NCBI GenBank assembly: GCA_024516035.1
Contig: CM044957.1
Coordinates: forward strand, 16,998,564 to 17,062,563
Direction: 5' to 3'
From: Bactericera cockerelli
Lineage: Eukaryota > Arthropoda > Insecta > Hemiptera > Triozidae
Length of the DNA stretch: 64,000 bases
Shown here: piece by piece, positions 1-64,000 of the stretch
Layout: each line of letters opens with the position of its first letter
Position numbering within the stretch: position 1 is the first letter of the stretch
Program-made: the position numbers and the translations under genes
The notes under the pieces: generated by a model
Databases searched by the model: none
What the model was told of the DNA's origin: nothing
What the model saw: the letters and a program-made list of their open reading frames with translations, nothing else

Positions 1-3000
1 GGAAGTGGACCTTTGATTGGTTCTCTAAACTCCTGTGGAACCCAGCCAAAACTGATCTAAGTCCCTGTTACAGTGACTCATTGCTTATGGACGACCAAAC
101 TCATGCTGGCTCACTGTGATGCAACAGGTCCGTTCTTTTCCTTGTTGGCTATTTATGGTTTTATACTGACGTATGATTTATTTACAAGTGTGGAAAGATG
201 GGTAAAAACAATTGCATGTCGCTAATTACTCTAATTAGATGTTTGGAATACAGGTACATTACATATATCAAGCTCGTCAACAGTCGAATGCTAAATAGTC
301 AGGTTGTCATGATAGTAGACAAGGCTTGTAGAAATTGTACGCATTTTGGTCAAGTGTTTTTCAACCAAATCAATGATTCTATCAAATTTAATTTTTGTAT
401 AATTATTGTACACTGAGTTGTGGCAAAAAAAGAAGAATCAGTTAGTGTAAACAGAAAAGTGATAACTTGTATTTGAAATAAAATAAAAAGAGTGGAATGT
501 AGAGGATTGTAGACACACAAAACGTTGAAGCTCCCACTGACAGGACTGAACAGAGAACAGAGCGCGTTGTAGAGATTCACTCGAAAAGAAGGAGCCGGTA
601 ACCTGAGCTCTTGTGCCGAGCGCTGGATTTTGAGAAACCAGAATCTGGCTCGGAATCCTGGAGGCTGCTAACCTTGCATGAAGGACATTGCCCCTTGGTC
701 ACCTGACCAGCGCATCAGCTGAGCCTGGCAAGGAAGAAGGGGCCAGTTTCCCTATTGTCTACTCAGCGCCGCCGCCGTCACCTGTGCAAGGTCCGCTGAT
801 TTTGATTCAGCTTATGTAGAGGGGTCTTGGTATTCTTCGGGTTCTCCTTGTCTTTCGGCATTTCTCTCTCTTCCAGTTTCGTACTTTTCCATGGAAAATC
901 TTCTGTATTTTTCCCTTTATTTGTTAGTTGAAGTATGGGAGATTTTATATTATTTTCATTCCTTTCTGTGTATTTTTTTATTATTTAAATACTTATAGAA
1001 ACGAATTCATGAATGGTCCAAATTGATAAGTATGTGAGAGGGAGCCCGAAAACCCTCTAAATCCGTCTGTTTTACAAATCTTTGCAAAATGACGAAAGGG
1101 AGAACAAAGACTTGCGTCATGAGCTAGACATTAAAGACCAATATTTATGAATACTATCTAACATGATATATTCGTTAATACCCACAGTATTCATATATGA
1201 CATCCATATTCCACTATCACTCAGCACTGCTGTCTACACATTTGCATTTAAAGTGCACACGAAAAAATAAGTGCAATAAAATAAACTAAATTACGTGGGA
1301 CCTTGACTGTGACTACTGTGAGATATGCAGTTTTCACTCATACAGTGTTGTCGTTTCATTTTCTCAATTACACTTCGAATTGTGCTTTTTCTCTTCATTT
1401 CCTGAACACGTAGATTTCGATTCTATTAAACAGATTCTTTGAGAAGATTGGGATATTCATTAACACTTCCAAGTGTAAAGGTACCCTCAATCTCATGTCA
1501 TATGTCAGACCAATCAAGGATTCTGATGGGTTGAAAACACGTGAAAGATTGGTAAAGAGAACATACAAACTAGCATTATAATTATGTAATTTCGAGATGT
1601 ATTGTGCACAGCAAAATTCTATAGACTTGGTTCTTTACATATTGGAACTCCAGTCCATGCCCAAGACATGTCTAACCCACGCGTGTGCTGTGCGTGCTAT
1701 AGCTGGGTGTGTATTGAAATAGGAAATGCGCCTGGAGGGATGGAGCTGCAGCACTAGGGAAACTAATCAGAATAGTGCCAGCCCCACCCTAAAGTGGGCC
1801 AACACCCTTTTATGTCCGTTTGAAATAAATTGAAGCTTTTGCATCCCTCTGTCTCAGCCCTCAATGAAATTCCTTTCCCTATGATAATAATTATAGAAAC
1901 AGATAAATATATGTACGTACAAACTGTGGCCTATCAAATTGTCCATCGCTTCAACTGAAGAAAATGTTCGTGAAAGTACCTATTACCTGTACAATCCAAA
2001 TGTTATTAATACGAGGAATCTTTGTAAAAAGTACTAAACTCATTTTGAATAGGAATCCCCCTGAAGTACCTACATTTCTTCGTGAGAGAGCTTATATGAA
2101 AATTTTAATCGATAATGGTTATTATTAGTCCGAATCTGTATGATAGAGACTGAAAGAGATAAAAATGGCATGTTTTTATTTGCTAGATCTGATGAGAACA
2201 CCTCTTGTTGTGCAAACATAAAATTTATTTACCACTAACGCTCTTAACTTGTATAATGGCATTACTCAGTTGTTGTTCTCCTCTACTATCTACAATATTA
2301 CAACACTGTTGTTCTAGCTAGAGTGAGAGAGAGGAAAATAGATTATCCAATACATGAGAAGAGAGAGACGGTAGAATTTTCCACTCTTGTTTATATGCAT
2401 TTAGGTGCAAGCCCGTGATGTGTTGGGAACATGATAATAACAACATCGGAAATATTCCAAACAATTCCACTGTAAAGTGAAAACATTTCTAATGACGTAA
2501 CACATTACTGTAATATTCCTGGTACTTGAGTTCGTACCGCACATCCTGTACTGTCAATACCTCAATACAGCTCAAGGGTCTCACTATTTATTATTCATAA
2601 ACTCTCCTCCATTGAGAAAGTACCCTTGACTGTAGGTCCCCATTTAAACAATGGTATGTACTCTGATGAGTCTGATGTCATGCTAAAACATTACTGTGAG
2701 GCCAACTTAGAGAATGCTATGATTTGTGCCCATAGCAAGCTCATTTAAACGCTCTATTTTTACGTAATATTTTTAAAATAGAAATAAAATAATGTGATCT
2801 CAAACACATTACACATTTATCGAATATTGTGATTTTTAAATAATTTTAGATTTTATGAGAACTACATTAATTGAAGGTGTACTCACGCTAATCCAATTCC
2901 AGCCAAACAATTGCTGAGGCTGGAGTAAATTTGATTTCTCTAAAGTGCCTGTAAAGGCTGTTTAGTCTGTGTGAGGAAAATTTCGACTTTTATAAAATTA

Positions 3001-5029
3001 GCATAAAAGGAAAATCGCGAAGCGACAGCATTCCTCGCACTGATCATCTTCCATCCTCCAGGCGGTGAGAGTGCATTCCAAATTGAAGTTTTTTTATTGT
3101 TATAAACCTTGTAGTAAAATACATCTATAAAAATTGTTAAAAGAGAGTTTTATTAAAGGACTAGATTTCAGTTCGCTCAATCTCATGTAACCATGTTGAT
3201 TTCACATAATAATTTCGAATCCAGAATGTGTGGAGGTCTGGTAGCGTCTGGTAGTGACTCGTAATCCAAACAACTGTCTACAGGTGTTAGAATAGAATGA
3301 TAACCGGACGAATCGAACCTCAGACTCGGTAGTTGACTGTATAGACAGTCAATGGCATGGGCGTGACATTTTGTCAAGCCCTCACCGATCATTGTTGTTA
3401 ACGCTGGAGTGGAGGCTACTCCTCTGACGGATTTGCGGTAGCGGGGCTGACGATGCTTGGCCGGGAGAAATGTCTTCTCGTGTGGACTCGCTTACCGCCA
3501 TTTGAAACCACCTAATGTAAACTAGAGAAGCTAATGTATCCAAATCAACTGTCGTACAGGAGTTAGAATAGAATGATAACCCCGGACAGGAATCGAACCC
3601 TCAGACCTTCTGGTTCATACACGGGAGAGTGGTTTTTCCCTTTTAATTAAAATGTCAAATATCTGAATTCATACCTGAAGAGGTGACACGCGTAGGGGAC
3701 TGAAACTTCATTCAAAATCACCTCAGTTGAATGGTAGGAGTCTCAAGACGAATCTCTCCTTCCCCCTCTGCTCCCCATCCCCTCTACCTCTTGTTTGTTC
3801 CTCTCCCCCCTCACTTCATTATTCTCATCCCTTGCCCTACTTTTCTTCCCTTCCCACACGAAAATTCTTAATTTGGAAACAAAGTGAAAATGTACTCCGA
3901 GGGAAGTGGGAGCAATCAGCCCTCGTCAGCAGTGCAGTAGAAAGAACAACTGATGGGTTAGAAGCACCCTCGAGCGCCACACGTTTCGTTCTTTTTCACT
4001 AGATTAGTACACATTGGACAACTATTTAGTTCTTTTTAGACAGTTTAGATTATATTCTCGATCTTCTGATTGTATTTTAGAAGCTTATTCGAGCTCATTA
4101 ATAAATAATTATTCAAAGATAATTTTATTTCCTGAAAGTGACAATCGAAATTGCCCCTGTATTTTACCCTATTCATATCCGCCATACTTCTTGGTCCACA
4201 ATAACCCAAGTTTATTCACTTTTATATCCATGGCCGTTTTACATAAATTTTAGATTCTGAATGAGAGTTCTCAGTTATAAAATGTAAATTTTTTGACGAT
4301 TATATTCTCTTGTTCTATAATATGTAACAGTAAGTCTTAATTTATTGTTGAAATATTGATCTAAATAACCCCCATATTCTAATAATATGTGGAATTTTCT
4401 GTCGTATTAGTTTTGATGATTGAACAAAATGCACAATTGCAGCCTTTTTTTTTTGTTATCCATATGCCGCACTCTGTACGTACTTTTCATCTCATCCATC
4501 TCGTACATTCAGTACATTTCCTCGTCCTGGTGTGGAGGAGTCGGGTCTGATCAATACCGCTCGCCTCACGTGGCAGAGTCGTGTATCGATGGGGTGCCTC
4601 TCCACATCTCACACCTCTTCCTCAGACGTCACAAGGAAAATTTGCTTCTTCCTCCAAATCCTTCATTATCTGTTCTTTCAGAATTTCCTCCTTCCCTGAC
4701 TCCCCTCTAATGGCCCCTTTCATGTAATATTTAATTTTAAGTTCTTTGAACTCTTTCGTACTACACAGCGAAAAAACAGCCAGTTTTCAGTTCGGAAACA
4801 GGCAAATCCCTAATTCCTCCACTTGAGCTCCTGTTACCCACCCACCTCGTCCTTAACCTCAGCCAATTTATCCCTTGAATTTTCTAGAGGTATCTAACTC
4901 GAAATTAAAAAACTCTCGGGGTTAGGTGGTAGAAAATTTTTGAAGCACTAACATCCTTCGTTTAGTTGTCACCTCCCACTAAAGAGTATTATTATTATAA
5001 AATTATCTTGGATAACAATCAGTTTTTAG
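1..5029. other. AT-rich region without recognised gene
   Basis: No open frame with coding character or convincing splice sites was found. A GC-rich patch at about 540-840 stands out from the AT-rich surroundings and could be a 5' exon or promoter, possibly of midnolin, whose ubiquitin-like N-terminus is missing from the window, but no coding frame supports this. Two related pieces at about 3262-3330 and 3540-3612 differ mainly by small indels. A decayed SINE tail lies at about 4915-4995 (same as the tail at 41100-41180). Confidence 0.5.
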
Positions 5030-5039
5030 TTTTCTTTAT

Positions 5040-5215
5040 TTCATATCATTGAGGTAAAATTACCTTGGATGAAAATCCGTTGAGTATTTTCTCTATTAGA
5101 TATCATTGAGGTAAAATTACCTTGGATGAAAATCTGTTGAGTATTTCCTCTATTAGATATCATTGAGGTAAAATTACCTGGATGAAAATATGTTGATACA
5201 TTTCTTTGTTTGATA
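5040..5215. repeat. 57-bp tandem repeat, three copies
   Basis: The block starting ATATCATTGAGGTAAAATTA occurs three times at a 57-bp period (starts near 5043, 5100 and 5157). The third copy has a one-base deletion and a diverged end. It is a short minisatellite in non-coding DNA. Confidence 0.85.
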
Positions 5216-7574
5216 ATAGTGTTGGTCCCCGGGAATTCCCGTGAATTTCAACTTCCCGCTTTCTACCCTGGAAAGTGTGGGTTGAAAGAATAGAATAAAG
5301 TAAATTCTGAGAGGAATTAACTAGGGTCTTTGTTCAACCTACGCTTTTTACTAGTGTCAGTACTCTCTAGAAAGGAGCTATTTTCATTTTATATGAAGAA
5401 AATGAACTTCAAATTATTTTCAATCATGTAATTTGACTGGATGAAAGGTAGGTTTTCAAAATTGATTCAAAGCCTGAGACTTAAGATGCCATCCCACACA
5501 AACAGCTTTTATTTTATCATCGTTGCCATTATAAAGGTACAAAACCAACCGAGCTATACACTTTCTAAAGAGACAAATGTTTCGCGCTTTTGGATTTCAA
5601 GACCAAAAACTTCGCCATTTCACCACTACCTGATGGATTACGCAGATTAGAGACTAGTCAACTAGGTTAAACATTAACAATTAATTTCAGCAATAAACGT
5701 GAAGTAAAAACTATTGCAAAAATTGTTCAAGTTCGAGTAAAGTATGTTAACCCGCTCTGGCATGTGGTACAAGTCCTTCTTAAATTTTCATACTTATTAT
5801 TAGTATTTTGAAACTGTAACCAGAGATAATTTTTTCTTGTTTATAGTACTTTCACACATTAACTTATACAATACAAGCGGCTGTCGCTCGCTTGCGGCGA
5901 GGCTGGCCGTGAAAGCAAAAATCTTTTTCGCCAATGGCAGGTGTTGTAGTGGGAATTCGAAAATCCCGTCTTATTGCACAGTAGACTATAAGAAAGTACC
6001 TACCAAATTTCAGCTTCTAGGATTACGGTTTGGGCTGTAGAGCGATGATCAGTCAGTGGTCAGTGACTTACATTTATATATTAAGATAGATGGAAAATAT
6101 CACCAGGAAAAATGTTCAAAGGTAAGGTCGGTTAGTGAGTGTGACTTGAGAGAACTTTCATTAGTATGAGAAACGAACCGTGTTCAACACGTATTTGTCC
6201 CCCGTAGTAACTTGTATCTCAGCCAATTTTTTGACATGTTTAAGACTCATTGACTCAAATCACTTGGGTAGTCAAGTTGGTAATATATTAGCAACTTTTA
6301 CCTTCGTAATGTATGAGAAGAATATTCTGTCTTTCAGAGACAAATAAGAAAGGTTTTATTTGGTCTTATCGCATGTTTACTTACAATTATCTAGTCTTAT
6401 CGCCATTCATATTGTGAGAAATCTTGCTTGTGGACCAGGTGTGCCTGCAAGTGTTGATGCCGAGGTAGAAAGTAACGGGTACTCACAGAGGTACTCTCGG
6501 ATTTCTAGTGGAACGGGCGGTCTACTTTCATGTACCGTACTGACCTGATACCATTCCTCTCTCTCACAACTGTACCATCCTTACGAAATCATTCTGGATT
6601 CTTCAAGTGATTCAAGTAATGAAGCGGGATCTGTTCTAAATCAAAATGAAATGTTCTGTTTTCCTCGACTCTTCGACAGAAATCAGGAATGGAATGTATT
6701 GGACGTCACCGAGTTCTCTCCCGACCCAACTTTTGGTCAGGTTCTCTCCCGTACCACGAGTTCTCTCCCGCTCATGTTTTATCAACACCGAATTCTCTCC
6801 CGTTGCTTGCATTTTTTCTCGGAGTAAGTCCGAATCACGGGTAAGAAAAAGTCAACCGGGGAGAGAGATATTTCGCTTCACTCCCATCATCCAAAAGGGT
6901 AGCAGCTTCTTTTAAGATGCAAAATTGAGCTACGAGAATATGGTGAGCCAGGAAAAATAATTTTCTTCAAAGACAGTTGCTTTAAATAAAAATTCTCAAC
7001 ACATTTAATAACACACACACACATATGAAAAATATTATTTCGAGTATTGTTTTTTTTTTTTTTTTAAACATAAAGTGCTGATTCGTCCAGATTTATATGT
7101 CTATCAATTTCTATTTCAATCAGTGACGGTTGCAATACTTGCTGTGTATTTATAGTTGTTAGACTATGGAAAGTAAAATAGTTTCCTTACCTTAAAGGTA
7201 ATGTAAAGAAATAACCAATACTTGCACGTGTTACATGATACCCGGGTGTATCTGTTCACATGAGTGACTACCGATTGTTGTGTCATGGCTACAGCGATTA
7301 CACAGAGGGACCAGAGAGGTCGGCCAACATTTGGTATATTCACATTCGGGTTTACATAATAAACCCCGACTACATAATCATAATCAGAATCAAAGTTTGA
7401 TAGTTTACATAAGTCACCTTGATGTGAGTGCTGCCTACCTCCTCCATCAGTCAGACTGGCTTCGTACATTCGCATGGACCTGTACAATTGTAGAGGGTAA
7501 ATTAATGACTTTGAATCCAGGGTTATTTATGAAAAACTCGTGTTCCTAGGGTAAGATTCTAAATTAATCGCGCC
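5216..7574. other. Non-coding, with interspersed repeat copies
   Basis: No gene is recognised. About 5870-6060 holds one copy of an interspersed repeat whose relatives lie at about 21040-21205 and 53205-53425; shared text includes the run around 'cgccaatggcaggtgttgta' and 'ggtttgggctgtagagcgat'. At 6705-6810 the motif GTTCTCTCCCG recurs at least four times. A poly-T run lies at about 7049. Confidence 0.5.
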
Positions 7575-8260
7575 TAGAATAGCTGAATATGTTCCCAGCA
7601 GTTGGATGTGTGTGGGAGCCATAGTATACAATGTTGGTGGGGTGAAACATTCATGACTGACATGCCCCAACATCATTAGACATTCGGCAAAGATCCGGGA
7701 CAGTAGTCATGTTGATAAGAGTCAAGGATTTGTGATTACAGAACCCAGGTTTGAGTCTATGTTGGATTTTTTTTTAATACGAGAGCTCGATATTTAGTTT
7801 ATATAACATAGCTGTTGGATAGCAAATCCCTGTTATAACTCAGTGTTCCTATTGTACAAAATGATTAATTATACCATCAGGTAAATTAATAAATAAAATA
7901 AAAATAAGTAAAATCCTAATGTTTCGCGCTCGAATAGCTAATATGTTTCCAGCAGTTGGATGGTGCTGGAGCCATAGTACAATTGTTGGTGGGTGAAACT
8001 TCAGACTGACATGCCTCAACATCATTAGACATCGGCAAAGATCCTTGGGACAGTTATATCATGTTGATAAGATCAAGGATTTGTGATTACAGAACCAGGT
8101 TTGAGTCTATGTTGGATTTTTTTTTAATACGGAGCCGATATTTAGTTTATATAACAGTTGGATAGCAAATCCCCGTTATAACTCAGTTTCTATTGTGCAA
8201 ATGATTAATTATACCATCAGGGCATAATATAAATAAAATGTAAATCCTAATGTTTCCCAA
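7575..8260. repeat. Tandem duplication of about 330-350 bp
   Basis: Copy 1 (about 7575-7925) and copy 2 (about 7930-8260) align along their whole length. They differ mostly by single-base insertions in copy 1 rather than substitutions. Recent duplication with sequencing errors, or an assembly duplication, would both explain this. Confidence 0.8.
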
Positions 8261-8429
8261 GCACCAAGTTTTAGAATATCAGCTCACCACAACATATTGT
8301 GTGTAAGCAATCCTTTCTACTAGATCAGTAGATCACTTTACTAGTTACTCTACACCGTGTTACTCAATTATATACGAGTAAAATTCAACACGCGCTAGCG
8401 ATTGAATGTCACGTTTAATACACCAGTTC

Positions 8430-8590
8430 TCGTTTTCCTGAAGTTAACAACGTCCAGTGAGGTTAGACTTGGATGCGTGATCATTCAAATTTAACCTCGT
8501 GATTCTGACTATTCCGGCCCAACCCAGGCTGGGTGAAGTTATGTGAGTTGATGGTTTGTGAGTTTACACCAAAGGAATGGTAGAGTCCCT
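8430..8590 (+). repeat. 5S rRNA-headed SINE (SINE3-like)
   Basis: The head resembles the internal promoter region of 5S rRNA (GAAGTTAACAACGTCCAG, then GGTTAGACTTGGATG and GTGA). It is followed by a body containing ATTCCGGCCCAACCCAGGCT and GGGTGAAGTT. The same body follows tRNA-like heads at 33775-34001 and 44572-44800. The copy is decayed. Confidence 0.65.
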
Positions 8591-8599
8591 CCTTGCCTT

Positions 8600-10160
8600 T
8601 CTGGGGCAATAGAAAAACTGGCCTATGTTAAATAATAGGTTAAGCAGCAACATGTCCCAAACCCTTGAATTTAAATAATTTTGAGTCTGGATGGTAAGTA
8701 TAACTGACCGTCTGGTTTTGTGGGCTAGAGCTGGCTCGGATTTGGTTCATTAGCTATCTTGTGGGAGACCATCAATTTCGGCATTAGCAACCTAGCATGG
8801 CTACTATAACAACTCGTTATGTATCCTGCACTGCTTAGATAACAGTGGAGTCAACTTTCTCTTGAGCCTGGCTACACAAGAGGTATCTGGTAGAGAGACT
8901 TCTACTCCAGTACTTGGGTAACACGAGACCTTGGGCTGGCTGTTTGGTTGCTAAACCTCAAGTTTGGTCAATACCACCCGACAGCTCTGTATGCATGAGT
9001 TGCACATAGCAATGATTGCGATGAGGTCTTTGTATATAATTATCTATTTTAAATAAAAATAGATGTTTTAAATTGAATGCATGGAAATGTTCTTTTTTCG
9101 GATATACCTAGTTAGGTACCTACATTATACTGGTACATTGGTACAATCATAGGTACATAAAATAAGACTACTATCAGTCATGAGTAGTAACACATACACT
9201 TCTCCTAACTTGGTAGTTAGTATTCAGTTCAAGTACCTACTTTGAATCTTTTTCATTTAGAATAGAACTAAATTTGTTTATTTCTGTAACCAATATGTGT
9301 TTCTGCTAACTTGTACAGAACACCCTTCTCTGCATTTCTGCACTGTCATTCAAGCAATAAACATCTTCTCCCTCACTTCTATATTAATGAAGGATCAGCT
9401 GATCAGCATCAAAACACGAGGAAGGGAGAGATACTGCTGCATTCTGCCTGGGATGTTTCCCTAAAATATAAAATTCGAACCCCCCATAATCTCCCTCGCG
9501 CTCCTTCAGTATTCAATTTATAATAGAACCCTTTTGTCTCTCCCTCGCTCAAATATAGCCGGCTCCTATCCCCCACACAAAAATTATATCCTTCCCCATG
9601 GTATGTCGCATATCGCTTTCGTCTTCTAATCTCCTCCTCGTGTGTTACCAAGAGTTGCCTAGTTGTCAGAACATTTTGTATTTATAGATATCATCTGGAA
9701 CATGTGGTAATTTTGGCTTTGGCAATGCATTGTATTTTTTTTTACTTTGTGTGTTGTAAATGAGATATTTTACCAATTTTTATTTGCCACAAAACCTATA
9801 TTTCTAGTCGCGGATGCTGTGGAAGGCACGGCAGGGCAAAATCCACGGTTTCCACATAAATTATGTATAATGACCGCCGTTTGGCAATTGACCTCTTCTC
9901 TTTGCCGCAAATCAACTGGATTTTTAAGGTGTTTTTTTACCCCATTTTCCATAGCAGAGATATACAATTCTTCCCCCCGTAGATCGAGATCGTGTGCGAT
10001 CGACAGAGAAAGAAAAATCTTCGAATAGCACTAATTCATAAGTAATTTTAATCTTTTAATCTCCCTTGATTATTCATGTACCTTGTTAACAGACACATAC
10101 AAAATGTATATTCTTCTTTTACCCTGTCATCCGCTTAAGGTCCGTTTTCAACTCATGTTA
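8600..10160. other. Non-coding, nothing recognised
   Basis: AT-rich sequence without a supported gene. The open frames here have no coding character and no paired splice sites. It may be intron or 5' flank of midnolin. Confidence 0.4.
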
Positions 10161-10164
10161 GTTG

Positions 10165-10310
10165 ATTGTGGATTTTTCGGCTGATAAACCACCATTATGG
10201 ATTTAACTTCCTGGATTAGGCTGGGTTTCGAACCCTCCATTGCTGGGAATCGTACCAGTACCCACATAACCTCACCCAGCATGGGTAGGGCCGAAGCCTT
10301 TATACTAAGC
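10165..10310 (-). repeat. SINE body fragment
   Basis: The reverse strand carries the shared SINE body (GGCCCTACCCATGCTGGGTG, then GTACGATTCCCAGCAATGG). The head is missing. It ends about 60 bp before the midnolin acceptor at 10370, so this intron has a SINE close to its 3' end. Confidence 0.6.
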
Positions 10311-10370
10311 TACAGAATAAAAAAAGCCAGAAAATCCTCTAACTTGTTGCTTTTCCCTTGCGTGCTGCAG

Positions 10371-10612
10371 GAGTCGAGCAGTTCCAGTGCTTGCAGCAGT
10401 CCCAGCCCCAGCGCGCCCAGCAGCCCAGCCAGCCAGCCCGGCACGTCCAGCACCCCGCCCTCCCCCTCCCCCTCCAGTAGCACCGCGACCTCCTTCGTTC
10501 CTACCACCCCCAGTGGCGGCGGCGCAGCAGTGCCAGCAGCAAGCGACGCCAAGGCGCCATCATAGAGAGCATGCACCACCACGGCAAGGGCGTGTACTCG
10601 GGCACTTCTCAG
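10371..10612 (+). CDS. stx: Midnolin (stuxnet) internal exon: Ser/Pro-rich region and start of conserved core
   Basis: Midnolin carries proteins to the proteasome for ubiquitin-independent degradation in mammals; the Drosophila orthologue stuxnet controls Polycomb stability. A strong acceptor (pyrimidine run, then CTGCAG at 10365-10370) opens a Ser/Pro/Ala-rich stretch, then GAIIES...GKGVYSGT, the counterpart of GAVIES...PGVFSGT in human midnolin. The exon closes at the donor CAG/GTGAGT. As written, it is readable only by changing frame twice: the Ser-rich frame reaches a stop at 10563, the GAIIES frame starts near 10553, and the final FSG is in a third frame. One missing G in AAGGCG (10551-10556) and one missing T in ACTTCTC restore homology and make the join to the next exon phase 1. 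I infer consensus errors or recent frameshifts, not a different gene. The ubiquitin-like N-terminus is not in the window. Confidence 0.8.
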
Positions 10613-10652
10613 GTGAGTTCCTCTCGTGCTGACTGAGACACCACTCTCACTC

Positions 10653-10960
10653 AGTGGCGTAGCCAGGGGGGTTTTGGGCAAACCCCCCCCCCCTGAAATT
10701 TCCAGAAACCCACAAGGATACGTGAGCGAGATTCTGAACCCCCCAACCCCCCGAACCCTCAAAACCCCCGAAATTTCCAAGAAACCCCAGCAAAGATGGA
10801 ATATATACGTAGGCGAGATTTCTGAACCCCCCTCAAAACCCCCCGAAATTTCCAAGAAACCCCAGCAAAGATGGAATATACGTTAGGCGAGATTTCTGAC
10901 CCCCCCAAAACTCCCCCGAAATCCCTCAAACCCCCTCCAAAATGTGGTCTAGCTACGCAT
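10653..10960. repeat. C-rich interspersed repeat with internal ~75-80-bp tandem units
   Basis: It opens with AGTGGCGTAGCCAGGGGGGT and closes with a CTAGCTACGC end, typical of a widespread arthropod repeat. Inside, the unit CCGAAATTTCCAAGAAACCC plus GCAAAGATGGAATATA and GGCGAGATT recurs two to three times. It sits 40 bp inside the midnolin intron. Confidence 0.7.
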
Positions 10961-11074
10961 GCTCTCACTCTCTCGAAATTCCTAGACCACCCTCAATTTC
11001 GTTCAAATAAACCATCAGAGTGATTTGTTGTAGTTGAAGGAATTGGATATGAGATGAGAAATCTTTTTTTTTTT

Positions 11075-11290
11075 TAATGGTTTAAGTTTTTCAACTGCCA
11101 TGGTCATATCACGACGGTTTTACCCTCCAATCGCAGGAACTCACAAACCTGCTACTCACATTGACCTCACCACCTGATGGGGCCGGAAACCAAGCGTCAC
11201 GAGAATTAGAATTTGAATGTCACCCATCCAGTCTTAACCTGCTGGATGTCGCTAACTTCGGAGTTCTGAGGAACGTGATTCAACATGCAT
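11075..11290 (-). repeat. 5S rRNA-headed SINE
   Basis: On the reverse strand the head reads CCGAAGTTAGCGACATCC, AGGTTAAGACTGGATGGGTG, matching the 5S rRNA internal control region with small deletions. The body (TTTCCGGCCCC..., GGAGGGTAAAACC, GGCAGTTGAAAAA) matches the tRNA-headed copy at 33775-34001 nearly to its 3' end. A T-run on the + strand is close to the 3' end. It lies in the midnolin intron. Confidence 0.7.
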
Positions 11291-11779
11291 CGACGCGTGA
11301 GAAATCTTTCTGTAACGAGGACCTGTGGTGATCATTTATTTCTTCAGGGTCATTCTCCCTACCCACCCTTCAGCACAAAGTTTTAAACTTGGGCAATTCG
11401 ATGCGGTCTTTTTGTTATTGGAAAGATCAGATAGATAATTAGTGTATTTTAAAAAGAAGTAAATAAAAACTTTGTTAAACATAAGATAATAAATATTTTA
11501 ACATCGATAAGTTGAATCAGAAAAAGTAGACAATAACTGGCTTTGGCTTATATTTACTGAGAGTAGTGCCTCTGGGTGGTCATGTAGCTAACTATTAGAA
11601 ACCCTCGGAAAACTCGGCTTCGTTGGATCGGCATAAGGGTACCAACCCTGTATGACGGACAAAAGTAAAAAATTAAGTGAATAATAAAGTAGTAAGATAA
11701 TCATCGTGAATTCCTATTTAATAATACTGCTAACATTCCATTCATCGGGATAGTCAAGTTCCATATCCTAATAGTAAGT

Positions 11780-11915
11780 TAATGTTATTATCATATTTGT
11801 GTTATTCACTTCGTGATATCACAACTACTCAAACGTTAAAACTACGCTGATCGGAACTTGACACCGACCTCAGGTTAATCCGCGCCTTATCGACCAGTAC
11901 TGAGGCCGTCATATC
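11780..11915 (-). repeat. SINE of the CACGAAAGTGATTAACAC-tail family
   Basis: The reverse strand has a tRNA-like head (CTGGTCGATAAGGCGCGGAT, GGTGTCAAGTTCC) and the tail GATATCACGAAGTGAATAAC. The same tail occurs at 59080-59160 and in the tandem repeat at 63261-63524. It lies about 90-225 bp upstream of the midnolin exon acceptor. Confidence 0.6.
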
Positions 11916-12005
11916 TATAGTATTTTATTTGATTATCTCCAACAGGACCTGAATAGTACGAGTATCATATCCTAATAGTATTTTATTTGATTTATCCTCC
12001 CCCAG

Positions 12006-12602
12006 GCACCCTGAACCCCGCCCTGCAGGACAAATTCGGTCGCCCCAAGCGTGATATCAGCACCATCATCCACATTCTCAACGACCTGCTGTGTGCCACC
12101 CCTCAGTACAGAGCTGCCCGCACCACGGCCCTGGACATTGGCCCCGCCTCCATTGATACCAGCCCTGTGTCCAGCATCAAGTCTACCTGCAGTGGTAAGT
12201 ATATTGATACCAGCCCTGTGTCTAGCATCAAGTCTACCTGCAGTGGTAAGTATATTGATACCAGCCCTGTGTCCAGCATCAAGTCTACCTGCAGTGGTAA
12301 GTATATTGATACCAGCCCTGTGTCTAGCATCAAGTCTACCTTTAGTGGTAAGTATATTGATACCAGCCCTGTGTCCAGCATCAAGTCTACCTGCAGTGGT
12401 AAGTATATTGATACCAGCCCTGTGTCCAGCATCAAGTCTACCTGCAGTGGTAAGTATATTGATACCAGCCCTGTGTCTAGCATCAAGTCTACCTGCAGTG
12501 GTAAGTATATTGATACCAGCCCTGTGTCTAGCATCAAGTCTACCTGCAGTGGTAAGTATATTGATACCAGCCCTGTGTCTAGCATCAAGTCTTCCTGTAG
12601 TG
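12006..12602 (+). CDS. stx: Midnolin (stuxnet) conserved exon with nine alternative 5' splice sites
   Basis: The acceptor CCCCCAG (12001-12005) opens GTLNPALQ...[10 protein letters not shown] followed by [14 protein letters not shown], which aligns with GTLHPNCQ...GRPRRDIGTI and LQILNDLLSATRHY of human midnolin, part of the conserved substrate-binding core. The exon then runs into Ser-rich [15 protein letters not shown] and a 5' splice site, TG/GTAAGTAT. From there the exon end plus splice site is repeated nine times at exactly 51 bp. Possible exon ends are 12194, 12245, 12296, 12347, 12398, 12449, 12500, 12551 and 12602, giving exons of 189 to 597 nt. All end in phase 1 and join in frame to the exon at 12790. 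Read through, each unit encodes [17 protein letters not shown] without a stop. The coordinates give the longest form; the shortest form ends at 12194. Confidence 0.85.
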
Positions 12603-12610
12603 GTAAGTAT
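12152..12610 (+). repeat. 51-bp x 9 tandem array spanning an exon-intron boundary
   Basis: Nine units of 51 bp start with ATTGATACCAGCCCTGTGT and end with GTGGTAAGTAT. Units differ at few sites: C or T in GTCCAGC/GTCTAGC (units 2, 4, 7, 8 and 9 have T), CTTTAG in unit 4, and CTTCCTGTAG in unit 9. The eleven bases around each splice site are identical in all nine. Just after the array, CCCCGCCTCTATTAAT resembles the sequence before unit 1 (CCCCGCCTCCATTGAT), so the ancestral unit may have extended further. Confidence 0.95.
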
Positions 12611-12789
12611 AGTCCCCGCCTCTATTAATCGAAGGCACCTTTGAAAATTTACTTTATTTTGTTTTGTTTTTTTTTTCAAGTTCCGTTAATCCGCATTATT
12701 TTATAATTGAGTTTTCATATCCCACATCCTCTTTGTATCTGACAATTGCTATGAAGTGCCTAACATGTAACCCGGTGTTTCTGTTGCAG

Positions 12790-13079
12790 ACATGAGCACC
12801 AACACGGAGAGCAAGATGGGCGGTCTGGTGGCGGGGGGGGCAGGGGGGGACAGCGTGGAGAACCAGGCGACGCGGGACAAGATGGAGCGCCTGCGCGTCG
12901 TGATGGAGGAGCGACGCGAGCGACGCCGCCTGAAGCGCGTCACTCCCTATGCCCCGCCCTCCGGTCTGGCCCCGCCCACCCAGTGGAGCGCCAAGTCCGA
13001 GTCTCGTGACGTCATCAGCCAAGAGGTTGCCATGGATACCGCAGAGTCCCTGAGTCCGCCCGAGCCCGTGGTGGCCTGA
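12790..13079 (+). CDS. stx: Midnolin (stuxnet) last exon with C-terminal helix
   Basis: The acceptor CTGTTGCAG ends at 12789. The first two bases complete a GAC codon with the G left by the preceding exon (C-S-D-M-S-T-N). The key segment ENQATRDKMERLRVVMEERR plus ERRRLKR matches ENRATRCKVERLQLLLQQKR plus LRRKARR in human midnolin, the basic C-terminal helix known to engage the proteasome. The protein ends PEPVVA, and human midnolin ends in FVVA, so the TGA at 13077-13079 is the true stop. With the shortest middle exon and the two missing bases restored, the three exons give 241 codons including the stop. The exon is GC-rich compared with the flanks. Confidence 0.9.
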
Positions 13080-13080
13080 G

Positions 13081-13190
13081 CGCACCTGTCAGTCTAGCGC
13101 ACCTGTCAGTCTAGCGCACGGGATGTTGAGGAGGAGGACACTTGCAACACGCCGCCTCGCCTCTCATGTTGAATACACCAATAAATAATT
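13081..13190 (+). promoter_or_regulatory. Midnolin 3' end: 17-bp direct repeat and poly(A) signal
   Basis: Directly after the stop, CGCACCTGTCAGTCTAG is present twice in tandem (13081-13114). A canonical AATAAA lies at 13180-13185, about 100 nt after the stop. Longer 3' ends in the AT-rich DNA beyond cannot be excluded. Confidence 0.6.
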
Positions 13191-13199
13191 ATTTAGAAT

Positions 13200-16100
13200 G
13201 AGAGTAAAATGACTTCAGTCTCATTTTTTACAAGATAAATAATGAAATTTTATGATTGTATTGTAATAGTTGTGAAAGAAATAAGCCTCAATAACCAGGT
13301 GGTTGGCACAGTGTACTGCGAGTTGGGAGGTTGAAATCCGAATTCTTATAATGTTTTTTTTTTTTTTTTTTTTTAATTCAGAGAAGTTTATTTCAAAATG
13401 AAATACATTGTAAAGGCAAAGTAACAAACAGAGACGCATATCATTGGTAGAAAAGAAACCTAAACTAAAGTAGATTTGTTGATAAAGATAAATGTAGCAT
13501 TACCTAATGGAAATGTCTATGTTAAGGTATCTAAGTGTTTAATATTATTAAAAGCTTATAGCCTTTCGTGGTGGTCTGAGATAATAAACCACTATTGAAA
13601 ACAGCTCTGATAACTTCAGCAAAAACCATTCTGATTAAATTGGGCTTATCTTTATCTGGTGATGTCAGTTTTGCCTAATATGCTAAATTCGTCCTACAAT
13701 TATTTGAAAAACTATAAAACTATAACTATAATTTATTGGAAAAAAGTTTCTAACCATGTATTAAATGTAATAATAAAGTTACTCCATGTCTGTTGACAGT
13801 CAAATATGCTCTCTAAGATGTATAATGTCACCAGTGATCGATCACCTCTGTCTAATAATAGAACTGATGAATTTCCACTTTCTGTATAAACTTGAGGTTC
13901 CAGGCCCCATGGATTTACATAAAATAAATAATCATCTCTGTTTCTTAATTTTGTACTATAGATATTTGTATCTAATTTATCATGCTTTAGGAAGTACGAG
14001 TATTGTATGTTTTAATTAATTTAGTGTGTCTCTCGGATATCAAAAGAGTGACTTTCTTTTCTATTGTGTATGTTTTTGTCCCATTAGCCAATTGGTTTTT
14101 ATTTATTATTTAAAGTTTAGTAGTTTTTCTTAAAATTTGTGATTTATTTTCATTTTTAAGCTATTAAAATAATTTGAAAATCACAGAATCTTGGAGTAAC
14201 AGAGAATACCTCGTACTTTTTTCGATCCATTACCAATTATTTGTTCTCTTGACCATTATTATTAGAAAGTGTAATGTACAGAGGTTCTTACGTACCATGC
14301 ATTTTCACGAAAAATGATCTTATACCTATTTGACGAATTTTCAATTAAGGTACATGTTGCTGGACATTAGGAATTTTTCAGTTTGAAATCGAAGTGTTTT
14401 CAAATTAAAAACTTTTTTGGAATATCTTTTTTTGTGTTCATTGATTTTTTCGTTTCAATTGTACGTAAGTTGCAAAAGCTGTATCTGCGTTCCGTTAATC
14501 GAAATTTTGTTACGCATTTGCGAACACCATCTTTTTTTAGTTATAGATGATTTTTAAGTTATCTTGTTTGAATATAATTATGAATTTCTATCCGTGCAGC
14601 AATGGACTGTATTATACCTAGGTGCTTACATTATCTTAATGGATTCTATTCCTCCAGTTGAATAATGGCTAGCTCGATGGTTTAAATATGTGAGCTTTAT
14701 ACTAAATGAAACTGTGGAATATTTAGGCCAGGAAAATACCTGTCCCGAATTTGAAGAAGGTATTTCACTAAATTAAAATTAGACTAAGCATAACATAACT
14801 CACTTATGAATAGTTAAAATGTTTCCTTTTTTAATTTTTAAGCTACCTGTTTTTTGTAGGCTGTGTTTAATAGAAATTTAAAATAAATAAATTGAATAAT
14901 ATTCTTTACCTCATTTCTTTCAAAACAAATTTATAATAATTTAATTTATTCTGTTGTTTGTTTTTAATACTGTTTTGTGTTGTCTTACCAGTCTAATATT
15001 TTCTGAAGACTAGTGATCAAGAGATATGACAGTTGCTAAAATAGTGTTCACGCTAGAACAGTTAATTAATAGGGCTGTGGCTGTATTACTCTGCCTTCTA
15101 GGTAATCGAATTACTATAACATCCATTTTTATTTTTATCTTAACAGCACTATGTATTTTGTAATCATAAGTGGACGTACTTTTCACTCAAGTTTCAAAGT
15201 ACATGGTAACAATGCCAATATAAGATGCTTGCTTGTTACTACCGATGCTGACTAAAATAAAATATATTGTAAGCTGTTATCATGTGTTAATGGTTATAAC
15301 CAAACACTTTCTATTATTGATTTTTATTATTCGTGCTCTATGCGAAAAGTAACTTTTCATCTCTCTCTGTTTTGTCTTTTTTACCAGAATTAAATTTCTT
15401 CTTTGACTATTTACCTCTTACATTATTTTAGTAATTATTTATTTGAGGATGTTGGGTATGAAAATCAAACTTAAATCTACTGACTGTAGAGCCCCGAGAC
15501 ATCCACACACTGTTATTTTTACAGAATATTTTTAACTAAGTATCTATTATCTTCATAATAAACATTAGTACATTACATAAATAGTATAAAACATTTCAGT
15601 TACAAAAAATAGTTCAACATTAAAATAAATGTTGAACAAGTTTCTTAAAGAAACCATATGAGAAGCTGTATAATTTTCCTTTTCTTTTAAATGTAAATGA
15701 AATATTTTTTAAAATTATATCTCTTCTATGGGGCTTGAAGTAATCTACATGTAGGTAACTCCTTGATTACTTAATTAAATTTATTTAACTACTTTCAGTT
15801 TTATTAGTTAATTTTCCCGTACTTTTAAAACGTTTTGGGTTATTCAATTATATTTCACATTGTGTTTTTAAACATTAGTGTGCTCTTGTGTTATGAATTG
15901 GCATACAGTTGATTTTTGTCAGCTTTTCTGTGTAAAATATCTAAAATAGATAGGTAAATAATATGTTGCTTTTTTAATTATGAATTATTTTAAATTGAAA
16001 TTCGGTGGAATCGAAGTTAGCTATTTTCTCAATTCAATAAATCTAATATCTTCCACCGGAAAACATGAATTGTAAATAATGTACATATGTATTTGTAAAT

Positions 16101-16670
16101 GCTATGAATAGTTATATGAAATAAATTGATTCTGCTAGTAATAGAAAATACACTACAGTGGGGCTTTCAAAGTAAACTAAGTAGGTAGGTACTTTACTGT
16201 ACCATGATATATGTTCTATAAGTGCGTTATATCATTCTAAATATTACGCATTTTTATTTATTATGTCCGACTCAGTTCGCCCGTTTCCTTCCTATCCATG
16301 GAGTTAAGCTTGGTCAAGCACGTTTAGTAAGTAATTATGGTACATGGGCTGTTATAATATCATCTTTAGTGGTGTCCTCAAACTTGTTAGTTTTTATAAC
16401 ACAGAAACAAAGAGGGACGTCTAGTTGATTATGAAGATTGTGCTCTGCTTTCTAAACCTCTGAGTCACAGGTTGGATTCCCGCCTGGGGCAAAAATTTCC
16501 CAAGTTTCATTTCTCACTTATTGGCTTGCTTCCTATACTTTTCCCCGCTACTTTGGTATCATATACGAGTATATAAGTTGAGCATAATAAGTCTCTCGAT
16601 CGAACCAAACAAAAATAATGTACATTTTTTCATGTTTGTAAGCCCCACTCAAATATTTTGATTTGTGACT
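13200..16670. other. AT-rich intergenic or long 3' UTR sequence
   Basis: No gene was found. A T-run lies at 13353-13374. The stretch is strongly AT-rich, with many poly(A)-signal-like words, and lacks the SINE density of the rest of the window. It could be the distal 3' UTR of midnolin or simple intergenic DNA. Confidence 0.5.
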
Positions 16671-16671
16671 T

Positions 16672-16673
16672 GA

Positions 16674-16757
<84 letters not shown>

Positions 16758-16782
16758 GTTTTCTCTCTCTCTGACACACACA
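16672..16782. repeat. CT-rich microsatellite
   Basis: Runs of (TC)n with occasional TTC interruptions over about 110 bp, ending in an ACACACAC stretch. The reverse-strand open frame of Arg/Glu repeats is a by-product. Confidence 0.95.
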
Positions 16783-17439
16783 CTCAATAAAATCTATTCA
16801 GCCAACCACGGGAATCTTCTTGCTTAGAAATAATTAAATTGTATCATTCTTGTTATTGTTCTGTGTTTTATCTGGCTATTGTAGTTTGTATTAAATGATT
16901 TTATAATTTTCGTGTTCAGCGTTTCTCTGTAAATTTTCTTTATCGAACTATGGATTGATAGTGGCATGATGATGATAAATAAATATTCTGTCTAATGTAC
17001 AACAAAAGGGAATGATACAATGATTTAAAAAAATCATTTAAGATTATAACATGGTTTCATGAGAATATTATTTGAGATATCTGTATTCAAGCCATCTTTT
17101 ACATTATAAACTATCCCTTAGCCTTTAACAATAACTATTCACCACTTTTTAGTGGTCCATGCTTTTCTTGTCTAATCCATTTCTATTTCATACTATTATC
17201 TTAGGGTGGTATTTCATAGGTCATTATATATTGAATTATTTATTTAATTATTTTATAGTGTTATCATTTATATTTATTTTATTCTAATTTTAAGTTAATT
17301 GAATTATTTATTAATTAATAAGATTATTATTTCTTTCAATTAATTATTATGAAAACAAATAAAAAATCTCGTCTTGTTTTTAGATGAAAAATTACATTTT
17401 CTCTTTGTTATTTTACTTCCGATAAATTTCCTATGTTAG

Positions 17440-18065
17440 AAATCGGAAGTATTGTGTTCGTTTTTGTAAAATAATAATAATATCTTTTTGCTATTTCTGG
17501 ACGTTTCATAACCTCCCGAGCAACTTTGGTTTTGTGTTGGTCTGTTCAGTAACGCGCAAATCTCAGAAACTACTGAACTGATTTCGACGAAATTTTGTAC
17601 ACATATAGGAGACGTATGGTAGATAGTCTCTTTTTAAATTCATCAACTTTGCACTAGCGATTCTTGGTGATATAAAGACCATGCGCCTGACTACTAACTT
17701 TTTACTTGTTCGCTTATATCTCGTGAACGGTACACACGATTTTGATGAAGATTTGTGTGTATTGGTCTTTTACATAGTGTATCTGTCATTATTTATTTTT
17801 TTAAATAAAATATGATTTAGGTTTGATGTCAAAGAAAATCCAAAATGTTGGACAAAAAAGTGCAAAAATAAGGTCTACGACTTGCCGATACAGAATTTAT
17901 TGTAGTATTTTGAAGGTACAAAAAACGGTATTCCACCATATAAAACTAATTTGAAGAAAATCGGTTAAACGGTTTTGGCGATACAAATGATTTAGTATAA
18001 AATCTCAAAATTACCAAGTGTATACAATGTGAACCAAACACGAGGAAGTTTGTATCCTTAATTGC
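17440..18065 (+). repeat. Interspersed element B, forward copy
   Basis: It runs from TTTCTGGACGTTTCATAACC to CCAAACACGAGGAAG. A related copy lies in reverse at about 38880-39545; shared text includes 'ccatgcgcctgac', 'gcttatatctcgtgaacggt' and 'ttccgataaatttc'. No coding capacity is seen. The divergence between copies indicates an old family. Confidence 0.75.
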
Positions 18066-18389
18066 CAGTGTATTTTTCATCATGTTCTAATGACTCCAGG
18101 TAAGGTGTAACCAATAATATTCGATTTATTTTTTCAACTCTAAGGGCGTGTCACTCCCACTCACTCCATTAGTAAAAAATTCCTACTTCTAGTTTTAGAG
18201 TTCACCCCCCTAAAATTGTCCATAAAATATGTAGTTGACACATTTAAATACTTTTTTGAATCACCCTGTATACTAGGGTGACCAGATTTTTTTTTAAGCC
18301 AAAGCGGGACGCGGCCTGTTTAGGGGGGGGGGGGGTTAGGAGTTTCTGGTGTGAAAAGTTATAAATAGTCTATTTAACAGTGTACACTA

Positions 18390-18461
18390 GCTCCCATGGC
18401 TTAATGGTCACTGCACTACTCTTGTACGCGGGAGACCTGGGTTCAAGTCCTGGCGGGGGCA
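18390..18461 (+). repeat. tRNA-like sequence, copy 1
   Basis: A 72-nt stretch from GCTCCCATGGCTTAATGG to GGTTCAAGTCCTGG and GGGGGCA has A- and B-box-like motifs and acceptor ends that can pair. It lies inside a transposon and is duplicated, so it is probably a SINE head or captured tRNA, not a working tRNA gene. Confidence 0.5.
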
Positions 18462-18685
18462 ATAGTTTGTCACTGTGTATGTTTTCGGGGGTCACTCAGC
18501 CTCGTGAGGACATAGAGTAGCTGTAGAGGCATTGTCTACACATTTAAATACTTTTTTGAATCACCCTGTATACTAGGGTGACCAGATTTTTTTTTAAGCC
18601 AAAGCGGGACGCGGCCTGTTTAGGGGGGGGGGTAGGAGTTTCTGGTGTGAAAAGTTATAAATAGTCTATTTAACAGTGTACACTA

Positions 18686-18757
18686 GCTCCCATGGCTTAA
18701 TGGTCACTGCACTACTCTTGTACGCGGGAGACCTGGGTTCAAGTCCTGGCGGGGGCA
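18686..18757 (+). repeat. tRNA-like sequence, copy 2
   Basis: Identical in sequence to the 72-nt stretch at 18390-18461, as part of the ~300-bp duplication. The two surroundings differ in the length of a G-run and by a short stretch after the B box. Confidence 0.5.
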
Positions 18758-19269
18758 ATAGTTTGTCACTTAGCCTCGTGAGGACATAGAGTAGCTGTAG
18801 AGGCATTGTCTATAGCGACCCAGTCACCCAGTGTCAACAAGTAAGTAAAAATGGGATTTATGAGATTTGAAATTTTTAATAAAAAAATAAGAAAAAAAAC
18901 CATTTTTTTGTTAGTTTTTTTCGAAACGTTCGATAAGTACGCTTTTTGGTGGTGCTCCTGGCGGTGCACTGGTACCTACCACAAAAATTAATAGACGAAA
19001 TTGCGCTCTGTGTGTTTGGACCTACATTGAAAAAAAAGAAAAAATTCTAGCTTACGAAGTATGCTCGATCTTTGTTAGGTAATTAATATTTCTTTATATT
19101 AAGATAAGAAAAGTAAAAAGCGGGACATTTTAATGATTTTCGTCAAAAGCGGGACATTTTAGAGTCCCGAAGAGATCGCTCGGGACAGCGGGACAAACGG
19201 CTCCAAGGCGGGGACCGTCCCGCCGAAAGCGGGACGAATGGTCACTGGTCACCCTATGTATACCTACCT

Positions 19270-19560
19270 AGATTCAGGTCCGTGGCCATGTGGGTAGCAG
19301 ACTAGCTCACCAGGCTTGCACGCACGGTGACCTGGGTACAATCCCCAGCAACCCAGCATGGCAGTATTTATTCTGCACTGTACTTGGATGTCTGGGTCCA
19401 CTCATACGTACCTCGTAAGAAAAATAAGTAACTGCTTTAATGTGAGCAGCGACCTTGCAAAATTGGGGCATTTAAGGAAAAGTCCTATTAATTATGCGCT
19501 TCCCACTAAAATTGTGATAGAACACAAAAGAAAAGAAACACATTTCATTAAATTGTTATT
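19270..19560 (+). repeat. SINE, CTGCTTTAATGTGAGCAGCG family
   Basis: It has a tRNA-like head with GGTGACCTGGGTACAATCCCC and a body with CTGCACTGTACTTGGATG, GGGTCCACTCATAC and CTGCTTTAATGTGAGCAGCG. Relatives are at 33390-33660, 49275-49560 and 52440-52680. Confidence 0.7.
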
Positions 19561-19871
19561 AGTTGTAATGAAATTTTATGGTATAATCCCAGTTGTTCCA
19601 CACAGTACGATTCTTTCGTTTGTCTTTCTCTTCGCCATAACTCTCGAACAGATTCTTCAATATTTGTTAAAATTAGTATACGAGTTCTGATGAAAAAAGT
19701 TCCGGAACTATCTCCATAAGTTTTTATTATAAATTAAAAAAAAAACTGAATTACAACCGTTCAAGAATATGATTTATGACAGACATCGTACGGCGCCGGG
19801 GCATACGGAAAAAGGCTCGTAAATAGGGTTTTTTAACAAAACACTAAAATCGCTTTTTCTCATCGAAGTGT

Positions 19872-20614
19872 CTAGAAGCCCGCCGATTGAAACTGAGGTT
19901 GACCGCTACGCAGCGTTCGTGTAGCATCCTTATCAAGTTTTTACCCGCGGTATTCAATAATACTTATTTTGACGCTCGTTCTCAACTGTTGGGTAACGAT
20001 GCGGTTTAAGCATGTCGCTTATGACGCGCGTGCTGAGGGTAGATCTTCAAATCATACTCTCGTCATTTTTTTTTTTTTTAATTTTTTAAACTGATGTAAC
20101 ATTTTTTTTATTAATGATTTTTTCTTTTATTATTATTATAATTTTTAAACTAAAATAATAATTATTTTTATGAGACTTAATGGGCAAAGGTAGGGTTAGG
20201 TAAAGTTAACGAGGTGAAATTGCACGATAGATCACTGACTTCAGTTTGTTGGGTAGGATGGTTGGGTGAGGGGCTTAGGTTAGGTTGAAATTAGTGCAGG
20301 TGGTTAGGCCGGGTCGCGCAGCGACCCGGTCTAACCCTGCACTAATTTCAACCTAACCTAAGCCCCTCACCCAAGCTATCCTAGCTGGCTAACGAAACAC
20401 AAAATTTAGACTGAAAAATTAATAGTAATTCCGCGAATAATGGAACTGTTCGGCTGACATCCAAAAAAATAAAAGCAACCGTGTTCGGCTTTGGAAGCGG
20501 TTGCAACTAACCATTCAGCTGCCAATACTCATATTAGGAAGCTTCAAACTTTGAGAGGATGCTACACGAACGCTGCGTAGCGGTCAACCTCAGTTTCAAT
20601 CGGCGGGCTTCTAG
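19872..20614. mobile_element. Foldback DNA element with perfect 59-bp inverted ends
   Basis: The left end (19872-19930, starting CTAGAAGCCCGCCGATTGAA) and the right end (20556-20614) are exact reverse complements over 59 bp. A second hairpin lies inside at 20262-20374, with the near-palindrome CCGGGTCGCGCAGCGACCCGG interrupted at its centre. There is no coding frame. Perfect ends suggest recent activity. Confidence 0.85.
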
Positions 20615-20619
20615 CAACG

Positions 20620-21040
20620 GCCTTTTCTCATCGTCATCTGACAACACTGACCAAAAACATCACTACAGCAGTTTACAGTACCTTAACAGCTGTTCAGTGT
20701 TAAACAAAAATAAGTTTAAAAAAAAGTTAAAACTAAACAAAAGTTTTAAAAGTTCCACTGAGGTCCTGGATCATTTAATTATCAAAACTTTCAGCAGTTT
20801 CAGCATTAACTTATGAACTACATACAATTTACAAACTTTTAATACAATTAGTTGACAAAAGTGTATAAGTACTAGATTTTCCAACCTTCAAGACATCCTT
20901 ATTGATTTTAAGGAATGGAGAAATCATTTCTTCATCATTAGTCTAATTTTTTGTTGGTAAATTCTCTTCTGAAGTAAGTCTTTGTGTTGAATTATTACAG
21001 CTCAAGACATCTTAATTTATAAATGTCAAAGTCACTGACT
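20620..21040. other. Non-coding, nothing recognised
   Basis: AT-rich sequence with no paired splice sites or coding character. Confidence 0.4.
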
Positions 21041-21205
21041 GACTGACTGATCATCGCTCTACAGCCCAAACCGTAATACCTAGCAAGCTGAAATTTTGAC
21101 ACAACATTCCTTGCATACTGAATACGTGCAATAAGAAAGGATTTTGCAAAAGTCCAAACCGTTCCATAGATAGAGCCCTAAAAGTGCCTAAAACCATCGT
21201 GGCGA
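21040..21205 (-). repeat. Interspersed repeat copy (family also at 5870 and 53205)
   Basis: Contains ATCGCTCTACAGCCCAAACC, in inverse order to 'ggtttgggctgtagagcgat' at about 6030, followed by a diverged interior. Confidence 0.6.
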
Positions 21206-21599
21206 AGCATGGATTAACTGCTAGTCTTTACTAACACTTCACCTAAAATATCTTTGCATATACCTACACGATCTGGTACCCTTTGTCATCTTGGCAACCT
21301 GCTGGTGAGCAGGAAGGTGGCTAACAAGCATTTCTCTCTAATTATATTGACACTGCCAAAACAAACTGTCCTAAGTGCAAAATCTCTACTTTTTGTATGT
21401 GTAGTTACGATTGTGCACACTTACTCAGAAACTTCATAATTCACTTTCAACACAAATAACATGAAAGGAATGGAGATACAGTTACAACACATCGTGACAT
21501 TAAAAAAATGCACATTTTTTGCACTTATGACATTTTGTTTTGACAGTGTTAATATGTGCTAGTTTGTCAAGCAGAAGTCCTCTCAGACCTCACTTCATG

Positions 21600-21790
21600 G
21601 TTGGGAAAAGCTAGTTTTGATGGCACATTGAGTACATCAGTTCTGTCATGGAAGTTAAGCAACATCTAGTAAGGTTAGGACTTGGATTGGTGACCATTCA
21701 AATTCAAACACTGGCCATTCCTGACCCTACTCAGGCTGAACTCTGAGAACTTTTTTGATACCCTGTTAAGGTTTACTTGATAATGGACAT
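21600..21790 (+). repeat. 5S rRNA-headed SINE, best-preserved head
   Basis: GAGTACATCAGTTCTGTC, GAAGTTAAGCAACATC, GGTTAGGACTTGGATTGG and TGACC follow the order of 5S rRNA positions. A linker ATTCAAATTCAAACACTGGC leads to a decayed body (CCCTACTCAGGCTGAA). Part of the head lacks the 5S region around the second helix. Confidence 0.7.
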
Positions 21791-22417
21791 CAAGGATTCT
21801 GAGAAAATTGTATTTTTTTTTTTTTTGTTTCAAGCCACTGAGTCAGTCTCCAGAACACATTAGAAAGTGAAATATACCCCATTTTGCCCCAAAATTGCAA
21901 TTTTGAGATTATTGTCTAAACTAGTCATTCACCTCAAAGATAAACAAAAAAAAAAAAAACAAAAATTTCTATACCTTTCATCTTATAATGTCAAATGATT
22001 TGTATGTCTGTGTGTATGTTTAGGACACTATGACTGGCACTGTGTGGTCATATGCTAAACAAAAACAAAAACATTTTCCAAAAGTTGAGCTTTTTCAAAT
22101 ACTAGCATATTATCTCATAAAGTACAAGTCCAATTGAGCTGGAATTTAGTACCGTTCCTAATGGCACTGTATAAGAGCTATTGTGTTCTGAAATGATTTT
22201 ACGATATTATTTTGTGATTATCTTTAATTTCAGCTTTTGTATCATAACATAGAGAATATTACATAATCATATCACATATGTGGGTATTTGATGGCTATAA
22301 TTATAAAGTGGAAGAAAGTAATATACCTATATAACTTTAACTACCAATTCATAGGTAACTAAAAAATACTTTTCTTTCACCAGTATGGCCATTCCTTAGT
22401 GAACACATTTTTTTTTA

Positions 22418-22548
22418 CTTTCCTTATCCTATAATAAGGAAAGTATTGTATTCGTCGAAAATTTGACCTACCCAACTTTTCACATTTCTGGACGAATCAT
22501 AGCACCAGGATACCAAAAAAGTGGTTTTCAGCCATTGGTCCGTGTGTC

Positions 22549-22586
<38 letters not shown>

Positions 22587-23052
22587 CAGGATATCTCAAG
22601 AACGGTAGAGAGAGAGAGACTTGAAATTTGGTATGGTAATTAATTTTATACACCAGACAAACCATGAAACTTTTGGTCGAAATCGGCCGCATTCTGCGGC
22701 CGCAGGGCCGCAAATATTGGCCGCAAGCACCGCTTCTTTGAATTGGTTAAAGATACAAAAAAAGTTAGAGAATAACATTTTCTCAGATTAAAAAAATAAT
22801 AGGGGTTCACTCTGATCATTTTTTTGATATCTTTAACTTTTTGGAAACCGGCCCCAATTTACCGGTATTGTAGGGGGACCCGATTGGACTAACTTTTTTA
22901 TTATTAATCCTAGATGGGAGTTGTGACATATCAAATTAAATGATTTTGAAGTGCTGATCACGAATTTGGCATTAATTTTTAGTTATCTGTTACCGTTCAG
23001 TCACCAGTGGCAGAATTCGACTCCTTTTTGGGAGATAAGGAAAGTCGTGTGA
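22418..23052 (+). repeat. Interspersed element A, forward copy
   Basis: It starts with a hairpin (ACTTTCCTTATCCTATAATA then AGGAAAGT) and ends with GATAAGGAAAGTCGTG. Inside are a (GT)n microsatellite at about 22553-22582 and the phrase GAACAGGATATCTCAAGAAC. Reverse copies are at 39828-40447 and, split by another element, at 38640-38840 plus 39545-39780. It ends 33 bp before the SYF2 acceptor. Confidence 0.75.
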
Positions 23053-23084
23053 TGTTTACACCAGATTTTTTTTTTTTTTTTCAG

Positions 23085-23176
23085 GTTTTACTGAAATGGA
23101 AACTCAAAAACCTTTGTCATTTCAAGAAAAACATGCTGAAAGATTAAAGAGGCTGAAAGAGATTCACTTGAAAAGG
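23085..23176 (+). CDS. Syf2: SYF2 first coding exon
   Basis: SYF2 (p29) is a component of the catalytic spliceosome (Prp19-associated) that helps pre-mRNA splicing and cell-cycle progression. The exon follows a long T-run and TCAG (23081-23084) and ends at the donor AGG/GTAAGT. The first in-frame ATG is at 23096. From it the three exons give 224 residues, the size of insect SYF2 and close to human (243), so I take it as the start and the first 11 nt as 5' UTR. It encodes METQKPLSFQEKHAERLKRL then KEIHLKR, the helical start of the family (human ends RELHLMR here). The upstream UTR exon was not located. Confidence 0.9.
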
Positions 23177-23393
23177 GTAAGTCTCATTAGCTGATTGAAG
23201 AGAACCATGTTGTGAAGTAGCTTTTGCTTCCGTAATTCCAAAATAATGAACTCTGAGAAGAGACAAGATGATTAGATTTGATAAGATTAGGAATTGATTT
23301 TTTTTACATTTATAATAAACATTCAAGGTGGAATAAAATTCATAAGTCTTCATATGGTTGGAATGAAGTCTTAAGTGCAAAATTAATAGAGAA

Positions 23394-23653
23394 AATCAAC
23401 TTTTTAAGTCATGGAATAGCACTGGTTTTCCCTGTCAAATATAGTGTGGAAATTGAGATTTAGTGCCATAGAGGTATAACAATAATGTCTATTAATTTTG
23501 CTGTAAAAGTCAACATTTTGGAAAATCAATTTTTTAAGTCATGAAATAGCACTGGTTTTCCCTGTCAAATATAGTGTGGAAATTGAGATTTAGTGCCATA
23601 GAGGTATAACAATAATGTCTATTAATTTTGCTGTAAAAGTCAACATTTTGGAG
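23394..23653. repeat. 130-bp tandem duplication in SYF2 intron 1
   Basis: AATCAACTTTTTAAGTCATG at 23394 and its near copy at 23524 begin two adjacent 130-bp units that are almost identical. It is a recent local duplication without open frame or splice signal. Confidence 0.9.
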
Positions 23654-23851
23654 AGTAAAAACCAGTCATTACAAGCCAAGGGGGTACCCTCATACTTGAG
23701 ATTTTTTCTTCTTAATTTATTATTTATCAATGCAAGTTAGGTAGGTAAAGATAAAGAAAAAATTAACCAGTGTTCCTAATTGATCCTCTAAAACAAAGGA
23801 TTTTTTCTTATGAAATACTGAAAATATTTGTTTTTTTTTTTTTCATTTTAG

Positions 23852-24279
23852 AATGAGTCACGTGCACTAAATCATCAAGAAGTTGTAGAAGAAGACAGAA
23901 GAAAGCAATTGCCTAATAATTGGGAAGCAAGAAAAAGAAAAGCTGAGTGGATATTGAATGATGAAGAACAAAGACAAAAAGCTGTAGACCAAGGAGAAGA
24001 CTATGACAGGTTAAAGATGTTGAACATGACTGTAGCAGAAGCTGAAAAATTCAACAAGAAGAAGAAAAATCCAGATGTTGGATTTTCTGATTACCAACAA
24101 GCCACTGCACGGCAGTACAACAGACTTGTTAAACAAATGAAACCTGACATGAGCAAGTATGATGAACAAAAAAATAAATTGGGTCCTGCATTCTATGGTG
24201 ACAGGAAAACTATTTTACAAGGTCTTCACACTGATAGAAAAGAAGCAGTTGACAAAATGGTTGAAGATATTGAAAAGCA
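23852..24279 (+). CDS. Syf2: SYF2 central exon
   Basis: The acceptor TTTCATTTTAG is followed by [20 protein letters not shown] then PNNWEARKRKAEW, matching human [33 protein letters not shown]. Further on are GEDYDRL, KNPDVGFSDYQQATARQYNR and KQMKPDM, the most conserved block of the family (human KNPDLGFSDY...RQYHRLTKQIKPDM), and a C-terminal ...VDKMVEDIEKQ. The exon ends after the CA of a split CAG codon (donor GTAAGT). No frame breaks. Confidence 0.97.
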
Positions 24280-25054
24280 GTAAGTTCCCATATTCATCAG
24301 CAATTCTTGTCTCTTATCAGGCGCGGCCGGTGGGAAAATATTTAGGGGGTGCTGCCACACTAACCAGACTGAAATAGGAGTTATAGAGTTGCTCTCTTAG
24401 TACCTAATTAGTTTGAGTTTGTTTATCATGTCAATCATAATTATTATTCTAGAAATGTGTGAAGATTTCCATTGTGTACAAACTAGGACTTGAGAAAAAT
24501 CTTCTCCTTTTCCTTTTCGTCTGGGGTGCTGGAGTTCCGCAGCTGCTTAGCACCGGCCGCACCCATCTCTTATTATTACCTTGATTATTGTGTTTGGCCC
24601 TGAAATCTTAATGACCATGTACCTTTGTTATTTTTTCAAGCACTACCCACAACAACTGTCTTTAGAGATTTAACCGGTCACATTTGTTTACTTTCATTTT
24701 TTCTCTGCTATCACTTCCAAGAACATCTAATATTTTTTATTACTATTATTATCAGCATTCCTATACTCTCTCAATTTGAGGCACTTATACAGTGTTATTG
24801 TATTTATAATTAATTCACTGTTGAAATTCTCTAATATTTACAAATGTACATATTACCAATATGGACCAAGTTTTGTGTATTAATGGATTTTCTATTTATG
24901 TCTGAAAATATGTACTAGTGCTATGTTCAAGAGAATGAACATTTCTATCCAGAATAGTTGGGTTTTTTCTTTTAGTTCAACATTAAGACAAAGTCTATGT
25001 ATGACACATAAAACTGCACACTTACATCATGTATTTTTTTTTATATTTTTACAG
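24280..25054. other. SYF2 intron 2
   Basis: Canonical GTAAGT...ACAG intron. It contains a probable repeat fragment at about 24310-24570 bounded by GGCGCGGCCGGTGGG and CACCGGCCGC. Confidence 0.7.
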
Positions 25055-25220
25055 GATTTCCAAGAGGGAAAAGTATAGTAGACGGAGAACTCACAATGAT
25101 GATGCTGACATTGATTACATTAATGAAAGAAATATGAAGTTCAACAAGAAGTTAGAGCGTTTCTATGGTGAACACACAGCAGAGATAAAACAAAACTTAG
25201 AAAGAGGAACAGCAATATAA
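25055..25220 (+). CDS. Syf2: SYF2 last exon
   Basis: The first G completes the CAG codon. The exon encodes [20 protein letters not shown] then [20 protein letters not shown] and [14 protein letters not shown], the near-invariant C-terminus of SYF2 (human ...[19 protein letters not shown] and [14 protein letters not shown]). The stop is TAA at 25218-25220. A 1.6-kb palindrome starts about 147 bp downstream and may be partly in the 3' UTR. Confidence 0.97.
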
Positions 25221-25366
25221 TTTTTGCTACTTAATTCTTCTGTAAGGTGAACTTGGTAAATTGAACTAGCTCCAGCTAAACAAAATGCATCTCTATCGAA
25301 GCATTTTACATGGTTTTTCTTCAAAGCAGAGAATATTTTGAAATGATGAAAATGACAATTTTCTTT

Positions 25367-27010
25367 ATATACAGGGTGTCCCACCAAACTTGGACACCTC
25401 AAATTACTCGGCCCCTGAAAGAGTTTTTGAAAAAATAAAAAATCTAGGGTACATGTGCTAATTATGCGGTTTCAGTTATGAAATTTTTTTTATACAGGGT
25501 GGTTCAAAAGTCAGAAATTGAGGTGTCAACTTTCGATTTTTAAATGGATCGACCTGAATTTTATTTGATAATTTTACTTCTAAATGGTTCTTGAGTACTT
25601 TTTTAAACAAAAATTTTACATACAGGGTGGTTTTTTTTCGACCAATTTTTTTTCTAAATCTCGAATAACTCAAGTTTGTTTAATTTATTCGATAACAAGA
25701 ATAGAGAGTGTTTGTGTAATGAAAACACGCACTTTCAATTGGCATCAATTTTTTTTTATACAGGGTGGTTCACAAGTGAAATAATGACTTGATTTTTTTT
25801 AAAACTGAGTTTTTTTAATTTTTTATTTGGGATTAATAATTCTCGCTTAATTTTACACATTTTTTGTTAGTCATATCGAAAAACAAAACTAAAGTGTTGT
25901 ACAGGGTGAGACATAATTTTTTTGTGACACCCTGTATATGGGCAGTCAAAGAGACGTAAAATTAAATATAAAAACTAAATGTGCAAGCAAAACTTTGATT
26001 TTTAATGATATCAAAAAGTTATGGTGTTTTAACTAATATTGTCGCATGGACCACCCTGTAGATATTCTCTTAAACTATCTTGTGGGTACTCGAGGTTGTA
26101 TAAAATTCAACGAAGACTTCGAATCGTGGGGTAAAACAAGTAATAAACACGAATTTTGAAGCCATTTTCAATTTGGTGTACACACTGAATGAAAGTAGGT
26201 AGGTGTAGACACAAAATTGAAAATGGCTTTTTGAATTCATTTTTTTCTTTCAGATTTGGACTCCTCGTTGAATTTTAGACAGTTTCGACTACCCATATGA
26301 TGTTTTAAGAAAATATCTACAGGGTGGTCCATGTGACAATATTAGTTAAAACACCATAACTTTTTTATATAATTAAAAATCGAAGTTTTTCTTGCTTATT
26401 TAGTTTTTATATTTAATTTTACGTCTCTTTGACTGCCCATATACAGGGTGTCACAAAAAAATTATGTCTCACCCTGTAAAACACTTTAGTTTTGTTTTTC
26501 GATATGACTAACAAAAAATGTGTAAAATTAAGCGAGAATTATTAATCCCAAATAAAAAATTAAAAAAACTCAGTTTTAAAAAAAATCAAGTTATTATTTC
26601 ACTTGTGAACCACCCTGTATAAAAAAATTTGATGCCAATTGAAAGTGCGTGTTTTCATTATACAAACACTCTCTATTCTTGTTATCAAAAAAATTAAACA
26701 AACTTGAGTTATTCGAGATTTAGAAAAAAAATTGGTCTAAAAAAAACCACCCTGTATGTAAAATTTTTGTTTAAAAAAGTACTCAGGAACCATTTAGAAG
26801 TAAAATTATCAAATAAAATTCAGGTCGATCCATTTAAAATTCGAAAGTTGACACCTCAATTTCTGACTTTTGAACCACCCTGTATAAAAAAAAATTCATG
26901 ACTGAAACTGCATAATTAGACCATGTACCCAAGGATTTTTTATTTTTCAAAAACTCTTTCAGGGGCCGAGTAATTTGAGGTGTCCAAGTTTGGTGGGACA
27001 CCCTGTATAT
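25367..27010. mobile_element. Giant palindromic (foldback) element with ACAGGGTG boxes
   Basis: The left arm (from TATATACAGGGTGTCCC) and right arm (ending GGGACACCCTGTATA) are reverse complements over roughly 700-800 bp each, with few differences. The centre lies near 26190, where CCATTTTCAATTTGGTGT faces an inverted copy. In the left arm the box ACAGGGTG recurs at about 25371, 25494, 25623, 25760 and 25902, with inverse boxes near 25928 and 26050. The same 65-residue open frame appears in both arms by symmetry and has no family resemblance I recognise. Confidence 0.9.
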
Positions 27011-28665
27011 TTCATAAATATAATAGAAACTATTCATACTATTTAATATTACACAACATGCAATTACCTAAGATATAGATAGATTAAAAATAAATTAGGT
27101 ATGTATCTTCTCAATTCTACTATTAGTTTTTTATACAATGTCAAAAAATCAAATTTTCTTTTTGATATATGTGACAATTGACATCACCATAGCAAGGAAT
27201 TTTGTAGGGATTATTAGGTAACATCTTTTCAAAAAAAGTGCAGGTAATTTAAACGTGTCCAATCTCTGTACAGGGTGTAGCTAGTTACTTATTAAATGTA
27301 ATATTCTACCCTATCTGGTATAAAAAATATTTTATTAAGACATTATTTTACAAAGCTGAGCTGTACACCAAAATTGGGAGAGGTTATATTTTTCTGTTGA
27401 TGTCTAACTTCATTGATTTGATGGGAACTGCTGTATCAAATGGGCAATCAGGCAAGGTTTAGAAATACTTATTTCCTCACATCATGTTGTACAAAATCAT
27501 AATAATAATAATATTGATTGTAAATAGTAAATATTCATTTTTAAAATAAAACATACTTCTTTATGTAAAGAAAACTGACAGTCTTTTGATTATATCAAAA
27601 GTTATTGATAAGAAAAGAATTATTTTCACATCATAACCTACAGCAAGAACCAACAGTTAGTATTTATTAAGAGACAACTAACTGGCATTTAATTTTATAC
27701 ATATAAAACCCCATCATAGGAGAAGAACTTTTCCTTGAAAATCTATTTATTGTTGGTTCAAGTCAATTTGATATTGATGATTATGACTCATCAAAAATAT
27801 GTGCAATGATGCCAAATATTTGGGACCTACAAGGGCAATAAGAAAAATGTTGCAGTAAATTTGAAATTTTGCTAGAAAGAAAAGAAGTCACACAGGGAAA
27901 AGACAAATTTAACATGACAGAAACAACATTGCATTGACAAAGTATTCCCAAATATTGAACCTTTGGATTCTAGAGCTACCTTTACTCCAAACAGAGGGAG
28001 TTTATTAATTAATTAATTTTAATAGGTAATACTCTTTAGTGGAAGGTAACCACCAGGTGAGGTTAATGCTTTAAAGCATTTTCTACCACCTAAACCTCGG
28101 AGTATTATTGTGTGGTAATGTACTCAAATTAATCAATTACATTATGTATGAGATTCCCACATTTCTGATAATCTGATTGGTTCTCTCAGTTTAGTTTGCA
28201 ATGACATTACTATGACATTAAATTAAACTGACTGTGGTAGTATGTAAATAATATGAACATTACTACAAAATATTCACTCACTACTCTTTAAAAAAATAAG
28301 AATATTGCTGTTGATTCTATTAACATTTACAAAACATTAGACAGAAGACTACCAAATATTCAGATTAAGAAAATTGTTGAAGTTAAATAGAAATTTATCT
28401 AAGAACAGAAGTCACATAGAAAAAGGACAAAATTTTCATCTAGTCAAGAGTCAGCTCTTTTTTTTACACAATAGCATAGAGCAGTAACATTTGTTCAAAT
28501 TCTTTTTTCTAAAAAATAAAATAAATAATTAAATGCATAGGTTTGAGCAGGCAGCACAATTTAAGGGACACAGCAAATGGATAGAATGCATGATAAGACT
28601 CACAAGAGTGTTACAATATTCATGTTTAAATATCCTTCTCTATACAGAATGGTCTTATTTATCTA
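27011..28665. other. Non-coding between SYF2 and the reverse-strand gene
   Basis: AT-rich. An inverse SINE tail at about 28015-28110 (TAGTGGAAGGTAACCACCAG, TTTCTACCACCTAA) belongs to the family at 40972 and 54845. Nothing else is recognised. Confidence 0.5.
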
Positions 28666-29279
28666 CTATTGACGGTGTCCATTTACTAATGAAGATACAT
28701 GAAAACTATTAATAGAGAAATTTTCATGTATCTTCATTTCAAAATGAATAATGATTAACTTTAAAATAGAAGCATATGTCCTAGAGTATCTCTTTTTTAC
28801 ACAATTTAAGACATCATCTGTATTTTCCAAAATGTAGCACAAATGGCTAATGAATGTTTTTCTTTCATGTATAGTACCATTACTTCTCCAAAAGAGACGG
28901 TCAAAGTGAAAAATGTGTAGATTTATGTCACTAGTAATGGGAAAGTTGTACCATGTTTGAAGAATCCATTTAAATAAATCATCTATTATGATTGTACATG
29001 TGTTTGATAGGACATTTTTAAGGGCTTCAGGTAGAATAAATTGTTTTAAATCACTTGAAATTTTCTGGTTCATCTCCTCCTTCCATGCAGAAACTGTCCT
29101 AGTAAAATGGGTTTGCCCATGAGTAGATCTCCTTCTTTTGTGTCTGTTTGCAGCATACTGTTCATCAACTTTGCTTTTAACATACTGACCATTTTGTTTG
29201 ATTAAATTTATAACAATCGTATTTTGACAGATAGTTCCTAAGGAACAAGGATTATTCTGGGAAGTCTCATTCCTCTGCT
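28666..29279 (-). CDS. Terminal exon of an unrecognised reverse-strand gene
   Basis: On the reverse strand a good acceptor (TTTATTTTTCAG) opens a frame of about 203 codons to a stop at 28666-28668, with no internal stop. The N-terminal part is polar (KRRRSTHGQTHFTRTVSAWK). The rest is helical and hydrophobic-patterned (LKQFILPEALKNVLSN, DDLFKWILQTWYNFPI, KTFISHLCYILENTDDVLNC). Two bases precede the first full codon, so the preceding exon must leave one base. I do not recognise the family. The long open frame with a proper acceptor makes a host gene likely, with upstream exons to the right. Confidence 0.6.
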
Positions 29280-30876
29280 CTGAAAAATAAAATCATTAGC
29301 TATATTTAACAAGTGAGTTAGACATTAGATGGTCTTGGGCCAGAAACATGAAAAAGGATTCAAGTTAAGATAAGCCAGACTGTCCCTCAACTTGGGCTAT
29401 ATTGTGCTGTGATTGGTTGAAACTCTGACATGAGGGCATGTCCAGCTTATCTTTAATTTAAGCCTGTTTTTTAATTTGGCCCTAGAGATTCAGTTCAACA
29501 GACCAAGTATGTGATCTCCCTCCACCAACTGATAAGAGAAAGCAGAAGTCCAAGAGAATAGTTTAGAAGTAGATCAGTTTCCTAAACACATTAGAATGTA
29601 AAATATATCCCTTCAATGTAAGAAATTCCATATTTAATGTTGTCTAAAATAAATATCTATTGGGATATTCAATGTCATTGTTAGGTTCATGAAAATTGGT
29701 CCAGAATTGGCTTTTTGAGGTATGTTCATTGGACCCACCAATGAATGGGAGATCTTGCTTGGTTGGAATCCCTGCTGTGTTGGATTCACAAAAAATGACT
29801 CCAGTTCTGTAATTACCGGGATTTTATTAATATACTATACTTACCTGACATGACTGATGGGTGATGGGAGTTGTCATTTACTCTCTCTGTTGGATTCTTT
29901 TAATTCTTTAGGCTCTTTCTAGATCAACTGAATTGTTAATGCACATTTTCCTGGGTTATTGTAGGGACTAATATAGTATTTTACACGTCCTTTACCTTAC
30001 ATCATACACTAGTTTAATATAAGACAGGGCATTATTGTGATGTGAACTGAATACTGAAATTTTGATAAGAAAATAAAATAATAGAACTTCGATTTAAATT
30101 GTTTTCAAAAATTTCGCGCTGTTTTACAATTAAATTTTAGTGTTTAAAAAAACACTTTACAAAAAAGTTTGGTACCCAGTGCGCCGTCAGAAGTCACAAA
30201 ATTAATTTATTATCAACTAATCAAACCATGTTCGTCCATATCCATCCAAAAGTAGGTTTTATTTAAGAATTTTAGTTCGTTCCAAAAGTATAAATTTTCC
30301 TCTTTTCCATTTTATTTGAGTCGCGGTCAGAGGTGCGTTTCTTCGATGGTGCAAACCTTCAATGGTGCTCGATTTGCTAACTTCACACATGTCTGCTATT
30401 TTTAATCAATTTCAGGATAGATAGTACAAATGTTGTGGGATATCTTCTTGTGGGATATTTTAATATGAGTAATCAGTTTTCTAATGTCCGCTGTGCTAAT
30501 TAATACTGCAAATGTCCAATTATCCATTCATGCATTCCAAATTGCACTACATAACTTGTTTTGTATTTCCAAATAATTATCCATTACCCAACTTAAATGT
30601 GATATGTAATGAGTAATGACTTTCTCTTCTTGAGATCTTTTTCTTTTGACGATTCTACATTCAACGAGGGGCTGTTTTTTTCCTGTTTAGGCTTTTTCTT
30701 TAGCTACCTATATTTGATTATTCTGGGCTCTTAATTTCAAGTGACCTGCAGCATTCACTGTGGTTTGTTCAATAAAAGGTGAGTTCCCTCTAAATTGAGG
30801 AATCTATCTTACTTGTGGTAACACAATTCATACTTATCTACATAAATTGTGGGGAAATTTCAAGTACTCTTCTTAC
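29280..30876. other. Probable introns of the reverse-strand gene
   Basis: AT-rich. At about 30340-30435 lies a block (ACCTTCAATGGTGCTCGATT ... TTTCAGGATAGATAGTAC) whose reverse complement is at about 43015-43110. No other feature is supported. Confidence 0.4.
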
Positions 30877-31042
30877 AGCCTTATGATTAGTTCAGACAAC
30901 AAGCTTAATACTACAATTTCTGGTAAATCTGAGTTATATTTTACCAGTTTAACAGCTTGATTCACCTGCACAAACTGTAAAATATCACTCCAAAGTGTGT
31001 TTCCGAGGTAGTTTTGTCTATTCTTAATTAGTTCCTCAGAAC
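30877..31042 (-). CDS. Possible internal exon, reverse strand, unrecognised
   Basis: A 166-nt block is bounded by an acceptor (GGTTACATCAAG) and a donor (GGCT/GTAAGA) and is open in one frame. It encodes SEELIKNRQNYLGNTLWSDI, LQFVQVNQAVKLVKYNSDLP, EIVVLSLLSELIIR, an amphipathic helical sequence that looks like protein. It needs one base from the previous exon and leaves two, so it does not splice directly to 28666-29279; a further exon would be required. Confidence 0.4.
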
Positions 31043-32229
31043 CTTGATGTAACCATAACAAATATCAATAAAAGTTCTCAGAGTTGACCACTCTTACGAT
31101 GGGATCCAATATGTTCCTATCTGAGAACATATTCTGGACCTATTCTCATGAAACTTAAACAAAATGCTAAGAATGATCTGAAAAAATTAAATTTGCCTTA
31201 ATAATTTGAATGCCCAAGAAACATTATGTGGTCAAAATCCCATTCAGAATATTATTTGTCATGGATTTCCTACCAGACCTCTGGATGAAAATAGAGATGT
31301 TGTGTTTTGTTAAGCTTAATTAGAATAGCTTGGGTGATGATCTTATTAGCTAAGGTCTATCAAAAAATAGTGCAAAGTTAAACTACTTTACTTTTGGTGT
31401 CCAAGATGGTTGTGTCATGGTGGTGGAAGGATTGATTAACCCCAGTAGCCGAACCCAGAAGTCACTAGATTTATAAGGGAAAAGGCAAGGGAGATATAAA
31501 TAGAAGCTAGTATTGATTCACATTTTAAATTAGTGTATTATGTATGTATCTACATACATAAATGTACATTTTTCATATCTTACAAAGTTTCCTTATAGTG
31601 TACATTGTTCTCTATAAGTGATACACATCAGATATAGAGAACTTGTTCCTTATAGCCGATATATCAGTATTATAGTGAAAATCGGCTTTTAGAAACAAAT
31701 CTGTCCGGTCCTTTGAAGTTTGTTATTAACAATTTCTACCACTAAATTGAAATTAAAAGGACAGAAGTGACATTTTGAATTATAATAATTTTAAGTTACT
31801 AGGGATGAAATTATTATGAAAAAAAAAATACTTACAATAGCATTACTATAGTGCTTTATTTAGACTGTCAGTGCAACACAGGTAGTCCCATTATGCCAAC
31901 AGTTTAACATAGCACAAATTCAATTTAACAAGAAGACTTCTTTACATTAATTTATTTCAAGTGTTCCAAGGTTCAAAGATTTTTTTTATGGAACAAAATG
32001 TTCAACAGGAACAAGGTACTAATACAAGTCTAAAAAATCTTAACAAAAATGGTCCTAGATCTTCAATTCTGACCTTTAACTTGATTTTATTGATGAATTT
32101 TGAATAAATCTCAAATCAAAATAACAAAATTGTTTATTTTAAATTTAAACTAATGGATGAATGCATTTTATTTTCAGATAAGGATCAACATAATCTACTC
32201 TCAGGTTGGAAAATGTCACTGTCTCTATC
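31043..32229. other. Non-coding, nothing recognised
   Basis: AT-rich DNA without paired splice signals or repeats I can place. Confidence 0.4.
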
Positions 32230-32545
32230 TCCACACCACATTGAATATGACTACTATGAGACCAGAGACAGTATGTGTGCAACAGTGTTTTTTTTTAATT
32301 TATTTGACAAATGGTCTTGACATATAATTATGAATGACCTGTTAGATATAAAAAAAATTAAGAAATAATTAGATATTAAATTATCATCATAGAGTGGTGT
32401 CATGGTGAACAATGGTAGCCAGACAGTGGAGGAATGACTCAGCAGTTCTACCACTGTCTTTACAAGGAGGCTAATAATTGACAAGGGCTCTCAAAACCAA
32501 GCCAATGCTGGTCTACTCTCTGTTTATATTCCCCCAGCCAGAAGT
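32230..32545 (-). repeat. Repeat family related to the 38-bp minisatellite source
   Basis: The reverse strand reads CTGGCTGGGGGAATATAAAC, AGAGAGTAGACCAGCATTGG, CTTGGTTTTGAGAGCCCTTG, TCAATTATTAGCCTCCTTGT and CACTGTCTGGCTACCATTGT. It aligns with 57735-57910. Its first 38 bp correspond to the tandem unit at 61567-62390. Confidence 0.75.
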
Positions 32546-32888
32546 AAATATCAAGGGAAAAAAAATGATTTTATGACTATTCAAATGTACTAGGTATGTT
32601 ATTGTTATCTTTGTATTGAAAAAATATGTATTAATTTCTTGTGAAGTAACATATTATTTAAAATAATCTTAATATTCTTGTACATTATATAAAAAAATTC
32701 CATACTAAATCTTTTATGATTATTTGAAATTGTTTTTGTTAATTTCTTTTAACCCTATGGGTAAAACATTACATGATTTAGCTCCATTAAATTGAATACT
32801 CTTTTCATATAACGCTGTGGATTCTGGTTCAATTGTTAGTGTATTTATGTTGTTATATCTAAATCTTGTTTTATATGTATATCCAGCG

Positions 32889-32921
<33 letters not shown>

Positions 32922-33005
32922 GAATGTCTAGTATGTATAAAATTGGAAGCATTACTATGTTACGCATTCATTCACTCAATCATATTTTACTAGTTGTTGT
33001 TGTAG
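32546..33005. other. Non-coding with long T-run
   Basis: A T-run of about 30 bases lies at 32888-32918. Nothing else is recognised. Confidence 0.5.
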
Positions 33006-33108
33006 GGAGCTTGGCTACTGCTGGGCCACTCAAGGTGCTACTCTATTCCACTTCAGTTAAAAATTTGGATCATTCTAAAGCACATATTTCTATGTGCTAT
33101 CACCCACA
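33006..33108 (+). CDS. Possible internal exon, forward strand, unrecognised
   Basis: It is bounded by the acceptor TTGTTGTTGTAG and the donor CA/GTAAGA. The open frame encodes SLATAGPLKVLLYSTSVKNL then DHSKAHISMCYHP. Two bases precede the first codon and two remain at the end. The composition looks coding, unlike its surroundings. No family is recognised; it could belong to the same gene as the exon at 40493. Confidence 0.4.
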
Positions 33109-33389
33109 GTAAGATCTTGACCATTTTCTTTATAAGCTACTAGCCACATTGCGACTAGGCCTGCGGCGCGTGCGCGCGTGGCATTCACTGCATTTTGCTG
33201 TTGTAAAAATACAGGTAACATATATGGTTAATTCAATGAAAAATAATATTTTTTAACCTTCATAAATAATTTATATGTATTTGTTATTGTGAAATTAATA
33301 CAGTACCTGCTTGTTCCATGTCTCAATTGCACTTCTCTTTTGTTTTTATTGGTTTTTAAACTTTTTTGTATTAGTTTCTGTGACTGAGA

Positions 33390-33660
33390 AGGCTTGTATG
33401 CTTTCTGACATGGGTTTGATTCCTAGTGTAGTAAGTTTTTTTTCTGCTCTTTACTTGGATGATCAGGATCCACTCATACACTTTGAGTAGTTGTACAAGT
33501 TGTGTTGTATAGGAACAGAATCAGAATAGGAAAAGTTGTGGCATTTCAAGCTAGCAATGAGTTACCAGGCAAATAATGTTAAAGGATTTTTAAAATGCCA
33601 GGCTACTCCCTAAAGTTGTGATATAACAACTCATAGAATTACCACATCTGTACATCTTCT
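33390..33660 (+). repeat. SINE, CTGCTTTAATGTGAGCAGCG family, decayed
   Basis: Carries a B-box-like GGGTTTGATTCCTAG and the body CTGCTCTTTACTTGGATG, GGATCCACTCATAC, related to the copies at 19270 and 49275. Confidence 0.6.
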
Positions 33661-33774
33661 GCACTTTAAATAGAAAAATAAAAACAAATGTAACAAAAAT
33701 ACCAGGTTGTAACAGAAATACTTCTACTTCTGAACAAATTAAATTAATAGGAAAAATATTTTAATTTATTTATT

Positions 33775-34001
33775 TTTCAACTGGCATGTTAATATCACGA
33801 AGGGCGTTTTACCCTCAATTCGCTGGGAATCGCACCAGCTACCCACATTAACCTCACCCAGCCTGGGTAGGGCCGGAAAATTTAGCCTCACGTGTTTGGA
33901 GGGAACAGAATTTTCTTCGAAAAGTCTGCTCCAACAGGGGATCGAACTCGGGATCTCTGGACTACGGGCAGTAGTCACAACCATTACGCCACGGAGGCTG
34001 G
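33775..34001 (-). repeat. tRNA-headed SINE sharing the 5S-SINE body
   Basis: On the reverse strand the head is CCTCCGTGGCGTAATGGTTG, ACTACTGCCCGTAGTCC, GAGTTCGATCCCC, with a Gly(GCC)-like anticodon loop. The linker AGACTTTTCGAAGAAAATTC leads to the body TTCCGGCCCTACCCAGGCTG and GGGTGAGGTTAATGTGGG. It is nearly full length. Confidence 0.85.
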
Positions 34002-34581
34002 GAATGCGGTAGTTAATTGAAAAATAAAAATTATTCGTGACACACGATTAAAACTGTCGTGGTATATTGGAAAAATTAAAACAGAGAAAAACGTGTGTGT
34101 ATCACATATTGAATTTTGCAGCCATGAAATAACTATGCTCCGCTACTTTTGGACGTATGTGGTCTGTGTTTAGCCTATTATCCACCCCGTAGTATATGCT
34201 TCCATTGCCCATTCCGTAGTATACCTCGCCACTCCAAAATTTGGTGACTAGCTCAATTTTATTTACTTCCAAGCTCTTTATTAAAATATAAACCTTTTCA
34301 CAAAAGTTTGATAGAGTTCATTTTAGTTTAACGTGGTTGCAATGAACTACCCCACCCCATTGTATATTGTTGTGGCTGTGGCCAGCTTGACGCAACTATA
34401 GGATCATAGATTTAGAAAATAGATATCGCACAGTTGACACAAAAGTGAAGTCGATTTTGAGAGAGAGATTGAGAGCACTCTAGTGAACATTTTGGGCGCT
34501 ATAAGGGCAAAACATTGGAAATTTTACATTGGTTCTTATGGAAAAACCCGACCCTTTGTAGTTTCCGCATTTATTAATTTT

Positions 34582-35225
34582 ATAATAATAATAATAACTC
34601 TTTATTGACAAGAATAATATTGACAAAGGGCGTGATTATTGCCTGAGGCAATCTCTGCCATCAAACCCATACGGTTACCACTTAATTATTTGATATCAAG
34701 AAGTAAAGTGTTACTGATATTCCATAATATATTTTTAAAAAAAATGTATAAATATAGGTATATATATACAAAAGAGAGAGAATATAATATATTATATCCG
34801 GGTGAGGAAACAGAAGATGAAAAAAAAGGAGGACAAGAAAATAAGGAGGAAGAAGAAAAGAAGGAAGAGGAAGAAAAGAAGGAAGAAGGAGCCAGTACTC
34901 AATTTTCAAACCGATTTGAAATGTTCAATCAGTAAACGCCTAAAGGAAGACATGCGTTCACAGACCCTAACCTCATGGGGAAGTGAGTTCCACAACCTAG
35001 CACCTTGTACAGCAAATGAGCCAGAGAAGAAATTAGTCCTGTGTATTGGAATCGTAAGAAGAGCAGCATCCTCAGATCTGGTGTTATGAGAATGCTGAGA
35101 CAGTGATGAAAACTTTGATGCTAAGTAAAGAGGATTTTGTGTGTTCAATACCCGCCACAATAAGAAAAGAATATGAATGTCACGCCGTTCTTGCATAGTA
35201 AACCAATTTACTTACTTACTTACTC
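34582..35225 (-). pseudogene. 3' fragment of a non-LTR retrotransposon
   Basis: The reverse-strand frame 34906-35196 encodes the usual end of CR1/Jockey-type ORF2: HSHNTRSEDAALLTIPIHRT, NFFSGSFAVQGARLWNSLP, then SSFRRLLIEHF. The 3' UTR ends in CAATAAAGAGTTATTATTAT. The piece is flanked by AATTTT (34576-34581 and 35226-35231), consistent with a target-site duplication. The reverse transcriptase and endonuclease are missing (5' truncation). Confidence 0.85.
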
Positions 35226-35293
35226 AATTTTCTTTTCTCTCTATAATTTTACGCGAGTTTATTTTTTGAAACCTCCACTTTCTAATCTTCAAG

Positions 35294-35359
35294 ATGGTAA
35301 ACTTTTGCTGCGCTTATGGCTGTACCAACCGATATAATAACAATTCTGAAATACACTAA
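35294..35359 (+). pseudogene. THAP-type zinc-finger exon remnant, left arm
   Basis: MVNFCCAYGCTNRYNNNSEI begins like a THAP domain (C-x-x-x-C spacing after the initiator Met) and stops early, because about 17 nt including the donor are missing compared with the right-arm copy. Confidence 0.6.
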
Positions 35360-36147
35360 CATTCTAGTATTTTTGTTTATTGCCAAGGAAACACAATAAA
35401 TTGAACTTAATTTACCTTTCAATGTATTTTAATCATAGTTTGGGGTATCAAATAGTCATAAAACGATTTATAAGCATAATAATATCCAGAAACTATCTTG
35501 TTAGAGGATTTTATAAGCACCCTCTGGAGTGGTATGAATGTCTTTTTCCATTGTAAAGGTCTCAGCTAGTATAATAATGGAGTATATACTTCGTTAAATA
35601 CCGTGAACTGATAACAATAGCTGATAGTGATAAAAATAAAACGTAAAAATCAGTTTCAATTGCTAATTATTTCGAAAAAATATCTAAAAAGAGAGGCTTA
35701 AGCATTTGGCAATATTTCAACAATGAAAATATTAAACGACAAAAAAAAAGTGTGAAAGGCGTAGAAAAGACCACATAACCGAATTTGTTTCGAGAAGTTT
35801 TCATAAAATTGTATGGTTTGATCATAGATTTAAAAAAATAGATAAACAACTCCCTATGGTCCCTGTGTAAATCCATCTGAAGCCGGGCTTCAGTTGTATT
35901 TACAGCGTTGCCGTGAATCTGTAAGGGCAAAAAAACACAATTCCCTTTCATTGCAATGTAATTTTAGCGATTTTCTTCTTCGATTACTGATCGAACCATA
36001 CAACTTTATGAAAACTTTTCGAAACGAATTCGGTTATGTGGTCTTTTCGGTTTCGCATGATTAAAATACATTGAAAGATAAATTTAGTTCAATTTATTGT
36101 GTTTCCTTGGGAATAAACAAAAATACTAGAATGTTAAGACTACTTAC

Positions 36148-36218
36148 TTGTGGAAGTGTATTTCAGAATTCTTATTATATCGGTTGGTACAGCCATACAC
36201 GCAGCAAAAGTTTACCAT
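36148..36218 (-). pseudogene. THAP-type zinc-finger exon, right arm, with intact donor
   Basis: The reverse strand encodes MVNFCCVYGCTNRYNKNSEI then HFHK and a donor AA/GTAAGTAG (71 nt). Cys pair spacing and the FHK motif match the first half of THAP domains as in P-element-related proteins. The second half of the domain (next exon) is not found nearby. Confidence 0.6.
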
Positions 36219-36287
36219 ATTAAAGATTAGAAAGTGCAGATTTAAAAAAATAAACTCGAGTAAAATTATAGAGAGAAAAGAAAATTA

Positions 36288-37582
36288 CGTAGGTAGATCA
36301 ATAAGTACCCGTGTTTAGGGACATGTTACATCATTGGTGAAACTTGTTGATACTTGTTGATGGAACGACATCTCAAATGACCACATCCAAAGTTTGAAAC
36401 TGATTACTCTCTTAGTTTTCATTTATCGGTCACTTGAAGTTGTTGTGTTGCGTATAGTTGAGTGATATGGAAAAAGAACAGTACCGAGCAGTTATTCGAT
36501 TCCTTTTTTTGGACGGGAAAAAATGTGATGATATAAAATTAAAGTTAGATGCTGTGTACGGGAGCTCTTCACCTTCTATGATCACTGTTCGCTTTTGGTT
36601 TAATAAATTTAAACGAGGGCGCACAAGCATTTTTGACGAGGACCGCCCAGGACGCCCAGAAGACGTGTGTACCGAGGAAGTCGTGGAAAAAGTGCATGAT
36701 ATGATTCTCAAAGATCGCCGAACAAAAGTGCGTGAAGTAGCTGAGAGTGTGGGCATTTCATATGGAACTGTTTTTAAAATCCTTCATGATAAGCTGGGCA
36801 TGAGAAAAACTATCGGCGCGATGGGTGCCGCGATTGCTCACAATTGACAACAAACGAATTCGGCTGAATTGTTCAAAGGCTAGTTTAGAACTCTTCAATC
36901 GCAATCCAGATGATTTTTTGCGTCGAGTTGTGACCGTTGATGAAACCTGGATACATCACTATACCCCAGAAACCAAACAGCAGTCAAAAGAATGGACTTT
37001 CGTTGGAGAATCTGCCCCAAAGAAGGCGAAATCGGTCCAATCGGCCGGAAAAGTCATGGCTACCGTTTCTTGGGATGCAAAGGGAATTATTCTTATTGAC
37101 TTCTTGGAAAAAGGAAAAAACAATAACTGCTGCATATTATAGTGAGTTATTGACACGATTTGATGCAAAATTGAAGGAGACACGCCCCCATTTGGCGAGA
37201 AAGAAAGTCTTGTTTCACCATGACAATGCACCAGCTCACTCATCTGGAATTGTTGCTGCTAAAATCCATCAACTTGGATACGTATTTTTGCCACACCCAC
37301 CTTACTCACCTGACCTAGCCCCCTGCGATTATTTTTTGTTTCCTAACTTGAAAGTTTGGCTCGGTGGAAAGAGGTTCAGCTCAAATGATGACGTCATAAG
37401 CCCGACAAAGGGCTATTTTGAGGAGTTCGAAGGGAGCTACTTTTTGGAAGGGCTAAAAAAGTGGCAGGATCGCTGGAAGAAGTGTGTAGCCTTGAAAGGA
37501 GACTACGTCGAAAAATAGAACCCAAAAATGTAAGTATCTCGCACTCTTTTTTCAAACACGGGTACTTCTTGATCCGCCCTCG
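36288..37582 (+). mobile_element. mariner element, nearly full length
   Basis: Element of 1295 bp flanked by TA. Its inverted ends are about 29 bp: CGTAGGTAGATCAATAAGTA on the left and the complement of TACTTCTTGATCCGCCCTCG on the right, both with CCCGTGTTT inward. It encodes a transposase broken by two frameshifts. Confidence 0.95.
36467..37518 (+). pseudogene. mariner transposase, two frameshifts
   Basis: The start ATG is at 36467 and the TAG stop at 37516-37518, about 350 codons, the usual mariner length. The N-terminal helix-turn-helix region contains FWFNKFKRGRTSIFDEDRPG. Frame changes occur near 36812 (just before WVPRLLT) and near 37110 (an extra A in a poly-A run after FLEKGK). The DD34D catalytic residues are all present: VTVDETWIHHY, HHDNAPAHSS and YSPDLAPCDYFLF. 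The end is KKWQDRWKKC...LKGDYVEK. The element is inactive as read, but its few lesions suggest a fairly young copy. Confidence 0.95.
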
Positions 37583-37757
37583 TAATAAATTCGGAAACTA
37601 CGAAAGGATCGGGTTTTTCCATAAGAACCAATGTAAAATTTCCAATGTTTTGCCCTTATAGCGCCCAAAATGCTCACCAGAGTGCTCTCAATCTCTCTCT
37701 CAAAATCAACTTCACTTTTGTGTCAACTGTGCGATATCTATTTTCTAAATCTAAGGC

Positions 37758-38639
37758 TGGTATGCAGAGACGATTTTGTAATCCCTATAGGGTTCACTGT
37801 AGGTTGGTCCCGAGCTTGCTATAGGGAATACTTCGACCTTGACAATTATTTATTAAAGAAACATGCGTTGCACATGCGTACAGTCGCTTCAAACAAACGT
37901 CTCTGCATAACAATTTCAGCTGAAGGGACAAATGACCCAGGCATCCCCACAGTGAGGACTCTGCATACCACCCTATGGGTTTGATGAGTAATCAAAGAAG
38001 AAAATCGCTAAAATTACCTTGCAAGCATAGGGAATTGTGGTTTTTGCCCTTACAGGTTCACGGCAACACTGTAAACACAACTGAAGCCGGAACTACACAA
38101 AATGGCCAGTTTTCTGAGACTGGATCAATCTTATGAAATTTACTTGTTCTCCATGGTTTCATTTCTAAGGATAATAGCTCCGTGAAACTGGCTGCGCCAC
38201 TTCAAACACAAAATTTGGTGGTAGTATTCAATATACGTAATTACTTATTTTCAGGATAATATAATTATCAATATGTACCTATAGAGAAAAAATATGAGCT
38301 TTTACAAAGGCCGCTATAAATCATATTTATTTAAATTAGCCTTGCCACACTTCACTCACGAATTTTGGCAGATATTATTTCCGTGGTCGAGTGTTCTAGT
38401 ACATTCTGTGCTTACACGCACGTTGCATAATGATAAGAATTCCAAATGGAAGGATAACTTCTCATGTCCTGCAAACTTTGAACCTGCAAACTCTAGGCCT
38501 GACCTATATAAATTAGACTGGATGGTCACAATAGTAAATTTATGACCACTATACATTTTCCTCAATACCAGTAGAATTTATGAAAGACATTTTTTATCGA
38601 TTTCGAAGTGAATTTATTACTATTAAATAAACTGGTGTG
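37758..38639. other. Repeat-derived, no supported gene
   Basis: The stretch 37985-38095 is an inverse copy of 35880-35990. An 83-codon open frame at 38294-38545 has no family resemblance and no splice support. Confidence 0.4.
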
Positions 38640-39780
38640 ACACCAAACGACTTTCCTTATGCCTTAAAAATAAATAAAATTCCGCCCACTGGTGACTGAA
38701 CGGTACCTCATAATCCAGCACCTCAATGTCATTGGATTTGATGTGTCACAACACCCATAAAAATCATAAAGTTAGTCTAAGCAGGGACACTCTCTCTCAA
38801 AATACCGGTAAATTGGAACCACCAATTTATATTTTTACAAAAAAAAAAAAAAAAACACTGCCAATTACTGAACACAATACTTCCTCGTGATTGCTTCACA
38901 TTGTAAACACGTGCCAATTTTGAGATTTTATAGAAAATTACTTGTATCTCCAAAACGGCTCAACTGATTTTCTTCAAATTTGTTTTATATGGTAAAATAT
39001 CGTTTTTTCTACATTTTAAATTCTACAATAAATTCTGTATCGGCAAGTCGTGGTCCTTATTTTTTTACTTTTTTGTCCAAAATTTCTGATTTTCTTAAAT
39101 ATCAGAGTCAAATTATAATTAATTTAAAAATAAATACAAATAACCTATGTAAAACAATAATATGCATATTCTTACAAAATTTCATAGAAATCGGGTGTAC
39201 CGTTCACGAGATATAAGCGTTTAAGTAAAAAGTTAGTGGTCAGGCGCATGGTCTTTTTCACCCAGAACCGCTTGTATGAATTCGATGAATTTAAAATGGG
39301 ACCATCTACAGAATGTCTCCTAGATGTGTGTAAATTTTCATCAAAATCCGTTGAGTAGTTTCCGAGATTTGCGCGTTACAAGGAATCGTTACAGACCGAC
39401 AGACGGACACAAAACCAAATTTACTCAGTAGGTTATGAAACGTCCAGAAATATGAAAAAAATTGAAATTGAAGCAAAAAATATTTTTTTTTACATAAACG
39501 AACACAATACTTCCGATTTCTAATATTAGAAATTTATCGGAAGTAAAATGCTGTATCCTCTGCCAAATTCAAGTCTCTAGCTTCTGAGATATTCAGATAT
39601 CTTGAATGTTTACAGACACACACACACACACACGGACCAATGGCTGCTGAAACTTTGGATTTAGTCTCTGGGGACCCTAAAACGTTTTTTGGCACAGAAA
39701 ATTTATTTTAGGTATCGAAAATTTTGGATGATTCCATTACTTTCCTTAAATATTATAGGACAAGGAAAGTACAAAATACA
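38640..39780 (-). repeat. Element A (reverse) interrupted by element B (reverse)
   Basis: 38640-38840 matches the 3' part of element A (as at 22850-23052) and 39545-39780 matches its 5' part, including an (AC)n stretch. Between them, 38880-39545 is the reverse copy of element B seen at 17440-18065. B therefore appears inserted into A. Confidence 0.65.
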
Positions 39781-39827
39781 GGGTATTCCTTAGCTTTGAG
39801 GTTTTAGTTTTATTGAAAAAAAAAAAA

Positions 39828-40447
39828 AAATATGTCACACCACACGACTTTCCTTATCACTCGAAAAGAGGTCAAATTCTACTGCTGATGGTTAGTGGTG
39901 ACACAAACGGTAACATATACATTATACATGTTACCGTATATATAGCTAAAAATCAATGTCAAATTCATAATCAGCACCTCAAAATCATCAGATTTTAATA
40001 TGTCACAACTTCCTTCTAGGTGAATCATAAAAAAGTTAGTCCAAGCGGGTCTCCCATAGTACCGGTAAATTGTACAGATTCCAAAAAGTTCAAGATAAAA
40101 AAAAAAAATAATAAGATCTGAGTAAATCCCTATTACTTTTTCATTCCAAGGAAAAGTTGTTCTCTAACTTTTTTATATCTTTAACCAGTCCAAAGGAAAG
40201 GTCCTTGCGGCCCTTTTTTTCAACCAAAAGTTTGTGGTACCTACGTGTGGTGTTTAGAAAATCTTACTGTTGTCGAGATAGAAAATCGTGTTTATAGATA
40301 GACAGACTCACGGACCAATGGACAAAAAAACAACTTTTTTGGTATCCTGAGGCTGTGAATGCTCTGTCATCCAGAAATGTGAAAACTGGGTAGGTCAAAT
40401 TTTTGACGAATACAACACTTTCCTTATTATAGGATAAGGAAAGTAAA
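39828..40447 (-). repeat. Element A, reverse copy
   Basis: It begins with CACACGACTTTCCTTATCAC and ends with the hairpin CTTTCCTTATTATAGGATAA. The order of shared words is inverse to 22418-23052. Confidence 0.7.
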
Positions 40448-40492
40448 AATCCACATTTTCAGTCATAGTGAATTTTCTGTTTTCTTCCCAGC

Positions 40493-40577
40493 CATCATGA
40501 ATCTTCCTGATAACGAAGCCAAAGTCCTGGATGAACTGCCAGTTGATAAGGATTACTTTGTAAAAAAGCTGATATGA
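40493..40577 (+). CDS. Possible terminal exon, unrecognised gene
   Basis: A strong acceptor (TTTTCTGTTTTCTTCCCAG) is followed by two bases and the frame IMNLPDNEAKVLDELPVDKD then YFVKKLI and TGA (40575-40577). The acidic, balanced composition looks like a real protein end. AATAAA lies at about 40892. The preceding exon must leave one base. Upstream exons were not identified with certainty (33006-33108 is a candidate on the same strand but its phase requires another exon between). Confidence 0.5.
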
Positions 40578-40719
40578 TCACACAACATTCTATTACAAGT
40601 GTGGGAGTTTTTTTACAAGGAATTTTGTGAGGGAGTTTTTTTATGACACGAGTGTCGGAAAATAATAGGTTTACTTAATTGGGTTTGCTTATTATAATAG
40701 GTTTACTGCTAACTATTCT

Positions 40720-40935
40720 CATTAAAGACAACTATTAAGACGGCTAGATTTGGGTGAAAAAAGCACAACTTTTTGGTGGGGTTATTGCCAAACCTTTATT
40801 AGGACATAATGTATATATTTATTTATTTATTTTAACTTTTTCTTATATTGTATATTAATTTGTAATTACCTGTGTTGAATATATGTCCTTAAATAAAATG
40901 TAAAATAATAACAATAATAACCTTTTAAAAAATGG
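40720..40935 (+). repeat. Non-LTR 3' end fragment (AATAAAATG...ATAATAA tail)
   Basis: GGTTATTGCCAAACCTTTAT and a tail of AAATAAAATGTAAAATAATA plus ACAATAATAA resemble the 3' tails at 34582 and 47260. Confidence 0.4.
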
Positions 40936-40971
40936 ACATTTTGAAAAGTTAAAAATCTGTATTACGTGCAC

Positions 40972-41180
40972 TAGTAGTCAAGTGCTTAACACACTAGTCT
41001 GGTAATCCTGCTAGCATAATGATCCATTGGTTCGAATCCCACCCAGTGCATGAGTTTTCCCTCATTAATTTGAGTTTTTGACCACATAATAATAAGACTA
41101 TCAGGGTTAGGTGGTAGAAAATGCTTTGAGCATTAACCTTGCCTGGTGGTTACCTTCCACTAACGAGTGTTATATTATTT
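40972..41180 (+). repeat. tRNA-derived SINE (GGTTAGGTGGTAGAAAATG family)
   Basis: Head with ACTAGTAGTCAAGTGCTTAA, CTGGTAATCCTG and B box GGTTCGAATCCC. Body AGGGTTAGGTGGTAGAAAAT and TGGTGGTTACCTTCCACTAA. A second copy is at 54845-55045, with tails at 4915 and 28015. Confidence 0.8.
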
Positions 41181-41299
41181 TTATTATTGTTTAAAGATGA
41201 CATAATTCAGATAGAATAATTATACAAATACATGAGAGGACATTTAGACATTATAAAATACACACATGAATACATTTTACAAGTACACTTTTCAACAAT

Positions 41300-41460
41300 G
41301 TTACAAATCAAAAATCTCTTATAATTAATTGTGCAAGCTTTTCAGGTTAGATAGTATACTAGCAACATTACCCCTCTAAATTGCAAGGGATATTCTCTGC
41401 CAAAGATGTTGAGCTGCCTTTCTATCCCCGGAAATATTCACAAGCAGGCTAGGTACATGG
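41300..41460 (-). pseudogene. Fragment of a repeat-encoded protein
   Basis: The reverse strand reads VNISGDRKAAQHLWQRISLA, a stop, then RGNVASIL. It is similar to CVTGEKRAKSYLMQRISLAV and GNAASVLGTM at about 60785-60910 (reverse). Two decayed copies in one window indicate a transposon-encoded protein; the family is not identified. Confidence 0.45.
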
Positions 41461-41468
41461 CTTCTACT

Positions 41469-41562
41469 TCATTTTGATAGTAGATGCTGTCTCTTAGGAG
41501 TAAATGTAGTGAGAGATATGATGAATCTTTCCAAGCTTGGAGCAGGTTTGGTTGATCCATAA
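41469..41562 (-). CDS. Possible terminal exon, reverse strand, unrecognised
   Basis: A strong acceptor (ATTTTTTTTTCAG) opens 94 nt. Joined in phase to the exon at 42817-42916 it reads D-YGSTKPAPSLERFIISLTT, FTPKRQHLLSK and a stop. A second frame over the same DNA, MDQPNLLQAWKDSSYLSLHL then LLRDSIYYQNEVEAMYLACL, is also open and may belong to the repeat-encoded protein just downstream. Which frame is used cannot be settled here. Confidence 0.35.
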
Positions 41563-42399
41563 CTGAAAAAAAAATATATACTATATAAATATTTTTAAAT
41601 AAAATAAACTGATGTGAATGCAAAATTTTGTTACAAATGAATAGCAACTTTGGTTTTGTGTCCATCTGTTAACTGCATTCCTTATAATGTGCAAATTTCT
41701 GAAACTCCTAAACAAATTTGAATTATTACTAAACAAATTTGAAGAGAATTGGTTGAGAACTTTTGTAGATACAAGTCATTTAGTAACAATAATAAAAGTT
41801 GAAAATTATGATTATCATTCACAAGGAAGTATTGTGTCCATAATGAATTGGCAGTGCATTTTTCTCTTTTTGACTTAAGTTAGTCTACCCTGTAAATTGC
41901 CTAAAATAATTGAACAAGAGAATTGCAAAAATTGTCAAAACTGTACCATACTTATAGGTTCCTATTGATATAACCTTGTTTTGTTTAACAGCGTTTTTAG
42001 TAAGTTGTGGTTTGCATTGTAGTAAACCCCCATTAGCACATACAATAATGTATGCCTACAAAAAAAACTGTGTTTCACATGGATCGAAGTCAGAGGTACT
42101 TTTTATAATATTCTGTGACAATGAACTAGCTTTAATGTGATACACACTTAATTATTGTGATATTTTTTATTAAAATTAATGCCTTAGCTAAGTCTAAATG
42201 ATAAAATATAGCAAACAATTCATAAGGTTTGACCCCTAGTAAAAATATGTAAAAAAAAATACAAAACAACTTTTCTAAAATTATATTGAATTATTGTTTA
42301 TTTTAACTTTCTCATTTCTTAGAGCATATTAAACTAATAATTAATTGATCAACAGTATATATTTAGGGCTAAATAATCCACAGCTGACACCGTTTCTTT

Positions 42400-42500
42400 A
42401 TTTCTACTTCAGCTGGACAATATGTTTTCATCAGATTTGAATGTCATGGGGGATCTTTTGTGACCTTTCTAAAGCCTTCAAGTGTGTTGTGTGATAGTTG
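42400..42500 (+). pseudogene. Reverse-transcriptase fragment
   Basis: TTTTGTGACCTTTCTAAAGC gives FCDLSKAFKCV, the first catalytic motif of non-LTR reverse transcriptases (usually DLSKAFDCVDH). Stops surround it; only a short relic remains. Confidence 0.5.
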
Positions 42501-42816
42501 AAAGGGAGATTATGAGAGTGTGAGTGCTTTCTGGAATGAAGGCTTGATCTTAGACAAAAATCAATAGTAGCGGCTGAATCAATTTAGCCTTTAAAAGTTC
42601 AGGTGACTGTTTCAAAAAGAGTTATGTTTATTATTCATTCAAATAACAGTGGAATCTTTTGAGTTCATTTATAAGTACAAGGTTTGCTTTTCAGGAATTG
42701 ACGTTCAAAGTTCAAAAATACCTTCTACTGGACAAAAGTTATAGTACATTTAAGCTAATCTAGACTAAAAAAATTGAAGTTCTGAAAGAAAATGCTATTA
42801 TTGCTCTGTGACTTAC

Positions 42817-42916
42817 TCTTCCTCATCTTCCTGTAGTGATATGTGTTTGTTGAGATCTGTACAATCTACAATAATTATTTGAATAAAACCAAGTTCAAGA
42901 GGAGATACAAATTTTA
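42817..42916 (-). CDS. Possible internal exon, reverse strand, unrecognised
   Basis: The acceptor GTGTTTTGTTTGTTCAG and donor GAAGA/GTAAGT bound 100 nt, open in one frame: KFVSPLELGFIQIIIVDCTD then LNKHISLQEDEE. Both splice sites are strong and the sequence is protein-like with an acidic end. It needs one base before and leaves two, matching the acceptor phase at 41562. I do not recognise the family. Confidence 0.5.
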
Positions 42917-43612
42917 CTGAACAAACAAAACACTCGATAATGTAAGGGAATTGAATTAAATAAAATATCCCACAACAAGGGATGAAGGGATTGTAAATTT
43001 CCAATCAGAAATTTGTACTATCTATCCTGAAATTGATTAAAAATAGCAGACATGTGTGAAGTTAGCAAATCGAGCACCATTGAAGGTTTGCACCATCGAA
43101 GACACGCACCATTAAAACCGACCCTTTTATTTAACATTCACTTGCACCAAACTAATATTTCAATTTGCAAAAATTGTCTCAATTTCTTATTCCACCCCCT
43201 CTATTCCTCTCAACCTACTTGTTTATGGTAGTCATGGCAACAATTCAATTCATTTCAAATTTTAACAAATTTTTTTGAATTTTGAAATTAGTAATGAATT
43301 TAAAATCTTTGAATAAAAATAAATTTAATTAATATCTTAAACTCTTATCTGCTACTGCTATTCATGTTGTTCTATAGACTTTTATTCCATCATCTAATTG
43401 AAAACCAATGTTTTATGTATTTTTGACAAGCTTAATAAATAATCAATCTGTGAAAAACCCTGTTACATCTTGACTTGATTCTCTAGTTCTATGGTAGGTT
43501 CATTACATAAATATTATTGGATTTATTGGAGTACCTATTTTGACTGATTTCCACCTTCTATACTTAATAAGTAAATACTATCCAGCTTAATTTTAAAAAG
43601 TAAGTTCATGTA

Positions 43613-45364
43613 GGGTCAAGGGGGGTATTTACGAACAGGGGGTAATTACGAACAGTGGTCATTGTACCTAAACAGGATAAGATATTTCAAATCTGGTGGT
43701 TGAATACTATTATTTTGAATTGTTTTTATAGGTTGAACACGAGTTTTCGATAGTATTTATTTTCAGTTGTAGTTAGTAAGCTAGTGAAAATAGATCTATC
43801 AAAAAAATTGATTTTTGAAGTTTTTGATTTTTTTAAAACAATTTTTTAGGTAACTGTTACTTGAATTTTTATCATTATTTTACTTTTAATTATTGATAAG
43901 CATGTTTTTGGTTATTATTTTACAAAAATAATTGTTTAAACCATTTTTTAAGTTATAGTTTTTGGGTGTTCTTAATTACCCCCGCATTTTTTTGCTATGG
44001 GGTAATTACGAACGCATATTTTGGGTGTTTGTTTTACCCTATAACTTTTTTTGTATTTATCAAAACACTCAGAATGCCCCGGAACTACAAGATGAAGAAA
44101 CCACCTCCTTTGTACAGAAGCACAAATGATATCTGCTATCGTATTAGATGTTTTTAATGGCAACCTGGCTGTCAGAAGAGCAACGGCAGTGTTTTGAGAT
44201 TCCGCAAACCAAAGTAGAATTTTCCAAACGTAAGGCTCAAAATCCTGAAATACTGAGAGGTTGTAAGAAGTACCAAGATATTAGTACCCTAATGTATTGG
44301 ACCCATTGAAGGTATTTGTGTACTTGAACATAGCAAAAGAAAGGAAGAAAAATGAAAGTGTAGAAAACGAAAAGAAATATAGGGGGAATAGTTTCAAAAA
44401 AGAAGAAAAAAATGAAGGTAGAAGAAGAGAAATCTGAGATTGACAATGACCTAGAAACTATTGATAAGACCAAAATCTGTAAAAAAAAAAAAAAAAATAT
44501 TAAAAAAATATATAAAACACCTTTCAAAAACTCTCATAATTAACTATTACTATTATTATTCTTTTATTACCAGCCTCCGTGGCGTAACGGTTGTGACTAC
44601 TGCCCGTAGTCCAGAGATCCTTAGTTCGATTCCCGGTTGGAGCAGACTTTTCGCACAGAAAATTCTGTCCCCTCCGAACATGTGAGGCTGGCGATTCCGG
44701 TCCCACCCAGGCTGGGTGAGGTTAATGTGGGTAGCTGGTACGATTCCCAGCGAATGGAGGGTGAAACCCCCATCCTGTCTACCTCAAGTCAGGATGTTAA
44801 AACCAAATAGAATCAATGGACATGAAAGGAGCCTAGACATTGGATCTGGGCGTCCATATAATCCTCCTACCACCGTGATTTAGGTATCTTTACCTATCTC
44901 ATGGACACGAAATTATTATTATTACTATTATTTGCAAGATAGAGATACCCTATTTGATAAGAGCTGACTACCTTCATGGTTAGGATTCAAACCACTATCC
45001 TGTGTGTCCATAAACTTTGCATATTGTCATACAGGTGGCTAAAGACACAAAGTACAATTTTGGTGTATTATTTGTACATAAAAAGCACATATTGCCGTTA
45101 AAAAGTTTGTTTTGAATATTGTATGATGTGTTCGCATTTACCCCCGTCAGGCGGGGGTAAATGCGAACAGGCGGGGGTAAATAAGAACACCACTAAACAA
45201 ATACTACAGTATGCACAAAACTATTTATAATGCACCATTAGAATGCTAAATAAGTCTATAAACCAAAAAAATCACAAGACATGGATTTTACAAAAGCCAC
45301 TCAGGGTTACAGATATGTTTATAAAATGTAGCTCAAAATCGTTCGTAATTACCCCCCTTGACCC
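43613..45364. mobile_element. TA-flanked DNA transposon, possibly pogo-like, decayed
   Basis: Inverted ends GGGTCAAGGGGGGTA..TTACGAAC lie at both sides, flanked by TA. The subterminal word GGGGGTAA(T)TACGAAC recurs near 43638, 44000, 45140 and 45167, as expected for transposase-binding sites. At 44074-44157, MPRNYKMKKPPPLYRSTNDI resembles the start of pogo/Tigger transposases (MPRxYxRK), followed by frame breaks and (L)SEEQRQCFEIPQTKVEF. A SINE has inserted at 44572. Confidence 0.65.
44572..44800 (+). repeat. tRNA-headed SINE inside the pogo-like element
   Basis: Head GCCTCCGTGGCGTAACGGTT, CTACTGCCCGTAGTCC, AGTTCGATTCCCGG. Body GATTCCGGTCCCACCCAGGC, TGGGTGAGGTTAATGTGGGT and AGCTGGTACGATTCCCAGCG. 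It is the + strand counterpart of 33775-34001. Confidence 0.85.
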
Positions 45365-45469
45365 TAGTACACTACTGTAATATCCTGCAATCAGAGATTG
45401 TTTTTTTTTTTTTTTTTTTTTTGTAAAAAATAACAACATTGTTACATGACAGCACAAACATGATATCAT

Positions 45470-45665
45470 GAGCCCTCAGCCCAGACTTTAATCCAATTGA
45501 ATATCTGTGTGAGTCTCTTAAGAGAGGGTTTGTGCCACCAGAGATCAGATTTGGACTCAGGGACAGCTCTTGGAGGCATCTATTTGCGTGGAAGCTTTCC
45601 AAACAAGTACCTAGATGTGATCATAAAATAAGCTACTATGAAGCCAGGAGAACAACACTCATGCA
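45470..45665 (+). pseudogene. Tc1-like transposase C-terminal remnant
   Basis: SPDFNPIEYLCESLKRGF corresponds to the SPDLNPIEHLWDxLxR end of Tc1 transposases. It is followed by PPEIRFGLRDSSWRHLFAW and decays. No ends are visible. Confidence 0.6.
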
Positions 45666-46030
45666 GGGTGACATTAAACCATGTCCGATTTTTTTTTTCA
45701 TTTTTTTTTTATTTTATTTTTTTTATTTTTTTAACCTGAGAGAGAAAATAAAAATTATATCTGAAAACATTTGTTTATTGAAGTCATTTCAGTAAAAACT
45801 AAATATATTACTAAATTATACCAAAAACATTGAAAAGGTTTCATATATTTTTTCAATTATTTACATATTCACAACAATATAATAATTATATTTTCAATGA
45901 TTAAAATACCTATCTGTGATATTTTTTGTGTTGTGTACATTTAAACTGTTAATGAAAGTAAATAATATACTTGACAAGATTTATATTTAATTTTCTTCTA
46001 ATTTCAGGTTATTCAAGATAATGCCATGTC

Positions 46031-46169
46031 ATGAGCTGTAGTGATTCAGATGATACAGACATACTGCTTCTCATTCCTCCTAACTTTTTCTCTACCAAGG
46101 CTGACACAGATGTAGAATCTAGACAAAGGAACTCTACTTCTGGAATCTTAAACTCTCATGTTGTCAAAG
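46031..46169 (+). CDS. Centrobin-like protein, exon 1 (start)
   Basis: Centrobin is a coiled-coil protein of the daughter centriole needed for centriole elongation and asymmetry; Drosophila Cnb marks the daughter centriole in neuroblasts. Identification rests on the coiled-coil start at 54281-56896. This exon begins after the acceptor AATTTCAG (46008). Two earlier ATGs (46021, 46026) are followed at once by stops, so ATG 46031 is chosen: MSCSDSDDTDILLLIPPNFF, an acidic start, then a polar stretch. It leaves one base at the donor AAAG/GTGGGT. All eleven exons in the window join in one open frame of 795 codons. Confidence 0.65.
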
Positions 46170-47376
46170 GTGGGTTCTACAAGTTCAGTTTTATGCTGCA
46201 ATATTGTCATTGTATATGGTTGACACTTGATGTTCTTGCTGTAGCCATGCATAGACTAATTGTACCTAGTCTCCTAGTCAATACCTAACATCAACATTTT
46301 GCAGAAACACAGCTAATTTGATCTCTTAATTAACTGATATTTTTTTTTACAATAATATAATCCATGATATCTGAGGCATTTTATTTTTATCTATTGCACC
46401 ATTATAAATTTATTAAACCTAGCATTCCATCAATTACATATTTTGTTGACTGATGAAAATCTGTTATCTTCATTAGCCCAGGCAAATTAGTGCTCTAGCG
46501 GCAAAAAATTGCTCAATAGCTGGAAATCGTTTTAAACCCTTAAAGGGGTCCTGAATAATGGGTATATGAGTTTGCGACGGATTTTAGGTTGTGCTTCCGA
46601 GTTTAGGGCCTAAAGAGTGCAAATTTTTTGCACTTCTTTTAAAATTGCGCTTATAACTCAAAATGTATTTATTCTACAGAAAATTTTAATCAGTTCTTAT
46701 CTAAGGAGCATAAAATTATGCATCTAGTGACGTTTGAATCATTAAAATAAGTTAAGCCGTTCAGCCACAATCGCTACTCAAAGATGGGTGATTTTTTCAA
46801 ACATAGCTCAAATTTTGAAAATTCTCAACTTTTAACGCCTGTAAGTCAAAAAGGACTGCACCAATTGAAAAATTTAATAGAATCGAACTTGTAAAAATGT
46901 AATTTTAAGTAAAATACTGTTTGAAATTTGAAATTTGCTTACTCCAGTGCTGAGATATGAATTTTTAACCGAAAGAGTTCCTAGCGCCAAATTTTCGCTA
47001 AGGCAGTGCAACGCAAAAAACTTCGTCTGAACTCTAAAATTATCACATTCTTGCAACTTTTCAAGCAAAACTGAACGTTGGGTGGAAGAGATTGCCATAG
47101 GCAATAACCCCGCCCTTTAGTTATGACATATGTTTTCAAATATTTTCTATTCTTTTTCATTTTTATTGTATATATTGTTTTTTTCATTTTTTCACTTTTA
47201 AAATTATTATTTATATGTACATAATGTCCTTTTGTATCTAATAAAGAATTATATAATAATAATAACGTTTTCTACTGAATTCAGTCGAATAGGTAGTTTA
47301 AAATTTTGAGAAACTTGCACTGAATTTTACTAAGATCTTTTTATTGAACATGTGATTTGAAGACAGCAGGCACACT

Positions 47377-47905
47377 ATGGAGGATGTAACTTGTTTAATA
47401 TGCGGGAACATTTTGCAAGAAGGAGCGGATAGAGGAATATTAAAAGATAAGTCACTTCGAACGTTCATTGAGGCCATCACACGTGGTTACAGACTCAGAA
47501 ATCTGTTATACTTCACGAGAAGTGTCGCAAAGGTGTCTACACGAAGGAGTCAAACATTGTAAAGGCCGGAAAAGAAGCAGAAAACGGAAGCCGTGTGACA
47601 AGAGGCCGTGAGGAAATACCAAAATTCAACTTTAAGGAGCTCTGCTTCTGCTGTGGAAAAAGCTTCCTCTTCATAGACGTGAAACAGTGCGTGAAATTCA
47701 GACACAAGAAATAATGCAAAAAATTAAGGGTTCTGCAATTGCCAGAGGAGATGAAATGGGGGCGGTGGTATTGCGTAGGATGGCAACTGAATCAGACCTC
47801 GCAGCCGCTGAAGGCAAGTGCGATTCTTGTCGTGGTATGTTCTTTAATTCACGCCCATCTATGGATCCTGATGCAGCTCAAGGTATATCTGGACGAAGGG
47901 AGTGA
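47377..47905 (+). pseudogene. Cys-rich repeat-encoded protein, left-arm copy
   Basis: MEDVTCLICGNILQEGADRG, then ILKDKSLRTFIEAITRGYRL, then after frame changes GSRVTRGREEIPKFNFKELC, FCCGK, and finally GDEMGAVVLRRMATESDLAA with AEGKCDSCRGMFF. The CxxC and CxxCGK pairs suggest zinc binding. The last block resembles the DLVAAExKYHxxC segment common in transposon-linked proteins of animals. Frameshifts break the copy. The right-arm copy on the reverse strand at about 48990-49650 is also broken. Confidence 0.55.
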
Positions 47906-48596
47906 ATTAATATAGTAACTGGGGCTTTGAAGCCGAAAGACCTAAGTTTCCCAGTTACTGGGGTTTAACGAAGAAAAGGCCGCTGGTTCAATAACGCTAC
48001 TACGAAAGGTGTAGGTATTAAAGAGTATTAAATTTACACGGAAAGATAAAAGGAAGAAATAAACTACTACTATGAAATGAGATTGGATGGTCTTACCTTG
48101 AGTACTTGTACCAAGTACTTACGCCTTTAGAAGCGGATCAAAGGTGGTAGATCGAGGAAGGAGAGAAGACGTACCATGACCACTGATTGTTACAATCTGA
48201 ACGAGGCATTGTCGTTCCCAATCTATCGTACTGAATCTCTGGCTTTCTTTGTAAGATCATAGGATATGCCTATCATCTGATATCGAAGTGTTATCTCTAA
48301 CAGTTAGGGGCGTAGAGATCGAGTGATATGCGCGGGGTAAGTTTGGAGGCAATTCAAACTGGAGTCACATGGCGTGAACAGGGAGAGTTCGCTCAAACTG
48401 GTCACTAGTGGGATTGATTTCACCTCCAGTATGGAGGTTCTAGGTACTAACGACTTCTTAGGAGTGAAGCACTGAATAGTTGAATACCCCCCCATGTCCC
48501 CCCATAGCATGGAACGTATCATGGCCTTATCATCACTAAAAATTCATTAACTCAATTCGTATATGACAACGCCGATATAAACATGGATACCATTGA

Positions 48597-48881
48597 GCGC
48601 GCGATTAGCTCAGTGGTTAAGCACTCGCTTGCCATGCGGAAGGTCCCGGGTTCGAACCCCCGCGCCGACAAAAATTTGTATTCTTAATTTGGTAAGGGAT
48701 AACTTCCGGTGCGCTCGTGTTGACCCAGCACCTAAATGGGAAGTATTGTGTCACTTCTCGCCCATCAGAGGGGAGGCATACTACGGGATGGGCAGGCTAC
48801 AACACAGACCACAAGCGTCTACAGTAGCTCCTGTTTCATGGCTACGAAATAAAAAAGGCTGTGAAACACTCATCTTTTTTA

Positions 48882-48914
<33 letters not shown>

Positions 48915-48915
48915 T
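48597..48915 (+). repeat. tRNA-Gly-like SINE with poly(A) tail
   Basis: GCGCGCGATTAGCTCAGTGG, CTTGCCATGCGG (GCC in the anticodon position) and GGGTTCGAACCCCCGCGCCG form a recognisable tRNA head. The body (GTGCGCTCGTGTTGACCCAG, GAGGGGAGGCATACTACGG, CTACAGTAGCTCCTGTTTCA) and a ~30-base A-run follow. A second copy is at 55100-55447. Because both share the tail it is a SINE, not a tRNA gene. Confidence 0.85.
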
Positions 48916-48939
48916 GATGGCCATGATACGTTCTATGCC

Positions 48940-48962
48940 ATGGGGGGGGGGGGGGGGGGGTC
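48940..48962 (+). repeat. Poly-G run of about 20
   Basis: An uninterrupted G-run directly after CATG, near the centre of the inverted-repeat element, opposite CCCCCCCATGTCCCCCCATA at about 48487. The length is likely unstable. Confidence 0.8.
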
Positions 48963-49274
48963 TAAGATATGGAGGTTAGTACCCAGAACCTCCATATCTT
49001 TTCCACAGTAGAAGCAGAGCTCCTTGAAGTTGAATTTTGGTATTTCCTCACGGCCTCTTGTCACACGGCTTCCGTTTCTTGCTTCTTTTTCGGCCTTTAC
49101 AGTGTTTGACTCCTTTGTGTAACACTTCTCGTGAAGTATAACAGATTTCTGAGTCTGTAACCACGTTTCTTCTCCTGCTGTCCTGAACCCATCATTTCTT
49201 CTCCTGCTGTCCTCAATGAACATTCGAAGTGACTTTTCCTTTAATATTCCTCTATCTTTTCCTTTAATATGTTG

Positions 49275-49560
49275 TAGTCACTGTAGCCGAGTGAATTAGC
49301 GCGCTAGGCATTTCACTCATGGTGACCTGGGTTCTATTCCCAGCGGGATGGGATTTTTTCTGCTCTGTACTTGGATGTTCGGGGTCCACTCATACTTCGT
49401 GAGTCGTGAGGAAAAAAGAGTAGCTGCTTTGATATGAAGCAGCGACCAGTGGCTGAATCATAGGCACAAAAATAATACAAGATATTGTAAATTAAACTGG
49501 CAAAGTTCTCTGATTCTGCGCTACCCACTAAAATTGTGACATAACAACACAAAGAAAATG
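49275..49560 (+). repeat. SINE, GTAGCCGAGTGAATTAGCGC head
   Basis: Class-II-tRNA-like A box (GTAGCCGAGTGAATTAGC), B box GGGTTCTATTCCCAG, and body CTGCTCTGTACTTGGATGTT, GGGGTCCACTCATACTTCGT, TAGCTGCTTTGATATGAAGC. It has inserted in the right arm of the inverted-repeat element. Confidence 0.8.
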
Positions 49561-50887
49561 CATTTTTATTATTATATTATTAATATTCCTTCTTGCACAA
49601 TGTTCCCGCATATAAAACAAGTTACATCCTCCATAGTGTGCCTGCTTTCTTGAAATCACATGTTCAGTAAAGATCTTAGTAAAACTCAGTGCAAGTTTCT
49701 CAAAATTTTAAATTACCTATCGACTAAATTCAATAGATTACGTTCAGTTTTACTTGAAAAGTTGTAAGAATGTGATAATTTTAGAGTTCAGACGAAGTTT
49801 TTTGCGTTGCACTGCCTTAGCGAAAATTTGGCGCTAGGAACTCTTTCGGTTAAAAATTCATATCTCAGCACTGGAGTAAGAAAATTTCAAATTTCAAACA
49901 GTATTTTACTTAAAATTACATTTATACAAGTTCGATTCTATTAAATTTTTCAATTGGTGCAGTCCTTTTTGACTTACAGGCGTTAAAAGTTGAGAATTTT
50001 CAAAATTTGAGCTATGTTTGAAAAAATCACCCATCTTTGAGGAGCGATTGTAGCTGAAGGGCTTAACTTATTTTAATGATTCAAACGTCATTAGACGCAT
50101 AATTTTATGCTCCTTAGATAAGAACTGAGTAAAATTTTCTGTAGAATAAATACATTTTGAGTTATAAGAGCAATTTTAAAAGAAGTGCAAAAAATTTGCA
50201 CTGTTTAGGCCCTAAACTCGGAAGCACAACCTAAAATCCGTCGCAAACTCATATACCCATTATTCTTGACCCCTTTAAGGGTTTAAAACGATTTCCAGCT
50301 ATTGAGCAATTTTTTGCCGCTAGACCCCATTTTAGCACTAATTTGCCTGGGCTAATCTGCTTCAGAGGTAAAATAAAAATCTTTTCAGGCAGTTGAAGGA
50401 TAAAATTGAATTGAAAGCTTTAAAATTTGTCTTTACACATACATACTCAATTATATATTTATATTTATCAATAAAAAAAGGGCAATCTAAATTTAGAAAA
50501 GGTCTCAAGAAGAGACTTATGTAGAAACATTTTCTCCTTTATTTCTAATTGTTTCTTTCCTTTTTTTACCCCTTTTTTACTGTCTGGTCATTTCTAACTA
50601 CATGTCAAGATCATTAAAAAAAAATAGGTTTACAAATTTTTCATACATCCTATTTGTTTGTGATGAGTAGGACTGCTGATAAAATTTATGTGACGTTAAT
50701 ATATTTTTTTTCTTCAAGAGCCAAGCAGGATACAATATTTGGCTCTCCACAGTCCTGCCCTATGTTTAATGAGAGAAATATTCAGGCTGCTTTTATCACA
50801 GTACCTTGATCATATTTCTTTTAATATTAAAAGCATAGATAGATATGTTATTTTTATTTATATAATATTATGGAGAAATAATTTCAG

Positions 50888-51281
50888 GTATTATCAATCA
50901 CATCAATGACTTGGAGGACAGAGTTTTTACAATAGAAACCATAGACAGTGCCCGTACTTCCTGCTATAGTGACAGTGAAATGAATAACAGGTGTAGTAGT
51001 AATTACAAAAGCTATTTGAACTCACCTCTTCCTGGAGGAAGTTTAACTAGAACCCCAACAAAATATGGAAAAAATAGTACCTGCCATTCTACTCCAAGTC
51101 ATGTTCCAAGCTCTAGAAAACTTCATTCTAGAGAAAATCTATCCAAATCATTCTCTCCTCAAAGAAGTGTAAATTTAAATGAAAATAAAAAATATCCTCA
51201 AGGAAAACTGCTCACTGATATTGATGATTTTTACAACATGAATAAAGCCATCAACAAACACAATGATTCTGACAATTTAGG
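50888..51281 (+). CDS. Centrobin-like protein, exon 2
   Basis: Follows AATTTCAG (50887). The first two bases complete a Gly codon. It encodes IINHINDLEDRVFTIETIDS and a long Ser/Asn/Lys-rich, probably disordered stretch (PGGSLTRTPTKYGKNSTCHS, SSRKLHSRENLSKSFSPQRS), then LLTDIDDFYNMNKAI. It ends in GG with donor GTGAGT. TP and SP pairs are candidate sites for proline-directed mitotic kinases (inference). Confidence 0.65.
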
Positions 51282-51753
51282 GTGAGTTTATCTTAACTGT
51301 ACAGTCTGTACAGCATGTTAATAATTATGTATTGACAATAAATATTCAGGAGTATATTCCTGGATATAAATGAGGTGGTGTTTACTGCCATGTAAATCCT
51401 GAAAATTGCTTCCCCACCTTTATAGGAGTGATTTTTCTTCAAAACACAAGTACCTAAAGATCTCAATTTTAACATAACCTACTAATTATGGGTGGGAATA
51501 TTGAATAAACAACACATTGAGGTTGTTTTAGAAAAACCTTTAAAATGGAAGTTAATATTTTTCATAATTTTACATTTTTCTTTCTATGAGTTTTAATATT
51601 TCCTTTAAATAAATTCTTGTATTGAATGTAAAGCAATCTGTTTTCTTTTATACAAAACAAAATTATTAAATTCAATGCAGCTCTTCCTGGCGAGGTCAGT
51701 GAGTTTTTTTTTCTTTTTCCCCCCCTCATATAATGACCAAATTTTCATTTCAG

Positions 51754-52052
51754 AACAAGCATAGAAATGGACGTTTCCAATACAGTTGAAGGTACATTAT
51801 CCAATCTGTCTACATCTCCTCTTAAAGAAAACATCTTCAGTTCAAAAGAAACATTAGATCTGCCCGCAATTGAGAAAATTCTGAAGCAAGTAGATGCCAC
51901 ACAAAAGGAATTTGAAGAAAAACTAAAGCAAAAGGAAGGAGACTTCAATTTGAATGCCAAAAGAACCTATAGCTGTGGAAGCAATATTCAATCCATACCT
52001 GATTTGAATTTTGGTCTCAGAAACTTTCAGTATGACAATGCACAGCAATCAG
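51754..52052 (+). CDS. Centrobin-like protein, exon 3
   Basis: Acceptor CATTTCAG (51753). Encodes TSIEMDVSNTVEGTLSNLST, then LPAIEKILKQVDATQKEFEE and KLKQKEGDF, a short predicted helix, and a polar tail ending QSG at donor G/GTAATT. Phases on both sides match the neighbours. Confidence 0.65.
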
Positions 52053-52239
52053 GTAATTATCATTTAGACACTAACCCCCAAAAATTTGGGGGATTTGATT
52101 TAGGTTGAGCATAATTATCATAAGACTTTGGGTTTTGCAGTTATTTATTGACCATAGTCAATAGAATAAACAAGGTAATGTAACAAGATAATAACGAATA
52201 TTTAATTAAAAACATAACTTAATTCATTAAAAAAATATT

Positions 52240-52680
52240 GGCACAGTGAGAATCGAACCTGCAACTGAGAGGTTCGAACACAAACCTTTCTTCTCTTGTA
52301 TCCACGCGCACTGCAGAGCTCTATTGGCGTGGCGTCACCTTGACATTAAACTCCCTCTCAATCAAATGATAGTTGTTTCTAAAGTAAGCTAGCACACTAA
52401 GTCCCAGGTTTGCTTCTCACTGTGGCAATATTTTTATTTGACTAATGACCTGGGTTCGATCCACAGCAGGGTAGGATTTTTTCTGCTCTGTACTTGCATG
52501 TTTGGGGTCCACTCATATTTCGCGAGGAAAATGAGTAGCTGCTTTAATGTGAGCAGCAACCAGTGGCGGAATCATAGACAAAAATAAGATTTTGGAATAT
52601 TAAAGATAAGGAAAAGTCCTATAATTCTATGTTACCCACAAAAAATGTGATAAAAAATAATAACCCCAAATTAACACATT
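52240..52680. repeat. SINE pieces in centrobin-like intron 3
   Basis: An inverse tRNA-like piece (GAATCGAACCTGCAACTG, about 52250-52330) precedes a + strand copy of the CTGCTTTAATGTGAGCAGC family (GGGTTCGATCCACAGCAGGG, CTGCTCTGTACTTGCATGTT, 52445-52680). Confidence 0.65.
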
Positions 52681-52973
52681 GATTTATTTATTATTATATT
52701 GTTTATTTGATGGACCATAGTACCATACCTAAGTCCAGAACCATAAATTCAATTGTCCTGACCATACTATCGGATTCCTCATTGAAAAATACATTAGAGA
52801 CATCCATCACTTTATTATCATAACCTACTGGAAGGATATGCCAGCCACGCCACATATTGAAACTCCCACGTAAAATCCTATGGACCAACTAGAATGTAGA
52901 AGCCCTGTAGATGATTATCATTATTATACCTGTATTTACTTCTTTTTTTAACCTGTTTTTATTTATTTTACAG

Positions 52974-53160
52974 ATAATCCAGAAGAATCTGTTTTAAAAA
53001 AACATGTAACTCCATTAGAAGAAGCTAGGGAGTCTAAAGCTAAGAGAAAGTTAGACCTCAGGGATGTTGACCTCTCATATGCAGAAGAAATGCCAACTGG
53101 TATCCAGGAGCTCTGTAGATCTAACTGTCCATCACAAGAAGTTGCTCATCATGCCACCAA
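52974..53160 (+). CDS. Centrobin-like protein, exon 4
   Basis: Acceptor TATTTTACAG (52973). Encodes DNPEESVLKKHVTPLEEARE, SKAKRKLDLRDVDLSYAEEM, then PTGIQELCRSNCPSQEVAHH and AT, ending with two bases at donor AA/GTGAGT. Charged, not clearly conserved. Confidence 0.65.
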
Positions 53161-53204
53161 GTGAGTCTCCTGTTGTTTCTCAACACATATTATAACTTAT
53201 ATCT

Positions 53205-54240
53205 ATACTTATAAAAGAGAGTTTCACTCACTGATTCATCACTGTTTCTCCGAACTGGTAAGTCCTAGGAAGCTGAAATTTGGTAGGTAGCTTTGTCTTA
53301 TAGTCTAGATGTGCAATAAGACGAGATTTTTCGAAATTCCCACTACAACACCTGCCATTGGCGAAAAAGGATTTTTTGGTTTACGGCCATGCCTCGGCCT
53401 GCAAAGCGGGCGACAGCCCGCTAGTAACTTATATTAGTAACTAATCCTTGAACTAATTAACCGAACACAGTGAGTGAGCGAAGCGGCCTCACTAAGTGAG
53501 GTTCTGTTTTAACTTGAATACTAGACGATTTTTTGGCTTACTTTTGTCTGTTTTTCTGTCTGTCTGTTCCGCGATAACTCTCGACCGGATTCTTGTTGAA
53601 ATTTAGTATACATGTTTATTGGGGTCCTAAATTTTACCTATAGTTTTTGGGCCGAATTAGGCTACTCGGGGCCAAATGGGGGCCGTTTTTGTGAAAGATT
53701 AAAACGAGTTTTCTAATTATATTGAAACAAGCAAGGCTCTAGAATTTTTGTAGAGTTGTTGAGAAAATATATTTGAGTTCAGAAGTAAAATTTAATGATC
53801 GTGAAAGCTAAGGGGGCCGCACTGTGGTAAAAAATCGAAAAAGGTCCAAAAAAAAGGGCCAGTTGATATTTTTTTAATTAAAACCTATCGAGTGGTGTAT
53901 TGAATGAAAGGTCTCGATGTCCTCATTCTTTATTGAACATTTATAATGCGATAGTTGAATCTGTGTCAGGTTTACAGTTCGCAGAACCACTAGTATTGTT
54001 TATAAATACTACAATTACTACATATAAAAAACTACGTTATTTTAATAAATAATAATAATATCGCCTTATTTATACTGCCCGATTAGGACTATGAAGTCCC
54101 ATTATTCCAGCAGTAAGCCCAAGACGTATTATTATGTGATAAAAATCCCAAATGGAGGAATACTTGTCATGTCCCCGGCTGGGTTTCGAACCCGCGACCT
54201 CTGGATTCACAGAGTGCTAACTTTACCTCTAAATTTACCG
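53205..54240. repeat. Repeats in centrobin-like intron 4
   Basis: 53205-53425 is a copy of the repeat also at 5870 and 21040 (CAACACCTGCCATTGGCGAA, GGGCGACAGCCCGCTAG). 53455-54000 is another element starting GTGAGTGAGCGAAGCGGCCT. An inverse tRNA-like piece (GGGTTTCGAACCCGCGACCT) lies at about 54178-54230. Confidence 0.6.
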
Positions 54241-54280
54241 CCAAAATAGAACAATTTTATCTTATTGTCTCCCGTTTCAG

Positions 54281-54407
54281 TATCCCTGCCAAACTACTTT
54301 CACTGAGTGAGCTCTGGAAACAGGATAGGAATGGAGAGAGTCCCTCTAAATCTTCAAACAACACTGTACTGAGACGGAAAATCGAAGAAGAAAAATATAG
54401 GAGAGAG
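54281..54407 (+). CDS. Centrobin-like protein, exon 5: entry to the coiled coil
   Basis: Acceptor CCCGTTTCAG (54280). The first base completes an Asn codon. Encodes IPAKLLSLSELWKQDRNGES, PSKSSNNTVLRRKIEEEKYR and RE. With the next exon this gives EEEKYRREHCEQLIQQLQ, parallel to human centrobin DSEHTRRKHCERHIQSLQ. This alignment, continued in the next exon, is the main ground for the name. Donor GAG/GTAAAC, phase 0. Confidence 0.7.
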
Positions 54408-54844
54408 GTAAACTTATTAGCAATTATTATGCTGGTCATCTATTTTCACTGTTAACCCTATTTTTTGTTGTCAGTGACATTCATTCGGTGACAGTGAAAA
54501 TTGAAATGTGACCAAAAACTTGAAGAAGTAGCCCAAAAAGTGGCCCTATGAATGTATTTCTTGAAACCCATCTTGTGGTGTATCAAATGAAAGATATACA
54601 TATTTTTTTCCCCCGAATGCAAAATTTACATGATATTTTACAATTTATGTATAAAATAAAACTTGGAAAGTCTCATAGTTAAAGAAATACTAGTTGTTCA
54701 TTTTTTTGTTAATCACAATTACTACTCAAAATGTTACTAAGTTGTTGTTTAACTTAGAACTTGAACAATCAACCTCCAGATTGCAAGTCCACCGCCTTAT
54801 GAATCAAAAACTTACTATTATTATTGATTGGTAGTCTGGTGTAT

Positions 54845-55045
54845 CGTGCATTGGTAGTCAAATGGTTAAGGTGCTAGTCTAGTAATCCAGATACCGTAGG
54901 GATCCATTGGTTCAAATCCCACCCAATTCATGAATTTTTCCTGATTTATTGGAGTATGTAACCACAATAATAAGACTCTCAGGGTTAGGTGGTAGAAAAT
55001 GTTTTGAGCAATTACCTCGCCTGGTGGTTAACTTCCCCTAAAGAG
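54845..55045 (+). repeat. tRNA-derived SINE, second copy of the 40972 family
   Basis: TTGGTAGTCAAATGGTTAAG, CTAGTAATCCAG, GGTTCAAATCCC, then AGGGTTAGGTGGTAGAAAAT. Confidence 0.8.
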
Positions 55046-55099
55046 TGTTACAGTCGAACCTGCATATAAGCAAACAATTTACATGTCTATAAGGGAAAA

Positions 55100-55447
55100 T
55101 AACCTCTTCGTAAGAGAAATCTGGATATCCGCATGGCAAGCGGGTGCTTGCCATGCGGATTATCTAATATAATATATAAAAGGTCCCGGGTTCGATCCCC
55201 CGTGCCGACAAAATTTTGTATTCTTAATTTGGTTACAATTGATTGTAAGGGATACCTTCTGGTGCGCTCGTGTTGACCCAGCACCTAATTGGGAAGTATT
55301 GTGTCACTTCTCGCCTATCAGAGGGGAGGCATACTACGGAATGGGCAGGCTACAACACAGACCACAAGCGTCTACAGTAGCTCCTGTTTCATGACTACGA
55401 AATAAAAAAGGCTGTGAAACACTCATCTTTAAATAAATAAAAAAAAT
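55100..55447 (+). repeat. tRNA-Gly-like SINE, rearranged head
   Basis: Same body as 48597-48915 (GTGCGCTCGTGTTGACCCAG, GGAGGCATACTACGGAATGG). The head is broken, with CTTGCCATGCGGAT partly duplicated inversely as ATCCGCATGGCAAG just before it. It ends in AAATAAATAAAAAAA about 50 bp before the acceptor array. Confidence 0.75.
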
Positions 55448-55489
55448 CCGATCCCTGGAGTTCTGATACATCCAGGTTTGACTGTATTA

Positions 55490-56696
55490 TTATCATTGGT
55501 GCAGCACTGCGAGCAACTGATCCAGCAGCTACAGTTCCTTATTATTATTATTGGTGCAGTACTGCGAGCAGCTGATCCAGCAGCTACAGTTCCTTATTAT
55601 TATTATTGCTGCAGCACTGCGAGCAACTGATCCAGCAGCTACAGTTCCTTATTATTATTATTGGTGCAGCACTGCGAGCAACTGATCCAGCAGCTACAGT
55701 TCCTTATTATTATTGCTGCAGCACTGCGAGCAACTGATCCAGCAGCTACAGTTCCTTATTATTATTATTGGTGCAGCACTGCGAGCAACTGATCCAGCAG
55801 CTACAGTTCCTTATTATTATTGCTGCAGCACTGCGAGCAACTGATCCAGCAGCTACAGTTCCTTATTATTATTATTGGTGCAGCACTGCGAGCAGCTGAT
55901 CCAGCAGCTACAGTTCCTTATTATTATTATTGGTGCAGCACTGCGAGCAGCTGATCCAGCAGCTACAGTTCCTTATTATTATTGCTGCAGCACTGCGAGC
56001 AGCTGATCCAGCAGCTACAGTTCCTTATTATTATTATTATTGGTGCAGCACTGCGAGCAGCTGATCCAGCAGCTACAGTTCCTTATTATTATTATTGGTG
56101 CAGCACTGCGAGCAACTGATCCAGCAGCTACAGTTCCTTATTATTATTATTATTGGTGCAGCACTGCGAGCAACTGATCCAGCAGCTACAGTTCCTTATT
56201 ATTATTATTGGTGCAGCACTGCGAGCAGCTGATCCAGCAGCTACAGTTCCTTATTATTATTATTGGTGCAGCACTGCGAGCAGCTGATCCAGCAGCTACA
56301 GTTCCTTATTATTATTATTGGTGCAGCACTGCGAGCAACTGATCCAGCAGCTACAGTTCCTTATTATTATTATTGGTGCAGCACTGCGAGCAGCTGATCC
56401 AGCAGCTACAGTTCCTTATTATTATTATTGGTGCAGCACTGCGAGCAGCTGATCCAGCAGCTACAGTTCCTTATTATTATTATTATTGGTGCAGCACTGC
56501 GAGCAGCTGATCCAGCAGCTACAGTTCCTTATTATTATTATTATTGGTGCAGCACTGCGAGCAGCTGATCCAGCAGCTACAGTTCCTTATTATTATTATT
56601 GGTGCAGCACTGCGAGCAGCTGATCCAGCAGCTACAGTTCCTTATTATTATTATTGGTGCAGCACTGCGAGCAGCTGATCCAGCAGCTACAGTTCC
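55490..56696 (+). repeat. Tandem array of 22 units spanning a 3' splice site
   Basis: Each unit has an intronic part, (TTA)n then TTGGTGCAG or TTGCTGCAG, and 34 nt of exon starting CACTGCGAGCAGCTGATCCA and ending CAGTTCC. I counted 22 copies. Unit lengths are 52, 55 or 58 bp depending on the number of TTA triplets, so every unit is 1 modulo 3. Variants are AGCAACTG or AGCAGCTG, GGTGCAG or GCTGCAG (units 3, 5, 7, 10), and GCAGTACTGC in unit 2. The last copy runs into the true exon at 56697. Confidence 0.95.
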
Positions 56697-56896
56697 GTCT
56701 GCTGGAGGAGCAGGAGAAGGTGGCGGTGGCAGTGAGGGTGGACGGGGAGAAGGACAGAGCTATCAGAGCCCTGCAGGGGGGCTGGGCCCAGCTGGTGACG
56801 CACTGGAGAGAGATAGAAGAGCAGAGACACGAGCTCACCAATCAGTTGCTCACGGAGAAGCAAGAGAGACAGAACGAGGTGCACGAGCTCAACAAG
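56663..56896 (+). CDS. Centrobin-like protein, exon 6: conserved coiled coil
   Basis: Starts at the last of 22 tandem acceptors (TTGGTGCAG ending 56662) because only this one keeps the frame (78 codons, phase 0 on both sides). Encodes HCEQLIQQLQFRLLEEQEKV, AVAVRVDGEKDRAIRALQGG, WAQLVTHWREIEEQRHELTN and so on. Human centrobin has HCERHIQSLQTRVLELQQQL and AVAVAADRKKDTMIEQLDKT, LARVVEGWNRHE here. The exon is GC-rich, unlike exons 1-5. Confidence 0.75.
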
Positions 56897-56939
56897 GTAA
56901 GGATTTGTGTTTCTAACAGTTGATAAGTTATATTTTAGA

Positions 56940-57230
56940 CTTCTGACGAAACAAGTTTTCTTGTTCCATGATAACGCTCGCCCCTACTCGGCTCGAAAGA
57001 CTCGAGATCTCCTTAATTCATTCAGATGGGAAGTTTTTAGCCACCCACCATATTCACCTGATCTGGCATCAAGTGACTTATTTCCCCATCTGAATGTTCA
57101 TTTGGAAGGGAAAAGCTTCCGAAACGACGCGACGACGAGCTCAAGACCGCTGTCCGTGCTTGGTTGGACCTCTCGTTTGGACACTCAGTTTTTCAAGGAG
57201 GGTATATATAAATTGCTCCCCCGGTTCTAA
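56940..57230 (+). pseudogene. mariner-type transposase fragment in intron 6
   Basis: LFHDNARPYSARKTRDLLNS, FRWEVFSHPPYSPDLASSD match the second and third catalytic regions of a mariner-like transposase (HDNARPHxA and HPPYSPDLAPSDYHLF). Small deletions then shift the frame; ELKTAVRAWLD follows in another frame. It belongs to a different mariner lineage from the element at 36288. Confidence 0.85.
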
Positions 57231-57401
57231 AAATGCATTGATCGAGCTGGGAATAATGTAGAAAAATGATAGGATTCTACTGAACACAATACAATAAAAT
57301 ATGTTGAATTTGTTGTTGAATTTTTCATAGCGTAGACCTTATTTTTGAGACGCCCCTCGTATTGTCAGTCTAATATACTAGATATTTCACTTCTTCCCTA
57401 G

Positions 57402-57656
57402 AAACTGGAACGTTACGAGCGAGAAGTGTCGCAAGTGGTGAATCTGGCGGCCGGTTACAAGGAGAAGGCGGAGAGAGCCGATGCTGACCGAAGCGAAGTT
57501 CAAAGCGAGGCCCAGACAGCTGTCGAGAGCATGCGAGAGAGTCTGGCGCTCATGGATCAGACCCTGGCAGAGACCAGGCAGAAGCTAGACGACTACCAGA
57601 GGGACAGGAAGCTGCTAGCAGACAAGTTGTCGCTCACTGAGGATGAGCTTGATAAG
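57402..57656 (+). CDS. Centrobin-like protein, exon 7: coiled coil
   Basis: Acceptor TTCTTCCCTAG (57401). 85 codons, phase 0 on both sides: KLERYEREVSQVVNLAAGYK, EKAERADADRSEVQSEAQTA, VESMRESLALMDQTLAETRQ and KLDDYQRDRKLLADKLSLTE. Heptad-like pattern throughout, typical for the central rod of centrobin. Donor AAG/GTAATA. Confidence 0.7.
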
Positions 57657-57734
57657 GTAATACAACATATAGTATACCTGTTTCCTGGACCTGGGTGTCT
57701 TATGTTGGAATGAATAAATATTGGATTTAATGAC

Positions 57735-57910
57735 CAGTAGTCTGGCTGGGGGACTATAAACAGGAAGTAGACCAGCATTGGCTTGGTTCTGGGGCCCTTG
57801 TCAATTATTAGCCTCCTTGTAAAGACAGTGGTAGAACTGCTGAGTCATTTCTTCACTGCCTGGCTACCATCGTTCACGATGACGCCACCCTTTGATGATG
57901 AATGGTCTGT
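57735..57910 (+). repeat. Transposable-element copy, source of the 38-bp unit
   Basis: Begins AGTCTGGCTGGGGGACTATA then AACAGGAAGTAGACCAGCAT, and continues TTGGCTTGGTTCTGGGGCCC, TTGTCAATTATTAGCCTCCT. The reverse copy at 32230-32545 shares the whole. The first 38 bp match the minisatellite unit at 61567-62390. Confidence 0.75.
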
Positions 57911-58655
57911 ATCTTGTGTTTCACATATTTTCGTTCATGTACAAATTTGTGACTCTTGTCCAACTCATATTAATCATAAGATTTAATTTTCATTCATTCT
58001 GCCTTAACTTCCTAATCTGCGTCGTTTTGAAAGATCTTGTTCTTTTCAGCCTCTCCAAAACCATTCCTATTGCTCCACCTATCCTCAACTTATTCCAACC
58101 TATACTTCTGTCTGTTCCCTCTCAGCTGTTGCAAGAAACATCCAATGTGCCCTACTCCTTAAATTACATGTTTGTGAGTATAAAACAAGTTATCAATGAT
58201 TTCTCCCTCTCCTTTTTTCTATTAAAAAGTCCACGTCAGTATGAAATTGTATTAATAAGTTTTTAACATTACCACTAGCATAGCCATTAGTTAAAATCAA
58301 GTTGACTTTTGTGTCCAGACTAATAGCTTTGAGACTAATAGCTTGAAGAAATTTGACTTAAAGAAAAAGTCATTATTATTTGGTTACTACAGGTCTTAAG
58401 GAAATTGAACTGAATTAAAAAATAATCTCTATTTATTATAATTATTTACATTGAAAAAATACCTCCTGAGCTAATTACTAACTTTTCGGAGAGGTATATT
58501 TTGGAAGAAAATGTCGTAGGCATTAACAGTATTAGCACCTTCCATACTCAAGCTTTGTTTTGAACTTTTATGTAAATATTCAATGTTTCTTATACCTACC
58601 TGTAAATAAAACTTGATTTGTTTCGTTTTTCAATAAATATCATGTCGGCTTACAG

Positions 58656-58838
58656 GAAAAACTCTTGACCAAAGAAGTGAAGGACCAATTAGAGGAGTTG
58701 AAAATAACGCTGAAAATATCCAAGGACAAAATTGAGAATCTTGAAAAGAGTCTAGACGCAGAAAGCAAAAGAAGTAGAAAGCTGGAGGAAGAGTTGCAAG
58801 ATGCCAGAGCCACGTGCGAAGAAGTCTTGAGGAAAGAG
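58656..58838 (+). CDS. Centrobin-like protein, exon 8: coiled coil
   Basis: Acceptor CGGCTTACAG (58655). 61 codons: EKLLTKEVKDQLEELKITLK, ISKDKIENLEKSLDAESKRS, RKLEEELQDARATCEEVLRK and E. Strong heptad pattern. Donor GAG/GTAAGA, phase 0. Confidence 0.7.
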
Positions 58839-59009
58839 GTAAGAGCTTGTTTTAGCATCTAATGCTGTTCTATCTTAGGGACAGTAAAAACTAAAGAAGG
58901 CCAATCATATTAACCACCACAATTGTTCTGATTTATTTGGCGATCATGCACTTTGGTTTTATTTGGACAAACAAAATGTACCAATGTTTGGCATTTTGAC
59001 AGGTGATGA

Positions 59010-59620
59010 ACCGACCTGAGTAGCTTGATCGATAAGGCAGTGGACAAGTAACCTGGAGTTGGTGGTTCAAGTCCCGGTTTCAGCGTAGATTTAGTAAAGC
59101 GAGTTTAAGTAGTTGTGATATCACGAAAGTGATTAACACAAATATGATAAAAAAAAGGTGATGACATGACACTTTTTTGAGGTTCGAGTTCTGGTCACGC
59201 CAAATATTCTAAATGATTTATTGTCTTGAAACTTTCTACTTGATCAAATACATTACATGTCTATAAATCAAATTAAAATGTAATCGCAAAAAGAACTGGT
59301 CGCGTTTTTTTTTTTACGACGTCCCCTGAGATTAAAAAAAGATGTCAGTCCGTGTGTTACAAACGTAAAAAGCAACGTGCAAAAATCCCTGTGCTTTGTG
59401 GACAGTGTTCACTAAATTAAAAATATCAATAAAATTAAATAACTAAGATCAAATTTGGTAAAAATATTTAAATGACTTGTTTATTTCAATAATTTAACCG
59501 ACCTCATGAATCAAGCGGCGGACTCGTAACCTGGAGGTTGGTGGTTCAAGTCCCTCGTATGGTAAATATTTAGTAAGGCGAGTTCAAGTTCTTGTGCTTA
59601 ACATAAATCTGATAACTTAT
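59010..59620 (+). repeat. Two SINE copies of the GATATCACGAAAGTGATTAA family
   Basis: Copy 1 at about 59010-59160: TGAGTAGCTTGATCGATAAG, GGTGGTTCAAGTCCCGG, tail AGTTGTGATATCACGAAAGT. Copy 2 at about 59495-59620 has the head CATGAATCAAGCGGCGGACT and a shorter tail. The inverse copy is in midnolin at 11780. Confidence 0.7.
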
Positions 59621-59625
59621 TTTAG

Positions 59626-59931
59626 CTGTATTTTTCTTTCTAACCAAAAAAAAAAAAAAAATTCCAGGTTAAGTTTTTTCCAAATATTTCCATTTTATTC
59701 CAAGGTCAACTTCACTTTCTAACCAAAGTTAACCAAACGGGAATAAAATGAACCAAACAGGAAGCAATAATTTTCTACATCCATTTTGGTTAACTTTGGA
59801 AGAGGAAATTTTTCCTCTTCCTCTTCCAAAAGAAATTTTTCCTCTTCCAAAAGAAAAATGACTTGTTTCCAGTTTGGTTCATTTTATTCCCGTTTGGTTA
59901 ACTTTGGTTAAAAAGAAAAATACGGCTTTTG
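59626..59931. mobile_element. MITE abutting the exon 9 acceptor
   Basis: Inverted ends GCTGTATTTTTCTTTCTAAC and the complement of GTTAAAAAGAAAAATACGGC, with inner palindromic words (TAACCAAACGGGAATAAAAT facing ATTTTATTCCCGTTTGGTTA). It ends about 11 bp before the exon acceptor CAG (59940-59942). A related copy is at about 62902-63210. Confidence 0.75.
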
Positions 59932-59942
59932 ATGATTTCCAG

Positions 59943-60169
59943 CAAAAAGCTCAAGAGGACCTGGCAAGCCTGGTGGCGCAGTCCGATTCAATGCGGAGTG
60001 AGCTGCGCTCAGTGTATCAGAACCAGCTGAACCTGACTGTGAAGGAGAAGCTCAGAGAGTTCCAAGCCCAGCTGGACGCCTCAGAGCTCACCCTGCATCG
60101 CAGCTTCCAGCAGAAGGAGAAGACCATTGTGGAGAACGCCGCCAAACAGTTGAAGAACATTTCCGAAAA
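59943..60169 (+). CDS. Centrobin-like protein, exon 9: coiled coil
   Basis: Acceptor GATGATTTCCAG (59942). 75 codons plus two bases: QKAQEDLASLVAQSDSMRSE, LRSVYQNQLNLTVKEKLREF, QAQLDASELTLHRSFQQKEK, TIVENAAKQLKNISE. Matches centrobin's region of dispersed RQAASL-type helices only loosely. Donor AA/GTAAGC. Confidence 0.65.
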
Positions 60170-60589
60170 GTAAGCTCATATAAAAATACACTGTCACAAT
60201 TAAGGACATATCACTTCATCGTAACACTCCTGATTTCTGAAGAAGAAAAAAAAAATATCTATACAAAACCCAATACATGTATTTCCTATAACATTATAAC
60301 ATTCAACCCATTTCTCTTGAAATTTGTTTTTTTATCGTAGATAAATATTTTATTTACAATCTTAACTCATAGACGACCGAACTTCATATTACATTAAATT
60401 AAATTAAATACATACGTGTACCAGTAGCATAGCGTGGATTTGAAGCTTGGGCGAGCTCGAGCTGAATAAGTAATACCAAGTAAAAATAAACTGGTGCGAA
60501 TATCACACCACTTTTTACTAATAAAAATTAAAATGAAAATCAGTCAGTAAAAAAAGAAATGTAACTTAAAAAAAAATAGGAAAAACATT

Positions 60590-60700
60590 TGAGTGCTAAA
60601 ATTGAACCCCAGGAACTCAGAGCACGCCGCGCTACCGCTTGAGCCATGGCTCCTCATATGGCTAGCGAGTGCTTAACCACTGAGCTATTCGTGCGCTCGA
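60590..60700 (-). repeat. tRNA-like SINE head fragments, reverse
   Basis: The reverse strand reads AGCTCAGTGGTTAAGCACTC, matching the head of the SINE at 48597, next to a second tRNA-like piece (GCTCAAGCGGTAGCGCGGCG). Confidence 0.55.
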
Positions 60701-60776
60701 ATATCTGATTTTATTTGTGTTACCTAACCTTCGGTCCAAACTTAGAGACAGGAGATATCTAATGAGCTTATAGAAT

Positions 60777-61005
60777 TTAAAATACAAATTTTAAAACACC
60801 TCCCGCATATCTGCTGTCCTCTTCATTGTTCCCAACACACTCGCCGCATTTCCAATCTGAACAGCCAAACTTATTCTTTGCATTAGATATGATTTTGCTC
60901 TCTTCTCTCCTGTCACACATGTTATCCGCTCTCCCAACTCTTTTAAAAACTTCAATCCATCTTTGCAAATTGGCTTCATAGTTTCAATTTGCGAAGGTCC
61001 CATAG
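60777..61005 (-). pseudogene. Fragment of repeat-encoded protein in intron 9
   Basis: LGERITCVTGEKRAKSYLMQ then RISLAVQIGNAASVLGTMKR on the reverse strand, similar to the fragment at 41300-41460. Open for about 60-70 codons. Family not identified. Confidence 0.5.
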
Positions 61006-61012
61006 TTAATAG

Positions 61013-61256
61013 AATGGGTGAGTAGAAGAACCAGGAATGTCAAAAATCGATTTTTTTTTTTTTTCGTAGAAGAAGAAAGAATGTACTCTTTTCTATCATC
61101 TCTGTGAATATGAAGGAGAAATACCCCTTATAAGTATAGTTTTTTTCGATTTGAAAGTGGGGGAAGCATACTCATTAGCATGATAATATTTGTCTTATTT
61201 TTGCTTTCCTGAAAAGTGGATTTTTGACATTCCTGGTTCTTCTACTCACCCATTCA
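61013..61256. mobile_element. MITE with ~35-bp inverted ends, 44 bp before exon 10
   Basis: AATGGGTGAGTAGAAGAACC... at the left is the exact inverse of ...GGTTCTTCTACTCACCCATT at the right, continuing inward over AGGAATGTCAAAAATC. The interior is non-coding with a T-run. Confidence 0.85.
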
Positions 61257-61299
61257 ATTTGGCTCCAAATATCTCATTGACCACCGGTTGCTTCATCAG

Positions 61300-61522
61300 G
61301 CTGCTCCTGGATTTCAAGTCCAAGTGCGACGTCTACGAGGCTGAGACCAAGAGACTGAAGGCAGAGCTGGCGCAGAGGGAGGGGAAGCTGAGGGAGACGC
61401 AGCAGCTGCTGAGGGAGGAGGGCAGGAAGAGAGAGCTCATGGCTAAGAAGGTGGAGAGTGTCATGCAGAACCAGCTGCAGCAAGCCATCCATATGATCAC
61501 CTCGGATGTGACTAACTTGCGG
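61300..61522 (+). CDS. Centrobin-like protein, exon 10: coiled coil
   Basis: Acceptor TTGCTTCATCAG (61299). The first G completes a Lys codon. Encodes LLLDFKSKCDVYEAETKRLK, AELAQREGKLRETQQLLREE, GRKRELMAKKVESVMQNQLQ, QAIHMITSDVTNLR. Donor CGG/GTAAAC, phase 0. Its 3' part with the donor is repeated twice further on (62391, 62751). Confidence 0.7.
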
Positions 61523-61566
61523 GTAAACTATATTGCGCTACGCTATTATGTTATGTGACTGGGGGT

Positions 61567-62402
61567 CTGGCTGGGGGACTATAAACAGGGAGGAGACCAG
61601 CAGTCTGGCTGGGGGACTATAAACAGGGAGGAGACCAGCAGTCTGGCTGGGGGACTATAAACAGGGAGGAGACCAGCAGTCTGGCTGGGGGACTATAAAC
61701 AGGGAGGAGACCAGCAGTCTGGCTGGGGGACTATAAACAGGGAGGAGACCAGCAGTCTGGCTGGGGGACTATAAACAGGGAGGAGACCAGCAGTCTGGCT
61801 GGGGGACTATAAACAGGGAGGAGACCAGCAGTCTGGCTGGGGGACTATAAACAGGGAGGAGACCAGCAGTCTGGCTGGGGGACTATAAACAGGGAGGAGA
61901 CCAGCAGTCTGGCTGGGGGACTATAAACAGGGAGGAGACCAGCAGACTGGCTGGGGGACTATAAACAGGGAGGAGACCAGCAGTCTGGCTGGGGGACTAT
62001 AAACAGGGAGGAGACCAGCAGACTGGCTGGGGGACTATAAACAGGGAGGAGACCAGCAGTCTGGCTGGGGGACTATAAACAGGGAGGAGACCAGCAGACT
62101 GGCTGGGGGACTATAAACAGGGAGGAGACCAGCGGACTGGCTGGGGGACTATAAACAGGGAGGAGACCAGCAGACTGGCTGGGGGACTATAAACAGGGAG
62201 GAGACCAGCAGACTGGCTGGGGGACTATAAACAGGGAGGAGACCAGCAGACTGGCTGGGGGACTATAAACAGGGAGGAGACCAGCAGACTGGCTGGGGGA
62301 CTATAAACAGGGAGGAGACCAGCAGTCTGGCTGGGGGACTATAAACAGGGAGGAGACCAGCAGTCTGGCTGGGGGACTATAAACAGGGAGGAGACGCAGC
62401 AG
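61567..62402 (+). repeat. 38-bp minisatellite, 22 units
   Basis: Unit CTGGCTGGGGGACTATAAAC plus AGGGAGGAGACCAGCAGT, regular 38-bp spacing from 61567 to 62365 (22 starts). Variants alternate GCAGT and GCAGA, with one GCGGA. The last unit fuses into exon-10-like sequence at GGAGACGCAG. Confidence 0.95.
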
Positions 62403-62519
62403 CTGCTGAGGGAGGAGGGCAGGAAGAGAGAGCTCATGGCTAAGAAGGTGGAGAGTGTCATGCAGAACCAGCTGCAGCAAGCCATCCATATGATCACCGC
62501 GGATGTGACTAACTTGCGG
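62391..62519 (+). repeat. Partial copy of exon 10 with donor, copy 2
   Basis: GAGACGCAGCAGCTGCTGAG through AACTTGCGG/GTAAAC repeats the last ~43 codons of exon 10 in frame (ITAD instead of ITSD). It could be a cassette exon if the GACGCAG upstream acts as an acceptor, but there is no pyrimidine tract, so use is doubtful. Confidence 0.8.
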
Positions 62520-62572
62520 GTAAACTATTATTACGCTACACTTTGTTTCTATTATGTTATGTGACTGGGGGT

Positions 62573-62762
62573 CTGGCTGGGGGACTATAAACAGGGAGGA
62601 GACCAGCAGACTGGCTGGGGGACTATAAACAGGGAGGAGACCAGCAGTCTGGCTGGGGGACTTTAAACAGGGAGGAGACCAGCAGTCTGGCTGGGGGACT
62701 ATAAACAGGGAGGAGACCAGCAGTCTGGCTGGGGGACTTTAAACAGGGAGGAGACGCAGCAG
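62573..62762 (+). repeat. 38-bp minisatellite, 5 units
   Basis: Second block of the same unit, starts 62573 to 62725, preceded by a copy of the intron start (ATTATGTTATGTGACTGGGG). The block shows that exon end, intron start and minisatellite were duplicated together. Confidence 0.9.
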
Positions 62763-62879
62763 CTGCTGAGGGAGGAGAGCAGGAAGAGAGAGCTCATGGC
62801 TAAGAAGGTGGAGAGTGTCATGCAGAACCAGCTGCAGCAAGCCATCCATATGATCACCTCGGATGTGACTAACTTGCGG
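62751..62879 (+). repeat. Partial copy of exon 10 with donor, copy 3
   Basis: As copy 2 but with GAGAGCAGG (Ser instead of Gly) and ITSD as in exon 10. Donor CGG/GTAAAC retained. Confidence 0.8.
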
Positions 62880-62901
62880 GTAAACTATTACGCTACACTT
62901 T

Positions 62902-63220
62902 AGCCGTATTTTTCTTTCTAACCAAAGTGGATTCAACTGGAATAAAATGAACGAACTGGAAGAAACTCATTTTTCTTTTGGAAGAGGAAAAATCATCTTG
63001 CAGTTTGGTTAACCAAAATGGAAGTAGAAAATTCTTGCTTCCACTTCTTTTATAGGTTAAGTCCATTGTTTATCTTTAAAAGTACCGAAACGCATTTTTC
63101 TTTCACGAATAGTGGGGAAGCTAAACTGGAAATATTTGGAATAAAATAGAAATAATATATGGAAAAACCGAACCTAGAAAAAAAAAAATCATCCAAAGAA
63201 AAATACACCTCTTATTTCTA
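62902..63220. mobile_element. MITE related to 59626-59931
   Basis: GCCGTATTTTTCTTTCTAAC at the left and GAAAAATAC at the right. It interrupts the intron copy at GCTACACTTT, which resumes after 63210 (TTTCTATTACGCTACACTTT). Confidence 0.6.
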
Positions 63221-63260
63221 TTACGCTACACTTTGTTATTAGATAGACAAGTTCACTTAA

Positions 63261-63524
63261 TCCAAGCATTGGCGAAAGATTTAGAAGTTTGAGTAGTTAT
63301 GATATCACGAAAGTGATTAACACAAATATGATAATTTAACTTTAATCCAACCATTGGCGAAAGATTTAGAAGTTTGAGTAGTTGTGATACCACGAAAGTG
63401 ATTAACACAAATATGATAACTTAACTTTAATCCAAGCATTGGCGAAAGATTTAAAAGTTTGAGCAGTTGTGATACCACGAAAGTGATTAACACAAATATG
63501 ATAACTTAACTTTAATCCAAGCAT
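63261..63524 (+). repeat. 85-bp tandem repeat, three copies plus a partial
   Basis: Units start TCCAAGCATTGGCGAAAGAT at 63261, 63346, 63431 and 63516. Each carries the SINE tail word GATATCACGAAAGTGATTAA (or GATACCACG), so the array grew from a SINE tail. Confidence 0.9.
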
Positions 63525-63883
63525 TGAGTTCTTATATTTTATTTTTATCTTCAAGAATTGTAATGAACTGGTGACCCAACTGTGATAAGCTAATGTGAAC
63601 ATCACACGCCTTCCTTCCACCACTGTCGACCTTTCTTTTTTAAGGAACAGATGCTTTATATAGGTGGCCTGGACAAACGCTAGTTTTACCACACCAATAA
63701 AACATAATCTTGAACTACTGGGACTAATGTATCTGTATATTCTATGTAATAAATACCTATGTATCTTAGAAGCCTAATAAAAATGGCTTAAGATGGGTCC
63801 TCTGTAAACAAAACAAAAAAATATGAAAAATAGAACAAATGATTTATTATTATTATTATTATTGGTTTCCTTTTTCCCCTCAG

Positions 63884-64000
63884 ATGAGCAAAGAATCGCT
63901 AGCCAGCAAAAGACACTCGAGTGAGCAGAGTCTCATCGACAGCACCACCACAGAGGCGGCTCCAGAGCCAGCGTCCAGCCGAGCCCAGCCCTATCCTGCC
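63884..64000 (+). CDS. Centrobin-like protein, exon 11 (cut by window end)
   Basis: Acceptor TTTTTCCCCTCAG (63883). 39 codons to the window edge: MSKESLASKRHSSEQSLIDS, TTTEAAPEPASSRAQPYPA. Ser/Pro/Ala-rich, like the disordered tail after the centrobin rod. The exon continues beyond 64000. Confidence 0.65.
   Translation, partial: MSKESLASKRHSSEQSLIDSTTTEAAPEPASSRAQPYPA

Follow-up and report, generated by a model that had tools for sequence, protein, structure and literature searches.

A 22-unit minisatellite across a 3' splice junction in a centrobin-like gene of a psyllid, and similar arrays at other exon borders

Choice among near-identical splice sites is usually tested with two-site constructs. 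In a centrobin-like gene of the psyllid Bactericera cockerelli, an acceptor and the beginning of its exon stand in 22 tandem copies. This locus raises the questions of which copy yields the protein, and of whether such an array is peculiar to the gene. The window analysed here is a stretch of 64,000 nucleotides (C3:16998564-17062563); the genome searched is a 565-Mb assembly of 1,032 contigs.

The array and the reading frame

Tandem Repeats Finder identifies one array at 55485-56696, with a period of 55, 22.0 copies, 95% matches and a score of 2148. By direct parsing, the 34-nt exon start is present 22 times, first at 55505 and last at 56663. Both methods thus agree with the preliminary description, which had reported an acceptor plus the first 34 nt of the exon in 22 copies. 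The array is minisatellite-like, with a unit that runs across the exon-intron boundary, as placed from the frame and from homologues. The 21 spacings are each 52, 55 or 58 bp, and all are 1 modulo 3, as had also been noted, because the units differ in length only in their count of TTA triplets. Other variation is slight: besides the 3-5 triplets, there is GGTG or GCTG ahead of the AG, CAA or CAG as the fourth codon, and one C to T change. Unit 1 has its own left edge, and the variants are interleaved among the remaining units. The AG is intact in all 22 acceptors. The array exon itself occurs a single time in the one assembly searched. The features of the gene around the array are as follows.

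46031..46169, + strand: exon with the start codon (MSCSDSDDTDILLLIPPNFFSTK...), placed by comparison of homologue N-termini
54281..54407, + strand: upstream exon, ending in ...AGGAGAGAG, with donor GTAAAC at 54408
55481, + strand: putative ancestral branch-point A (TTGAC), lying 24 nt ahead of acceptor 1 and not part of the repeat unit
55485..56696, + strand: 22-copy tandem array, (TTA)n TTGGTGCAG plus 34 nt of exon (Tandem Repeats Finder and direct parsing)
55505, + strand: first (intron-side) acceptor copy; TGA reached in unit 3
56608, + strand: acceptor copy 21; frame shifted
56644, + strand: putative branch-point A (CTTAT, at the joint between units), 19 nt before acceptor 22
56663..56896, + strand: array exon of 234 nt, from acceptor 22 to donor GTAAGG; HCEQLIQQLQFRLLEEQEK...ELNK
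57402..57656, + strand: next exon

The donor upstream of the array lies at 54407/54408, just where it had been placed before, and the introns flanking the array exon measure 2,255 and 505 nt. Use of acceptor 22 leaves 748 codons without a stop across the ten exons that extend from 50888 to 64000, or 795 codons in eleven exons if the start exon at 46031 is included. From exon 54281 onwards, the frame is open with this acceptor and with none of the other 21, all of which lead to a premature stop. Acceptors 1 to 20 run into a TGA in the second unit downstream, 40-43 codons past the junction, while acceptor 21 shifts the frame and meets a stop at 57485 in the next exon. That is, the frame shift described for one unit upstream is found at acceptor 21, but the TGA begins at two units upstream, not at three. 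The premature stops from acceptors 1-21 lie upstream of further exon junctions.

In all ten homologues found, the sequence EEEKYRR-H..E..-EEQEK runs uninterrupted, without an insert, at the point of the array. The nearest named ones, from Cacopsylla melanoneura, Cyamophila willieti and Diaphorina citri, show 79-81% identity over the part searched. The product of acceptor 22 is identical to the four closest homologues over HCEQLIQQLQFRLLEEQEK, and the array exon, 82-85% identical to them, is among the best conserved of the gene. For the two exons scanned, there was no Pfam match above the curated cut-off; nor was there an Rfam match within the window. Frame and homologues together argue strongly, if indirectly, for the last acceptor as the authentic one, giving the ancestral protein; the earlier claim that it alone keeps the conserved frame was borne out.

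Choice among the acceptors

We consider it very probable that a minisatellite has arisen across a 3' splice junction, that splicing to acceptor 22 restores the ancestral mRNA, and that the same process is at work at many borders. This explanation builds on the structure, the frames, the conserved protein and the abundance in a sample of exons; from these we infer the acceptor used, the reason for its use, decay and the mutational mechanism. The first event would be a tandem duplication taking in the end of the intron along with 34 nt of the exon start; the later rise to 22 units would be due to slippage or unequal exchange. Splicing would run from 54407 to the last acceptor (56662/56663), the remaining 21 copies being lost as part of the intron, and slips to upstream acceptors would lead to premature stops and probably to decay. 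The same process would have placed tandem splice-site arrays at many exon borders of the genome. Duplication of a junction would be harmless if the exon-side copy is used, because the intron and exon sides both stay whole, and any unit length would therefore be allowed.

The likeliest reason for use of the exon-side copy is exon definition. Acceptor 22 would win because it alone adjoins the full exon, with its purine-rich sequence and the donor at 56896. Within the first 110 nt, there are 10 GAR motifs after acceptor 22, 5 after acceptor 21, and 2 after each of acceptors 1-20. Both flanking introns exceed 200-250 nt, the length at which splicing changes mode according to an earlier study that PMC9225289 cites. 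PMC9225289 itself reports that long introns favour those sites that lie nearest across the exon, but its section 9 states that long introns only weaken the upstream preference of 3' sites. The intron-side proximity rule told there (Reed and Maniatis) would predict an upstream acceptor and so count against acceptor 22. Against it, too, acceptor 1 retains the native intron context. Acceptor 22 is without the branch-point candidate of acceptor 1. In the accessible part of PMC5389562, beta-globin 3' sites were duplicated, with 14, 55 or 205 nt of exon at the upstream one; splicing was inefficient and used the distal site only. The accessible part of PMC3087553 suggests, from Adh3 data and RT-PCR of globins, that splicing stays regular despite comparable arrays in amphioxus.

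Site strength was set aside as the reason for acceptor 22. In a nine-site matrix made from the acceptors of the same gene, acceptor 22 scores -4.05, and units 3 and 5 score 0.1 and 1.0; the matrix does not favour unit 22. Leave-one-out scores of the nine acceptors range from -9.1 to 7.6, and thus the matrix decides nothing. Nor is unit 22 set apart from the other acceptors by local RNA accessibility.

Junction arrays elsewhere in the window and in the genome

The preliminary description had treated this array as a special case, a view that the rest of the window and of the genome does not support: it is one of many junction arrays in the genome, and two more lie within the window.

12152..12611, + strand: midnolin homologue, nine tandem 51-bp copies of an exon end, donor AGTG/GTAAGTAT
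61300..61522, + strand: later centrobin-like exon, with its 3' part and donor likewise present in further copies
61565..62413, + strand: 38-bp array of 22.4 copies between copies of the end of exon 61300 (Tandem Repeats Finder)
62390..62519, + strand: second copy of the 3' part of exon 61300, donor CGG/GTAAAC; out of frame
62750..62879, + strand: third copy of the end of exon 61300, with donor; out of frame

The end of exon 61300 thus has three donors (after 61522, 62519 and 62879), and the frame is open with the first only. In the midnolin homologue, nine of nine donors keep the frame; use of downstream donors would add 17 amino acids per unit, and the last one would leave an intron of 187 nt. 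Compared by eye, the stretch of this array is single-copy in the homologues of three named psyllids and of one further source, and the first donor gives the junction seen in the relatives. In all three arrays of the window, then, the putative ancestral junction is the copy adjoining the exon body. For the window taken alone, a chance estimate for at least two arrays at junctions (P about 0.01) was post hoc, and was set aside.

The abundance of such arrays was assessed in exons taken from protein-domain searches, about 1 kb each, chosen by hand with their sequence still unseen: 40 of the 134 kinase matches, 39 of the 77 for myosin and 20 of the 85 for kinesin. These are partial-domain exons, some of them from duplicated genes, and their junctions were positioned by a rough consensus with assumed weights, doubtfully so at loci L050, L112 and L124. 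Locus L118 was unused. Kinase loci L011-L040, mostly whole-domain exons, are outside the counts; looked over only, 5 of these 30 contain repeated 25-mer blocks, none of which reaches the central match region.

Among the 198 junctions of the 99 exons, 23 lie inside tandem arrays, or roughly one in nine. The kinase and myosin exons together account for 22 of 158 junctions, in 20 of 79 exons, with 8 acceptors and 14 donors and with scores of at least 218. An earlier count of 15 of 60 exons included L080, a repeat in a pyrimidine tract without AG, which is excluded from the 22. Frequencies differ by family (myosin 14/78, kinase 8/80, kinesin 1/40; Fisher p 0.019 for myosin versus kinesin). By the same rule, 601 of 20,000 bases (3.0%) are in arrays across 20 arbitrary kilobases at round coordinates, and one array there scores above 200. 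The sampled units show their junctions plainly, as in TTCAAG/GTAAGG, CTTAAG/GTGAGT and TCCTCAG/GGATAAGG, and the 22 kinase and myosin arrays reach 5 to 143 nt into the exons.

Recurrence of 16-mers within each locus gives a similar picture. The junction 16-mer recurs at 31 of the 157 edges from kinase and myosin exons and at 2 of the 40 from kinesin exons; for 16-mers lying 60 nt or deeper in the exon, the recurrence is 2-5%. For intron 16-mers it is 15-20% when all edges are taken together, since the arrays extend into the intron, and at edges with a non-recurring junction it is 1-4% up to 132 nt and 4-8% farther out. For comparison, recurrence is 58/1,753 in the arbitrary kilobases, 5/532 and 2/521 in two stretches beside the window, and 288/3,721 in the window itself, arrays included.

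A word test was applied to the whole genome, counting three copies of a word with gaps of 30-60 nt, with the reversed word as control. Triples of the donor word GGTAAGT are found at 6,693 places, versus 686 for its reverse. The matches listed for it, in the first 5.2 Mb of C1, make up about five arrays, so places are not to be equated with arrays. The control word GATGGTA gives 1,327 versus 999, and is partly contaminated by donors GATGGTAAG. Triples of the acceptor word TTTCAGG are not clearly enriched genome-wide (744 versus 631). The claim for the genome as a whole therefore rests on the donors and on the exon sample, and the few arrays among kinesins, together with the acceptor word, imply an abundance that is uneven and better shown for donors. 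Junction arrays thus appear at many exon borders of the genome, unevenly between gene families. One donor array, at C1:2167714-2169561, has 32-bp units (CTGGCTAAG/GTAAGTACAGG...) over at least 1.8 kb and is longer than the centrobin-like array.

Decoy sites are well preserved. Of the 134 copies detected in 24 arrays, 132 have an intact AG or GT, a count that leaves out L050 and would miss copies with more than 7/24 mismatches. A test for selection on the decoys (2/268 mismatches at AG/GT versus 180/2,948 at other bases, p 2e-5) was rejected, as the difference is mainly an edge effect: in a per-position control, mismatch rates are 0.4-4% for the central bases, up to 8 nt from the junction, versus 0.7% at the site. 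Since neighbouring bases are kept nearly as well as AG and GT, we read the retention as probable recent expansion or homogenisation, not selection; the decoys are not disarmed.

Among the domain matches, some of equal score come in pairs on one contig, about half a megabase apart (for example C5:9995179/C5:10461277 and C2:26186574/C2:25657269), which we take to be segmental duplications or uncollapsed haplotypes in the assembly.

Known systems and alternative explanations

Arrays of this kind have been described in amphioxus as mirages, Adh3 and the globins BflGb6 and BflGb9 being among the cases in the accessible parts of PMC3087553 and PMC3902484; the latter adds PGBD5 and mentions troponin C. 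As in those accounts, the psyllid units are tandem and cover the exon-intron border at 5' or 3' junctions, many with AG or GT kept, and the centrobin-like array has the structural features of an amphioxus-type mirage. In this respect too, it is not the special case it had been held to be. As far as those texts go, there are nevertheless differences: the psyllid array has 22 copies, whereas BflGb6 has 6 and 3 depending on haplotype, and splicing and length instability are reported in amphioxus, whereas the psyllid arrays are known from the sequence of one assembly. The present arrays are, moreover, in an insect, and were sampled over a genome with controls. The variable internal tandem repeats of human duplicated genes (accessible part of PMC2812944) likewise lie at exon borders and can alter splicing or give new introns; they belong to recent primate paralogues, and half are in coding sequence, whereas the psyllid array has its decoys on the intron side, in a gene whose array exon turned up a single time in the genome. 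Experimentally duplicated 3' sites (Reed and Maniatis 1986, as told in parts of PMC9225289 and PMC5389562) also present near-identical acceptors, with a little exon sequence attached to the upstream one, but there are two in a test substrate and 22 in this natural gene. NAGNAG tandem acceptors share the competition of AGs at one junction; their spacing is 3 nt, whereas here it is 52-58 nt with the whole junction copied, and the array is not of the NAGNAG kind.

Among the papers listed by searches of the openly licensed literature, none reported such arrays in psyllids or other insects. The accessible part of the Diaphorina citri genome paper (PMC11659978) reports none, and that of the work on amphioxus huntingtin (PMC2206037) has nothing on the question. 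What is new seems to be their abundance in an insect. One natural gene presents 22 acceptors and another nine donors, and the sample suggests many more. Copy number, spacing, intron length and frame all vary among the arrays, and the junction reads of one RNA library could measure choice among their sites. Junction arrays may also confuse gene prediction.

To what extent the borders themselves are favoured is less certain. We see an even chance that they are hot spots of tandem duplication, with thousands of junctions carrying intact decoys and the exon-side copy still picked. If so, the genome would be a natural large-scale experiment of exon definition versus proximity, and the border preference, which asks for a mutational cause if it holds, would suggest that transcription or splicing is linked to the way the duplications arise. 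The main alternative is that junctions merely tolerate random tandem duplications, those in exons being purged and those in introns drifting, with no preference for the junction. This is a real possibility, though short of an even one. It is consistent with the limited reach of the arrays into exons (5 to 143 nt), with the absence of a frame preference among sampled unit lengths (8, 5 and 9 of the 22 are 0, 1 and 2 modulo 3), and with the recurrence of intron 16-mers at 15-20%, about like the junction itself, although mostly where the junction recurs too. The density of 23/198 is, however, above that of arbitrary sequence, with 3.0% of bases in arrays, and the recurrence of intron 16-mers is 1-8% at edges whose own junction is unrepeated; these figures include few intron stretches farther than 300 nt from an exon. 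The same unit lengths bear on a filter by frame, whereby arrays entering the mRNA, that of the nine donors for one, need a unit length divisible by three. The midnolin unit of 51 bp is stop-free and would stand beside a 187-nt intron if the last donor is used, and the centrobin arrays, of 55 and 38 bp and with stops, stand beside long introns. In the larger sample there is no excess of multiples of three (8/22), so a filter on unit lengths was rejected, and we regard this explanation as improbable.

Two other readings concern the array itself. Were the upstream acceptors largely used, the allele would give mostly unproductive mRNA, and the array would be a hypomorphic or regulatory poison region whose copy number tunes the output of centrobin. 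The intact AG of 22 of 22 acceptors would suit this, as would the branch-point candidate retained by acceptor 1 with no AG between, the intron-side proximity rule (as given in part of PMC9225289) and the inhibition of splicing in vitro when two 3' sites are occupied concurrently (as given in part of PMC5389562). But the frame of the gene is open over eleven exons, the array exon is well conserved, and free use of decoys would disable many genes, given that 23 of the 198 junctions sampled lie in arrays; we hold this reading to be unlikely. An assembly artefact, that is, a false tandem expansion from long reads or pooled individuals, is highly improbable. False tandem duplications in the Diaphorina citri assembly, likely from the several psyllids used, are described in the accessible part of PMC11659978, and a midnolin exon in the window has frame breaks resembling small errors. 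Yet the units of the centrobin-like array differ by interleaved point variants and TTA counts, units differ from locus to locus, the arrays lie at exon borders, and the similar arrays of amphioxus were judged real, as far as the available text of PMC3087553 and PMC3902484 shows.

Several minor observations were made in the window. The midnolin exon at 10371-10613 has its frame broken relative to homologues, by what we regard as assembly indels or a damaged allele. The gene at 23852-25220, between the two array-bearing genes, looks like one for the splicing factor SYF2, and none of the arrays listed by Tandem Repeats Finder covers the junctions visible in it. In the centrobin arrays, the 38-bp unit is one that is also found elsewhere, in single or few copies, at 57740-57777 and 32506-32542 of the window and at 787-872 and 9651-9723 of stretch L009, and therefore may be part of a dispersed element. 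Presumed remnants of a mariner-like transposase lie at 36458-37518 and at about 56955-57200, the second in the intron right after the array exon. In the first intron of the centrobin-like gene, at about 46477-50345, two inverted copies of several hundred bases, seen by eye, surround an interior of 3-4 kb; this arrangement resembles a DNA transposon bounded by long terminal inverted repeats.
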